The notes below the pieces were generated by a model that worked only from the letters and a program-made list of their open reading frames with translations, was not told the DNA's origin and made no database searches. Shown here piece by piece: positions 1 through 64,000 of a stretch of 64,000 nucleotides of DNA; position 1 is the first letter of the stretch; each line of letters starts with the position of its first letter. The DNA is taken from assembly GCF_025602895.1 (NCBI RefSeq), contig NW_026516307.1, forward strand, positions 62,001-126,000. The letters run 5' to 3'. Made by a program: the position numbers and the translations under genes. The stretch is from Polychytrium aggregatum (taxonomy: Eukaryota > Chytridiomycota > Chytridiomycetes > Polychytriales).

Positions 1-1276
1 GACTTTGATCCTTCTGTTCCGCAGCCCATCATCCGCTTCCACCACAAGAACGTCCGTCTCGCCTTCAACCCCGACCCTCCAGCGCTCTCGCTCGACACTT
101 CCAAGAAGGGCGATCTCTATGTCGTCGAATCGTACGTTCACACACTTGTTCCACCGACCCTGCTTCTGCTCCGCACAGGAGCCCCATGATATGCGAAATG
201 TCCTTGATAGCATAGTCGAAGCTGACCCTGCACACACTCTGTTCTGCTCCCGGATCCACAGCGAGCTGATCTGGCACGACCCCGAGAGCTCCACCTCGAT
301 CGCCATTGACTATCCCTCGATCCTGGTGCATGCACTCTCCCGCTCCGGCGATCGAGTGGATTCGTCGCCGTGCATCTACTGCCAGCTCGATGGCGCCGAG
401 GTCGTCGATGCCGCCGGCTATCGCATTCCCACCATCCTTCCGTTCAAAGAAGTCGAAGAGTCTGCCGATCTCGACACCGCCGCCTCTGCCCAAGCGATGC
501 AGGTCGAACCCAGCCACGGCAACAACGCCAATGACGATGATGCTGACGAAGAGGCTGGCGAGGAAGCCGGCGACGATGACGAGTACGAAGACATGCACGA
601 TATGCCGTGCTTCGAGCTGAGACTGATTCCCGACGATGCTACTGCACGTAAGCCAAACTCCGTGCCGCCCAGGCCGCCATTGTTTCCGTTTCAAATTACT
701 TGCCTCGAAGGGCTCCTGTGGCACTCTGCGGATATTACTGACCTCACTGTCACCCCCCCCCGGCGGCTCTTGACTGACACTGTCTCCCGTGCCAGTTGAT
801 AGCATCTATCTTGCGCTCTCTGAGTGTGCGTCACTTCATCCTGACAAGAACGCCGAAGAGGACGGAGATGAGGATGAGGGCGAAGGTGAGATCGATCGTG
901 CTGACCGGCCGAGGCGGTGTCGATCGTGGACTAACTTTGTCGCTGCACAGACGGGGACGGCTGGATCTATGGTCCGAGTGATGATATCGAGCTCAGCGAG
1001 GTGGGCGAGGTAAGCGCACACCGATAACCACGAACCTGGTCACCCTCTCGCCCGAATGTGCATCGCCTTTGCGTCCGCCTCGAGACCAAACCGATCGAGC
1101 AATGCCACCGTCCGGGTGGATGTATCCTATGGCTAAGCTGTTCGTCTTCACCCACTAACCAGGCTGCCATGCGCCATATCGAGGCGGTCTTCGATGTCCA
1201 ACCCCGCAAGAAGGGCAAGCTCGATCACGAAAACCAGTTCGACGATGCTGACGGCGACGCCGATCCCAGTCGCTGA
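1..1276 (+). CDS. pICln (methylosome/Sm-chaperone subunit), 5' partial
   Basis: pICln-type proteins present Sm proteins to the PRMT5 methylosome during snRNP assembly. Exons read as <1-131, 262-647, 796-885, 951-1009 and 1163-1276 (stop TGA 1274-1276), with GT-AG introns. The visible protein has the PH-like core (a GDLYVVES strand joined to ELIWHDPE, then YPSILVHALSR and SPCIYCQLD). An acidic loop follows (EEAGEEAGDDDEYEDMHD), then LDSIYLALSECASLHPD, a second acidic stretch, DGWIYGPSDDIELSEVGE, and AAMRHIEAVF near the end. The order and the acidic C-terminal half match the pICln family. The start codon lies left of the window. Identification rests on these motifs; an orthology search was not possible. 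Confidence 0.85.
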
Positions 1277-1959
1277 TTGTGCGCTTGCATCCGCGAATGA
1301 AAAGAAGCGACCGTCGCTCAACTTGTGCATGGGCTTTTGTACCGGCCACGCACTTCGCAAGCAATCGGGGATCCCGCACCTCACAACGCTACTGCCCTTG
1401 CGAGGATGCTTATGGTCTTCTGGCGTGGCCATTCGCTGCAGCTCCCAAGCGCCACCCGACGCTCGAATATGCGAGCAAGGTGTTTGGCTCAATCAGTTTC
1501 AAACAATAAAGCCATCGTCATATCCGCCCACGCGCCAAAAGAAAATCAGGACATCTCGACTCCGAGATCCAAGCGATGCTCCGATGCCGCTTTCCGGCCT
1601 TGCATATTGTCGTCACATCCATCACATCCATCACACCCATCTCTGCGTTGCGGCGACGCGGCAATCAAGTACGCTGATTGAATTGTCAAAATCGCACATG
1701 TATTTGAAGAACTGAGACCATCGAGTTCGATCAAATCGGTCGCTTTTGTGTGTTGAAGCCGAGAGAATTTTGTGAGGCCGCTAAGCGCAAGAGCAATGGA
1801 CTACAAAAGACAGTGCCGGCTTGAAGAATCAAAAGAGAAGAAGAAGAGTAGGAGAAGGAAGCGGAAGGTAGGCCGAAGGTGGAACCACCCGAGTCACAGC
1901 TGGCGGGCTAGCGACGGACTGGACATTGAAATGGTCCCAGAGGGGTTTGGCATCTTCAA
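1277..1959. other. Intergenic region between convergent genes
   Basis: This is the space between the pICln stop and the C-terminal stop of the minus-strand P450. It holds short CATCACATC-type repeats near 1614-1640 and an A/G-rich stretch near 1825-1875. I see no coding signature. Confidence 0.6.
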
Positions 1960-2843
1960 CTACTGGACTCGTCTCTCGACCAAGACATCGACGCCGTCCT
2001 TGTAGCCCTGGGTGGCCGAGAAGATAATGCGGAGCTGGCTAGGGTCGAGCAGCTTGAGGTTATACCGCTGGAGCGTTCGGATAAGGAACACCTTGTTGTA
2101 GCCAAAGGAAGCAGTAGAAGCGAAAGTGTGTCAACAGTGGGTCAACCAGCGAGAGGTGCAAAGTGGGCACATGAATGTCCTTAGCAAATATCTCTGATGA
2201 TCGATCATGCCCGGCCAGCGCATACGTCGGCTTGGACAGATATTTGTACCAACGTCGCTGCTCTGCTTTCTCTCACCTTGGTTTCGATGTTGGCCATTTT
2301 CTGGCCGATGCAGTTCATCGGACCATCGCCAAATGGCAAGAAGCTGCCAGGCACTATCGGCTCGCTCCAGCGATCGGGGTTGAAGGTATTGGGATCCTTC
2401 CAGTACTTGGGGTTGCGGTGCAGGTGCGAGACAACCAAGACGACGTTGGTCTTGCGGTTCAAGTGACAGATGATCAAATCACGGGTGAGTCCTCGAAGCC
2501 CCCGGTCGCGGAGAGGCGAGCGAAGGGTTGATGCACATATCGGCAACAGCATATGACCCATATCCGTTCAGGATCCCTCGCTCAAAGGGCCGACAAGAGG
2601 GCGATAAAAAGACTCTGGCTCTGTATATCGAGAGCGCATCACATCAAAAGGCGAACGACGGTTCGAGCGATCCGCTGCACTTACCCCCTTCGCCACAGGA
2701 TAGCCCCGAATGTGTGTGTCGCGGCTGGCCACACGCGGGATACACTTTATTCAGAAAAAAAACGGGACAATATAGCCGTTTCCATGAACATGTAGTATGT
2801 GCTGTGCTTGCGTCAAGCAAAGCCACAAGAAATAAAAAACAGA

Positions 2844-5210
2844 TCACTTTGGCAGCCTCCGAGTGAAGACCACCGGTCGCTCTCCGGTCTCCACAATCGA
2901 CCTGCACACCGTGATCATGTTGCGCGCCGCATTGACGTCGCGATTCCACACTGTCCGGCAGCTGGGATTCTTGCAGCTCCTGACAAAGTGGGAATTCGCA
3001 ACACTGGGCGCATCGAGTCCTTCCAACCGAACTGGCTCCAGGCACTTGGAGCACACTTGCGAGGTGTTGAACTCGTTCGTCGAGGCCACCTTGACGCTTC
3101 CATGAGGGTGATTGGGACGGCGTCGGTGGTGCTCGAATTGCTCAAAGTACCGAGCAAACCGCTGCCTCCGAGGGCTGGATGCATAGCCCTTGCCTTGACG
3201 CCATGACGCATTGCCAAAGGCGATCACCACATCTGTCCGTATCGGGGCGTGCTTCAGGACGGCCTTGCACATCCTGTCGACGGCCACTTGGCGCCTCTTG
3301 TGGTCCGTGAAGCGATGGTGACGGGCCTTCTTGCCAAGGTGGAAGTCGAGCTGCACTCGCAGCTCCGGTCGCAGGACATGGGTGAGATGGACCTTGAAAG
3401 CCTCCGAGGACGACACCTTGGGCGAGGGGGTGGACGACATCCAGGTCTCGATGCTGAGTCGATACTTCATGGTGTTGTGCCACTTGGTGTTGGACGTATG
3501 GCCACACATGTGCTGGTAGTGGCCATTGGAGAATGAGACCACCTCGTCTTGGTGGCTCGGTGCTTGGATGACCGCCGTGAAGATGGAGCCGACTCCAGGA
3601 TCGATGCCAATCCAAGTGGTGCGATCGGGGTCTGGGTCGCCGATGTGGGCCTGGATACGCTGTTCGGCAGTCGGAGGAGGCTCGATGGTCCCGGTGCGAT
3701 CGGTTCGACGCACAAACTTGACGAGACCGATGGTGCATCCAATGCCATCGGTGCTGATCTCGTAGTTGAACAGCTTGTGATTGATATCCCGCTCTTGGAA
3801 GAGGAAACTACGCAGCTTGAAGCAACTGCGCCAGAGACGATCCTGGTTGTTGATGCCGTCATCACCTTCATCCTTGAGCTTGTCCCTGGTGAGTCCAAGA
3901 CGATGTTCGGTGTCAAGGAGATCCCAGAGAGTGGCCGTGTCAATCTTGATGTACTTGGCCTTCGCAGTGCACAGAGGGACCATCGTGCACACGGCCGGAG
4001 GAGTGTCAAGAGTGAGCTGCTTGAGTGCCCAGTTGATCCTGGCGGCCAGCTTGTTGATCTTGGACTTGGTGGTGCTGAGCTCAGACTTGGCCGTGGTGAA
4101 CCTCTTGTCGTCGGAGGGAATGCCTTGGGTAGTGAGCTTGTCCAGCTTGGCCTGGCGCTGCAGCTCGGTGACTCGGAGGGCGGGCATGTCACAGTCGATC
4201 CACTTGTGGACATTGTCGACCATCTTGTCTCGGGCGAGGATTCCCACATGGTGTGAGAGGCGATGGAGGGCCCGGAAGCGGTCCTGGTCGCTGCTGTACC
4301 GAAACTCGTCCAGGACGTGGCCAAACTCGGGATAGAGGAACTCGATATCGGCCTTGGGTGGAGTCTGCCCTGGTTTCTCGAAGAGCTCGAGACAGGCCTC
4401 GATGGCGTCGTGCTTATGCTTGTTGGCAGGGAAGACAGCAGCACAAAAGCGACGAAGAAGTCTCCAGTAGGCCAGGTCGAGGTGGGTGGTGCAGTTGGTG
4501 GCATAGGCATTGACAGCCAGTGTGAGAAGCTGACTGTGAGCACCATCAGGCAGACGAGGGGCCGGAGGCAGGTCTGCGTGCCGAGTGGTCTGGTAGTCGC
4601 GAAAGGAAGCGACCAGATGCTCGTTGTATTTCTCATTGTCCCCGGTCGGGGAGAGCGCACCGTCCTGGACAATCGTGATGCATTGGCGGATGAATGCAGG
4701 TGTGGACTTGGAGATGACGGGGACGGGAAGATCCTGCTCGATGCACCGGAGGATGTGCAGGTTGAGCAGCCTGGATGCCTCGAACTGGATCTGGGTCATG
4801 GCCTCGACGGTGGCCTGGATCTTGTCGCGGAGAGCGGGATTGAGACAACAGCCATCCATCGTCTGCTTGAAGCAGCTGAACTGAGGGGCCGATGACCTTC
4901 CATCCACGAGTGGGACGACAGAACTCTTGAGGGGCCGGTATTTTGGACACTTGCTGGTGTTGCAGCGTTCGTGATCGGTGCCATCGCACTGGCGACATCG
5001 CTTGACAGGACCAGATGAGGGACCAGGCTCGGTGGGATCGACATCCATTGGATCTGCAGAAGCAGTGGTGGTGAGCGACGGAGCAACAGACGACCAAGCA
5101 TGCGTGGGGTCAGAAGACGAACCAGAGACAGGCTCCGACTGTGACTTGGCTTTCTTGGGCCTGGGTGGCCGAGGCTGGCCATCACCGGTACCCTTGCGCT
5201 TCGGAGGCAT
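2844..5210 (-). CDS. Fanzor (eukaryotic TnpB-like RuvC nuclease), copy 1
   Basis: The predicted protein has 788 residues, starting at the ATG 5208-5210 (MPPKRK). An upstream in-frame TTG is not a credible start. It has a basic N-terminus, a Cys/His knuckle (CRQCDGTDHERCNTSKCP), a long helical region, a RuvC-I motif (WIGIDPGVG), a Cys2-Cys2 zinc ribbon (CSKC and CKNPSC) and the RuvC-III motif NRDVNAARN. Fanzors are RNA-guided DNA nucleases related to TnpB; here function is inferred from motifs. Compared with copies 2 and 3 it is nearly identical except for a block of substitutions around residues 390-535. A TATA-like ATTTATA on the plus strand at 5337-5343 lies upstream. Confidence 0.88.
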   Translation of the reverse strand: MPPKRKGTGDGQPRPPRPKKAKSQSEPVSGSSSDPTHAWSSVAPSLTTTASADPMDVDPTEPGPSSGPVKRCRQCDGTDHERCNTSKCPKYRPLKSSVVPLVDGRSSAPQFSCFKQTMDGCCLNPALRDKIQATVEAMTQIQFEASRLLNLHILRCIEQDLPVPVISKSTPAFIRQCITIVQDGALSPTGDNEKYNEHLVASFRDYQTTRHADLPPAPRLPDGAHSQLLTLAVNAYATNCTTHLDLAYWRLLRRFCAAVFPANKHKHDAIEACLELFEKPGQTPPKADIEFLYPEFGHVLDEFRYSSDQDRFRALHRLSHHVGILARDKMVDNVHKWIDCDMPALRVTELQRQAKLDKLTTQGIPSDDKRFTTAKSELSTTKSKINKLAARINWALKQLTLDTPPAVCTMVPLCTAKAKYIKIDTATLWDLLDTEHRLGLTRDKLKDEGDDGINNQDRLWRSCFKLRSFLFQERDINHKLFNYEISTDGIGCTIGLVKFVRRTDRTGTIEPPPTAEQRIQAHIGDPDPDRTTWIGIDPGVGSIFTAVIQAPSHQDEVVSFSNGHYQHMCGHTSNTKWHNTMKYRLSIETWMSSTPSPKVSSSEAFKVHLTHVLRPELRVQLDFHLGKKARHHRFTDHKRRQVAVDRMCKAVLKHAPIRTDVVIAFGNASWRQGKGYASSPRRQRFARYFEQFEHHRRRPNHPHGSVKVASTNEFNTSQVCSKCLEPVRLEGLDAPSVANSHFVRSCKNPSCRTVWNRDVNAARNMITVCRSIVETGERPVVFTRRLPK

Positions 5211-5336
5211 GAGGGCGGAGGATGCTGGATGCCTGCCAGTGGTACTGGTCAGAGCAGAGACTTTTTTATCGTACAATAGCGCGATGATCCGATCAAGGCG
5301 AGATGAGGGAAGAAAGCAGCAGAACGAAGGTGTGGC

Positions 5337-5343
5337 ATTTATA
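5337..5343 (-). promoter_or_regulatory. TATA box of Fanzor copy 1
   Basis: TATAAAT on the minus strand lies about 130 bp upstream of the Fanzor ATG and downstream of the transposase stop. The same box is found in the other two copies, which suggests that the nuclease has its own promoter. Confidence 0.5.
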
Positions 5344-5460
5344 CCCGAGAGCAGGAGCCCGTCTGCGCGGGCTGGTTGGGGAAGTGACCCTGTTCAAAAA
5401 TCGCCGAGAGGTTCAAGCCAGGGATGTGAACGTGAAAATGGCGGCTTGATTGGAGGGAAC

Positions 5461-6393
5461 TCAACCCCAGAAGCGCATCGCTCGCTCAATCAGCCGTGGG
5501 AAGACATCTGGAAGCACCCTCCGAACGGCAGACTCAAACAGGGTCACCATCCCGATCTTGAACCCCTCGGACGCATTCAGCGCTGCTGCCTTCCTGTACT
5601 GATGCTTCACAACCCCAAAGAAGTTCTCGATGGGATTGAAGTCGGGCGAGGCAGGTGGGGTGAAGATCACTGACCATCCTCGGCGCTCGATGCAGTCCAG
5701 GACAGCCATTGTCTTGTGCATGCTGACATTGTCCATCACAATCACAGAGTCGTCTGGGAAGCTCGCTCGCTCAAAGAACTCGACCATCGAGTGTGTCTTG
5801 AATGATGTGGGGATGTACATGCGATGCAGCACACCAGAGTGGTTGATGGCAAATGCAGCCGAGACAGACTTGTGTTTCATGTGATTGCGCTGGCGAAGCG
5901 GAGCACCCTTCGGTGAGTATCCGTAGAGAGGGAAAATGGATCTCCTGATCCCTGTCTCGTCGACAAAAACGAATCGCCGCGGGTCGATGGAGCGGACCTG
6001 GTCCCTGAACTGTGCCACTCGCTCATCCAGTCGCTTGGACTTGTAGAGGTGTGTTGCCCTCTTGTGTGAGAAGCCGGCTCGGTGGATGGCAGTGTGGCAG
6101 AGTGAGAGTGATACTTTCCTCTGGAGGATGGACTCGAGCTTGCATCGCAACACAGGACCAGTCTGGAACGGGTCCTGTTCAATCAGGGTGCGAATGACTG
6201 GACATGCCTGCTCGAAGAAAGTGGATCTGCGAGCTGGGACCCGGGATGGGTCATCCAGCTTGCATCCTCGGTGCCATCGATGGATGGTGCTCTTGGATAC
6301 ACTGAATATGGAGGCGACCTTACGCAGGCTATGGATGAGGGCGTAGCATCGCAATGCGGCGGTGCGAAAGTCGGATGTGTGGCGAATGGTCAT
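5461..6393 (-). CDS. DD34E transposase (Tc1/mariner-IS630 superfamily), copy 1
   Basis: The protein has 310 residues. An N-terminal helix-turn-helix (TSDFRTAALRCY and VASIFSVSKSTIHRWHRG) precedes a second DNA-binding segment and a DDE_3-type core. The catalytic triad is Asp145 (VDETG), Asp221 (VMDN) and Glu256 (FNPIENFFG). The last two are separated by 34 residues, the DD34E spacing typical of Tc1 and IS630 enzymes, which insert at TA. The translation is the same as copy 2. The gene lies upstream of the Fanzor in the same direction, with about 250 bp between stop and ATG. Confidence 0.92.
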   Translation of the reverse strand: MTIRHTSDFRTAALRCYALIHSLRKVASIFSVSKSTIHRWHRGCKLDDPSRVPARRSTFFEQACPVIRTLIEQDPFQTGPVLRCKLESILQRKVSLSLCHTAIHRAGFSHKRATHLYKSKRLDERVAQFRDQVRSIDPRRFVFVDETGIRRSIFPLYGYSPKGAPLRQRNHMKHKSVSAAFAINHSGVLHRMYIPTSFKTHSMVEFFERASFPDDSVIVMDNVSMHKTMAVLDCIERRGWSVIFTPPASPDFNPIENFFGVVKHQYRKAAALNASEGFKIGMVTLFESAVRRVLPDVFPRLIERAMRFWG

Positions 6394-8499
6394 GGCCAGC
6401 GCGCGATAACATTGGGTAACAAAATATTCGATGAATGGTCAAAAACCCGGGTGTCCCGTTTTTTATTGGATTGCGGGATAAGCGGCGCCGGTGGGTGGAG
6501 TCTCTGCGTCTCTTTGACGGCCATGTCGAGATACCTGTTGGCAAATAGACCGTACGTCGTCAGCGAGCCTTTCTGGTTGCTGGGCATCCGCCTGCTATCG
6601 GCTTACGTGAACTGCGAGAGCTGATCATAGCTTGGTTCCCCGTCGGGTCCAAGAATAGTGTCGATCTCCTTCTGCACGCGCTCGTAGACATGGCGATTCT
6701 TCATAAGCTCGACCAGTATAAAGGTGATCATGTTGGCCGTGGTCCTGGTCGAGGGATCGAGGCCGAGTGATTGTGGTCAGGATGTCATCGAAAGTGTGAT
6801 ATTGTCGAAAGTGTGATGTCAACTTGGCAGCGCCTTGCAAATGATAACCCACAGGGCCGGCACTATACTCACTCGTGTCCTGCAAGGAAGAAACCGTATA
6901 TTTCGTCCAGGATTTCCTCCTCGGTGAATTTCTGTTGAGTGACGGTCGGATCCAGTCAGTGGTTATAGCTGCGACACTGGAAGTGATTATCACCGAGCCG
7001 ACCGGTCACAGCACAGATCCCGCTGCTCCACACATCCTTACAGCATCTCCTTCCAGACCCATCGATGTGAGGCGGTCGAGCAAATCTTGATGCTCGTGCA
7101 GAATTGACGAGCTGCGACGTTCCCGGAGCGTGTCTCTGGCGATATCTTTGACATACTTGACATCCGCCTCGCAGGCCTTGACGCCGATGCCCATGACATC
7201 CCACAGCCACTCGGGGTACATGAATCGCTTGACGATGAGCTCGACGATGTGGCTGTAGGGCTTGAAGGCTTCCTCAAGGGCAGCCTTGTCATCGAGCCGA
7301 CGGGTCATTCCGAGGTCCTTGGAGTAGATGACATGGCCGCTATCTCGCAGGCGAACCAAGCCAGCAATGGGGGTCAGGCACCGACAAGCCACTATCACTG
7401 CACCGTCTCTGCGTTGCGGCAGGATTAAGCAAGATGCGTCGACTCACAGGATATCGAGCACTGCCGCGTTGGCGACAAGGTGCAGATTGACCCGGGACGA
7501 TGTCCCGAGCTTCTGGGAAGCACATCGGCGACTTGGTTTGCGCCTTCGGCCGTCGCTCTCAGTTGCGCGGGACCAAAGCATGGCTGAATGGCCTTTCGGT
7601 GCCGCTTCCAGAGATCCGCTTCGTAAATCAAAAACAAGGAATAGGAAGCGATTCCCCTGGCGATGGCGAGCAAACGCGGAGTATGCTCATGGGTGAGTTC
7701 CAGTTGATCGAAGGCGGCAAAGGGCTCGACCTGCATCGGACCATACGACGGACCATACGACGGACAGTAGCGATATTGGGGAGGGTTCTTTGGGCATCCA
7801 AAGTCTCCTCGAGCACGGCGAGCAGCTACGCCTCGACCCCCGGCAAATGCGAACCTGTGAGTGTTGTGGAATCGAGGAGGCCGCGCAAAAGCGCACTGGT
7901 CGCCGCCCTTGAGGATTTCCTTGAATTCGTCGACTTCGGACACAGAGATATCGCGGAGACCCATGATGGATGCCTGGGTAACAGGGCCATGTTGTTCCAC
8001 GAGATTGTAATAGAACATATGGAGAGTCTGCTCGGAGATGTGTCTGCGGCGAGCCGAGGACCGAGGTGGGTGTGAGTGGCGCTGGATAAGAGATACCAGG
8101 ATCCGACCCAGAGCAACGGGAACGATGACGCCGGGGCGCTGCAGGTCGGCTTCGGAAATGGGACTCATACTTGCTCACGGTGAAGAACTCGCCGACGATG
8201 GGCCAGCCCTTGGGTCCAGGGATCTGGTTTCGCTGGGTGCCAGGTGGCTCCCGGACGAGGTAGATGCCCGAGACAACAAGCACCGAGGCAGCGATTGCCA
8301 GCTGGGTGCTGTGGCTTTGGGCGAAGGACATGGCATCCTCGGCAATGGTACCGATGGTGAGCATTGCTGAGACGGCAGAGGGATGGGGCGAGACAAACGA
8401 CGGGACGAGCAGGCGGAGAGGACGACCAGGGTTGGTGGAATATATAGAGACATCGAGGCGGGCATGGGTCAGCGGGGCGGTGTTTTCCACTCTCCCCAG

Positions 8500-10022
8500 T
8501 CAGCGGGCGGACGGGTGGTTGAGGTCGTCGGACAGACATCCTGGGCGGTGGGCATGGAGGGACAATACCTCATATCCGACCACCGCCTGATTTGGACCAC
8601 TGTGAAGCTCACGAGGAGTGTGTACCCAAAAGCCGACAACTGACATTGGAACCTCAGACTCCTCGAGAACCCGGAGGTGTGGGAAACATACAAGAGCGCC
8701 ATTGAGCGAGTCAGCGGCCTAGTCTTAAACGAGATGGAGAGGCTTCTCCAGCCCATCCACGATGGCACCGAGATACCCATCAGCCAGGCGTACGCACAGC
8801 TTGCCATGAACCAAGCATGGGAAGCCATCAAGAGCACAATCAACACGGTGGCAGAAAGCGTCCCGGGCCGATACTCGGCCAAGTCGGTGGCGAAGGCGTT
8901 CAAGACCTTCGTCCGGCCTATGCTCGACTATGGACTGACCCTCGAAGTGCTCACGAAACAGCCAGCCGTGATACTCAGACGTGTAAGTGTATTGTTGGTG
9001 TCGCTGTGCTGGATCATAAGAAACTCATGCTATGGAGCGATGCATCTCGGATGCGGACTCATCACCCTGCCCAACCGCCTCAAACAGCTGGCCCTCCAGA
9101 ACCGAGCCGTCTGGGAAGACCGTCTGGACCACAACGACAAGATGGTCTCGATGGTGTTGAGATATTCCCGCATCCAGCCCAGTCTGATGGATGCATCCCT
9201 CGGCTCCCAGTTCTACCTCGACGAGTACTGGCGGCAGCTGATCGTGCTGAAAGAACAGTGCCAGCCGGACTACCCGATGAAGGAGCTGTTCAGGAACGGC
9301 TACTACCAGCTCACAGGACTACCAGTCAAGCTGCAGATCCACATCGATGACGCGCAAGGCTTCGACAGGTCAAAGGAACTGACCTCGGCCCGCACCGTGA
9401 CGAAGACCATGTCGGGACTGTGGGCCGAACGAGGGCCCAAGAGAGATCGATACTATCACAACATGATGGTAAGATGGACCCTCGGTGCCTTCCCCGGACA
9501 CCCGTATGGCCACTATCGGCTGTGTGTCTCCTGCACGAAGAGCCGAGGAGAGTTCGTCGCGATGTGCCGGACCCACACCCAGAGCTGCGTCGGAAGAGGC
9601 GGCTCGTGGCGACGGATAGTGGACGAGCTCAAGCTGCGGCACCCCGAGTGGCAAGAAAGCGGCCACGAAAAGGTCGGTCCGATCGATAAGCTCCTGGACC
9701 TGACGAACGTAGTGGGTTACTACGAGCTGGATGGCATGAGAATGTTCGACTGGCAAGACCCGGATGTCCATCTCCTGTGGCGAACACTCCGAAGAGTGTT
9801 CAAGACGCTGGTCATCGCCAAGGCGGGGTGGAAACCCCCCAGGCGATAGGCGGCATGGTCGAAGCAGAGCGAGAGACGAGGGCATATAGCTCTCATCGAA
9901 CGCAAACTGCCCATTAGGCCAATTAGGACTCGATTTTTCAATTTTTCTTTTTCCCAATGTACTGCTAGCGCCGACAAGGCCTTGATAGCTTTAAAGTGAA
10001 ATAGACCCCTCACTTGGCTTCC
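8500..10022 (+). mobile_element. Non-LTR retrotransposon (LINE) remnant A, internally deleted
   Basis: The plus strand encodes the end of an APE-type endonuclease (the ISDHRLIW motif near 8570-8600). After an in-frame stop comes the linker usually found between endonuclease and reverse transcriptase (WETYKSAIERV). It then jumps directly to the C-terminal RT thumb region (AKAFKTFVRPMLDYGL). The remaining frame to 9849 ends with a Cys/His motif region (LCVSCTKSRGEF, CRTHTQSC). The catalytic RT palm is missing, so this is a non-autonomous fossil. An AT-rich 3' tail follows to about 10022. Confidence 0.7.
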
Positions 10023-10042
10023 ACTTCCACCAGAACACATAC

Positions 10043-10985
10043 TGAAGCCAAGTGAGGGGTCTGTTTCACTTAAAAGCTATCAAGGCCTTGTCGGCGCTAG
10101 CAGTACATTGGGAAAAAGAAAAATTGAAAAATCGAGTCCTAATTGGCCTAATGGGCAGTCTGCGTCCGATGAGAGCCATAATCCTTCATCTCTCGCTCTG
10201 CTTCAGCCGTGTCGCCTATCGCCTGGGGGGGGGGTTTGCCCGCTTGGCGATGATCAGCGTCTTGAACACTCTTCGGAGAGTTCGCCACAGGGTATGGATA
10301 TCTGGGTCTTGCCAGTTGAATCTTCTCATGCCATCCAGCTCGTAGTAGCCAACTACGTTCGTCAGGTCCAGGAGCTTATCGATCGGACCGACCTTTTCGT
10401 GGCCGCTTTCTTGCCACTCGGGGTGCCGCAGCTTGAGTTCGTCTACCGTCCGTTGCCGCGAACCGCCTCTTCCGACGCAGCTCTGGGTGTGGCTTCAACA
10501 CATCGCAACGAACTCTCCTTGATCCGTCGTGCAGGTGACACAGTCGATAGTGGCCATACAGGCGCCTAGGAAAGATACCCAATATCTATCGTACCATCAT
10601 GGTGTGGTAGTATCGATCTCTCTTGGGCCCTCGCTCGGCCCATATTCTTGGCATGGTCGCCCTCACAGTGTGGGTCAGAGTCAGTTCCTTCGTTCGGTAG
10701 AAGCTTTGTGCATCTTCAACGTGGATCGGCATCTTGATAGATGGCCTGGGGATCTCGTAGTGACCGTCCCTGAACAGCTTCTTCATCGGGTAGTCTGGAT
10801 AACGCTGCTCTTTCAGCAGCACTAATTGGCTCCAGCGTGTGTCCTGATAGAACTGGGAGTCAAGGGATGCATCCATCAGGCTGGACCGGATGCGATAGCA
10901 TCTCAGTTCCAACGAGGCTATTTTGTCATTGTGGTTCAGACGGTCTTACCAGACGGCTCGATGCTAGAGAATCACTCCAGAGCTT
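10043..10985 (-). mobile_element. LINE remnant B, tail-to-tail with remnant A
   Basis: The minus strand carries a diverged copy of the 3' end of remnant A. The peptide MDASLDSQFYQ on this strand matches MDASLGSQFYL of A, and the two share GPKRDRYYH. The two tails meet across a ~20 bp spacer (10023-10042), giving an imperfect inverted repeat with arms of roughly 0.9 kb. Frameshifts and stops show that the copy is dead. Confidence 0.65.
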
Positions 10986-11720
10986 TATCTGAGCCATCGA
11001 ACCAGTGGATGCTTTCTCGGGCCTTCTTTGTTTGCATGGCTCCAAGTGTTAGGCTGGTGCAACCGTGTTGTTCGGGGAGGGGGAGCAGCAGCTTTTTTTC
11101 TGACTCTCTCGGTCTCCCCCCCCCGCTGCACTCGCGCCGCCTTGAAGATGACTTCGGTCGAGCTCGAGAACCCAAGTCCTTCCTTGATGAATGTCTTGAG
11201 GGCCACGGTCGAAGATGCTGGGGCACCGGAGCTGGATCTCGGGGACTTGTTTGGCAAACAGATAGGCCGAGGTGGCTGTCATCTTGAACACTTGGCACTT
11301 CACAGTGTGCCAGAGCTCAGGGATGATTGTCTTCCGGAGCCTGGGGAACATCTCCTCAACCACGGTGTTGAGCGGGGACTTGAGCTCATCAATGGAGCTA
11401 GCTGATTGCTGTGCTACCCTGAGGAGGCCCCTTGGGGTCTTGGCCCGGCCGCGGGGAGATTCGCGAGATTCCAAGATCTCTGCGGCGCGGTAGTTGAGAT
11501 CTCGGGTAGACAGCGCGCCTCGAGCCCGGCCCAGTTCGGACCTTCTCTCTCCAAGGCTTGGAGGAGTGGTCGAGGTAGGCGGGCGAGGTGGACTGGTCCT
11601 GGGTACAGGCTTCGATCAGGCCTTTGAGGTCGATGGCTTCGGTTGGAGGTTGGTCGGCATCTGCGGGAGGGGCGTCCTCTTGGGCCAGGTTTGCCTCCCG
11701 GCCCAATCTTCATTCGGCGC
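10986..11720 (-). other. Degenerate minus-strand coding remnant, identity unknown
   Basis: Broken minus-strand frames here read as protein-like (for example SSIDELKSPLNTVVEEMFPR and IIPELWHTVKCQVFKM), but homopolymer runs and stops interrupt them. They could be the 5' part of the adjacent LINE. I do not recognise a domain. Confidence 0.3.
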
Positions 11721-12365
11721 GGCGAGTCTTGAAGTCTCTCTGTTCATCAGAGGTGCTCAGGCCTTGTTCCTTGCACGCCTGTTGAGGGCTCGCCATCAGC
11801 GCTTCCAGTCTTGGGGGAGGGGGAGACAGATGGCGAGTGGCTGTCTCTTGGGATTCGCGCCTCTGGGGGAGAGGGCACTGCGAGAGTCGCCTCTGGCATG
11901 GCTCGGTTAGCGAGCCGGTCGGGTGGGTCTGGGACCGGTCCCTCTCAGCGAGGAAGGGGTGTTGGGAGGAGGTGTGAGGTTTCCTGCCTCGGCCGGCTCT
12001 CGAGATTCCCGAAAAATCGAGATCAGGCGAGAGCGGCGGGATCCGCGCATTGCCGGTGCCCTCGGGCCGATGTGTTGCTCCAATGCGGCCAGCCACCCAC
12101 AACCCAACAACATCACCCCGCAGCCCAACAACATCACCCCGCTCGCACCCTTGCGTTGATTCGGGGTCGAAGCCGCTGGGGATCTCGTTGATGCTGCTGC
12201 CCAAGGCCCAGCCAACCACGCAGCCAGACCGTCGTGGGTTCGGTGGCGGTCGTGGGCAGATCCTCCCGCAGCCAACCCCAGCAACCCATTTTTTTGTCCA
12301 AAAAACCTTGGCACCTCAACAATCGCCCCTCTTCAAGACGCACATCCCTGCTCGTCTTCCTGCAC
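11721..12365. other. Upstream region of the UGT gene
   Basis: GC-rich DNA with two tandem copies of an AACATCACCCCG(C) type unit near 12108-12143. No convincing gene was seen. Confidence 0.4.
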
Positions 12366-13103
12366 ATGCGCTTCAAGATCGACTCTCGCTGGCTGTCGGC
12401 TGCACTGGCCGTTCTCGTTGGGCTGCTCGTCGCCGTCCGAGCGGACCGCCTTCACAACCCTGGTCTGGGTTTCGGACCAAAGAGCGTCGTGATCCTCACT
12501 CCCCCGGCCATGCCAATCCCTTGGTCAATCTCGCCTTCGAGCTGGTCAGCCGTGGCCACCATGTTACCGTTGTCACGACCACTCGCTACAACGTCCCTGA
12601 GTATGCTCAGAACTCGACGATTCGCTTCCACACCTTCCAAGAGCCTCCCTCGTTCAGCGACAACATGGCCATGATCTCCAATCTCATCTCCCAGTCGTCG
12701 GACATGATCTCGAACGTCCTCAACACCGTCAAAGCGGTCCGCATGTTGGTCGAGACTTTGGGCTCCAGACCGCCATTCTGGAGCAAGGATTGGCGCTTGC
12801 AGAGTCTGGCCCAGTCGATCTCATCATCGGCGATGGTTTTGTCGGCCTTGTGAGTGCTACCGGCGCGATCATCATCATTGAATGCCCATGTGTGAGCTAG
12901 GTTGCAGGCGGGTGGCTGGGTTGCAACGAATCGATCCTGACGAGCTTCTGGTCTTTTGTCTGTTCCCAGGCAGCCGATGTGCTCAGCGAGCTCATCGGCG
13001 TTCCCTGCGTCATGCATTACAGGCAATCCAATAAAAAACGGGACACCCGGGTTTTTGACCATTCATCGAATATTTTGTTACCCAATGTTATCGCGCGCTG
13101 GCC

Positions 13104-14036
13104 ATGACCATTCGCCACACATCCGACTTTCGCACCGCCGCATTGCGATGCTACGCCCTCATCCATAGCCTGCGTAAGGTCGCCTCCATATTCAGTGTAT
13201 CCAAGAGCACCATCCATCGATGGCACCGAGGATGCAAGCTGGATGACCCATCCCGGGTCCCAGCTCGCAGATCCACTTTCTTCGAGCAGGCATGTCCAGT
13301 CATTCGCACCCTGATTGAACAGGACCCGTTCCAGACTGGTCCTGTGTTGCGATGCAAGCTCGAGTCCATCCTCCAGAGGAAAGTATCACTCTCACTCTGC
13401 CACACTGCCATCCACCGAGCCGGCTTCTCACACAAGAGGGCAACACACCTCTACAAGTCCAAGCGACTGGATGAGCGAGTGGCACAGTTCAGGGACCAGG
13501 TCCGCTCCATCGACCCGCGGCGATTCGTTTTTGTCGACGAGACAGGGATCAGGAGATCCATTTTCCCTCTCTACGGATACTCACCGAAGGGTGCTCCGCT
13601 TCGCCAGCGCAATCACATGAAACACAAGTCTGTCTCGGCTGCATTTGCCATCAACCACTCTGGTGTGCTGCATCGCATGTACATCCCCACATCATTCAAG
13701 ACACACTCGATGGTCGAGTTCTTTGAGCGAGCGAGCTTCCCAGACGACTCTGTGATTGTGATGGACAATGTCAGCATGCACAAGACAATGGCTGTCCTGG
13801 ACTGCATCGAGCGCCGAGGATGGTCAGTGATCTTCACCCCACCTGCCTCGCCCGACTTCAATCCCATCGAGAACTTCTTTGGGGTTGTGAAGCATCAGTA
13901 CAGGAAGGCAGCAGCGCTGAATGCGTCCGAGGGGTTCAAGATCGGGATGGTGACCCTGTTTGAGTCTGCCGTTCGGAGGGTGCTTCCAGATGTCTTCCCA
14001 CGGCTGATTGAGCGAGCGATGCGCTTCTGGGGTTGA
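13104..14036 (+). CDS. DD34E transposase, copy 2
   Basis: This is an intact 310-residue enzyme with the same translation as copy 1. It has an N-terminal helix-turn-helix for binding the ends. The catalytic residues are Asp145 in FVFVDETG, Asp221 in VIVMDNVSMHK and Glu256 in SPDFNPIENFFG, giving DD34E spacing. Tc1/mariner and IS630 transposases cut and paste at TA dinucleotides, in agreement with the TA flanks seen. The start is the first ATG after the left end, 84 bp inside the element. No intron is needed. Confidence 0.93.
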   Translation: MTIRHTSDFRTAALRCYALIHSLRKVASIFSVSKSTIHRWHRGCKLDDPSRVPARRSTFFEQACPVIRTLIEQDPFQTGPVLRCKLESILQRKVSLSLCHTAIHRAGFSHKRATHLYKSKRLDERVAQFRDQVRSIDPRRFVFVDETGIRRSIFPLYGYSPKGAPLRQRNHMKHKSVSAAFAINHSGVLHRMYIPTSFKTHSMVEFFERASFPDDSVIVMDNVSMHKTMAVLDCIERRGWSVIFTPPASPDFNPIENFFGVVKHQYRKAAALNASEGFKIGMVTLFESAVRRVLPDVFPRLIERAMRFWG

Positions 14037-14153
14037 GTTCCCTCCAATCAAGCCGCCATTTTCACGTTCACATCCCTGGCTTGAACCTCTCGGCGATTTT
14101 TGAACAGGGTCACTTCCCCAACCAGCCCGCGCAGACGGGCTCCTGCTCTCGGG

Positions 14154-14160
14154 TATAAAT
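14154..14160 (+). promoter_or_regulatory. TATA box of Fanzor copy 2
   Basis: TATAAAT lies 118 bp downstream of the transposase stop and about 130 bp upstream of the Fanzor ATG. It is conserved at the same place in all three copies (37380-37386 in copy 3). Confidence 0.5.
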
Positions 14161-14286
14161 GCCACACCTTCGTTCTGCTGCTTTCTTCCCTCATCTCGCC
14201 TTGATCGGATCATCGCGCTATTGTACGATAAAAAAGTCTCTGCTCTGACCAGTACCACTGGCAGGCATCCAGCATCCTCCGCCCTC

Positions 14287-16653
14287 ATGCCTCCGAAGCG
14301 CAAGGGTACCGGTGATGGCCAGCCTCGGCCACCCAGGCCCAAGAAAGCCAAGTCACAGTCGGAGCCTGTCTCTGGTTCGTCTTCTGACCCCACGCATGCT
14401 TGGTCGTCTGTTGCTCCGTCGCTCACCACCACTGCTTCTGCAGATCCAATGGATGTCGATCCCACCGAGCCTGGTCCCTCATCTGGTCCTGTCAAGCGAT
14501 GTCGCCAGTGCGATGGCACCGATCACGAACGCTGCAACACCAGCAAGTGTCCAAAATACCGGCCCCTCAAGAGTTCTGTCGTCCCACTCGTGGATGGAAG
14601 GTCATCGGCCCCTCAGTTCAGCTGCTTCAAGCAGACGATGGATGGCTGTTGTCTCAATCCCGCTCTCCGCGACAAGATCCAGGCCACCGTCGAGGCCATG
14701 ACCCAGATCCAGTTCGAGGCATCCAGGCTGCTCAACCTGCACATCCTCCGGTGCATCGAGCAGGATCTTCCCGTCCCCGTCATCTCCAAGTCCACACCTG
14801 CATTCATCCGCCAATGCATCACGATTGTCCAGGACGGTGCGCTCTCCCCGACCGGGGACAATGAGAAATACAACGAGCATCTGGTCGCTTCCTTTCGCGA
14901 CTACCAGACCACTCGGCACGCAGACCTGCCTCCGGCCCCTCGTCTGCCTGATGGTGCTCACAGTCAGCTTCTCACACTGGCTGTCAATGCCTATGCCACC
15001 AACTGCACCACCCACCTCGACCTGGCCTACTGGAGACTTCTTCGTCGCTTTTGTGCTGCTGTCTTCCCTGCCAACAAGCATAAGCACGACGCCATCGAGG
15101 CCTGTCTCGAGCTCTTCGAGAAACCAGGGCAGACTCCACCCAAGGCCGATATCGAGTTCCTCTATCCCGAGTTTGGCCACGTCCTGGACGAGTTTCGGTA
15201 CAGCAGCGACCAGGACCGCTTCCGGGCCCTCCATCGCCTCTCACACCATGTGGGAATCCTCGCCCGAGACAAGATGGTCGACAATGTCCACAAGTGGATC
15301 GACTGTGACATGCCCGCCCTCCGAGTCACCGAGCTGCAGCGCCAGGCCAAGCTGGACAAGCTCACTACCCAAGGCATTCCCTCCGACGACAAGAGGTTCA
15401 CCACGGCCAAGTCTGAGCTCGGCACCACCAAGTCCAAGATCAACAAGCTGGCATCCAGACTCAAGTGGGCACTCAAGCAGCTCGCCGTCGACACTCCTCC
15501 GGCCGTGTGCACGATGGTCCCTCTGTGCACTGCCACGGCCAAGTATGTCAAGATCGACACGGTCACTCTCTGGCAACTCCTTGACACCGAACATCGTCTT
15601 AGACTCACCAGGGACAAGCTCAAGGAAGAAGGTGAGGACGGCATCAACAACCAGGATCGTCTCTGGCGCAGTTGCTTCAAGCTGCGTAGTTTCCTCTTCC
15701 AAGAGCGGGACGTGAACAAGAAGCTGTTCAACTACGAGATCAGCACCGATGGCATTGGATGCACCATCGGCCTCGTCAAGTTTCTGCGTCGAACCAGGCG
15801 GACCGAGACCATCGAGCCTCCTCCGACTGCCGAGCAGTGTATCCAGGCCCACATCGGTGACCCAGACCCCAACCGCACCACTTGGATTGGCATCGATCCT
15901 GGAGTCGGCTCCATCTTCACGGCGGTCATCCAAGCACCGAGCCACCAAGACGAGGTGGTCTCATTCTCCAATGGCCACTACCAGCACATGTGTGGCCATA
16001 CGTCCAACACCAAGTGGCACAACACCATGAAGTATCGACTCAGCATCGAGACCTGGATGTCGTCCACCCCCTCGCCCAAGGTGTCGTCCTCGGAGGCTTT
16101 CAAGGTCCATCTCACCCATGTCCTGCGACCGGAGCTGCGAGTGCAGCTCGACTTCCACCTTGGCAAGAAGGCCCGTCACCATCGCTTCACAGGCCACAAG
16201 AGGCGCCAAGTGGCCGTCGACAGGATGTGCAAGTCCGTCCTGAAGCACGCCCCGATACGGACTGATGTGGTGATCGCCTTTGGCAATGCGTCATGGCGAC
16301 AGGGCAAGGGCTATGCATCCAGCCCTCGGAGGCAGCGGTTTGCTCGGTACTTTGAGCAATTCGAGCACCACCGACGCCGTCCCAATCACCATCATGGAAG
16401 CGTCAAGGTGGCCTCGACGAACGAGTTCAACACCTCGCAAGTGTGCTCCAAGTGCCTGGAGCCAGTTCGGTTGGAAGGACTCGATGCGCCCAGTGTTGCG
16501 AATTCCCACTTTGTCAGGAGCTGCAAGAATCCCAGCTGCCGGACAGTGTGGAATCGCGACGTCAATGCGGCGCGCAACATGATCACAGTATGCAGGTCGA
16601 TTGTGGAGATCGGAGAGCGACCGGCGGTCTTCACTCGGAGGCTGCCAAAGTGA
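14287..16653 (+). CDS. Fanzor (TnpB-like RuvC nuclease), copy 2
   Basis: The 788-residue protein starts at MPPKRK. Features in order: basic, NLS-like N-terminus (PPKRK, RPPRPKKAK), a Ser/Pro-rich linker, a Cys/His knuckle at about residues 70-90, and a long helical part. Then come RuvC-I Asp537 (WIGIDPGVG), Glu713 (STNEFNTSQ), zinc ribbon Cys720/Cys723 and Cys746/Cys751, and RuvC-III Asp758 (NRDVNAARN). The canonical RuvC-II position (VVIAFGNASW) has no glutamate. Published Fanzor work describes a relocated glutamate, and Glu713 is a candidate for it. The predicted role is guide-RNA-directed cleavage that helps to keep or spread the transposon. It is encoded downstream of, and in the same direction as, the transposase. 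Confidence 0.9.
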   Translation: MPPKRKGTGDGQPRPPRPKKAKSQSEPVSGSSSDPTHAWSSVAPSLTTTASADPMDVDPTEPGPSSGPVKRCRQCDGTDHERCNTSKCPKYRPLKSSVVPLVDGRSSAPQFSCFKQTMDGCCLNPALRDKIQATVEAMTQIQFEASRLLNLHILRCIEQDLPVPVISKSTPAFIRQCITIVQDGALSPTGDNEKYNEHLVASFRDYQTTRHADLPPAPRLPDGAHSQLLTLAVNAYATNCTTHLDLAYWRLLRRFCAAVFPANKHKHDAIEACLELFEKPGQTPPKADIEFLYPEFGHVLDEFRYSSDQDRFRALHRLSHHVGILARDKMVDNVHKWIDCDMPALRVTELQRQAKLDKLTTQGIPSDDKRFTTAKSELGTTKSKINKLASRLKWALKQLAVDTPPAVCTMVPLCTATAKYVKIDTVTLWQLLDTEHRLRLTRDKLKEEGEDGINNQDRLWRSCFKLRSFLFQERDVNKKLFNYEISTDGIGCTIGLVKFLRRTRRTETIEPPPTAEQCIQAHIGDPDPNRTTWIGIDPGVGSIFTAVIQAPSHQDEVVSFSNGHYQHMCGHTSNTKWHNTMKYRLSIETWMSSTPSPKVSSSEAFKVHLTHVLRPELRVQLDFHLGKKARHHRFTGHKRRQVAVDRMCKSVLKHAPIRTDVVIAFGNASWRQGKGYASSPRRQRFARYFEQFEHHRRRPNHHHGSVKVASTNEFNTSQVCSKCLEPVRLEGLDAPSVANSHFVRSCKNPSCRTVWNRDVNAARNMITVCRSIVEIGERPAVFTRRLPK

Positions 16654-16752
16654 TCTGTTTTATTTCTTGTGGCTTTGCTTGACGCAAGCACAGCACATAC
16701 TACCTGTTCATGGAAACGGCTATATTGTCCCGTTTTTTTTCTGAATAAAGTG
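16654..16752 (+). ncRNA. Candidate guide (omega) RNA scaffold at the right end
   Basis: The ~100 bp between the Fanzor stop and the right end is almost unchanged in all three copies, although it is not coding. It contains a hairpin (GCTTG-ACG-CAAGC, extended by TGTGGCTTT and AGCACA) and ends with the inverted-repeat core. In TnpB and Fanzor systems the guide RNA scaffold commonly overlaps the 3' end of the nuclease gene and the element's right end, with the guide read from flanking DNA. Here this is inference from position, conservation and fold. Confidence 0.35.
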
Positions 16753-18235
16753 TACACTGCCGTCAGCCAGAACTACTACGATCCGGCCAGCATTTTTGTC
16801 AACAGCCTCTATATCACTTCCTTTGATGGAGAGTTGAATCCAACGTTCTCGGTGCTCACTGCCGTCGTAAATGTACTCAGCAAGGTCGCTTCTGTCGGCC
16901 TGCAGAACCTGCGACGCAGCGAGCGCCGCAAGCTCTACCACACCGTCAAAGCAGAAATGGCCCAGCATATACCTGCGGTCAAAAAGCCGGCTCAGCCCGT
17001 TGTCAACCTCATCAGCAACACATGGGGATTCCATCCCGCACAGCTCGCTGTCCCGAGCGCACGCATGGCCGGTATCTGGGTTCCTGAGGCACAGAGCCTG
17101 GATGTTCAGCCCGACCTGAAGCACTGGCTCGACAACGCCAGCCGCCCTGTCGTCTACGTCTCGACCGGCACTGTCGCCCAGCCCTCAAACGAGACGCTGC
17201 TGGCATTCTACGAGGCATTCAGTGCTACAACCGAGTTCCAGACCTTGTGGTCGCTCAAGAAGGTGTTCCAGAACAACCTGAGGGAACTGCTCGGCGACCA
17301 GGAGTGGCCCGAACATGTCCGGATCGAGAGCTTCGTGCCGCAGCTTGCCGTGCTTGACCACCCCGCAGTCCAGATCTTTTTCACCCACGGCGGCTGGAAC
17401 AGCGTCTCCGAGGGTCTCTGGACGGGCACGCCGATGCTTGAAATGCCATTCTTTGGTGGGTATGCCAGCATTGGCACGGAGGCGATCTGAACAGATGGTG
17501 CGGGACCAACTGCATACGACGCCGTCGCTAACACTCCACTTCATCCATCACAGGCGACCAAACTTACAATGTGGCTCAAACGGTTCGTCTTGGCCTCGGC
17601 CTCATGATCGACAAGAACATCATGAGCTCATCCGACAAGGCTGCCACGATCCAGTTGATCCAGGACAAGCTCCACACCATCCTGCGCGACCCATCCTTCT
17701 CAAGCCGCTCCAAACACTTCCAAAAGACATTCCAGGTCATGGGCGGCGTCAAGAAGGGCGCTAGCATTGTTGAGGAGATCCTGGCCATCGGCGATACCAC
17801 TGCCTACAGCTTCCCCGACAACACCAACGCCGTCATGGCGGCCATGGCCATCCTCGGACTGACCGGTGCTGCCGTAACTTTCGGGATCTACCGACTGGGT
17901 GCCTGGGGACTCGGGCGACTGCTCAAGAAGCGCACGCCATCGGCCAAGGCCAAGGCCGAGTGAGACCGAGTGAAACCAAGTGAGACCGAGTGAAACCGAG
18001 TGAGGCTGAGCGGGACTGATTTGTCAAGTGCCTGAGCAGACCATCAAGTCCTGGCCGCCCTGGCTCTGGCATCTTGACATGCTATCAGCGAACATGGCCC
18101 AATACATCATCGGTTGCTCCTGAGATTGAGACTCGGTGCAATCGCCGGCCAGCTTGAGCGGCAGTCCTGCTGATCGCATCTTGCTGATCGATAGCTGCTG
18201 CGTGGAGTCGATCTGAGCAAGCACGGCACTGTCAG

Positions 18236-18330
18236 TGTGTCTACGCATGTCTCAGCATGTCTCGCCGTGTCTCAGCATGTCTCGCAGTGTCTCAGCATGT
18301 CTCGCAGTGTCTCACCGTGTCTCGCCTTGT
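18236..18330 (+). repeat. Degenerate 18-bp tandem repeat
   Basis: About five units built from alternating TGTCTCAGCA and TGTCTCGC(A/C)G segments. Confidence 0.7.
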
Positions 18331-18957
18331 CGCAGCCATTGTCGGGCGCACAAGGGGCTGTCTGCAAATTTGGCCTTGGCTCGGGCTCTCTTGTGGCTCA
18401 GCACACGCTTGTCCATACACTCTGCGCCAGCCCACGGTACCTGATCCGCCCAAGCGACTCTGCTGGTTATCCGAGTGTCTGATCGCCTGCCCAAAGAGTC
18501 CATCTGTTCTCTGCGACAATTTTGTCTGCCTGTCCTTCTGCTCGTCGCTGGCGGGCCTCGGGGTACGCACAGCCAACATGCGTGTTTGGGCAAATTTGCG
18601 TCGATCCGGGCTGTTGCAGGCGATCGTGCTGCTGGACCAGACGGGCGAACACAGCCTTGCTACTCCACAGCCAGCGGTCTGGCCTGGCTCCCTCACAGCT
18701 GACCATCAACAGACGCGATTGGGCATAGCCGGACCCGAGCTTCGCTGGGCATCGGCGGCGAGTGGTGTGCGCGGAGCGACCAAAGCGATCAGCAGGGAGA
18801 GCGGCCAGAGCGTGCATCCATGAGGGACTCGCCAACATTGGTACAGCATCGGTACAGCATCGGTGCAGCATCGGTGCAGCACTGAGATCCCGGATCTGAA
18901 CGAGTCGAGCCCGGTGTGGGAATTGGACAGCCGTCTACAATCGGCAAGCAGCAGCAC

Positions 18958-19033
18958 CATCAGCAACATCAGCAACATCAGCAACATCAGCAACATCAGC
19001 AACATCAGCAACATCAGCAACATCAGCAACAGC
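18958..19033 (+). repeat. 9-bp tandem repeat (AGCAACATC)n
   Basis: Eight or so near-perfect units. It produces spurious Ser-Asn-Ile frames on one strand and Asp-Val-Ala frames on the other. Confidence 0.85.
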
Positions 19034-19945
19034 AGTAGCGAGCACGGCGTCGACGGACTGCTCACCAAGTATGCTCTTTGCAGGATGACAGGCATGCCGT
19101 GGCATGATGTTGCTCACTTTGGTGCGCTTTGGTGCGCTTTGATACGCTTTGATGCGCTTTGCCCAGCGAGGGTCGGCCATGGCACGCAGCCATGTTACCA
19201 CGGGGCGCCGCTGCGATTGGTGCATGGGCAGGTCACCCCCCGCTCCGCCCCACAGCCGCGCGGCACAGCCCCGGCCTTGCGGCCCGCATCATGGATGACT
19301 CAACCGCCGTCGGCCGCCACAACTTGGTTGCCCGCCTCGCGGTGCCGCGCCGCCGCTTGTCTGGCGGCACCCTTGTTTGGCCGGCAAGGGGGAACATGGA
19401 CACAGCCCTGACGCCACAGCCCGCCTTGCCTGCGAGGGACACTCGTCCGTCTGTCCCCCAAAGCACTCGCACCTCGCAAACCCCGAGTCTGGCAGGCACC
19501 TGGCCCGGCGCACTGGGTTTGCGGCTGTGGGCTGTCGGTTGCTGGTCGGAAGCGCCGTTGCGCCTGTTCATAGGACGCAACCGACTCCCACCCACAAACG
19601 AACTGTCGCTGTTGGTGGGTGGGTGGATGGGTGCATTTGTTGCTGTGGGTGGGTGAGCGTTGCTGTGGGAGCGCCGCTTGCCTCGGGTACTCGTGGTATC
19701 GGAAAGGAGGGGGAGCTTGTTGGTCGGTGGGCTCGTGGCTTTGTGGGTGCATGCGCGGGTGAGCTGCTGTGTCGGCCTTGCTCGACGTCCTCGTTGTGGG
19801 TGCGCGATATAGCCGGTTTCCGCATAAATGGCCGCTGCGGCCCTCCCTTCTCGTCATCTTCGCAGGTCCAAGACGCCGCGCAGACGATCCAAACCCCCCT
19901 CTCTCCTCCCCTTCCGTCGCTCCTCCATCCTCCCCACCGCTTTCC

Positions 19946-22178
19946 ATGCTTGTCAAGAAGTTTGCCCTCCTCGGTGCCCTCTTGGCATCAGCCTCTGCGA
20001 CCGAGCTGGCTTGCAGCAGCAAGGACACCACCGTCTGGGGTCCGCAGATCACCTACAATGGACAGAGCTACACCCTGCCCTTGGGCGAGTACAACCTCTT
20101 CCTCGCCAGGGACTACCTCAACTCGACCTCCGGTGAGTCGGCGAGGCGCCCTCGATCGGTCACTGCAGTACTTTTGCCCCGCCGCGCGCTCTTTCCCACA
20201 CACTTCGCAGACAATTTGGCGCGTCGATTGGTGCTAACTGCTCCTTCCTGTTTGCTCGCGATCGCGGCTCAGATGTCCAGGGTCGAGGTGCCATCGGCGG
20301 CGACATTGATGTCATTGCTGACTTTGGTGCCCAGCTCTTCCACAACTTTGGTAGCTTGCCCACGAGCTGTCCCGCCATCGTTTCTACCTTGAGCGCCCAC
20401 AACATGTACCCCGGCCTGCGCTATGCCCTCACCGTTGGTGGTGATATGAAGAGGTACTGTCGGCGTACCCAGTGCACCCGCGCTGCTGCTGCCTGACACA
20501 GCCCTTTCGTGAGCTTACCTCGCGACCGACTCGATTCTCACGCATTACTCTCTGCCCCGTGTCTCGCATCCCCAGCTTCCCTGTGCGAGTTGCCTATGGC
20601 GATCTGATCCTCGTCCAGTCCGACCAACCCGCCAGCGACTACACCTCCTTCTATCCCAAGACTGACCCATGCAAGCCCTACCAAGTTGCCCCGAACCAGC
20701 TGCCTGTGGACTTCACTTCAGCCTTCCAGTACCTCAACACCCTCTCGTCCAACCTTGCCAGCCTCCCCGCCACCGGCACTTGGGCCTCTGGCCCCGCTCG
20801 TGTCCAGGACTGTGTGCTGACCCTCCACGGCGGCTTCGACACCGAGGTCGTCTCCATCGACGGCAACCTTCTCGCACAGTGTGATGGCCTCTTCTACTCT
20901 CAGAGCTCCTTCAACGGCACCCTGATCCTCAACGTCAACGGCACCACCACAGGCGTTGCCAACATCAACATCGAATCCCTTGCTCCCAACGGCAACCACA
21001 TCATCTGGAACTTTTACGAGGCCACCTGGGTCCATATCGGCGACGTTTCGTTCCATGGCACCATCCTGGCTCCCAAGGCTCACATCGACGGTCCCTCTGG
21101 CCAGATCAACGGCAACGTCTTTGCGGACTGCCTGAACGGATCGATCCAGATCAATCTGGCTCCCTTCTCTGGATGCATTCCCACCAAGCCCGTTCCCACC
21201 TCGACCCCTTGCACAAAGACTGCTACCACCACTCCTTCGGCCACTCCATCGATCACCTCTTCCAATGCCCCCACCTACACGTCCACCCCGACCCCGGTCA
21301 CCACCACGGTCCGCCCCAGCAAGTGCCCCATTCCTCCCTCGAGCTCGACCACTACCGCTTCCTGCAACGGCAATTGCCCCTCGACCTCGTCCAATGCCCC
21401 TACCTACACTCCTACGAGCACCCCTACCGTTCCCACCTCTACTCCTTGCACAAAGAGCACTGTTCCCATTACTTCATCCAACGCCCCCACCTACACTCCT
21501 ACGAGCACCCCTACCGTTCCCACTTCTACTCCTTGCACAAAGAGTACTCCGTCGATCACCTCTTCCAATGCCCCTACCTACACGTCCACCCCGACCCCGG
21601 TCACCACCACGGTCCGCCCCAGCAAGTGCCCCATTCCTCCCTCGAGCTCGACCACTACCGCTTCCTGCAACGGAAATTGCCCCTCGACCTCGTCCAATGC
21701 CCCTACCTACACCATTACTAGCACTCCCGCCGTTCCCACTACCACCCCATGCACCAAGTCTCTGACCTCGGTCCCCGTTTCCACTCCTTCCAACACCCCC
21801 TGCACCCGGTGCACCGCCCCTCCTGCCACTTCCTCCAACGCCCCGACCTTCACTCCCACTAGCAGCCCCATCATCTGCACCCAGTCCTACGTCACCGTCA
21901 CCTTTACTCCCACCACCTCGGCTCCTTGCAGCGGCCCTTCGTGCCCGGCCACCTCGTCCAACGCCCCGACCTTCACCCCCACGACCACCCCTAATGTTCC
22001 CTCCACCCCCTGCACTGAATCCCTGACTTCGATTCCTGCTACAACCCCTTGCACCAAGTGCACTCCTCCTGCTACCTCGTCGAACGCTCCTACCTTCACC
22101 TCCACTGCCACTCCCACCAAGCCCGCCACTCGCAGTGTCTGTGTCGTTAGATCGAAGGGTGGCGTCAAGACGATCTAA
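19946..22178 (+). CDS. Secreted choice-of-anchor-A domain protein with Thr/Ser/Pro-rich mucin-like tail
   Basis: Exons 19946-20132, 20273-20453 and 20576-22178 sum to 1971 nt (656 aa). The N-terminus MLVKKFALLGALLASASA is a signal peptide. The N-terminal ~290 residues resemble the choice-of-anchor A family: LGEYNLFLARDYLNSTSD, VQGRGAIGGDIDV, then VSFHGTILAPKAHID and GQINGNVFADCLNGS. The rest is Cys-containing tandem repeats of the type SSNAPTYTPTSTP...TPCTKS, rich in O-glycosylation sites, as in fungal wall or adhesive proteins. A GPI signal is not evident; the C-terminus is TRSVCVVRSKGGVKTI. Role inferred: cell-surface or extracellular matrix protein. Confidence 0.75.
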
Positions 22179-22689
22179 ACTCAGCTTATAGCCCTATTCT
22201 AAACACAGCGTTTGCGACTCGTGTGTTTTCAGCGCTGTCCAAATCTCTGTGATATATTCGGTATTCCCGTCCTTTCTCAGCGTTCTCTCGTTTAACTTGA
22301 GTTTCCCGTCCCTTCCTCCTCCTCCATCAAGAGCTTCTATGCGCTTATGTATGGTTTGTGTGCCTGCCTTTGTTTTCTTCCCTTCTCCCCCTCCTGTCTA
22401 TTTGTCCAATATGTGATTTTGTATCCCATGCCCGACTTTCAACGCCCACGCCCCACTCCCCTTTTCTCATTCCCGTTCCTCCTCCAAGATAACGCTGACT
22501 GATAGAAGCGTCCTAGCGCGTAAGAAAGGCTGTCGTCCTCTGGTTCGCTGCTTCCTCCACTCTCAGTGACAAGAGAGAGAAGGAAAAAAAAGATCGACCA
22601 GGTGGCTTCAGTAATTTGTTTGTATTGCTTTGGTTTTTGGTTCTTTTATTGAATAAAAAGATGGCGCATCCCAATTCAAAGCAGTGATA

Positions 22690-22770
22690 TTGAAATTGAT
22701 AGCGACATTGATAGCGACATTGATAGCGACATTGATAGCGACATTGATAGCGACATTGATAGCGACAGCA
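22690..22770 (+). repeat. 12-bp tandem repeat (GACATTGATAGC)n
   Basis: Six to seven units. The first is slightly altered (GATATTGAAATT). Confidence 0.9.
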
Positions 22771-22976
22771 ACATCCGGGCTGCCGGGGACTTGATTCCGG
22801 AATGCGCGAGCCAATCGCTGCGGCAACGACCGTGTTCCAATGGTGCGGGTTGGCCCACCAAGCCCCGCAGCCGGCAGGCCGCGGCTCATTCGTGCGCCGC
22901 GCCAACGGAGCCATCGGCCATTGACAAGCCCAGGGCCGGGAATCACGCCCAATCGCGGCAAAGGCATGCGCACGGA

Positions 22977-22984
22977 TATAAATA
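22977..22984 (+). promoter_or_regulatory. TATA box upstream of the Nramp gene
   Basis: TATAAATA lies about 210 bp upstream of the predicted ATG at 23196. Confidence 0.45.
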
Positions 22985-23195
22985 AGGCACCCCGCGGCAT
23001 TTTTGCGTTTGGGTGTCCAGCCCCACCCGCCTGTTCGCGAACTCGATCATTCCTTCTCGACCTGAGTCACCCGGGTGCAGACCGAGTCGCTGCTTTCCTT
23101 CTGTGCTCGACAGCAAAGCCACTCTCCTGGCTGCTCTTCTCTCAACCCAAAGCGCTTCCACCCCGATCCTGCTGCTTCCTGCTCCGCTCGCATCC

Positions 23196-25288
23196 ATGCC
23201 CTCTGTGTTGGCTCCAGCCGAGCCCGAGGTTCTTCCTGGATGCACTCTGGCATCCAGCCAGCGCGGCCCACGACACAACCGAGTCTGTCTTGATTGGGCC
23301 TCCTGGGTCAGGACTCTGTTGTCCTTCATGGGTCCAGGGTATATCGTTGCTGTTGGATACATGGGCAAGTGTCGGCTGAGCAGGCTGAAGCCCCCCGCTA
23401 CTCTGGCTGCAGAGATGGCGCTGTCGATGCCTCACAACCCGTACCGACTCTGACTCGATCTCTGGCTTCCGTATCTGTAGATCCAGGAAACTGGGCCACT
23501 GATCTCCAAGGTGCGTTGGCGTTGGCTACACGACCGCCGCTGCCCCATCCCCCCCCCAATCCCACCAGCTGCGAACGCTGCTCCTTCCTGCGGATATGTC
23601 TTGGCCCTGCTCTATGACCTGAAACCGTACGACGACCCACTCAATGCCGTTCTTATCCACCGCTCGTCTCCTACGCTTCAGGCGGATCTTCCTATCAGTA
23701 CAAGCTGCTGTTTGTCATCCTCTTCTCGAATGTGTTCGCTGTTCTATTCCAGGGCCTCGCCGCCAAGATCGGGGTTGTGACCGGCCGCGACCTGGGCCAG
23801 CTATGTCGCAAGCACTTCCACCCCTGGCTCAACTATGTCCTTTACGTCACTGCCGAGCTCGGTGTCATCGCCACAGACTTGGCTGAGGTCATCGGCGCCG
23901 CCATTTCGCTGAACCTTCTCCTGGGCATCCCTCTCGTCTGGGGCATCCTGCTCACGACCCTTGATGTGCTGGTAGTCCTGGCGACCTTCCAGGCAAAATA
24001 CCTGCGCATCTTTGAGTTCATCATCATTGCGATGGTGCTGGCTGTCGGTGTGTGCTACGGAATGCTGCTCAATCGCAGCTCGGCCAGCGCTCTGGATGTG
24101 CTGAAGGGCTACCTTCCTCTCGACTCCAGCATCTTCACCGACCCGGCAACTCTGTACGTCGGCATGGGCATCCTCGGAGCCACGATCATGCCTCACAACC
24201 TGTTTATCCATTCGAGACTGGTTCAGTATCGCTCTCCGCGACAGGAGGCCGACCCGGTCGACGGTGCATTGTCCGTGGATCCCCAACAGTCCGTGGATCT
24301 CCAGCAGTCCGTTGATGTTCAGCAGCCCGCTCGCATGCAGGAATGCAGCACCGAGAACATGTCGGGTACCCAGGAAGAAACCCGGGTGACGGTGAGCGGC
24401 CGAAACCAAGAAGACATGGCACCCGAAGCGCCCATCAAATCTGTGGACGGGCGGATCCGATCATCAGATCCCCTCGAAGCCAAGCTGGCCGACGGATATA
24501 TCAACCCGCCCGGCTTTGCCAACAAGGTTCAGAAAGCCCTGTCGTTTGCGTTCATCGACTCGTTTATTGCCCTGACCTTTGCCCTCTACGTCAACTCGGC
24601 CATCTTGATCGTCTCGGCCGCGCTGTTCTACAACACCAACCAGCAGATCAGCGACATACCTTCGGCGTACGAGCTGCTCAAAAGTTTGATTGCCCCGTGG
24701 GCAGCAACGGTCTTTGCTCTGGCGCTTCTATGTTCCGGGCAGTCGTCTTCGATCACTGGCACGCTGGCGGGGCAGATCGTCATGGAGGGCTTTCTGAAGC
24801 TCCAGTGGCCGCTCTGGGTTCGTCGCCTGGCAACCCGAACCGTCACCATTATCCCGGCCGTCATCGTGGTTATCGTCAAGGGCGACGCCGGTCTCAATGG
24901 CTTACTGGTACTTTCCCAAGTCGTGCTGTCGGGCTGCCTGCCGTTTGCGCTGTGGCCACTGCTCTGGTTTTCGTCGTCCAAGAAGGTCATGTCGGTGCAT
25001 TTCAGAACCGAGAAAGGCAAGTGTCACCATGCCCGATTCAATCGACGCAACATGTGGGAATGAGGACTGGGCTGGTGTCGCTGGCGAGCAGCAGTGATTG
25101 GGTTAAGTTCATGGGGACGCCGTTACTAACAGATTCTGTTATGACTCTGCTGCTGGACAGACTTGACTGGCAGCAAAAGCTTTGCCAACTCGTGGTTCAT
25201 TTTCATTTTTTCGTTCGTATCAATCGCCCTCATCACCGTCCTCAACGGCATCATGATCTACCAAGCCATCGCGGGTGCTCCCTCCTGA
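23196..25288 (+). CDS. Nramp-family divalent metal transporter (Smf-like)
   Basis: Exons 23196-23364, 23481-23510, 23682-25016 and 25161-25288 sum to 1662 nt (553 aa). The metal-site motif DPGNWATDLQ follows FMGPGYIVAVGYM and is encoded entirely by a 30-nt exon. Further family hallmarks are TGRDLGQLCR, ELGVIATDLAEVIGAA and GATIMPHNLFIHSRL, the second metal-site region. The protein is predicted to import Mn/Fe-type divalent cations with protons through about eleven helices. A hydrophilic loop carries short QQSVD repeats. The first and third introns begin with GCAAGT, so they are GC-AG introns; the middle one is GT-AG. The ATG was chosen because it opens the frame that leads into the first helix. 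Confidence 0.9.
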
Positions 25289-26491
25289 GAGGTGTCCAGG
25301 ACTCCGATCTGAGGGGAAGAGTTGGGTCCGCCAAGGGCTTTGTCGCAACAGAACCGTGCACGATGGGCCGCCATGCTCAATACCAAAATACATCGCATTT
25401 CATCATGACCTTTTGCCACACATACAATGTGGTGTATGTGTTCCAGAACTTGAGGCGTATGTATCGTGTTGCTGCCTCCCATTTCTCCCTCGTTGGTTGG
25501 AGGATATCGATGGCTGAGGAGATCGACGACCAAATGGCGTGGCGTCTTGGTGCGCCAGCCAGACATGTGGCTGCGAACATCCGAACGAAGGACACACCGC
25601 AGTCTCGATATGCGGCATTGCCGGGCTCCAGGTCGCGCACAACAAGGCCGGCCTGTGTCGCCCCGGGTTGACCTCGGACTCATCTTGAGCAAGAGGGAGT
25701 CCATCCGCAGGCCTGTGTCCTGGGAGTCGGGCAATGCTCTCGGCAACGCTCCCGGCAACGCTCTCAGCAACACTCTCAGTGCTCTCTTGTTTGCGAGAGC
25801 AAACCTCTCCCCCGAGGACCGGGGTGGCCTTGGGGCAGACAGACGGACAGACAGGGTGGAGTCTGCCCGCCCTGCGAATGACTCCAAACAGCAACAAGGC
25901 ATGACCCCGGCTGCGTCGATCCAAGGCGCGAAGACCATTCGGCCCAGGGCGGGACAGAGCAATGCATCCCGGCTGTTCGACTGGGCTCGCCGTGTGCATT
26001 CAGACCATGGACCACATCCACACCCACACCCACATCCACATCCACATCCACATCCACATCCACATCCACATCCACATCCACATCCACATCCACATCCACA
26101 TCCACATCCACATCCACATCCACATCCACATCCACACCGCGCAACTCGCACACCCGTCTCCGTCTTGCATACTCCCCAGTGCATGTCTGCCCAGCCCCGA
26201 CCCCCACACAACAACCCCCACACGACAAGCCCCGCATTGATGACTACTTCCGCCTTGCCCGCACAATTTGCGCAGACGACGCCACCGGCGGTGGCTCGGT
26301 CGGGTCCGTCGGCTGTCGTGACTCACTCTAGGGTATAACAGCCCATGTTTGTCTCGCTTCTCTTGGCCACCGTCCAGCTTCCGGGTCTTCTACACCGCCC
26401 TTTTTCCTCCATTGATCCGCCGGGCGAGCCTGTCCTTTGGTCTTGCCTTGATCGCCCTTCTCCGTAACGCTGATTGTAACGCGCCTCCGCC
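25289..26491. other. Intergenic region with a large microsatellite
   Basis: There is no recognisable gene. His-Pro, Asp-Val and Gly-Cys frames all come from the hexanucleotide repeat. A TATA-like GGTATAACA near 26332-26340 lies about 155 bp upstream of the next ATG. Confidence 0.55.
26021..26138 (+). repeat. Hexanucleotide microsatellite (CCACAT)n
   Basis: About 19 near-perfect units, interrupted by CACACC at both ends. Confidence 0.95.
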
Positions 26492-29400
26492 ATGGCCAAC
26501 CCCAAGCTTCTTATTCTCTACGGCTCGCAGACCGGTATGTATCTCTGCTCCCCATCGTGCCGCATATTCGCGCGCCGTCTCAGCCGTCTCAGCCGACTCA
26601 TTCTGCTCGCGCCTGCTCCTCAATGCTGCAGGAACCACCCAGGCGTTCGCCAAGATCGTCTATGCCTTTGCCAAGGCTCGCTCCTTCGACGCCCGCCTCT
26701 GCACCGGCAATGAATACAACCCAGCCGACCTTCCAAACGAGGAGCTCGTCGTCATCCTCACCTCCACTTTCTACAACGGCGAGTTCCCCGACAACATTGC
26801 CAAGTTTTGGTCCTGGCTGAACAACGAGTCCCACCCGGCTTCCATGGTGAGTTGTTCGACGGGCTTTCGTCTTCCCACGTTGCGCATCAAGGCACCACGC
26901 CCGCCAACACCCTTCACCAACTCTGTCCTTCCTCCATCGATACCCGCCAACCATGCCCTCAAGCTCAAGCAAACCCGCTTCACCGTCTTCGGTCTGGGCA
27001 ACAAGACCACCAAGGGCAACTTCTGTCTCGCTGCCAAGCGCATCCGCGATCGGATGCTCGATCTTGGAGCCTTCGAGGTCACCCCCGCTGTCTTCAGCGA
27101 TGAGTACTCGGAGCACGGCCACGAGTCCAACTTCCGTCCCTGGATGAAGAGTAAGTCTCGGCGGTCTCAGGCCCGCTGCGAACGGATCTTGTTTTCATAT
27201 TGCTCCCTCCCTGCGTGCCGTTGTTGCTGTCGTTACTCCTGTTCCTGACTTGCACACTCTACTGGCATATCACCCACGCGCTAGCTCTCTGGGTCAAGCT
27301 TACCGGCTCCAATACCAAAATGTCGCTGCCCCGCCACTACAGCATCAAGCCTTCCACTCAAGTCTTCCGAATCGCCGAGCGCTTGCAAGATGGCTACGTC
27401 AAGCTCCCTGTCAGCGGCAGAGAGCTCCTGACCCCTGCTGCTTATGAGCGTCCCGTGTACCTCATGACCTTTGATCTGCCCCAGGGTCAGAGCTATGGCC
27501 TGACGGACCATATCCAGATCAAGTGCCACAACTCCCCGCATCTAGTCGAGCGCCTGGCCAAGCGCATGGGTCTCGACACCAATGCTCAGGTCGAGCTGGA
27601 CCCTACCGATGCCATCGGCGAGGACATGAGGCTTCCCAACCTCCTGTCGGTCCATCGCCTGCTGTCGCAGCATCTCGACATCTCATCCCCACCTTCGCGC
27701 TCGTTCCTCGAGGGTATCGCCGCCCTCGCTGAGGACGCCGGTGAAGCCGAGAAGATTGAACACTTTGCCGAGGACATGACCGCCAGCAGCGAGTACTCCC
27801 GATTGACTGGCGGCGGCCCCGGGCGCCAGCCCTTCTCTCTGGTCGATGCGCTCGAGCGCTGGCCGAGTGTTCGAATTACCCTCGAGGATCTCCTGGGCAA
27901 CATCCCCTTGCTTCAGCCCAGGTAAGGCACGCCTCTGTCCCGAGTTCAGCTCACGCCTGCTTCCACTGGCGCAGTATTGGATGCTTCCACTGCCGTTGAT
28001 GGCTACGCTGCATGAGACAAGGAGGGTCGCTCGGTGGGCATGGCTTCCGGCCTCCACACCCTCTGTTGGACGCTGGGTGCCATGCATGCGCTGTCCGCGC
28101 GGCATTTGTTTCTGCGACAGTACCACGGGCTTCCATCGCCAACCCGGTATCTTTCACAATCACTGGTTTCTAGATTATACTCGATCTGCTCCGCACCCTC
28201 GGTCTCACCCAACCAGATCCAGATTTGCTTCCTGAGCGATACATGGTCGTCCGCCACGGATCCAAGCGTTGTCTTCCAGGGCGTCGCGACGGGATACCTC
28301 AAGGACCTCCAGCCCAATGTCGACGTGGTCGAGGCCAGGATTGTGAAAGGCCTGCTTCGTCTCCCAGCCGATCCAAAGACACCCATCCTCGCTGTCGCTC
28401 TCGGTACTGGTGTTGCCGTGTTCCGAGGAATCCTTCAGCACCGTGCCCACCTCCTTGACCAGGATCCATCTTGTGGAGTATCTCGTATCCGCCTGTACTA
28501 TGGCATGCGCCATGCCCAAAAGGACTATCTCTTCAAGGACGAGCTCCAGGACTTTGTTGACCGAGGCTTGGTCGAGATCATTCCCGCATGCTCCCACGAC
28601 CAAGCAAAGTTCATCACTCCGGCTGACAAGATCCTGGAGTTCCCGACCAGGGTGTCGGAGGTGCTCGACAACGACGGATACTATCTCTACTGTGGACTCG
28701 GAGGTCTCATTCCCGGTGGGTATCGTTGGGCCCTTGCTTGTTGATCGCTCTTTGCGACATCCTTCACAGCTCCAAACACTATCGCCCCTCCCATATGACG
28801 CTGTGCTGCGGATGCAGAGTTACACTCCGAATGAATGTTGGTGCGCATCGTCAGTGCGACCGACCACCGTCACCAGCCGGACAATATGCATGTGCCTGCC
28901 TCTTGATCGGCTTTGGTCATTCTGACCCGATATACCTCTTGCTGCTTGTATCGGCGACCGTACTAGTCTACCACGAGTCCGCCATTGTGTCGGCCCTCCA
29001 GAAGGCCCACGAGTCGACATCGGAGGAGGCCTATGCGCTCGTCAGCGACTTTAAAGACGCCGCACGCTGGCAAGTCGAGGCGTATTCCCGCTCCATGGAC
29101 GAGGACAACCAGCTCAAGGACTTGATCGCCAAGGACGGCGTTGACCAGGGCAAGCCCATTGCCGACGTCATGGGCTCGGGTGCCATGTTTTGCTTCCAGT
29201 GCGGACAGACCAATCAAGGCAAAGGATGCACCACCATCGGCGTCTGCGGCAAGACCCCGACCGTCGCTGCCCTCCAAGACCTGCTGATCGAGTGCATCAA
29301 GAAACTGAGTTGGTATGCGCACCGCATCCGCACACTGCCCGGTGCTGCTCCGGAGGAGCGCGAGAGCGCCAATATCAACCGCTTCACCCTGCTTGCCACC

Positions 29401-30930
29401 TTCTCGACCCTGACCAACGTCAACTTTGACGAGGCCAAGATCTCCGAGTTCATCAGCACCGCGTCGACCTGTACCGAGCAGCTCAAGCATACATATGAAC
29501 AGCTGTGCCAAAAGTACGGCGCCACGGCCGAGGTTCTTGCCCTGCCCAATGTCAAGAAGCAGAGCCAGGATGCCCTCCTGGACATCGAGGACCTCGTTGC
29601 CGAGGGCAAGAGGGTCGGCGTGCTCAGTCGCTTCCGTGCCAACAAGAACGACGCCCTCGTTGGTCTCCAGGAAATGCTCGTGTATGGTCTCAAGGGTCTC
29701 TGTGCCTACACCGATCACTCGCTGCAGTACGAGAACGAGCGCCCCGAGATCTACGCCTATGTCCACGAAGCATTTGCGTTTTTGCTGTCGCCGCAGGCGG
29801 CCAAAATGGACAAGGTGCTGGAGATGCTCATGAGATGTGGCCAGGTCAACATCACCGCCTTGGAGCTGCTTCACCAGTCCAACAACACCTTTGGCGCACA
29901 GAGCCCTGCCGTGGCCCAAGCCAAGCCCGTTCCCGGCAAGGCCATCCTCGTCTCCGGCCATGATCTCAAGATCCTCGGAGACCTGCTTGCCCAGTGTGCC
30001 GACTACAAGCTCCGCACCGGCGTGCACGTCAACGTCTTTACCCACGGAGAGATGCTGCCGGCCCACGGATATCCAAAGCTACGAGAGTCGCCCCACCTTG
30101 CCGGCCACTTTGGTGTTGCCTGGCAGCGACAGTCGATCGAGTTTGGCCACTTTCCTGGCCCGATCTTGATGACCAGCAACTGCCTCACCCAGCCCAAAGA
30201 CGAGTACCGAGACCGCATCTTCACAGCCGGACCCGTGGGCTGGCCCAAGATCCCCCACATTGTCGGTTCGGACTACTCGGTCGTCATTGAGATGGCAGCC
30301 AAGCTCGGGGGATTCGGCGCCGAGACAAAGTTCAGCTATCCCGAGAACGTCTTTACGGCTGCGACCGAGAGCTACAACGTCGGCTGGGGCAGCGAGGTGG
30401 TCATTGGCGCCGCCGGAACCGTGCTCGATGCCGTCAAGGCAGGCTTGATCACCCGCTTCTATGTTATCGGCGGATGCGACGGCTACGAGGGTGAGCGCTC
30501 GTACTATACCGACCTCGCGGCCGCCCTGCCAGACACCTCTGTAGTTCTGACCGTCGGCTGCGGCAAGTATCGGATCAACCATCTGCAGTACAGCAATGTC
30601 GGCGACAGCGGTATCCCGCGCCTCCTCGACCTGGGCCAGTGCAACGACTCGTACTCGGCCGTCCAGATTGCCCTGGCGCTGGCGGGCGCTCTCAACTGCG
30701 GCGTCAACGATCTCCCGCTGTCGATTGTGCTCTCGTGGTTCGAGCAAAAGGCCGTCGTCGTGTTGCTCTCGCTCCTATCGCTGGGTATCCGAAACATCCG
30801 CGTGGGTCCGACCGTCCCGGCGTTCCTGCGCCCGTCGATCGTCAAGGTCCTCAACGAAAAGTTCAACCTGATGCCGATCGGTGCCGATCCGCTCGAAGAC
30901 ATCCGAAAGATGGTCGCTGGAGAGGCTTGA
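26492..30930 (+). CDS. Fusion of a diflavin reductase (CPR-like) and hybrid cluster protein (hydroxylamine/NO reductase)
   Basis: Exons 26492-26534, 26632-26846, 26964-27150, 27285-27921, 28174-28715 and 28967-30930 total 3588 nt (1195 aa). Residues 1-~600 form a cytosolic diflavin reductase. It has flavodoxin (LYGSQTGTTQ, FGLGNKTT), the FAD site RLYSICSAPS, the NAD(P)H domain (GTGVAVFRG, YYGMRHAQKDYLF) and the C-terminal RWQVEAYS. From residue 615 it is a complete hybrid cluster protein. Cys617/620/629/635 have C-x2-C-x8-C-x5-C spacing (a [4Fe-4S] type). The hybrid-cluster segments are HGEMLPAHGYP, TSNCLTQPKDEY, VGCGKYR and LGQCNDSYSA, followed by GIRNIRVGPTVPAF. Hcp enzymes reduce hydroxylamine or NO and normally need a separate reductase such as Hcr. 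The 251-bp intron between modules splices in frame, so one polypeptide is predicted. Confidence 0.88.
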
Positions 30931-31404
30931 GCAACCGTCATGCGGCGATTGGCTTTGTGCCTCTGCTCCCCCTCTCCCTCCCGCCATTTGAGTATGTGCG
31001 GTCGTGACCGTCTTCCGTCCCCTCCCCTCGTTGTTTTTTGTTCTATCTATTCTCATTCCCTTTCAGCCCAAGCCTGGACCCTGGACCCTGGACCCTGGAC
31101 CCTGGACCCGGCATAGCCATATCATGCACGTGTGAATACACTTCTTCGAAAGCAACTGGGACGCTCATATTTTGCGACTGGGAACATGCAGCAATGGGCG
31201 AGTGGTGTCGGTCAATGGGAGGCTTCATTGTGCCAGCGCACTGCCACTGTTGTCGTCAGCCGCCGTTGCCAACGATGGTGACAAGTAAATGGCCTCCGAT
31301 TGATGACATCGCCGCATATCCATAGCGACAGAGTAGGGGCGCCAGAAGACCCTGCCACTTGCCGGAGCCGTGTCACTGCCGGAGTCGTGTGACACTTCCG
31401 ACTC
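30931..31404. other. Intergenic region between convergent genes
   Basis: It holds a short CCTGGAC tandem repeat (31073-31109) and no coding motif. Confidence 0.55.
31073..31109 (+). repeat. 7-bp tandem repeat (CCTGGAC)n
   Basis: Five perfect units. Confidence 0.9.
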
Positions 31405-34196
31405 TCACTTGGCGGGGTTATACGTCGCAAACAGGCCCAGGTTCTCGAGCGATGTCTTGGACTCGACATAGTATTGCAGCTGAACGGTGAAGCCATTGGC
31501 TTCCAGGTATCGCTTGCGGCCGACGTCAAAGATGCGCTTGCATCGATAGCCGAGGCGCTCACGGTCCTCGAATGAAAGCCCTGACCAGTGGGTGCTGTCG
31601 ATACCGATAGCGCACAGTTGTTGTTTTGAAGGTAGAGAAGGTGATGGGCACATCATATGTGAGAAGGAGGGTAGTCCTCAGCACGGGCAAACGGATGTGA
31701 TATGAGCGAGTGCTGCTCACTTGTGGCCACGAAGCGCTCGGTGGAGACGGCATGTGGCTGCAAAAGTGTCGGGGCCATCTATCCACGAACACCACCGCGC
31801 CGTGCACGCTTACCCTTCGACTTGGAAATCCGCAAGCGGGATGCCCTCGAGATGGTGCCGCTCATTCATTCCTTCTCCCTCATCGTCCTCGTCCGGGTCC
31901 TCGTCGGCGTTGTCACTCGTGTCTCGGTTCTCGGCCGAGGGAGTATCCCGAGATGCCTGTTGATGCGAAAGGCCCTCATTGCTGCCTTTGCTATCGTCGC
32001 CGGCTTCGTCGTCGGCTGGTCGCTGGCCACAGACAGCCCACGTGCTCATGACACACATCTTTCCAAAGACATCTTCGGTGATGCCGTGCTCGCTGAGGAA
32101 GCTGTGGTTGCAGTACATGGGATACTTGCAGATCTGGTGGCAGCACAGCGCAATGGTGACGCCTTCGAGCTTGCTGAGGAAGCAGAGAGGATTGATCAAG
32201 GCGATTGCAGGAAGGGCAATGTTTGAGCACGAAGGATCAGAAGCAAGCAAAAGTATGACGATACGTCACGTCGGGTCTAAATAACATGTGGCAGGCGCTG
32301 TGCGAACGATGCTGAAGCTACCACATGTACCCATGTCGCTTGCATGCGATGAATACTGGCCGAGTATTGCCGCAACGCCAGCAGCCGACAGAATCCGGAC
32401 AGAAGCAGGAACGATACGATACGCGGACGAGTCGTCGCTCAGGTAGTGCGTCAGACAGCGCAAAGTAATGTCCGTGGCCGATCCGCAGAGGTGCTTGGAG
32501 ATGCCGACAACACGGTGATTCTTGAGCAGCTCGATCCTGGACAGGTCCAGATCCTTGATGTCGATCGCATAGCGCTCCCACGACGACACCATTGTTTTCA
32601 GCACTCGATCGAACTGGGATGCGGCCATGGCGAGAACGGGCGGATTGATAGCCACAGGCGCCAAAGTAAACCGATGGATGAGTGTATCGTGCGAGATCAG
32701 ATCGCGCGAGATCAGATCGTCCGAGATCAGATTGGACGCATATTGTTGCGCGGACATCCTCAATAACCAAGACTGACACGCCAGGGCGCCTCGTGCGCTC
32801 ACTCCACACATACCTTCATGCGAAAGTTCTTGCGGTCGATCAAGACATAGTAGGACGGATCGCCAACGGCCATGTGGACATAGTTGGACAGCTCGCCTTC
32901 AAAGCCCATACGAGGAAGGAGTACAGAGTCAGTCCGACGGCGGCCAGTTCGATCGTGCACCTGGAGGATTGCAGAAGATGGGGGGGGGCGAACCTTTTCC
33001 GCAGCCGAACTCGACAAAGACAGTCTCGGGCTCCAAGAACCCCAGGCGATCCATGTGTCCGATCAAGGAGGCTTGCTGAATGGCATGCTTGCCGTCATGC
33101 GTTTCCTTTCTGTAGAGAGTGTGTTGTCAGCGGCATTAGTTCCATTGATGTTGCCACCAGAATGGGGGGGGGGGAACTTGCCATGGTGTTCGCAGTGACA
33201 GAACCATTGTGGCATTGATCAAGCCTGCTGAGACACATGCCGCCTGCATTCTCGGCTAGAAGGATCGACGGTTTGGACATTGCTGTCCACCATTCTGGAA
33301 TCCATTCTGGCCCATCCATCCATCCCTTGCATCCGAACTACTCCCATGGCCACGACAAACGCACCTTCGGGCATCCATGGCCTTGTGGTCCAGAATGACA
33401 GTCGGAAAGTCGGTGCCAACGACCTTGTCATACACCGAGTTGACAAACTCGACGAGCTTGGCAAATTCTTCCTTGGACATCTCCATCATCAGATCGCGGG
33501 CCGTCTTGTCGCTGTCGTTTGCTTCTGGGAGGCCCAGTCCAACGTTGTAATTCTCGCGGAAGCAGGACGGCCGTGGCTTGGGCCTCGAGTTGCAACGTTT
33601 CATATGCGCCTCGAGCTGAGAGTTGAGGATGGTGCTGGTATGGCCCAGGGGATGTTTGAGTTGACAGCCAAGCATCGTGCTCCGTTTTGTCATCGCTATC
33701 GACATTCGGGAATGCGACATCTTGACGGATATCGCTGCTAGTGAGGACGGAGAGTGCAAGCTGCCTCGTCAGCAACAGACAGCACTTACTGCTTGCCGTC
33801 ATATGGGCACGGCACTCGATGGACTTTCTTGGTTTTGTCTTGGGGAGCATGCTCGCCGCACCATCGGTCTCCAGGCCGGACTCCGAGATTGCAGTATCTT
33901 CTCTTTTTCTGATGCAGCGCAAGCCGTGGGTGTCAGAATGGGCAGCCAGACGGGAGGGAAAGGGAGATACGGCCGTCTGGGCATATCAGCGATGCAAGCA
34001 CGGCTGCAATACAAGGACAGATGCGGCGCAGGTGCTTGCCGACCTTGACCCAGAAGCTGCACTGGCCCTCTCTGGGCTCGGGTTGGGGGCTCTGGGAGCG
34101 GTTGCGCTTCGATCCCGATCTTTTCTCGCGGGGAGCAGGGGCGCTGCTGTCGCTGGTGGTGGTGGCGGCGATGCCGTTTGCAGTAACGTCGGCCAT
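31405..34196 (-). CDS. TRM13: tRNA 2'-O-methyltransferase Trm13
   Basis: Trm13 methylates the ribose at position 4 of the tRNA acceptor stem. Eight minus-strand exons: 34044-34196, 33790-33908, 33365-33634, 32994-33109, 32814-32896, 32423-32613, 31814-32173 and 31405-31594. They sum to 1482 nt (493 aa). The N-terminal CCCH finger is assembled across intron 1 (CSFWVKKKRRYC, then RWCGEH). A CHHC-type finger follows (PCPYDGKH, HMKRCNSRPKP). Then come HAIQQASLIGHM, the SAM motif FVEFGCGKGELS, DIKDLDLS, SKHLCGSATDITLRCL, ALCCHQICKYPMYCN and ERLGYRCKR. An acidic insertion lies near residues 375-415. The ATG at 34196 is preferred. An upstream ATG at 34409 would add a poly-Asp-Gln run translated from a microsatellite. 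Confidence 0.9.
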
Positions 34197-34683
34197 TGCG
34201 CTGCTGTCTGTGCGGGTGCTGCCTGTCCCGGCGGAGATATCTCCTGCTCGATCGTCTTGGTCTTGGTCGTGGTCGTGGTCTTGGTCGTGGTCGTGGTCTT
34301 GGTCTTGGTCTTGGTCTTGGTCTTGGTCTTGGTCTTGGTCTTGGTCTTGGTCTTGGTCTTGGTCTTGGTCTTGGTGCCGATCGTCTTGGTCTTGGTTCTG
34401 TCGGAGCAAGCGCCCACGTGACTTTTTTCTTCCTGGTTTGATTTATTTCGGCGGCGATTGGCTCCGGTCGGCCAAAGCACATCTGACCGCCGATCAACCT
34501 TGGCCGCCGATCCATCCCGTCCGCCCAGCGCCCTCTTGCCTCCATCTCGCATCTGCACCCGCATCCGCATCTGCATCCGCATCCGCATCTGCATCCGCAT
34601 CGCACCACATCGTATCCGGCCGGCACCCAACTCGCATCCGCCCCGTCGTCTGCTATCGCGTCGCCCAAGCATATCCGCACGTC
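34197..34683. promoter_or_regulatory. Divergent promoter region TRM13 / CDP-DAG synthase
   Basis: 487 bp separate the two start codons. Most of it is a hexanucleotide microsatellite and a second CATCCG/CATCTG repeat (34556-34606). No clear TATA box was seen. Confidence 0.5.
34253..34392 (+). repeat. Hexanucleotide microsatellite (TCTTGG)n
   Basis: About 22 units with TCGTGG variants. It gives Ser-Trp frames on the plus strand and Asp-Gln frames on the minus strand. Confidence 0.95.
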
Positions 34684-36012
34684 ATGGCCAGCAAGCAGCC
34701 CGCCGCCCAGGCGGCTTCCACGTCGCCGTCCCAGGAAAGCCCCTCGTCCGCATCGACGCCGGCCCCGTCCGGCCCCGTTTCTGGCGATGCCGCCGCAGAC
34801 CCAGCACCGCAAGGCGAAACCCTGCTCGTCGACCAGCCGACCGGAAAGAAATGGCGGAACTGGTGGGTCCGGGCCTTGTGGACCTTGATCATGATCGGCG
34901 GCTTTGCCGGAGTCCTGGCTGCGGGCCACATCTGGGTCGTCCTGCTGATCATTGTCATCCAGACGCTCGTCTATCTCGAAGTCATCTCGATCGGCTACGT
35001 GCGGCTGCCGCGGGAAAAGAAGGTCTCGTGGTTCCGCTCGATGCATTGGTATTTCCTCGGCAGCACCAACTACTTCCTCTACGGCGAGAGCATCATCCAC
35101 TTTTGCAAGCAGCGGCTCTACATTGATTTTCTGCAGTTCGTGCCGCTCGCCACCCACCACCGCTTCATTTCCTTTGCCCTCTACTGCGTGGGCTTTATCT
35201 TTTTCGTCATCAACCTGAAGAAGGGCCATTACAAGGCGCAGTTCAGCCAGTTCGGCTGGACGCACATGACGCTGCTGCTCGTCATCTGCCAGTCGCACTT
35301 TATCATCAACAACATCTTCGAGGGCCTGTTCTGGTTTGTCCTGCCAGTGTCGCTCGTGATCTGCAACGACATCATGGCCTACATCTTTGGATTCTTCTTT
35401 GGACGGACGCCCCTCATCCGGCTCAGTCCCAAGAAGACCTGGGAGGGCTTTGTCGGCGCCCTCTTCAGCACCCTCGTCTTTGGCTTTGTCGTTGCGGGCT
35501 TCCTGTCGCAGTACCCGTATATGATCTGCCCGGTGCGCGATCTGCACACCACCTCGCTCTCGACCATCGACTGCACGCCCAACCCAGTCTTTGTGCCAAG
35601 GGAAATCCTACTGCCCGCCACCCTGCACTCGCTGCTCGAGCCCGTTCCGATCCTCAACCAGCTGACCTTTGTCAAGGTTGCGCCCGTCCAGTTTCACGCC
35701 GTGGTCATGGCCTGCTTTGCCTCGCTCATTGCTCCGTTCGGAGGTTTCTTCGCTTCGGGATTCAAGCGCGCCTTCAAGATCAAGGACTTTGGTGACTCCA
35801 TACCCGGCCACGGCGGCATCACCGACCGCATGGACTGCCAGTTCCTGATGGGCCTATTCTCGTACATGTACTATCAATCGTTCATCGGCACGGGCGGGAC
35901 CACCGTCGGCGAGGTACTCCATCTGGCCATCACAAGCCTCTCCGACGAAGAGAAACTACAACTCTATGCCGATTTTGGAGACTACCTCAGGAAGCAGGGG
36001 CTGCTGCCTTGA
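34684..36012 (+). CDS. CDS1: Phosphatidate cytidylyltransferase (CDP-diacylglycerol synthase)
   Basis: A single-exon protein of 442 aa. The ATG at 34684 opens a Ser/Ala/Pro-rich cytosolic tail, after which multiple hydrophobic helices begin (WVRALWTLIMIGGFAGVLAAG). The family signature is complete near the C-terminus (KDFGDSIPGHGGITDRMDCQ). Earlier landmarks are NDIMAYIFGFFFGRTPLI and SPKKTWEGFVG, both typical of eukaryotic CDP-DAG synthases of the ER. It makes CDP-DAG from phosphatidate and CTP for phosphatidylinositol and other phospholipids. The frame is open further upstream, but that extension is the Ser-Trp translation of the microsatellite and is not believable. Confidence 0.95.
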   Translation: MASKQPAAQAASTSPSQESPSSASTPAPSGPVSGDAAADPAPQGETLLVDQPTGKKWRNWWVRALWTLIMIGGFAGVLAAGHIWVVLLIIVIQTLVYLEVISIGYVRLPREKKVSWFRSMHWYFLGSTNYFLYGESIIHFCKQRLYIDFLQFVPLATHHRFISFALYCVGFIFFVINLKKGHYKAQFSQFGWTHMTLLLVICQSHFIINNIFEGLFWFVLPVSLVICNDIMAYIFGFFFGRTPLIRLSPKKTWEGFVGALFSTLVFGFVVAGFLSQYPYMICPVRDLHTTSLSTIDCTPNPVFVPREILLPATLHSLLEPVPILNQLTFVKVAPVQFHAVVMACFASLIAPFGGFFASGFKRAFKIKDFGDSIPGHGGITDRMDCQFLMGLFSYMYYQSFIGTGGTTVGEVLHLAITSLSDEEKLQLYADFGDYLRKQGLLP

Positions 36013-36379
36013 TTGCCGTCCTCGCTTCTGCCCCGACCTGCCGCCCTCTGCTATGCGTCGCCCGGGATGCTGCTGCCAACAATCTCTTTGGCATACACGC
36101 TCCTGTCTGGCCATAGCCTCGGCCGGGGCCCCGCTTGATCGTCACGCCCATTTCCTCGGCGCCCCATGCCAAGAACTATTTATCCGCTCGTCGTCTCTGC
36201 TCAAGTGCGACTTTCGCCGGACGCTGTATCGGTCGAGGCTGCGTCGGTCGACTTTGCCCAACGCGCTCTCGGGCTCGGCTTGCCGTACGCTTGATAATGC
36301 ACAATCGAATGCCGGTGGTGCGGAGCCCAGGCGTTCCGTGCGAAAGAAAACAAAAGGAGCCAGGACAACCCTGTATTTA
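36013..36379. other. 3' flank of the CDP-DAG synthase gene and insertion site of copy 3
   Basis: Non-coding by eye. It ends with target TA (36378-36379) of the transposon. Confidence 0.5.
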
Positions 36380-36463
36380 CAGGCGATCCAATATAAAACG
36401 GGACACCCGGGATTTTGACCATTCATCGAATATTTTGTTACCCAATGTTATCGCGCGCTGGCC

Positions 36464-37262
36464 ATGACCATTCGCCACACATCCGACTTTCGCACCGCCG
36501 CATTGCGATGCTACGCCCTCATCCATAGCCTGCGTAAGGTCGCCTCCATATTCAGTGTATCCAAGAGCACCATCCATCGATGGCACCGAGGATGCAAGCT
36601 GGATGACCCATCCCGGGTCCCAGCTCGCAGATCCACTTTCTTCGAGCAGGCATGTCCAGTCATTCGCACCCTGATTGAACAGGACCCGTTCCAGACTGGT
36701 CCTGTGCTGCGGTGCAAGCTCGAGTCCATCCTCCAGAGGAAAGTGTCGCTCTCACTCTGCCACACTGCCATCCACCGAGCAGGTCTCTCACACAAGAGGG
36801 CAACACACCTCTACAAGTCCAAGCGACTGGATGAGCGAGTGGCACAGTTCAGGGACCAGGCCCGCTCCATCGACCCGCGGCGATTCGTTTTTGTCGATGA
36901 GACAGGGATCAGGAGATCCATTTTCCCTCTTTACGGATACTCACCGAAGGGCGTCCCACTCCGTCAGCGCAATCACATGAAACACAAGTCTGTCTCGGCT
37001 GCATTTGCCATCAATCACTCTGGTGTGCTGCATCGAGCGCCGAGGATGGTCAGTGATCTTCACCCCACCTGCCTCGCCCGACTTCAATCCCATCGAGAAC
37101 TTCTTTGGGATTGTGAAGCATCAGTACAGGAAGGCGGCAGCGCTGAATGCGTCCGAGGGGTTCAAGATCGGGATGGTGACCCTGTTTGAGTCTGCCGTTC
37201 GGAGGGTGCTTCCAGATGTCTTCCCACGGCTGATTGAGCGAGCGATGCGCTTCTGGGGTTGA
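36464..37262 (+). pseudogene. Transposase copy 3, broken by a 134-bp deletion
   Basis: The N-terminal part is intact through the first catalytic Asp (VDETG) and AINHSGVLHR. The sequence then jumps to the segment that encodes ERRGWSVIF. The junction lies at a single CTGCATCG. In copy 2 this octamer occurs at both ends of the missing piece (13668-13675 and 13802-13809), so the loss fits a short direct-repeat deletion. It removes the second catalytic Asp and shifts the frame. The downstream DDE end survives in another frame (37005-37262). Confidence 0.93.
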
Positions 37263-37512
37263 GTTCCCTCCAATCAAGCCGCCATTTTCACGTTCACATC
37301 CCTGGCTTGAACCTCTCGGCGATTTTTGAACAGGGTCACTTCCCCAACCAGCCCGCAACGACGGGCTCCTGCTCTCGGGTATAAATGCCACACCTTCGTT
37401 CTGCTGCTTTCTTCCCTCATCTCGCCTTGATCGGATCATCGCGCTATTGTACGATAAAAAAGTCTCTGCTCTGACCAGTACCACTGGCAGGCATCCAGCA
37501 TTCTCTGCCCCC

Positions 37513-39876
37513 ATGCCTCCGAAGCGTAAGGGTACCGGTGATGGCCAGCCTCGGCCACCCAGGCCCAAGAAAGCCAAGTCACAGTCGGAGCCTGTCTCTG
37601 GTTCGTCTTCTGACCCCACGCATGCTTGGTCGTCTGTTGCTCCGTCGCTCACCACTGCTTCTGCAGATCCAATGGATGTCGATCCCACCGAGCCTGGTCC
37701 CTCATCTGGTCCTGTCAAGCGATGTCGCCAGTGCGATGGCACCGATCACGAACGCTGCAACACCAGCAAGTGTCCAAAATACCGGCCCCTCAAGAGTTCT
37801 GTCGTCCCACTCGTGGATGGAAGGTCATCTGCCCCTCAGTTCAGCTGCTTCAAGCAGACGATGGATGGCTGTTGTCTCAATCCCGCTCTCCGCGACAAGA
37901 TCCAGGCCACCGTCGAGGCCATGACCCAGATCCAGTTCGAGGCATCCAGGCTGCTCAACCTGCACATCCTCCGGTGCATCGAGCAGGATCTTCCCGTCCC
38001 CGTCATCTCCAAGGCCACCCCTGCTTTCATCCGCCAATGCTTCACGATTGTCGAGGCCGATGCCCTCTCGCCGACCGGGGACAATGAGAAATACAACGAG
38101 CATCTGGTCGCTTCCTTTCGCGACTACCAGACCACTCGGCACGCAGACCTGCCTCCGGCCCCTCGTCTGCCTGATGGTGCTCACAGTCAGCTTCTCACAC
38201 TGGCTGTCAATGCCTATGCCACCAACTGCACCACCCACCTCGACCTGGCCTACTGGAGACTTCTTCGTCGCTTTTGTGCTGCTGTCTTCCCTGCCAACAA
38301 GCATAAGCACGACGCCATCGAGGTCTGTCTCGAGCTCTTCGAGAAACCAGGGCAGACTCCACCCAAGGCCGATCTCGAGTTCCTCTATCCCGACTTTGGC
38401 CACATCCTGGACGAGTTTCGGTACAACAACGACCAGGACCGCTTCCGGGCCCTCCATCGCCTCTCACACCATGTGAGAATCCTCGCCCGGGACAAGATGG
38501 TCGACGATGTCCACAAGTGGATCGACTGTGACATGCCCGCCCTCCGAGTCACCGAGCTGCAGCGCCAGGCCAAGCTGGACAGGCTCACTACCCAAGGCAT
38601 TCCCTCCGACGACAAGAGGTTCACCACGGCCAAGTCTGAGCTCGGCACCACCAAGCCCAAGATCAACAAGCTGGCATCCAGACTCAAGTGGGCACTCAAG
38701 CAGCTCGCTCTCGACACTCCTCCGGCCGTGTGCACGATGGTCCCTCTGTGCACTGCCACGGCCAAGTATGTCAAGATCGACACGGTCACTCTCTGGCAAC
38801 TCCTTGACACCGAACATCGTCTTAGACTCACCAGGGACAAGCTCAAGGAAGAAGGTGAGGACGGCATCAACAACCAGGATCGTCTCTGGCGCAGTTGCTT
38901 CAAGCTGCGTAGTTTCCTCTTCCAAGAGCGGGACGTGAACAAGAAGCTGTTCAACTACGAGATCAGCACCGATGGCATTGGATGCACCATCGGCCTCGTC
39001 AAGTTTGTGCGTCGAACCAGGCGGACCGAGACCATCGAGCCTCCTCCGACTGCCGAGCAGCGCATCCAAGCCCACATCGGTGACCCAGACCCCAACAGGA
39101 CCACTTGGATTGGCATCGATCCTGGAGTCGGCTCCATCTTCACGGCGGTCATCCAAGCACCGAGCCACCAAGACGAGGTGGTCTCATTCTCCAATGGCCA
39201 CTACCAGCACATGTGTGGCCACAAGTCCAACACCAAGTGGCACAATATCATGAAGTATCGACTCAGCATCGAGACCTGGATGTCGACCACTCCCTCGCCC
39301 AAGGTGTCGTCCTCGGAGGCTTTCAAGGTCCATCTCACTCATGTCCTGCGACCGGAGCTGCGAGTGCAGCTCGACTTCCACCTTGGCAAGAAGGCCCGTC
39401 ACCATCGCTTCACGGACCACAAGAGGCGCCAAGTGGCCGTCGACAGGATGTGCAAGGCCGTCCTGAAGCACGCCCCGATACGGACCGATGTGGTGATCGC
39501 CTTTGGCAATGCGTCATGGCGTCAAGGCAAGGGCTATGCATCCAGCCCTCGGAGGCAGCGGTTTGCTCAGTACTTTGAGCAATTCGAGCACCACCGACGC
39601 CGTCCCAATCACCATCATGGAAGCGTCAAGGTAGTCTCGACGAACGAGTTCAACACCTCGCAAGTGTGCTCCAAGTGCCTGGAGCCAATTCGGTTGGAAG
39701 GACTCGATGCGCCCAGTGTTGCGAATTCCCACTTTGTCAGGAGCTGCAAGAATCCCAGCTGCCGGACAGTGTGGAATCGCGACGTCAATGCGGCGCGCAA
39801 CATGATCACAGTATGCAGGTCGATTGTGGAGATCGGAGAGCGACCGGCGGTCTTCACTCGGAGGCTGCCAAAGTGA
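37513..39876 (+). CDS. Fanzor, copy 3 (open frame in a transposase-dead element)
   Basis: The 787-residue frame is one Thr shorter than copy 2 near residue 45. RuvC-I (WIGIDPGVG), STNEFNTSQVCSKC, CKNPSC and NRDVNAARN are all kept. It shares the central block (residues ~390-535) with copy 2 but has its own cluster of changes around residues 170-370 (for example TPAFIRQCFTIVEADALSP). TATAAAT at 37380-37386 lies upstream. An open frame beside a dead transposase suggests recent loss of the transposase, trans-mobilisation, or a separate benefit from the nuclease. Confidence 0.88.
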   Translation: MPPKRKGTGDGQPRPPRPKKAKSQSEPVSGSSSDPTHAWSSVAPSLTTASADPMDVDPTEPGPSSGPVKRCRQCDGTDHERCNTSKCPKYRPLKSSVVPLVDGRSSAPQFSCFKQTMDGCCLNPALRDKIQATVEAMTQIQFEASRLLNLHILRCIEQDLPVPVISKATPAFIRQCFTIVEADALSPTGDNEKYNEHLVASFRDYQTTRHADLPPAPRLPDGAHSQLLTLAVNAYATNCTTHLDLAYWRLLRRFCAAVFPANKHKHDAIEVCLELFEKPGQTPPKADLEFLYPDFGHILDEFRYNNDQDRFRALHRLSHHVRILARDKMVDDVHKWIDCDMPALRVTELQRQAKLDRLTTQGIPSDDKRFTTAKSELGTTKPKINKLASRLKWALKQLALDTPPAVCTMVPLCTATAKYVKIDTVTLWQLLDTEHRLRLTRDKLKEEGEDGINNQDRLWRSCFKLRSFLFQERDVNKKLFNYEISTDGIGCTIGLVKFVRRTRRTETIEPPPTAEQRIQAHIGDPDPNRTTWIGIDPGVGSIFTAVIQAPSHQDEVVSFSNGHYQHMCGHKSNTKWHNIMKYRLSIETWMSTTPSPKVSSSEAFKVHLTHVLRPELRVQLDFHLGKKARHHRFTDHKRRQVAVDRMCKAVLKHAPIRTDVVIAFGNASWRQGKGYASSPRRQRFAQYFEQFEHHRRRPNHHHGSVKVVSTNEFNTSQVCSKCLEPIRLEGLDAPSVANSHFVRSCKNPSCRTVWNRDVNAARNMITVCRSIVEIGERPAVFTRRLPK

Positions 39877-39976
39877 TCTGTTTTATTTCTTGTGGCTTTG
39901 CTTGACGCAAGCACAGCACATACTACATGTTCATGGAAACGGCTATGTTGTCCCGTTTTTTTCTGAATAAAGTGTA

Positions 39977-40762
39977 CAGCATTACATAATACGAAGCGGG
40001 GACGTCCCGTTTTTTTTTTGAAACTAGTGCCTAATGCGCTCTGGATCCCGAAACACACATTTCTGGTCGTTTTGCGCTGTGAGCATCCGCAAATCAGAGT
40101 GGCGACTCGGCGGTGCTACGAAAAGATGCGTGGATTGTAGTCGGGCTGCTCCTCTACTCATCCAGGAGCAAAGTTCATCCAAGAGCTCCGTTTATTCAGG
40201 AGTACCGCTCATCCAGAAGTGCACTGTGGCTCTGGGCTCGTCAGGTTTGATGAACAGAGTACCAGATCCGTCGGTCGAGGGGAAGGCGCGACTCCGTAGC
40301 AACAGATCTTGCACTTTGGGCAGGAGTAAATTGGACATTGCCCTGTTTGAACTGAACATGTAGCTTGTGATGGCTTTGCTAGACCGAGCCATATGTGATG
40401 AAATCGATCCCTCGGCAGCCCCCAAGTCAAGACCCCGCATCGACGGCGCGATTCCACACTGTATGCCAGATGGATGTATATTCTGGACCGAGGAACAGGC
40501 GACACTCTTGGCCCATAGCCGAGTGTTCCGTTTCGTTTTACGAAGGGCGTATCCTTGTTCAAATGTGCTGCGTCTAGCCTTCGCCTCTCGGCGAGCCCAT
40601 GAAACCCGAGCAGGGAAGTGCATTCACTACCACAACCACAGCTGGGTGGCTGCCGCTTTCCAACGATGCTTGTCCGTCCTCGAGGTGGTGCACCGGTCAG
40701 GCCGCCGACGCCGCCGACACCGCCATAAACCAATGTCCATCAGACGGCTTGCGCTTGTTTGG
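39977..40762. mobile_element. Possible diverged relics of Fanzor-type elements
   Basis: Right beside copy 3, GTCCCGTTTTTTTTTTGAA followed by ACTAGTG and TA (40003-40032) resembles the right end of the element (GTCCCGTTTTTTTTCTGAA, AAGTG, TA). Around 40440-40480 the minus strand encodes HTVWNRAVDAGS, close to CRTVWNRDVNAAR of the Fanzor C-terminus. The rest of the stretch is not recognisable. These may be fragments of an older, related insertion. Confidence 0.4.
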
Positions 40763-43386
40763 CTATCGACCACGGATGACGCATTCCTCGAGCCACCACG
40801 CCTTCTCCCGCACCAGGTGTGAGTATCTTCGAAAGACCGACAGGTCCGATGGTAGCGGGCTCACGACATCGCCTCTTGGCTCAGCAGCGGCCCCACCACA
40901 TGCCAAGTTGAGGCCTGGAATCAGAATCACTCCAGCCGACAGTCGGAGATGCCGCAGACCGCGATGGTTGAAGAGAAAGGTCATGAACTCTCGCTCCCAG
41001 GCCAGAGTAATGGTTGGGACGGCGTTGAGCCCGGTGATCTCGAGGGTGTGAAGACTGGACCACATTGTCTGCAGTTGCTTGATGACGGCAATGTCGATAG
41101 TAAAGTGGAACAGCTTGAGATCTTGCAGGCCTGGGCACCGAGCACCGAGACTGGACACAACGGTGTGGTCCAGAGGCGTGGGCTCTCGATGCAGCGCCTC
41201 GAGCTTCAGGGACGTGAGTTTGGGCGCATCCTGGACCAAGTACTCCAGCAAACTGAGGCAGATCGAGTGCGCCAGGAGCGTGATAGCCTTGATTTCGAGC
41301 TCGCGCAGGCACGGGAATGAGAGCGGTTTCATCGTCATCATCGTCGAGAGCGCAGGGAGATAATTCAGATGCAATCGCGTCAACGTGGCAGCGCTGAGGT
41401 CGTTCAGGAGCATCGAGGGAAACCCAGGCGAAGACCAGATTGACAACGCCTCCAGCGCCGGCCGCACAGGACCCTCGTGAGCGACTTGGATGCCTTCCAG
41501 ATCGAATGTCGTGTCGACAGGTTGTGTGTGTTCGAAGCGCTGTGACGAGCACCGAAACTCGATCTGACGAAGCTGGCTACGGGCCGAGATCAGGGTCCGG
41601 AGATATTCGGCTCTCTGGCCATGCAAGAGATCGCTGGGGACATCGATTCGGATCGATGACAGTCGCTTGAATCGCAACAACGTCTCCAGCACCACGAACG
41701 AGGTCGGACGGTCGATGCCATGATCAAATATCTTGAGCGACTGAAGGGGATGGGATCCGTTGTCTGGGCAGCCTCGGGCCGAGCTCGAAGTGAGTGGCTC
41801 GGTCGACCCATGGAAATCAGAGAGCGGCACAGAGGTCAACTGGCACTGATTGAAGTGCAAGGACCGAAGCTGTGGAAGGGAGCTGGTCAAATACTCGATC
41901 AGATGACCATATCCAACTGGACCGTCTGGATCCTGGTTGCTGGCGCTGGCTTGCTGCAGTTGGAATGGGTTTGGGAAACACACGTCCGTTTTGCCAATCG
42001 AAAGGTGTTCCAGCTGACGGAGATGGGCCGTGATGTCGTGGACAGCCGACTTTGACAGAGTGGCGTACTTGATCTTCAGCGACGACAAGCAAGGACAGCC
42101 CGCGGACAACGACGAAATGAAGCCTGGAAACGAAGCTGGATGTAAGCAGTGTGAAGTGCATCGCCTCTGGGAGTAATGCTATCGGGATGTGTATCCTCGC
42201 TCAAGACACGGGCAGAGCCCGAATCTGTGGATGCCGTCGTCGATGCATTACTTCACCCAACACCCCTTCCGAACCATCACGTTGGTCAGCAAATCACCAA
42301 CGCCACCAACAAATACATATCACTGCATGCGCAGCGGATTCACAAACCGGATGGGATTTCGGTGTAGTCGGCATCAAAGATGAAGGTGCGCAATTGAGGG
42401 AGCACAGGAGTCGTCCGGCTAAGCCATCGGATAAAATTCGACAAGGACCAATTGACCATGGACGAGATACGGAGGTGCTCCAGAGTTGATGGGGAATCCC
42501 GGACACTAGTGTTGCGCAGCATTTGATTGTTATCAATGACGCCGGGGTGGGCATCGCGGCGCCAGAAGATCGGAGACTCGATATCAATCGAACGCAGAGA
42601 CTTGGCGTACTTGAGAATCATGCCAAGGTTCCGTCGGCCGTTGATCTTGGCTTCGTTGTGGGCGCTCGACCAGTGATTGTGGCGGGTGAGCTGGCTAAAA
42701 GGAGCATCGGAAGCTATCGCGGGAGACTCGGTGATCGAGGTAAGATCGATGGCGGAGTCATTCATCTGGCCGCTGAGTTCATCATTGTGACCGGCAGTCG
42801 CATTGACGTCGTGGTCGTCATAATCGTCGTCTCCGTCAAAGTCATCAGAGTCATATCCACGATGAATGTGGGGGAGCCGAAGGATCGCGAGGCTGGGACA
42901 GAGTGTCAGGGCACTCGGCACAAGGTAGTCGCTACCACAGTAGAGCTCCATCAAACTGGGATGGCCCTTGAATTGGGCTGCGATCTGGTGAAGCAGGTCC
43001 GGATCATGCTCCGAGAGGGTTCTCGGGCTTGGGATCAGAAACAGCCTCTTCACGAGGGGATACCGGGCAAGAAGAACGTTGATGTTCTGGGCTTTTACAT
43101 GCGGAGTCGCTGGGACAACGAGTGTCTGCATGCGGTGGAGTGAGTGTGTTTTGGTGGCGTTAGCGTGGGAAACGGAAGCCGATCAGCCAACTTCGGTGGA
43201 CTTGCCGAGCAAGCAGCGAGCGATTCAGGGCCATACATGAGTGAGATACACTGCGCAGGTCCAGCGCTTGCACACCCGGGCGAGGAGCGGGAACTGCTCG
43301 CGAAAGGCGAGAAACGAGAAGATATGCACGAGCACTTCATTGGGGAGCCCATCGATGTGCATCGGAGGCGAATCGAGGGACGTCAT
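40763..43386 (-). CDS. F-box protein with leucine-rich repeats
   Basis: Three exons (43237-43386, 42348-43125, 40763-42135) sum to 2301 nt (766 aa). The N-terminus has an F-box (GLPNEVLVHIFSFLAFREQ...LLARVCKRW), which would bind Skp1 in an SCF ubiquitin ligase. The remainder consists of irregular leucine-rich repeats (LPQLRSLHFNQCQL, HLSIGKTDV, LTRLHLNYLPAL, CPGLQDLKLFHF). An Asp-rich acidic insertion (DSDDFDGDDDYDDHD) lies near residue 135. The substrate cannot be told. The start was chosen as the ATG immediately before the F-box; a longer upstream frame exists but has no conserved content. Confidence 0.85.
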
Positions 43387-43770
43387 GGCTGCCAGGGAGC
43401 GGGAAGAGCAGTGAACCGAGCCGAGCTGGAGGGGCACGACGGAGAGCGAAGGCAGGCGAGCGGCAGAGTGCCGAGCAGGAGGGGCGTAAGTCAACAGAGA
43501 TATATATTTTTAGGACACACAAAGAACGGGAAAGAGTCATGAAGGCGTGTCTATATTTGGCTGGGGAGCAGCGCGGTCCATACAGAAACATGAACGCAAA
43601 CAGAAAGTGGGTCCCATGAGCTGCTGGCGAAAATCACAATAGAGCCCACATTGAGGCCTAGGAGGCTCAGAGGACACGGGGATTGCAGTTAACGACAACT
43701 ATATGATTAAGCGTCATGGGGGGGGGCATGAATAGTGGACACAGGAATGAGCAGAGCGGAGAGGCAGAGC
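43387..43770. other. Intergenic region
   Basis: It lies between the F-box gene start and the stop of the left alkaline phosphatase gene. It includes a poly-G run (43719-43727). No gene was seen. Confidence 0.5.
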
Positions 43771-46433
43771 TTAGTAGCACTGCTTGGGATCACCCAGACC
43801 AAGAGACTGAGCGAGGATCTGGAAGACCTCGGTGTTGTCAACGGCGCGACGACAGAGGCGAGCAATCGGCGCGTTGCAGTAGAGATCGACGGCCTGGAGG
43901 GTGTGGACCGAGGTGACTTCGCCTCCAGAGTTGCGGCCGTTGAAGTTGAGACCCTCGGGTTCGTCGGGGTCGACGCTGTTGACGGCGACGTTGGGATACT
44001 GCTTCTGGAAGAGACCGGTCAGGGCCTTGTTGCTGACGGCGGGGTTGCGGCCAAGAGGGTTGCCCTTGACATTGTTCTTGCGGATCTGGAAGTTATCGCG
44101 GCTCTGGGGGCCATCGACCTTGCCGCCAGCGAGCTTGTACTGACCCTGCCAGTTGGTGGGGTTGCCGTTGGCGTCGATGACAATGTCCATCCAGCCAGCA
44201 AAGTCGTACTCGCCGATGGCCATGCGCTTCTGGATCTGGAGCGAGTAGTCGGACGACTGGACGCCGGTCTGGCCGTCGAGGATGCTGCTGTCCGAGGTGG
44301 GCTGGTTGTTGAAGAACTTGGTGTCGACGGTGCCCCACACATCGTAGCCCTGAGCGTGGTCGGCGGTGAGCAGGATGGCGGTCTGGCCAGGGTAGTGGGC
44401 GGCATCGTGGTCAACGACCTTCTTGACGGTGCGGTCGAGCTCGAGGAGATCGGCCAGACCACGGTCATAGTCCATCGGGTGCATCATCTTGTCGATCGAG
44501 GCAGCCTCGGCCATCAGGAACCAACCCTCGGAGCAGCGGGCGTCCATCAGGTTGATGGCCTTCATGACCATGTCGTCAAAGTTGGGCTGTTTGAGGGCGC
44601 TGCCGGTCAGGAAGGGAGAGTTCTTCTTGGTATCGAGGTTCTCGGTCCAGAGGTTGCGGTCGATCCAGGTCTCCATGTGGCCGTTGGTGAAGACGCCGAG
44701 GAGGGGGCCGTTGCCCTGGTAGGAGGAGAGCTGGTCCTTGTCCGAGACAAAGGTGTAGCCGGCGTTGGTGTAGTCGGCATAGTAGCCGGTGGTGGCATTG
44801 CAGGGGCTGGCGCCCTTGCACCAGGCGTTGCCGCCGCCGCCGAGGAAGACATCGGGGCGGACGGGAGGGGCAGACCAGGGGTACTTTGTGCTGTTGGCGC
44901 CGTTGAGGGCCTGGCCGGCAATGACGAGCGAGTCGGAGCGACGGCGGGTGTGCGAGAAGACAGCAGCGGGGGTGGCATCCCACAGGGCAGAGGTGGTGAC
45001 GACACCGACGCAGACGTTGGGGCGGAGACGACGGAGCATCTCGGCGAGGGTCTCGACCTTGGGGTCGTCGAGGGTGTCGGCCGAGGTATCGGCATAGACG
45101 TTGAGGGCGTTGACCCAACCCTTCTGGCCGGTGTGGTAGGCGGCAGCCGAGTTGGCCGAGTCGGTGATGATGGAGTCGATGCCGTTGGGGGAGACCTTGC
45201 CGACGCTGCCGAGGTTCTCGAGGTTGAGGAAGCCGGCACCCTTGGCGAACTGATATGCGCAATATGCGATGCGTGGTGTGTGATGTGTGGTGTGTGATGT
45301 GTGGTATAATGTGTGGTATAATGTGTGGTATAATGTGTGAAATGACCCAAGGCGGCGACAGAGTTAGAATGTGGAACCTGATTTCGTGGTCACCTTGGGC
45401 CACGATCATGGCCTTGGTCTGAAACTCCACAACAACAGCCACAACTACAACACTGATAGTCTTGACTCTTGCTATCGGCTGAACAGGCCGCTCCCACTCC
45501 CACTCCCACTCCACCGATGCCGCCAGACTGCTACGCAATCCAGATTCACACAACGTACCTTGCCGAACTTGGTGGGACGCGAGATGAAGCGCGCGGCGCT
45601 GATCATCGCGGGAGCCATACCGTCACCAATGAACATGACGGTGTTCTTGGCGAGGGGCTTGCAGTAGTTGCGAGTGGACCAGCTGGCCGAGACACGCTCC
45701 TTGCCAACGGCAATGGTGACCTGATGGTTCAGTGGAGAGTGGGCGAGGAGCGAGGCGAGGAACCAGATGGGGAACCAGATGGGGAACCAGATGGGGAACC
45801 AGGCGAGGAACCAGATGGGGAACCAGATGGGGAACCAGGGAAGAGCGAGATGCCGAGTCAGCATTGGGCAACAGGCCGCCGTTGGCTGGCGATCTATGAC
45901 ACAGGCATGCCTGCGAGTACTGAGTGCTGGCAAGCACCGGCAGGCACTGGCAAGCATCGACAGACCCATCCAGCGACGCACGCACACGCGAGCACAAGAC
46001 CTACGTTAAAGTCACCAGTGGTCGGCAGAGCAATGTCACGCAGAGCCAGACGGGTCACACCGACGGGGGTGGTCTTGGGAGGGTTGGCAAAGTACTCCGA
46101 GGCGTCCTTCGAGTAGGTGAAGTTCCAGGTCTGGGTGGTCCAGCTGGTTCCAAAGAACTGGTCCATGGGAACGCCGTTGATCTCGGCGATGATGCCATCA
46201 ACAGAGGGGGAGGCGGCGTTGCCGTCGTTGTGCAGCTCGATCGAGATGTCAAAGTGCTGGCCAGTGACAAACTCGGCGCCATCGACAGGGACAACGGCCA
46301 GGTTGGAGCCCTGAGGGAGAGCGCGGTAGCGGGAGAACTGACCGGGGGTGGGGTTGGAAGGCTGGTACTGGGCAGCGACAGCGCTGACGGCCAGCGAGCC
46401 GACCAGCGAGACAGCAAGAAGCTTCATGACCAT
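43771..46433 (-). CDS. Secreted alkaline phosphatase, left copy
   Basis: Minus-strand exons 46005-46433, 45559-45720 and 43771-45249 give 689 aa. A signal peptide (LLAVSLVGSLAVSAVAA) is followed by an N-terminal beta domain. The alkaline phosphatase core has the metal-binding NTVMFIGDGMAPAM, the catalytic serine motif SIITDSANSAAAYHTG, and C-terminal LLTADHAQGYDVWG. It should hydrolyse phosphomonoesters outside the cell. The protein equals the right copy until residue ~656. After that it has its own tail (CNAPIARLCRRAVDN ... DPKQCY) and stops early. Intron 1 holds a 12-bp minisatellite (GGAACCAGATGG), and intron 2 a GTGTGGTATAAT repeat. Confidence 0.9.
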
Positions 46434-46550
46434 GGTGAAAGCGAGACAGAGTCTAGAGTCAGAGAGCCAGGTAGCAGAAGGGAGTCACTGTCGAGGCAGG
46501 GGACTGTCGGGCAGAGCTGGATCCTTGGCGGCTGGAGGGAGAGGATCCGA

Positions 46551-46560
46551 CCATGTTATA
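46551..46560 (-). promoter_or_regulatory. TATA-like box of the left alkaline phosphatase gene
   Basis: TGATATATAA on the minus strand, about 120 bp upstream of the ATG. The mirror copy serves the right gene (48731-48740). Confidence 0.45.
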
Positions 46561-46954
46561 TATCAGCGGAGGCGGGGGGATGGGCCTCGACTTGGGGGGA
46601 AGTGATGCACATGCAAGGGGAGGGGCGTCTCGGATGGCCACTCGCGAGGAGGCTTGGGAGGAGCGTGCAAAGACAGGGTTTTGCTCCTTCTTTCTGTCCT
46701 TGGGCCGGGCGAAGTTCGATCCTCAAGCTTGTGGATTCAGAGGCTGGATGCACGCGCCGCCGGTGTTTTGGCGAGCCAGAGACAAGCCGAGCCGAGCTGT
46801 GTACAGAGGCAGGAGAGGCCTTGTGATGCAGCACGGGCATCGGGCTAAAGTACACAGCCAGATCGAGAGGGCCTGCGCGTTGAACAGAGGCGCATGGTGC
46901 GGATCATTGGGAGTGGGGATGATGTATTGTGACAGGTTGGGTGTTGCAGCTGGA

Positions 46955-47057
46955 GTGGATGGAGTGGATGTAGTGGATGTAGTGGACGGAATGGATGCTG
47001 CGGATGCTGCGGATGTTGTGGATGTTGTGGATGTTGTGGATGTTGTGGATGTTGTGC
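46955..47057. repeat. 9-bp type tandem repeat in the left arm
   Basis: TGGATGTAG, TGGATGCTG and TGGATGTTG units. The mirror copy is at 48234-48336. The open frames over it (Asp-Val-Val, His-Asn-Ile) are repeat artefacts. Confidence 0.85.
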
Positions 47058-47315
47058 TGGTCGGTTGGGCTGTTGGATAGTGTGTGTTGTTGGTTGGCTC
47101 TGCCACTGGAATCGCCGGTGACTGTGGCAAGAGGCAAAATTGTCAGCCATGGGAGTGCTGTGTCGGTGGGAGATGGGCTCTGTGAACAAGAAGCGCTCCG
47201 TGGGCCATCCAAGGCCGCTTGATCTTGCGACTCGTCCCCTCCCCCCACAAGGACACCCCGGGGGTGGCGGGTGGAGCGCTGTGCTTGGTCGGGAAAGGCG
47301 ATGACCGCGCGGCAC

Positions 47316-47975
47316 TCGGGGCCGTGATTGAGGAGCAGAACGGAGCCGCATCTCCACGGGATGCGCTGCTTGCCTACGGCGCATGCTTATCCTCGGTGCA
47401 GACGGCTCGCTGGACATGCTGGTCGCTGATGTCGCCGAGTTCGTCGGCAAGCAGAGAGTGGATCGGGCCCCGCGTGCGAATGGGAAGGGTACCTCGATGT
47501 ATATACATGCCAAACCTGGGCTTGTTGGGTCGCTCATGGGCCGCTCAACATCAGCCCACATGCCGACAGCTCAACAGAGGAACCCCAAGCAGGCCAATCC
47601 ACGATCGAGCTTCTCCCTGACAGTCGAGGGCGTGCGATCGGCTGTCGTTGTCCTGTCGGCCTGTGTGGGCGGGATCGGTTGTGGTGACGACGGAGCGAAC
47701 ACCCCGATTGGCTACAGCCGAGTGCACACGCTCAGCAACAAGAGCCCGCGTGCTTCCGCTCCAACGCACGCCGACGGTCTGTCACAAAGCGACTGAACAG
47801 GAACGCAAAACCTAGCTGTATATACAACGTGACGCCTTGTGCGGGTTGCGCCGATGGCCAGCACGCAGGCCGCTTCGCCCTGGCATCCTGCTCCAGCAGT
47901 CAAGGTGCCCGGCCTCGTTCTGAAGCTGGACTCACCACAGCAATCGATATGGTCGTCTGGCCAACGCTGCCCCCG
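47316..47975. other. Spacer of the inverted repeat
   Basis: 660 bp of single-copy DNA between the arms. No gene was recognised. This is the only unique sequence between the two divergent promoters. Confidence 0.7.
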
Positions 47976-50900
47976 GTGCCGCGCGGTCATCGCCTTTCCC
48001 GACCAAGCACAGCGCTCCACCCGCCACCCCCGGGGTGTCCTTGTGGGGGGAGGGGACGAGTCGCAAGATCAAGCGGCCTTGGATGGCCCACGGAGCGCTT
48101 CTTGTTCACAGAGCCCATCTCCCACCGACACAGCACTCCCATGGCTGACAATTTTGCCTCTTGCCACAGTCACCGGCGATTCCAGTGGCAGAGCCAACCA
48201 ACAACACACACTATCCAACAGCCCAACCGACCAGCACAACATCCACAACATCCACAACATCCACAACATCCACAACATCCGCAGCATCCGCAGCATCCAT
48301 TCCGTCCACTACATCCACTACATCCACTCCATCCACTCCAGCTGCAACACCCAACCTGTCACAATACATCATCCCCACTCCCAATGATCCGCACCATGCG
48401 CCTCTGTTCAACGCGCAGGCCCTCTCGATCTGGCTGTGTACTTTAGCCCGATGCCCGTGCTGCATCACAAGGCCTCTCCTGCCTCTGTACACAGCTCGGC
48501 TCGGCTTGTCTCTGGCTCGCCAAAACACCGGCGGCGCGTGCATCCAGCCTCTGAATCCACAAGCTTGAGGATCGAACTTCGCCCGGCCCAAGGACAGAAA
48601 GAAGGAGCAAAACCCTGTCTTTGCACGCTCCTCCCAAGCCTCCTCGCGAGTGGCCATCCGAGACGCCCCTCCCCTTGCATGTGCATCACTTCCCCCCAAG
48701 TCGAGGCCCATCCCCCCGCCTCCGCTGATATATAACATGGTCGGATCCTCTCCCTCCAGCCGCCAAGGATCCAGCTCTGCCCGACAGTCCCCTGCCTCGA
48801 CAGTGACTCCCTTCTGCTACCTGGCTCTCTGACTCTAGACTCTGTCTCGCTTTCACCATGGTCATGAAGCTTCTTGCTGTCTCGCTGGTCGGCTCGCTGG
48901 CCGTCAGCGCTGTCGCTGCCCAGTACCAGCCTTCCAACCCCACCCCCGGTCAGTTCTCCCGCTACCGCGCTCTCCCTCAGGGCTCCAACCTGGCCGTTGT
49001 CCCTGTCGATGGCGCCGAGTTTGTCACTGGCCAGCACTTTGACATCTCGATCGAGCTGCACAACGACGGCAACGCCGCCTCCCCCTCTGTTGATGGCATC
49101 ATCGCCGAGATCAACGGCGTTCCCATGGACCAGTTCTTTGGAACCAGCTGGACCACCCAGACCTGGAACTTCACCTACTCGAAGGACGCCTCGGAGTACT
49201 TTGCCAACCCTCCCAAGACCACCCCCGTCGGTGTGACCCGTCTGGCTCTGCGTGACATTGCTCTGCCGACCACTGGTGACTTTAACGTAGGTCTTGTGCT
49301 CGCGTGTGCGTGCGTCGCTGGATGGGTCTGTCGATGCTTGCCAGTGCCTGCCGGTGCTTGCCAGCACTCAGTACTCGCAGGCATGCCTGTGTCATAGATC
49401 GCCAGCCAACGGCGGCCTGTTGCCCAATGCTGACTCGGCATCTCGCTCTTCCCTGGTTCCCCATCTGGTTCCCCATCTGGTTCCTCGCCTGGTTCCCCAT
49501 CTGGTTCCCCATCTGGTTCCCCATCTGGTTCCTCGCCTCGCTCCTCGCCCACTCTCCACTGAACCATCAGGTCACCATTGCCGTTGGCAAGGAGCGTGTC
49601 TCGGCCAGCTGGTCCACTCGCAACTACTGCAAGCCCCTCGCCAAGAACACCGTCATGTTCATTGGTGACGGTATGGCTCCCGCGATGATCAGCGCCGCGC
49701 GCTTCATCTCGCGTCCCACCAAGTTCGGCAAGGTACGTTGTGTGAATCTGGATTGCGTAGCAGTCTGGCGGCATCGGTGGAGTGGGAGTGGGAGTGGGAG
49801 CGGCCTGTTCAGCCGATAGCAAGAGTCAAGACTATCAGTGTTGTAGTTGTGGCTGTTGTTGTGGAGTTTCAGACCAAGGCCATGATCGTGGCCCAAGGTG
49901 ACCACGAAATCAGGTTCCACATTCTAACTCTGTCGCCGCCTTGGGTCATTTCACACATTATACCACACATTATACCACACATTATACCACACATCACACA
50001 CCACACATCACACACCACGCATCGCATATTGCGCATATCAGTTCGCCAAGGGTGCCGGCTTCCTCAACCTCGAGAACCTCGGCAGCGTCGGCAAGGTCTC
50101 CCCCAACGGCATCGACTCCATCATCACCGACTCGGCCAACTCGGCTGCCGCCTACCACACCGGCCAGAAGGGTTGGGTCAACGCCCTCAACGTCTATGCC
50201 GATACCTCGGCCGACACCCTCGACGACCCCAAGGTCGAGACCCTCGCCGAGATGCTCCGTCGTCTCCGCCCCAACGTCTGCGTCGGTGTCGTCACCACCT
50301 CTGCCCTGTGGGATGCCACCCCCGCTGCTGTCTTCTCGCACACCCGCCGTCGCTCCGACTCGCTCGTCATTGCCGGCCAGGCCCTCAACGGCGCCAACAG
50401 CACAAAGTACCCCTGGTCTGCCCCTCCCGTCCGCCCCGATGTCTTCCTCGGCGGCGGCGGCAACGCCTGGTGCAAGGGCGCCAGCCCCTGCAATGCCACC
50501 ACCGGCTACTATGCCGACTACACCAACGCCGGCTACACCTTTGTCTCGGACAAGGACCAGCTCTCCTCCTACCAGGGCAACGGCCCCCTCCTCGGCGTCT
50601 TCACCAACGGCCACATGGAGACCTGGATCGACCGCAACCTCTGGACCGAGAACCTCGATACCAAGAAGAACTCTCCCTTCCTGACCGGCAGCGCCCTCAA
50701 ACAGCCCAACTTTGACGACATGGTCATGAAGGCCATCAACCTGATGGACGCCCGCTGCTCCGAGGGTTGGTTCCTGATGGCCGAGGCTGCCTCGATCGAC
50801 AAGATGATGCACCCGATGGACTATGACCGTGGTCTGGCCGATCTCCTCGAGCTCGACCGCACCGTCAAGAAGGTCGTTGACCACGATGCCGCCCACTACC

Positions 50901-51419
50901 CTGGCCAGACCGCCATCCTGCTCACCGCCGACCACGCTCAGGGCTACGATGTGTGGGGCACCGTCGACACCAAGTTCTTCAACAACCAGCCCACCTCGGA
51001 CAGCAGCATCCTCGACGGCCAGACCGGCGTCCAGTCGTCCGACTACTCGCTCCAGATCCAGAAGCGCATGGCCATCGGCGAGTACGACTTTGCTGGCTGG
51101 ATGGACATTGTCATCGACGCCAACGGCAACCCCACCAACTGGCAGGGTCAGTACAAGCTCGCTGGCGGCAAGGTCGATGGCCCCCAGAGCCGCGATAACT
51201 TCCAGATCCGCAAGAACAATGTCAAGGGCAACCCTCTTGGCCGCAACCCCGCCGTCAGCAACAAGGCCCTGACCGGTCTCTTCCAGAAGCAGTATCCCAA
51301 CGTCGCCGTCAACAGCGTCGACCCCGACGAACCCGAGGGTCTCAACTTCAACGGCCGCAACTCTGGAGGCGAAGTCACCTCGGTCCACACCCTCCAGGCC
51401 GTCGATCTCTACTGCAACG
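47976..51419. repeat. Right arm of the 3444-bp inverted repeat
   Basis: Reverse complement of 43872-47315, carrying the right alkaline phosphatase gene and its promoter. Confidence 0.92.
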
Positions 51420-51553
51420 GCCCCATCGCCGACCTTTGCGGTCGTGTTGTTGACAACACCGAGGTCTTCCAGATCCTCGCTCAGTCCCTCGGTCTTGGCG
51501 ATCCCAAGCAGTGCGGTGACAAGCCCTACAAGTGTGTCCCGATCAAGAACTAA
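48858..51553 (+). CDS. Secreted alkaline phosphatase, right copy
   Basis: Exons 48858-49286, 49571-49732 and 50042-51553 sum to 2103 nt (700 aa). Signal peptide, GDGM metal site, DSANSA catalytic serine and TADHAQG histidine motif are as in the left copy. The C-terminus is longer (CNGPIADLCGRVVDNTEV ... KQCGDKPYKCVPIKN) and contains an extra Cys pair that may form a disulfide. Because it is longer and more regular, this may be the ancestral form. The two genes are transcribed away from each other from near-identical promoters. Confidence 0.9.
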
Positions 51554-51819
51554 ACGCTCGCTCATTTCAGCGATGCTCCCTCTGTCGTTCGGATTCTATC
51601 GCTTCCAGCATTATCATCCCGAGCCTATCATACATGTCCTTCCTCGCCCTCTCTCTCGTGCTCTATAAACGCCGCTGTCTTAATTTCAGTGAGCAGATGG
51701 TCTTCATAAAGTGTCTATCTGAATCTTTATTGCATTCCTTTGAGCTGGGGGGCGGCTTCACTGATGGAGAGGCAGTCACCAGGACGGGCTGCGGGGACAT
51801 TGGCTCGCCAGATTGCCCC

Positions 51820-53656
51820 TCACATCTTCAGATGCTTCCGGAAGAGAGCAAACTCACGCTTGACCAAGTGGCTGAGCATGATCTCGACCAGATCCTTGGA
51901 AAACTTCTCATAGCCCTGCAAAGTTTCGATTCAACACCGTGTTTCAGTATCATAACCCGCGCACATACTCATCATATATCATGGACTTCGGTGCTGGCTG
52001 GTGCGCACCGATAAGTCCACTGTCCCCCTACATGATGTTGGCCGCCCACACCAACCGCCCGAATTGCATTCAACCATCCCTTCAACGTATCACCGCGGGT
52101 TAGCACGCCAGTCTAACCAGCCTACCTTGAGCGAGAAGTATCTATCTCTATAGAACAACGAGGGATGTCGATACTCATAGTTGGACGAGTCAAGGCGTGG
52201 TCCGACAAAGACACCTTCGGTCTGGTTGCTGGTTGATCCACCCATCAAGACAGTCAGAAAGGGTAAGTTGGCATATACTTTCATATCGACACTGTCGTTT
52301 GTTCCGCTGCTGTGCCGAGAGCAATCTTACTTTTTGAGCCACTCCTGAACGAGCTCGTTTCTGCGGGCGTTTTGCTCTGCAACTTCCTTCCCATCGAGCT
52401 TCAAGTCTCCCATCGTTGGGAACGTGGACACGTAGACATCCATGCCCTTGTTTCGGAGCACTCGGACAATGGCGATCAAGTTCTCCAGGGTCTCTTCTGG
52501 CGAGATCGGTGCTTCCCCGCTTCGCGGTCTATGATATTGGTGCTCATGAGCAAAGCTGAACAGCGGTCTGGGCAACAGGCTGACAATCTACATCAAGCGC
52601 AAGCCCCAAATATGCCCAACCGGCAACGATGAGGGAATCCACCTGGCGTCGTTGAGGCCCAGGGCAATGATAACGGCGGCTGATTCCTCGATCTTTTTGG
52701 AGGCAAAAGTTTTATCGAACAGCTGGAGGGACTTGACACCAGGTTTCTGTGGATCGCAAGGCGTCAGTGTACGAACCCCACATCACCGCCTCCAGCCAAT
52801 CGATCATTGCCTGTCGGCGCGACGATCTTGGGTCAGCGTCCAAGCCAACACCCATGCTTCATAACGACACCCACCCGTTCAGACTGCGGCAGCCTGGGCA
52901 CCGAGAGATGAACGCCATTAGTATATGCCATCTCGGAGTTCGCAGCGTGCTTGTCTTTCAAGGTGACTTACCAATCGCGAGTCGTTGAACCACAATATCC
53001 CCGGTTGTGAAACCGCCACGACTGCCTCAGACTGCTCTCTTTCGAGAGGAGCTTTGCCAGATACGTTGCGATACCTGATTCGTTCGTCGGGTTTGTAGCG
53101 ACAGCGGCGCGGTAGAGTTGCAGCATTAGTGCCGTTCATGCGCATGCTTTGGCTGCTGAGGCGACGTGTTCGTACCTGGGATCTGTCCAATCCCGACCGA
53201 GTCTCCATATCCCCAGGCGATATCATCGCCTGCAGAGACGCGGCGGCGCGGTATCAGCGGACGACAATATTGTTAGAGCGCCAATTGACAAGTGACCGCG
53301 CTTTGGCGAAGCGGGGCATTCCGCATCGATCGGCGGTGAGTGCCGACGAGCGAGAGCAAATTGACGGTGGCACTCTTACCGATGACGGTAACGGACTGGC
53401 GGAACTTTGCCCAGGCGTCTGTTTCGTTCGGAAAGCTCTCAAAAGCATACTGGCGCGGTTGGGTTCGGGAGCGTCAGCCAGCCAATATGGAAGTTTGGTA
53501 AGTCACAGAACAGAACAGGAATCCCAAGCGAGTGGCCCGAGGCCTGGAGTAAATACTTACCCACTGAAGGAGGCACCATAGGTACTTGGCCCAGATCCAG
53601 TACTGATCCCACAGGAATACGACCCAATCGAGGATGGTGACGAGGAGGGAGGCCAT
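51820..53656 (-). CDS. Membrane-anchored SGNH/GDSL-type hydrolase
   Basis: Read on the minus strand with about eight exons. The first is 53561-53656 (hydrophobic MASLLVTILDWVVFLWDQYW), then 53380-53449, 53176-53229 and 52972-53074; the C-terminal exon ends with TGA 51820-51822. The joined protein reads SVTVIGDDIAWGYGDSVGIG (block I region with the nucleophile Ser/Asp area), WRFHNRGYCGSTTRDW, AAVIIALGLNDA (block III GxND), VYVSTFPTM and a C-terminal RHPSLFYRDRYFSLKGYEKFS with a His in the catalytic position. This is the layout of SGNH esterases. One junction (after RDW) does not splice in frame with a plain GT-AG intron, so either that site is unusual or one base is wrong. Confidence 0.7.
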
Positions 53657-54316
53657 CGCGCAGACGGATGATCAAGGATGGCTGTGTGGCTGGCGTGCTG
53701 GCTGATTCAAAGATGAGCCGGAGGAGATGAGTCTCTGGATGAGCGGCTTCAAGTAGTCGACGACCCGCAACGAAGACGCGGCTGAGCTGGGCTGGGATCG
53801 AGGGTCGATTGACGGCGGCGGGTGGGCAGATCAACAGCAGACGGCAAGAGCGACGACGGCGGGCGAGGAAAGCGCTTTGGCCATCCGGCGATCCGATCGC
53901 GGCGATGCGGCCTGTGTGGCGGTGGCGGTGCGACGGCTCTGCTGCGCTCTCGGTCGCTCTCGGTTGCTCTCGGTCGCTCGTCGCGGCTTCTCGTAGCCTC
54001 TCGCTATCTCCTCGCTCTCTCCTCGCCATGGTTGGCCGTTTCGTCAAGCCTGCTGACCCAGTTCGCTGACCGTTTTGCCGGGTCGTTCGTTGCTTACCGT
54101 CCGGCTTTCCCCCATCATCTACTCGCCAGATCCACCGCTGACGCTCGGTCTGCCCTCGGCATCTCATTTGGTACTTGTCGCGCCTTCTGATGCATGCAGT
54201 TTCTGCCCCCAGTGGCCGAAGCTCGTGGCGGCTTTCTCGCTGACGCAACCTTTGTCTGCGGCTCATCGACCCAGGCCCAAAACCAGATCTATCCTCCTGC
54301 TGCTCATCTGCTCGTC
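53657..54316. promoter_or_regulatory. Divergent upstream region (SGNH hydrolase / thiamine enzyme)
   Basis: 660 bp between start codons. It contains a CGGTCGCTCT/CGGTTGCTCT repeat (53950-53980). There is no obvious TPP-riboswitch core by eye and no gene. Confidence 0.4.
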
Positions 54317-56476
54317 ATGACCAAACCCCAAGTTGACTACACCCTCTATCTCGTCACGGATCGCTCTTTGCTTCCCGCTGGCACCACGCTTGCCTCGTCC
54401 GTCAAGGCTGCCATCGAGGGAGGCGCTACCCTCGTCCAGCTCCGCGAGAAGAATGTCTCTACCAAAGAATTCGTCGAGACCGCCCAGCAGGTCCTTGCGA
54501 TCACCCGAGCTGCAGGTGTGCCGCTTTTCATCAACGACCGCATCGACGTTGCCCTGGCGGTCGACGCCGACGGTGTTCACATCGGCCAAAGCGACATGCC
54601 GGTGGACATTGCCCGTGGCCTCCTTGGTTCGACCAAGGTCCTCGGCGTGACTGTCGAGAACCCGCAGCAGGCCTGGGATGCCATCCAGAAGGGGGCCGAC
54701 TACATCGGCACCTCGGCTGTCTTTCCGACCGGCACCAAGAAGCACGCCGACGACCACCAGTTCCTTGGCCCTGTCGGTGTCAAGGCGATCCTTGAGTCGG
54801 TCCGCTACACCGACATTCCTGTCGTGACCATTGGTGGCCTCAATGCCGACAATGTCGAGCAGGTTCTGTTGGAATCGGCCGTCGAGAAGAGCGGCCACAA
54901 GCCCGCCAAGCGACTCTCTGGCGTCGCCATCGTCTCGGCCATCATCGCCAAGGAAGACCCAAAGGCCGCTTCGCAGGTACTGGCGGCCAAGATCCGTCCG
55001 ATCGTCTCGGGCACGGCCCATGCCGCCGTTGAGCGATCGCTCGTCTGGAAGCGCCCCGATGCCGAACAGGCGCTCGTCGACAAGATTGCCAACGCATTCA
55101 TTCAGCTGCGTGAGCGAAAGCCTCTCGTGCACAACATCACCAACTACGGTAAGGTCTGCGCCTCTGGCAGGGACGCGGTTGAATATGTATACCACCATGT
55201 CGGGTTTCCCGAGATCCATCGCCAGGGTCCGAGACGGCTCTTATAAGGGCACTTGAGTCGATCTGGAGAGTGTTTCCGCGAGCTTGGAAGTCCGCTTGTC
55301 GATGTCTTTGCATATTCTCTGCGGCGAATGTGCCCCGCTTCTCATGGCTGTAGACGATCTGACCGAACGGACCATGTGCGATGTCAAAGGCGCATGTCAA
55401 AGGCACAGAGTCAATGTCTTCGCACGAGCACTCTGCACAAGTCATGCTTCCTGACCATCATATTCTCATTCCTTCGCCCGACAGTTGTCATGAACGACAC
55501 CGCCAATGTCATTCTGCACATTGGCGGTCTTCCTGTCATGGCCCATGCGTAAGATGACACTGCCTGCGAACGCTTGTGCGCACGAACGCATGCACATGCG
55601 ACCCGCCGGGTTGATCGGGCCCGACATCGCTTGACGTTCTCTGCGCTGTCCCCTCGGTCCAGTCACAACGAGGCTGCCAAAATCACAGGCATCTCCAATG
55701 CCCTTGTTATCAACATTGGCACGCTCGACGACCCCAAGGTCCAATCGATGCACATCTCTGCCAAGCAGGTATGGCCCTTGAATGATACCCGGTGCTTACA
55801 GGCACCCTCCCTGTCTGCACGACGCATATCGATATGGCTCTGTGTTCGATGCTTACAACCGCAATTTGCTTCCAACACATAACCAAACGCAACGTCGCGG
55901 CTCCAGGCCAACGAAAAGGGAATCCCGATCGTCCTGGATCCAGTCGGTGCTGGCGCGACATCCTACCGCACCGAAACCACCCTTAAGCTCCTGACCGAAA
56001 ACAAGATCGACATTGTCAAGGGCAACGCCGGCGAGGTTGGCATCATTGCCGGCTGCGGTGGCGTCGAGATGCGGGGTGTCGAGAGTGTTGGAACGCTCTC
56101 GCAGCCGGAGTTTGTTGTCGAGAGCCTGGCCAAGCGCTTTAGCAACGTCTTTGCCATCTCGGGCAAGACCGATTACATCTCTAATGGCGCTCAGACTGTG
56201 GCCGCCTCCAACGGAAACGAGTGGCTCGGAACCCTGACCGGCACGGGCTGCTCAACGACGACCCTCGTGGCCAGCTTTGCCGCGGTCGAGAAGGACCATG
56301 TTGTCGCCACGGTTGCTGGTATCGTCGCCATGGGTGTTGCTGCCGAGCTTGCTGTTGAGTCTGGACGTGTTGCCGGTCCTGCAAGCTTCAAGGCTGCCCT
56401 CTACGATGCCCTGTACCATTTGAACGCCGATGCCATCCGACTGCGCGCCCGCGTTGAGATTTTGAAGAGCGCCTAG
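54317..56476 (+). CDS. THI6: Bifunctional thiamine-phosphate synthase / hydroxyethylthiazole kinase
   Basis: Exons 54317-55148, 55485-55548, 55663-55768 and 55907-56476 sum to 1572 nt (523 aa). The N-terminal half is thiamine-phosphate synthase: YTLYLVTDRSLLP, GGATLVQLREKN, FINDRIDVALAVDADGVHIG, GADYIGTSAVFPTGTK and VVTIGGLN. The C-terminal half is the thiazole kinase (ThiM/Thi6): VHNITNYVVMNDTAN, GIPIVLDPVGAGATSYR, VKGNAGEVG and TGTGCSTTTLVASF with the catalytic Cys region. The two steps phosphorylate hydroxyethylthiazole and couple it to HMP-PP to make thiamine phosphate. The same fusion occurs in yeast THI6. An in-frame ATG at 54194 would add 41 residues without family support, so 54317 is preferred. 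Confidence 0.93.
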
Positions 56477-57024
56477 GTACACACCCAGAGGGTATGGAAC
56501 GGGGCTCAAGTGTCTCGCTTGTGCTCGCCTGCGTGATATGCGGAAAGCGTATGGCCGCACCAAGAGCGCGTCAGACCCAAAGCAATATAGGAGCTCAATC
56601 CTCATTGATGAGAATGTCGAGACAACCATTGTGTCTGCAACATGGCGATTGGCATCTCGTTGGGCTTCGTTGCTGCGGCACGATCCTTTGCTGCGGCACG
56701 ATCCTTTGGTGCGGCACACAATATATCGACAGCGTCTGACTTTGGAAATGCTAGCCATGGTGTGCCCGGCGACCGGGCTCAGCCCCAGCCACTTATGCCT
56801 CTGGGCTTCTAGGTTGCGAAAGCAGTGATGCAACCCCTGCAATTGTCTGCTGCACAAGGGCGGGCATCGGACACGTCTCCCTTCGATCGGGGCCAAGTGT
56901 ATTTCGTACATCGAGTGTTCCTGACAAAGCGACTCGTTCGGCCCCCCCCCCAACAGGCCGTATGATACATGTTTCTCCTGGCTCGCACAGACCTGGGTGC
57001 TTTAGGTCGGCTCCACTGCAAATC
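56477..57024. other. Intergenic region between convergent genes
   Basis: It holds a three-unit repeat of GCTGCGGCACGATCCTTT (56670-56717). No gene motif was seen. Confidence 0.5.
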
Positions 57025-57897
57025 TCAGTCCCCGGTCGTGGCGTAGCTGAATTGCTCGTCTCCTTGTATGACCCCTAGAGTGGATCTCCGGGTAACAGGT
57101 GCTCTCCTGCTGGATCCGGTGCCCGACCCCATCCGGACGATGGTTTCGCCTCTCCGCTCGTGTGTCTCACCAGACTCACTGATGGGAGCAACTTTGTTGG
57201 TCCTGGATTGGGACTTTTGAAGCAGCTCAATGTTGCGACTGCTCTTTCGCCGGTAGATTGCGCTGGCAACGATGATATCGCTACTGCTGGCCAGGCTCGT
57301 GTGGCTCGAAATGTTGCCTTTGCTGCCGAGGTTATTCTTGCTTCCCAGACCGGCCTTGCTTGCCAGAGTCCCGCGGCTGCCAATATTTGTGTGGTCTGCA
57401 ACACTGCCATGGCTGCCGAGGTTGGCGTGGCTCCGTGCTAGAATCTTGTGCTGCATGTTCAAGACCAGCGCATTGGCTGCCATAGTCTCCTCCTCCTCGT
57501 TCATCAGGTCGTCCGTGGTAAAGCTGCCGCTTGCCAGTTTGTCCTGGAGCTTCTTGAGATGCTCCGTACATCCAACCGTGTACTCATGCCGCTCACCAAG
57601 CTGCAGACGGTATGTTTTCACGAATCCCTCGATGAGCGGGACCGTCTCCTTGATGAGGTTCAGGTGGATGTTTTGGGGGACGTCGACGGCTGACTGGGCC
57701 TCGACTGCGGCAAGATACTCCTTGCGCGGTCGCTCTTTCTCCTTGGCGTTGACTTTTTCTTTGGCCCATTTTTTGAGTTTGAGGATCATCTGCAAGGTGG
57801 ATGTGTCTGGGGGGGGGTTGAGGAGAACAGAAGTGACATGTCAGCAACAGCAAGTACCACGCCTCGTCTGGCAGCTCGAGGAGCAGTGCGAGCCCCT

Positions 57898-57952
<55 letters not shown>

Positions 57953-60854
57953 CTTCGTTTGGCTCAGCCGCGCCAACACCCAGTACCCCAGTACCTGTTT
58001 GTTTCTGGTAATTTGGACCAGGATCCGAGCCATGTTGTAAAGCACCGACCAGCGATTGGGATTGCATTCAAGAAGGATCGTCAGTCAATTTGCGGGACTC
58101 TGTTGCCATCGAGGGATCATGAGGAAAGGCTCTTACCGCGAGTTCGAGGTTCTCACCGGCCTTCTTCAGCTCAGTCAGAACCTTCACCACGCTTCCAATG
58201 TCTTTGAGCTTGCTCTCCGTTTCGCCGTGCTCGTGTGACTGCGTGGCTTTCATGCGACTAATGATGTCCAGATAGACAGGTGCGCTCGGGATCTCCAGGT
58301 TTTTATGGGTACTGACGCGGCTGCTTCCGGCCTTGATCGACATGGACGATATGACACTGCTGGATCTGCCACGGTTGGTGAGGCCAGGACTGAGTGACTG
58401 GAACACAACGCCATGCTCGGCGAGAGAATCCAGAACGTTGATCTCGCGCTCGCGACCGCCGTCGGGTTGATCAGCATCGGACATCTCTGCTTCGACATCG
58501 CCAGCGATCTCGATGGTCGGGATGTTGGGATGGCCTGGATAGTCGAAGGTCCGAAAGCTTGTGTCGTGTGGAGAAAACACATCCTGAGACTGTGCGTCCG
58601 GAGACTGGCCCAAGTTTGCTGCGTCGAGATAGATGCATATATGAGTCAGTGCGGACCAAGGACGATAACTCTATCAGGCTTGCAGCCGCTCTTCAACTTT
58701 TCGCATCTGCACATCTGCGCTTGTACATCTTTGGCTGGCGGGCTTACCGTTGACACTGAGACGTGGCTTGTCGTCCAAACCAAAGCTCTGTAACGAATTG
58801 AGGTTGATGGATGGCTCTCGTGAGCGCATTAACGGGGTCGTGGGCGATCCAACCAACAGATTTGACCATGCGGACAGTTGCGCTGGCGGTTTCGGTGGCT
58901 CTGGGAGGCTCTGTGCTCGATCAGAGACGCCTTCTATCACCAGAGCCGGCGCACTTCCGGCCTGCCAGTCTTCAGCATCGTGCGTTGTTTCAATCCAGTT
59001 TTCGATCTTTTTTGCTTTCGCCATTCTTTCCATATGCTGATTCAGTTCTGGCGTCTCATCACTCCTCCGGTCGACTACATCTGCAAGACTTTTGTGGCTC
59101 TTGTTCAAATGCTCGTCCGAGGTCTGTAGTGGAGAAATGATACCACGTCGCAGTTCCTCGATGAGATTGTGGTAGGAACGAGAGCTAGCTCGGACCCGGT
59201 CTTCCTGGGGCAGGTTCTCCTGCGAATTGTGGTGGTCGGTGAGCTTCTGCTGTATCAGGCTCGATAAACTGGATAGGCTCTTGTTATGCTCCTCGAGGGC
59301 CTCTGTCGTCAGCTGCGAGCGCTTGTGGACGACGCTGATGCCCAGTGTGCGTGCCGACTTGATCTCATCGCCCAGTTTCTCTGGGTGCTTTTGCAGAAGC
59401 TCCTCCTCCGGATCGGGGATCGAAATGAGCGGCCCACGTCCGGCTGCTATCGGTGCCGATGGTGGCAGGGACTCGGGCGAAAAGCTCTCCATGTTGTCCC
59501 GCGGCGCCAAACGCTTCACGACGGCCAGCTCCGTTGCGGATGTTGCTCCAATATCGCCCGATATACTTCGGACTGCCGCAGAAGATCGCGCACAAGAGTT
59601 GCGGGACGAATTAAGCATGGTGATAAACCCCGTGGTTGGTGTGAGTTGGTTCAGGTCGTAGGTATCGTTCACTCGGGTGAGAATGCTCTTGAAGCCTCCT
59701 TGAGCCTCGGAGGCAGCAAATATGCTGGACTTGCGCCGCATTCGCATGTGAGATTCTTCTGTCTTGACCTCTGCTTGCAATTAGCGATGCAAAAGTATTC
59801 GCATTAGGCACGCAGCTATGTGATCTGCATTCCGGCAGCGCCAAGTCGCTTGGCCTGTCGTTGCTTGGTAGTCAAGCTCTCACCACCCATACTTTGACAG
59901 CGGTGCACACAGGCACCCCTCATGTTTCAACACCGATACCACATGGGCTCGAAGCCCACAGACCGTCCGGCTCTGGTAGCCCATCAACGAACACTACCCA
60001 CTCGCAATGTGACACTCCCCCAAGCGCCGATACGTCGGTATGATGGCCCTCGCCACATCCACCGTCTGTCCCTTGGGGATTGCTCTCGACCTCCGTAGCC
60101 CACCTTGTGCTTTCCACAGCTTGCTGGTGTCCTGGTCCATGAGACTGACCGCCAGACTCTTTCGGCGGACCGATTCTCTGCGTCCGATGATGGCATCCAA
60201 CGCGACGGCGCCGCTTGGAGGGAGATGCTCGCTCGAGGGCTCGCGGTGGTAGATGGGGAGAGCCACGTCCATCGGCTCATGGAAGGAGCGCCGTTTTGAC
60301 TGCAGCCGCATTGCGGTCGAGTAATCTGCCGATGCAGGCGTCAATTGGTTTTGAAGATCAGGCTTTTGTGGTCGTCTCAACACCACGGGCGGCGAGGTCC
60401 GTGAGGAGCGAGGCGAGGAGGTGGCCGTAGCCATGTTGGAGAGGGCCAGCGAGGTTCTGGGCTCGTTAAGCATGTCCTGCGGAGGCTTTGGGGCGTTCGT
60501 CAAGGCCGGAAGATGGCCGAGCCCCCGGAATGCCGTCGATGCATCTTCCGGATGCCTGGGTTCCAAGGCATCAGAAGTCCGCGGCGATGCCGACGCGGGC
60601 GAAGACTGCTGCGATGGTGGCTCCGATGACAGCGTCGATGCAGGCCTCGACGATGATGATGACGATGTCGATGCTGGCCCTGGTATTGGTGCTGGTACTG
60701 CTGCTGGTGCTGGCTCCTGTTCCAAATCCGGTGTGATAGCTGGCGAATGGTGTTGCTGCCGCCGCGGCTCATCCTTTGGCTCGCTTCTCTCCTCGGCCTG
60801 TCCATTCTTTGAAGTCAGCGATGTGCGCTCAAGCGGAAACGGGTGCATGGCCAC
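57025..60854 (-). CDS. Large Ser/Thr-rich, mostly disordered protein of unknown function
   Basis: Several long minus-strand coding blocks appear to belong to one gene: 60034-60854 (start MAMHPFPLERTS), 58750-59770, 58140-58600 and 57025-57783 (end SYATTGD). Junctions are only partly resolved and frames do not all join cleanly, so the exon set is provisional. The first block is Pro/Ser-rich with basic patches (RRESVRRKSLAVS). The last has a short TPR-like stretch (RLQLGERHEYTVGCTEHLKKL) and a run of ~8-10 residue repeats of the type NLGSHGSVADHTNIGS. Many RRxS sites suggest phosphorylation. I recognise no family and assign no function. It could also be two adjacent genes. Confidence 0.5.
57899..57953 (+). 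repeat. Hexanucleotide microsatellite (ACCCAT)n
   Basis: About nine perfect units, inside an apparent intron of the minus-strand gene. Confidence 0.95.
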
Positions 60855-62117
60855 TCTATTGGAGGCATAAAATGCGCTCCTTGAGGTCGCCTCTTCGATG
60901 TGGCAGGATCTGGATGGAAGACAGCCGGTTTCAGGTCAAAATGGTGCGCGAAGACTCCAGAGAGCCAATGGGTACGATGATGCCCAGCAACGATTCTCAG
61001 TCGACGGAATGAGATAGTGAGCAATGAGGGGACCGAGAGGGCGTGTGAGGGTGGTCTAAGGGCTGAAAGCAGCAATCCCTCACCCAGCGGATGCAAGAGG
61101 GAGGGCAGATGCGAGTGGCCGCTGGCACTGATGCAGATACGAGTAGATTCCACTGGATCAATGGGTCCGCTTGCTCTCTCGGAAGATTTGTCGTGCTTCA
61201 GCATGCACTGACCGCTGCTGGGATGTGCCGTATGTACAGCAAGCCAGTCAGCCCTCGAATGGCCAACTGTAAAAAAACGGGGGCAAGGGACCAGGATCTG
61301 CCCGAGCATGATTGGGAGGGCCAGTGGAGAATCGGAGACATGGATGGCTGGCCGCTCTCAATCAGCCATCCACCAGGCATCCTGGCAGCCTCAAGGCGAA
61401 GGCCATGCCCAACGCACGATGTTTTGAGGCAGTAGATCATTTGATCGTGTATCAAGAAAAGTGGGCCTGGTTTTTAGTCCATATGCTTGGCAAGACAAAG
61501 CAATGGATACAGAATCTGGATGCAGGCAGTGGACGCTCCATCATGAATCGCGGCCCTCGATATGATGCTCACTCGCCAAACATCTATGTTGCCGACGGAA
61601 ACAACAATTTTGCTTCAACCCTGGACAAACGAACCGTAAAATACACCATTCCGGTATCAGTCACTCATTTAGATCCCAGGAGGGCAGCTCCGAAGTCATC
61701 GATGTTGATGAGGACGCACTCCTGCTCCCGATAGTCTCAGCAGACACAGCCTCCTTTGTGTCGATGGAGCCGGGAGAGTGGAATCGGGATATGAAACACT
61801 GGTTGAGACTGGGTCCTTGTCTGTCGAGATGGCTCAGAGCCTGCCACAGCGGGTCGCAAAGAAAAATCAACCGTGTTCACATCAGAAGGCCCAACATGAC
61901 TCGACCAAACATGACTCGACCAAAGACCAAGGACGTCCATGATCACTAAAGGAATGAACATCCACAAGCTGCGGGATGTTGGAAGCGAAGGGATCGGATC
62001 AATTGAGTGATCCGCCGTTTATAGATGAAAAGAAAGGAAATGAAAGAAGAGACTCAAGCAGAACGCACGAGGGACGAAACAACCTGATCAATCTATTGCT
62101 GAATCACCGTCCGCTGA
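60855..62117. other. Intergenic region
   Basis: About 1.26 kb without a recognisable gene. There is a short duplicated AACATGACTCGACC unit at 61893-61920. Confidence 0.5.
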
Positions 62118-64000
62118 TCAGTTGCGGCCGGTGCGAGTGAAGATGCTGACTTCGGGATACTCGTCGTCCTTCAGCTCGCTCGATGGCGTGATGGGGTTGG
62201 GAAGGAAGTGAGCATGGTTCAAGTAGCTGAGACACTTCTTGGCAATCAGCACAGTCGAGGGACAGGGCGTTGGGTAGATCGAGCGGGTGTTGGCGTTGTC
62301 GATCTTGAAGGACATGTCCATCATCATGTGCATGAGGGGGGACAGGGCATTTTGGTTGTACAAGGGGTTGGTGGAAAGGATGTACTTGAACTTTTCACGA
62401 GTTTCAAAGAGGACGGGCCAGCCAAAGGAGTTGACAATCTCGAACAGCTTGGTCTCAGTGAGGACACTGCGGTGAGTGGTTGAGTGAGTGAGTGAGTGAG
62501 TGAGTAATCAGAGTCGGAATCCACCATCCATACCACATCGCACACCATATCATACTTCACACCACATCACACAGTCCTCACCTGTGCTCCGAGTCGCTGA
62601 TGTGGAACACAAACTTGGACAGGGACTCCACCGAGCCGGCAATCTCGGCAACCACCTTGGCAACATGGTCGACGGGATCCATGGTCAGGGTGACGGGAGT
62701 GGCATATGAAGGAGCAAGGCCGAGCTGGATGCATCCCTTGACATATCGCCAGATGTAGTCATCCGCGTTGGACACTGGAGCGATGGAGGGTGTGAAGGTG
62801 TCAGTTGGTGTCAATTGGTGGGTGAGTGGCACTTGACAATCGAGACCATCGATTCATGGCCAGTCCATGTGAGCGAATGAGACATCTACACCACATCACA
62901 TCACACCACACCACACTCGACTCACCTCCGTATTTGCTGTCACCAGCAATGACGGCTGGGCGAATGATCGTCACCGGCACTCCCCTGGATCGTGCCTTGT
63001 TGACCAGCTGCTCAGAGACCCACTTGGTCTGGCCATACCCGCCAGAGATGTTCCAGGCCGAGTAGATCTTCTCCTCGAGCGGCTTGTCTGACTTCTTGGC
63101 CATCGGGATCGTGCCGATGGTCGAGATGTAGTGCACCACCTTGAGGTGGTGGGTTGTGGCCAGTCTCAGGGCCGTCGCAGTGCCGAGGACATTGGGTCCC
63201 TTGAGTCTGTCATAGTCAAACAGCCAGTGAACCTCGGCGCCGTTGTGGACAATCATGTCGGTCTCCTCGCCGATCTCCTTCCATCGCTCGTCCGAGAGTC
63301 CCCACTTGTCCTGCGACAGGTTGCCGCACAGTCCAACGAGTCGAGATTTGAGGTTGTGGTCAAGGAAGGCTCTCTGGCTCGGATCGAGAACCAGCTTCTG
63401 AGCCGTGCTGATGATGCGCTCGACAGCCTCCTGATCGTCCTTGGCTCGGACCAGGCAGTAGATCTTGGCCCGAGGGAACTTGTGGGCCAGCTCAAAGACC
63501 AAGAAGGCACCGAGGAAGCCAGTGGCACCGGTCAGGACGATGCCGCGAGGGTCCTTGGGATAGACAAACGGAGGAAGACCCTCGGCCGTCACACTCGCAT
63601 CGTCGAGCTTGGCGGCCTCGGCAGCCAGATCAACAGTCGGGGGAATCATCGGTCTGTCGTCGAGGATGTCGACAACCAGCTGGGCGACATCGAGCGGCGT
63701 CATTCCGTTCGACAGCAATATCATCGGTGATATCTCGACATTGAGCTCGTCCTTGATGGCGAGGGCCAGACGGACGACACTCAGCGAGTCAAAGCCGACG
63801 CCGCCGATGTAGTAGTTGCGGCCGTCGAGGGCGGGGTTGTCGATGATCTGGCTGCCAAGTGTGGAGATCTTGGCGGCAGCGCGGGACAGGGGAGTGTTGA
63901 CGAGTGTCAGTGGAGGGTACTCGACTGACCTACCGAAGTACTTGGCATGCTCGGCGAAACGCCTGAGCTTCTTGAGATCACGCTTGCCCGAGTCGTTGAG
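62118..64000 (-). CDS. NRPS-like enzyme, carrier and thioester-reductase domains (5' end beyond window)
   Basis: Minus-strand exons are >64000-62926, 62774-62582 and 62466-62118. The visible part starts with a linker and a phosphopantetheine carrier (YYIGGVGFDSLSVVRLALAIKDEL, attachment Ser in FDSLS). It continues with a Rossmann-fold reductase: GIVLTGATGFLGAFLVFEL for NADPH, IVHNGAEVHW, VVHYISTIGT, the Tyr/Lys pair in GGYGQTKWVSEQL, and TIIRPAVIAGDSKYG. Such proteins (Lys2-type aminoadipate reductases, NRPS-like or carboxylic acid reductases) load an acid and release it as an aldehyde by NADPH reduction. The adenylation domain should lie just right of the window, and substrate cannot be inferred. 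A GAGT microsatellite sits in the intron at 62480-62506. Confidence 0.85.

Follow-up and report, generated by a model that had tools for sequence, protein, structure and literature searches.

Edge marks suggest that a Fanzor helps copy its Tc1/mariner transposon back into empty sites in Polychytrium aggregatum

The 64,000-nucleotide stretch of Polychytrium aggregatum DNA analyzed here (the window) carries a Tc1/mariner transposon encoding both a DD34E transposase and a Fanzor1 (copy 2 in Table 1), and the marks at the edges of its family suggest that the Fanzor helps to recopy the element into sites that lack it. In the genome assembly, we found the anatomy of the element, a TTA rule that holds on one side, target-derived microhomology junctions that occur at the left end only, and changed interiors. 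From these we infer the Fanzor as the maker of the break, its guide RNA, and the copying (homing). The reading that we favor, and hold to be somewhat probable, is that an RNA-guided cut of empty TTA sites by the Fanzor drives recopying of the transposon from right to left.

Table 1. Features of the three copies and of the host gene, in window coordinates
Feature	Position	Strand	Description
Copy 1	2743..6474	-	Both genes intact; outermost left-tip letters gone
Copy 1 Fanzor	2844-5210	-	
Copy 1 transposase	5461-6393	-	
Copy 1 left-end scar	6475..6481	-	TTA, then target TCCC, then element
UDP-glycosyltransferase gene, left part	12901..13019	+	Split by copy 2
Left flank of copy 2, ATTA	13016..13019	+	Candidate target-adjacent motif (TAM): (A/T)T and then the TA target
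Copy 2	13020..16752	+	Complete, 3733 bp; transposase and Fanzor intact
Copy 2 transposase	13104..14036	+	310 aa, DDE_3, DD34E
Copy 2 Fanzor1	14287..16653	+	788 aa; D537, E713, and D758 align with SpuFz1 catalytic residues
Candidate guide-RNA scaffold	16613..16754	+	Fanzor frame end, 3' tail, right end, and TA; predicted from fold and conservation
Right TA and UDP-glycosyltransferase right part	16753..17606	+	
Candidate guide	16755..16774	+	Host DNA past the right TA; predicted from family anatomy
Copy 3	36380..39974	+	Fanzor intact, transposase broken by internal deletion
Copy 3 transposase frame	36464-37189		
Copy 3 Fanzor	37513-39876		787 aa

The transposase matched DDE_3 at 84.7 bits (cut-off, 28.6), with catalytic residues D145, D221, and E256 and 34 residues between D221 and E256, while the long protein matched PF07282 at 36.3 bits (cut-off, 26.3). 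Protein searches recovered one distant homologue and no others. Searched as a single sequence, the 788-aa protein found no Fanzor structure; a profile of two sequences, the Fanzor and the one homologue, matched SpuFz1 (8gkh) at an E value of 5.2e-07 and GtFz1 at 0.0038. D537-P-G and the relocated glutamate E713 of the RuvC site, a C4 zinc finger (CX2C...C...C), and then R757-D758 are common to the 788-aa Fanzor and P0001, and D537, E713, and D758 align, as counted on the profile alignment, with the SpuFz1 catalytic residues D383, E541, and D606 (numbering from PMC10432273).

These searches bore out the DD34E transposase of an earlier note on this DNA and its placement of the long protein with Fanzor/TnpB, and the three copies and the shared end core that it had reported were all found in the window. 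The inverted core AAAAAACGGGACA is common to both ends of the element, as terminal inverted repeats, and occurs seven times in the window at no more than one mismatch versus 0.03 times expected from shuffles. Copies 1 and 2, which are mutually inverted (arms 2836-6474 and 13023-16661, 99% complementary), are the two complete two-gene copies that had been described; copy 3 lacks ~134 bp of its transposase gene, the second D among it, and is left with a 241-aa frame. The TA flanks attributed to all three copies border copies 2 and 3 on both sides; in copy 1, four target-derived letters separate the left TA from the element, and the target of this scar, TATCCCGC, is read again past the right end. 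In the host gene split by copy 2, joining the flanks at one TA restores the reading frame, and the joined protein matches UDPGT at 71.4 bits.

The claim of three occurrences in one locus holds for the window, but the copies belong to a large dispersed family, with 376+367 = 743 exact end cores in the assembly (2+0 for a reversed control pattern) and at least 57 full-length Fanzor matches among those scored of 1265 first-look candidates. The two genes proved to be linked: upstream of the Fanzor, each of 30 copies retrieved has the left end of the element and some or all of the transposase. That the family is recently active was upheld in part: sampled copies diverge by 1.4 to 5.4% (mean, 4.0%), yet purifying selection acts on both genes (dN/dS 0.28 and 0.23) and the Fanzor frame has at least 787 aa in 26/30 copies, picked for high Fanzor score. 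That both enzymes act on one element is something we still infer, with comparative support from the TTA rule and the left-end scars. Introns were considered as an explanation for three recurrent gaps in the transposase and rejected, since what the gaps take out is conserved DDE_3 sequence of a frame that is open over 310 aa; short direct repeats flank one of the three.

The flanks were read at 73 independent sites, a non-random sample drawn from the top 30 matches to the Fanzor, pairs of cores on contigs C1-C26, and the top transposase and end matches. Of 26 pairs, 2 were dropped because the left end was absent from its predicted place; 83 rows gave these 73 sites once 10 allelic twins had been dropped. 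TA stands at a fixed place on the left at 66/73 and on the right at 72/73 sites, the pattern of a TA target duplication. Counted without requiring T in the reading of sites, T precedes the left TA at 65 of these 66 left-hand sites, and A or T stands one letter before TTA at 54 of them; in the whole window, T precedes 11% of TAs. The exception is GGTA at one ordinary site (L146/147), and in four further sites TA is altered or an additional letter is present. The T before TA is part of the target, because scarred sites keep TTA and target uninterrupted and the UDPGT frame is restored only with this T. In sister elements, whose left end is similar and whose Fanzor is only 37% identical, T precedes TA at 3 of 7 sites (Fisher p 1.6e-4 against 65/66); 2 of 9 left ends, which lacked TA, had been dropped before this count. 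Their right ends differ too, and the figure of 96.8% for transposase identity comes from one sister element outside the seven sites. L008 was rejected as a clean sister site, being rearranged and without TA, with a Fanzor frame that stops early.

The one-sided TTA together with the sister count argues that TTA is probably the Fanzor target motif. It could instead reflect the transposase, with the Fanzor a passenger, if an asymmetric complex preferred TTA on one side and the scars were one-ended insertions closed at the left by microhomology repair. This explanation, which we consider unlikely, accounts for an exact right end and an error-prone left end, and the purifying selection on both genes implies that the transposase has worked. 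However, TA is palindromic, yet the mirror letter, an A after the right TA, is found at only 14/72 sites versus 65/66 on the left, and the sister elements have a similar left end without the rule.

The second mark is a scar: at 9 of the 73 independent sites, TA and 5 to 10 letters of uninterrupted target stand in place of the left tip, whereas shuffled targets average 0.21 such sites, with a maximum of 3 in 20000. All nine joints have 2 to 6 bp of microhomology (chance, ~7e-8 under a simple random-join model). The right end keeps its last letters in 83/83 rows and has no scars (9 to 0, left versus right; sign test p 0.004). One-ended joining by the transposase should leave longer target stretches too, but no tail among the 73 sites exceeds these 5 to 10 letters. 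The gap left by excision of a filled copy has target only on its right and so cannot supply the scar letters, for which an empty site must be broken beyond TA. The left-end scars thus fit a cut directly behind the motif of an empty site, with the element copied in during repair. A search with 43 joined targets yielded no empty site or allele among the 40 candidates scored out of 201, the two top groups being, by coordinate, the left ends of filled sites themselves, and the sequence of the empty site is therefore deduced from the filled ones. Left-truncated copies, which interrupted copying would also be expected to leave, were not found among the few unpaired ends read, eight of them over only 301 bases; the one long unpaired right end was rejected as such a copy, since it belongs to a short derivative whose left core is altered.

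The interiors of the copies have also changed. Three allelic pairs have 0, 1, and 3 mismatches over ~1.4 kb of right flank, and their interiors differ by 108, 109, and 123 letters and a deletion; independent insertion was rejected as the source of allelic differences where twins share a scar (L010/L012, L015/L019, and L016/L116). Ordinary gene conversion among dispersed copies could swap interiors with neither Fanzor nor transposase, a serious possibility to which we give rather less than an even chance: internal deletions recur in varying combinations in 15/30 copies, and four-gamete violations affect 56 to 75% of site pairs in every distance bin. Yet at the three allelic pairs that are closest, interiors are replaced faster than the flanks mutate, which suggests frequent breaks at the elements, and gene conversion leaves the scars and TTA unexplained. 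It is improbable, in our judgment, that the scrambled interiors are an assembly or polishing artifact of a high-copy repeat with real ends and flanks. Linkage is lost within 100 bp, with a mean r2 of 0.094 at shorter distances and ~0.04 at longer ones, a scale that resembles read length, and LINE copies, taken as a linkage control, were too uniform to decide, with a single informative site. No locus read up to the linkage analysis contains an N, however, and megabase contigs run through many copies and rows of near-identical LINE matches, for instance six in a 46 kb part of C115, a sign of long reads; moreover, the neighboring copies 1 and 2 share an identical run of 2398 letters. Even if the artifact were real, the TTA rule and the scars, based on flanks, would stand. 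A wider reading, to which we give just short of an even chance, is that the junctions are fossils of a Fanzor homing its own transposon and rewriting interiors, in a family that recombines like a sexual population and in which one transposase can go with various Fanzors, the flank rule being set by the Fanzor.

In the recopying model that we favor, (i) the DD34E transposase would cut and paste the element at TA, and (ii) the Fanzor would be bound to an RNA that runs from the element right end on into host DNA, so that the right-flanking target would serve as guide. As the Fanzor would require (A/T)TTA before the target, it would (iii) cut only sites without the element, a few to ~20 letters past TTA, once the element has been excised or where a sister or allele is empty. 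Repair would then (iv) begin on the right side, where the flank matches the filled copy, and copy the element from its right end to its left end, usually with an exact finish; occasional microhomology closure of the left end would leave target letters there. The candidate RNA has only a modest folding advantage over shuffles (z, -0.6 to -2.2), and its predicted fold pairs the right end, up to TA, with upstream letters; synonymous diversity is low near the Fanzor 3' end and still lower in two other parts of the gene. The length of the candidate guide is taken from other Fanzors.

The architecture is not new, since Tc/mariner elements that carry Fanzor1, among them PGv-1 and PUl-1, were reported in 2013 by Bao and Jurka (PMC3627910), who list Fanzor1 families for Allomyces macrogynus, Spizellomyces, and other fungi. 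Their elements likewise combine a mariner transposase and Fanzor1 in one element with TA duplications, and their chimeric elements, with the same transposase and a differing 3' part, resemble the family described here. PGv-1 and three relatives are single-copy there, against 743 exact end cores here, and a TAM, scars, and interior exchange were not met in the parts of that paper covered. In Spizellomyces punctatus, the letters CA before TA in the left flank proved to be part of the TAM CATA (Saito et al. 2023, PMC10432273), compared with the TTA predicted here. The SpuFz1 elements resemble ours in their Fanzor1, in conserved letters ahead of the left end that include TA and mark a TAM (a candidate one here), and in ghost copies that retain the right-end RNA region without the gene; they differ in the transposase, which was not found between their repeats but here lies in the same element. 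Right-end RNAs of Fanzor1 take the terminal inverted repeat and target duplication into their scaffold (PMC10711439), and the right end up to TA is likewise paired here, by predicted fold alone. The proposed homing would work like that of bacterial TnpB, in which the empty site is cut at TAM and flank and the element is recopied by recombination (PMC11870625); the bacterial elements use a single-strand transposase, and Fanzor homing in eukaryotes is a hypothesis. In the part of the Fanzor literature on homing and selfish spread that was covered, no junctions of this kind were met.

What is new here is comparative evidence, from 73 independent sites, on how the element works. This genome supplies many marked copies with a transposase in the same element and a predicted target motif. 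It also supplies a sister family that breaks the TTA rule, and scars confined to one side that yield a specific prediction. Hence, the question of the role of Fanzors for the transposons that carry them becomes directly testable.

The left junctions of the Fanzor1-bearing mariner family obey a rule that the right junctions do not share. Both ends were compared at 83 sites, or 73 once allelic twins were taken out, with flank columns taken at a fixed distance and no letter required. A left TA was found at 66 of the 73 sites; the letter preceding it was T in 65 of these and G in one, and A or T stood two letters ahead of the TA, before the T position, in 54/66. Since the mirror letter, an A after the right TA, occurred in only 14 of 72 cases (slightly over the window's 12%), the rule is tied to the orientation of the element, and a palindromic target such as TA is not by itself enough to explain this. 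The T belongs to the target, because TTA continues into the target at scarred sites and because the UDP-glycosyltransferase gene split by copy 2 regains its frame with the flanks joined at one TA (UDPGT, 71.4 bits, the alignment beginning 16 residues ahead of the junction). TTA is our candidate target-adjacent motif (TAM); a passage of PMC10432273 reports TAM letters ahead of the left end for SpuFz1, the Fanzor1 of Spizellomyces punctatus.

At 9 of the 73 sites, the left TA is followed by a scar, that is, 5 to 10 letters matching the target past the right TA, and then by an element without its first 2 to 5 letters. Random pairing of sites with targets gave a mean of 0.21 scars and a maximum of 3 in 20000 trials, and all nine joins carry 2 to 6 bp of microhomology. 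Judged from these letters, scars would require a break in the uninterrupted target, to the right of the TA and near it, with the right flank serving as homologous anchor, a pattern predicted for an RNA-guided cut behind a TAM; the SpuFz1 cut site is placed 16 to 21 letters beyond the TAM in part of PMC10432273. The main rival is that one-ended insertion by the transposase produced the scars. No right-end change of this kind was seen in 83 rows, which were retained only with a right end matching within one or two letters, a missing right end having cost no pair. One site, L067/068, has an extra C-TA that may resemble an excision footprint. At L074 a Fanzor copy is followed, immediately past its right end, by an inserted short element that is flanked on either side by target letters TATTCTTCGCA, a longer scar-like duplication.

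Sister elements with a similar left end offer a natural comparison. They encode a second Fanzor, 37% identical to ours over 513 residues, which belongs to a large family (L008, L121 on contig C96, and about 70 loci) and adjoins a DDE_3 match at 11 places; this family is split into subfamilies, and some of its copies adjoin such a match. Their end letters differ slightly (CAGCCAATCC vs CAGGCAATCC in the window family; nine left ends), and TA is present in seven of the nine, the two others both having the same flank as L008. A T precedes the TA in 3/7 sisters vs 65/66 (Fisher p 1.6e-4), a comparison of small n (7) in which right ends are unlike between families and the 96.8% transposase identity to the window's comes from L008, outside these seven.

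Features of copy 2 and of other parts of the window
Feature	Location	Size	Description
Transposase	in element 13020-16752	310 aa	DDE_3; D145, D221, E256
Spacer	between transposase and 788-aa protein genes	250 bp	
788-aa protein	in element 13020-16752	788 aa	TnpB/Fanzor zinc-finger domain PF07282
Nested inverted repeat	9094-10969		identity falling, 76-93%; possibly an old palindrome
Related end	40003-40015		one mismatch to core, 29 bp past copy 3; putatively another short element family adjoining copy 3
Inverted duplication	43777-47322 / 47969-51514	arms about 3.5 kb, 646 bp between	99%; alkaline phosphatase gene within (right arm 104 bits)

Domain searches placed the long protein with Fanzor/TnpB and the transposase with DDE_3, as the earlier note had proposed. 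As a single-sequence query, the 788-aa protein matched no Fanzor structure, and the sole homologue to emerge from a search of 5.8 billion proteins, as from its repetition, was the distantly related P0001 (25% identical over 91%). A profile of only these two rows matched the solved SpuFz1 structure 8gkh (E 5.2e-07) and Guillardia theta Fanzor1 9cer (E 0.0038). Counted on the profile alignment, D537, E713 and D758 align with SpuFz1 D383, E541 and D606 (numbering from a portion of PMC10432273), and the protein is, on sequence grounds, a Fanzor1.

Across the assembly there are 743 exact occurrences of the 13-base end core, against 2 of its reversed control. All 57 Fanzor matches scored, out of 1265 first-look candidates, were full length (93-100% identity; a stop in 6). 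Among the 30 best matches, a sample biased to intact Fanzors, 26 have a Fanzor frame of at least 787 aa, 7 have a whole 310-aa transposase and 15 carry at least one of three recurrent transposase deletions. Fanzor dN/dS was 0.28, equal in the 15 copies with deletions and the 15 without; transposase dN/dS was 0.23 in the latter. Short derivatives (L045, L054, L116, L120) retain 97-102 bp at the left and the final 167-215 bp, resembling the ghost loci described for S. punctatus in a section of PMC10432273. A candidate guide RNA made up of the final 140 letters and the TA has a predicted fold of three stems (z -2.2, compared with -0.6 to -1.9 for shorter cuts), the last of which pairs the right end with upstream letters. 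AATAAA lies in the right end of 33/38 copies and, we speculate, could fix the RNA 3' end within the guide. Diversity is minimal at the right end (0.024 vs 0.058 at the left), and low synonymous diversity also occurs elsewhere in the Fanzor gene, beyond its 3' end.

Allelic pairs with right-flank mismatches of 0/1396, 1/1396 and 3/1399 differ in their interiors by 108, 109 and 123 letters plus a transposase deletion. L016 and L116 have flanks and scar in common, yet only one of them is a long element, its counterpart being a short derivative, and L044/L045 likewise pair a long copy with a short derivative at one site. In 30 copies, linkage dropped to the background level within 100 bp and four-gamete violations reached 56-75% across all distance bins; window copies 1 and 2 have an identical run of 2398 letters in common. 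These sequences look like the product of intense exchange between copies. The changed interiors may instead be an assembly artefact, and a LINE control for linkage was undecided between the two. On contigs C115, C366, C201 and C1, near-identical LINE-like reverse transcriptase matches that have open frames of 1284 aa stand in rows within stretches of tens of kb. When the two flanks of each of 43 sites were joined and searched for, no empty allele was found among the 40 candidates scored out of 201; 12 of the 43 gave half-matches in two contigs.

Fanzor1-bearing mariner elements, chimeric ones included, were published in 2013, in an article whose text lists Allomyces macrogynus among organisms with Fanzor1 families (PMC3627910, in part), so the architecture described here is already known in kind. 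For bacterial TnpB, retention via a cut of the empty site is established, as recounted in a passage of PMC11870625. Comparable junction evidence was not found in the literature searched on Fanzor with homing, gene drive or microhomology. The new part would be the junction evidence, read from sequence, for homing in a eukaryote.
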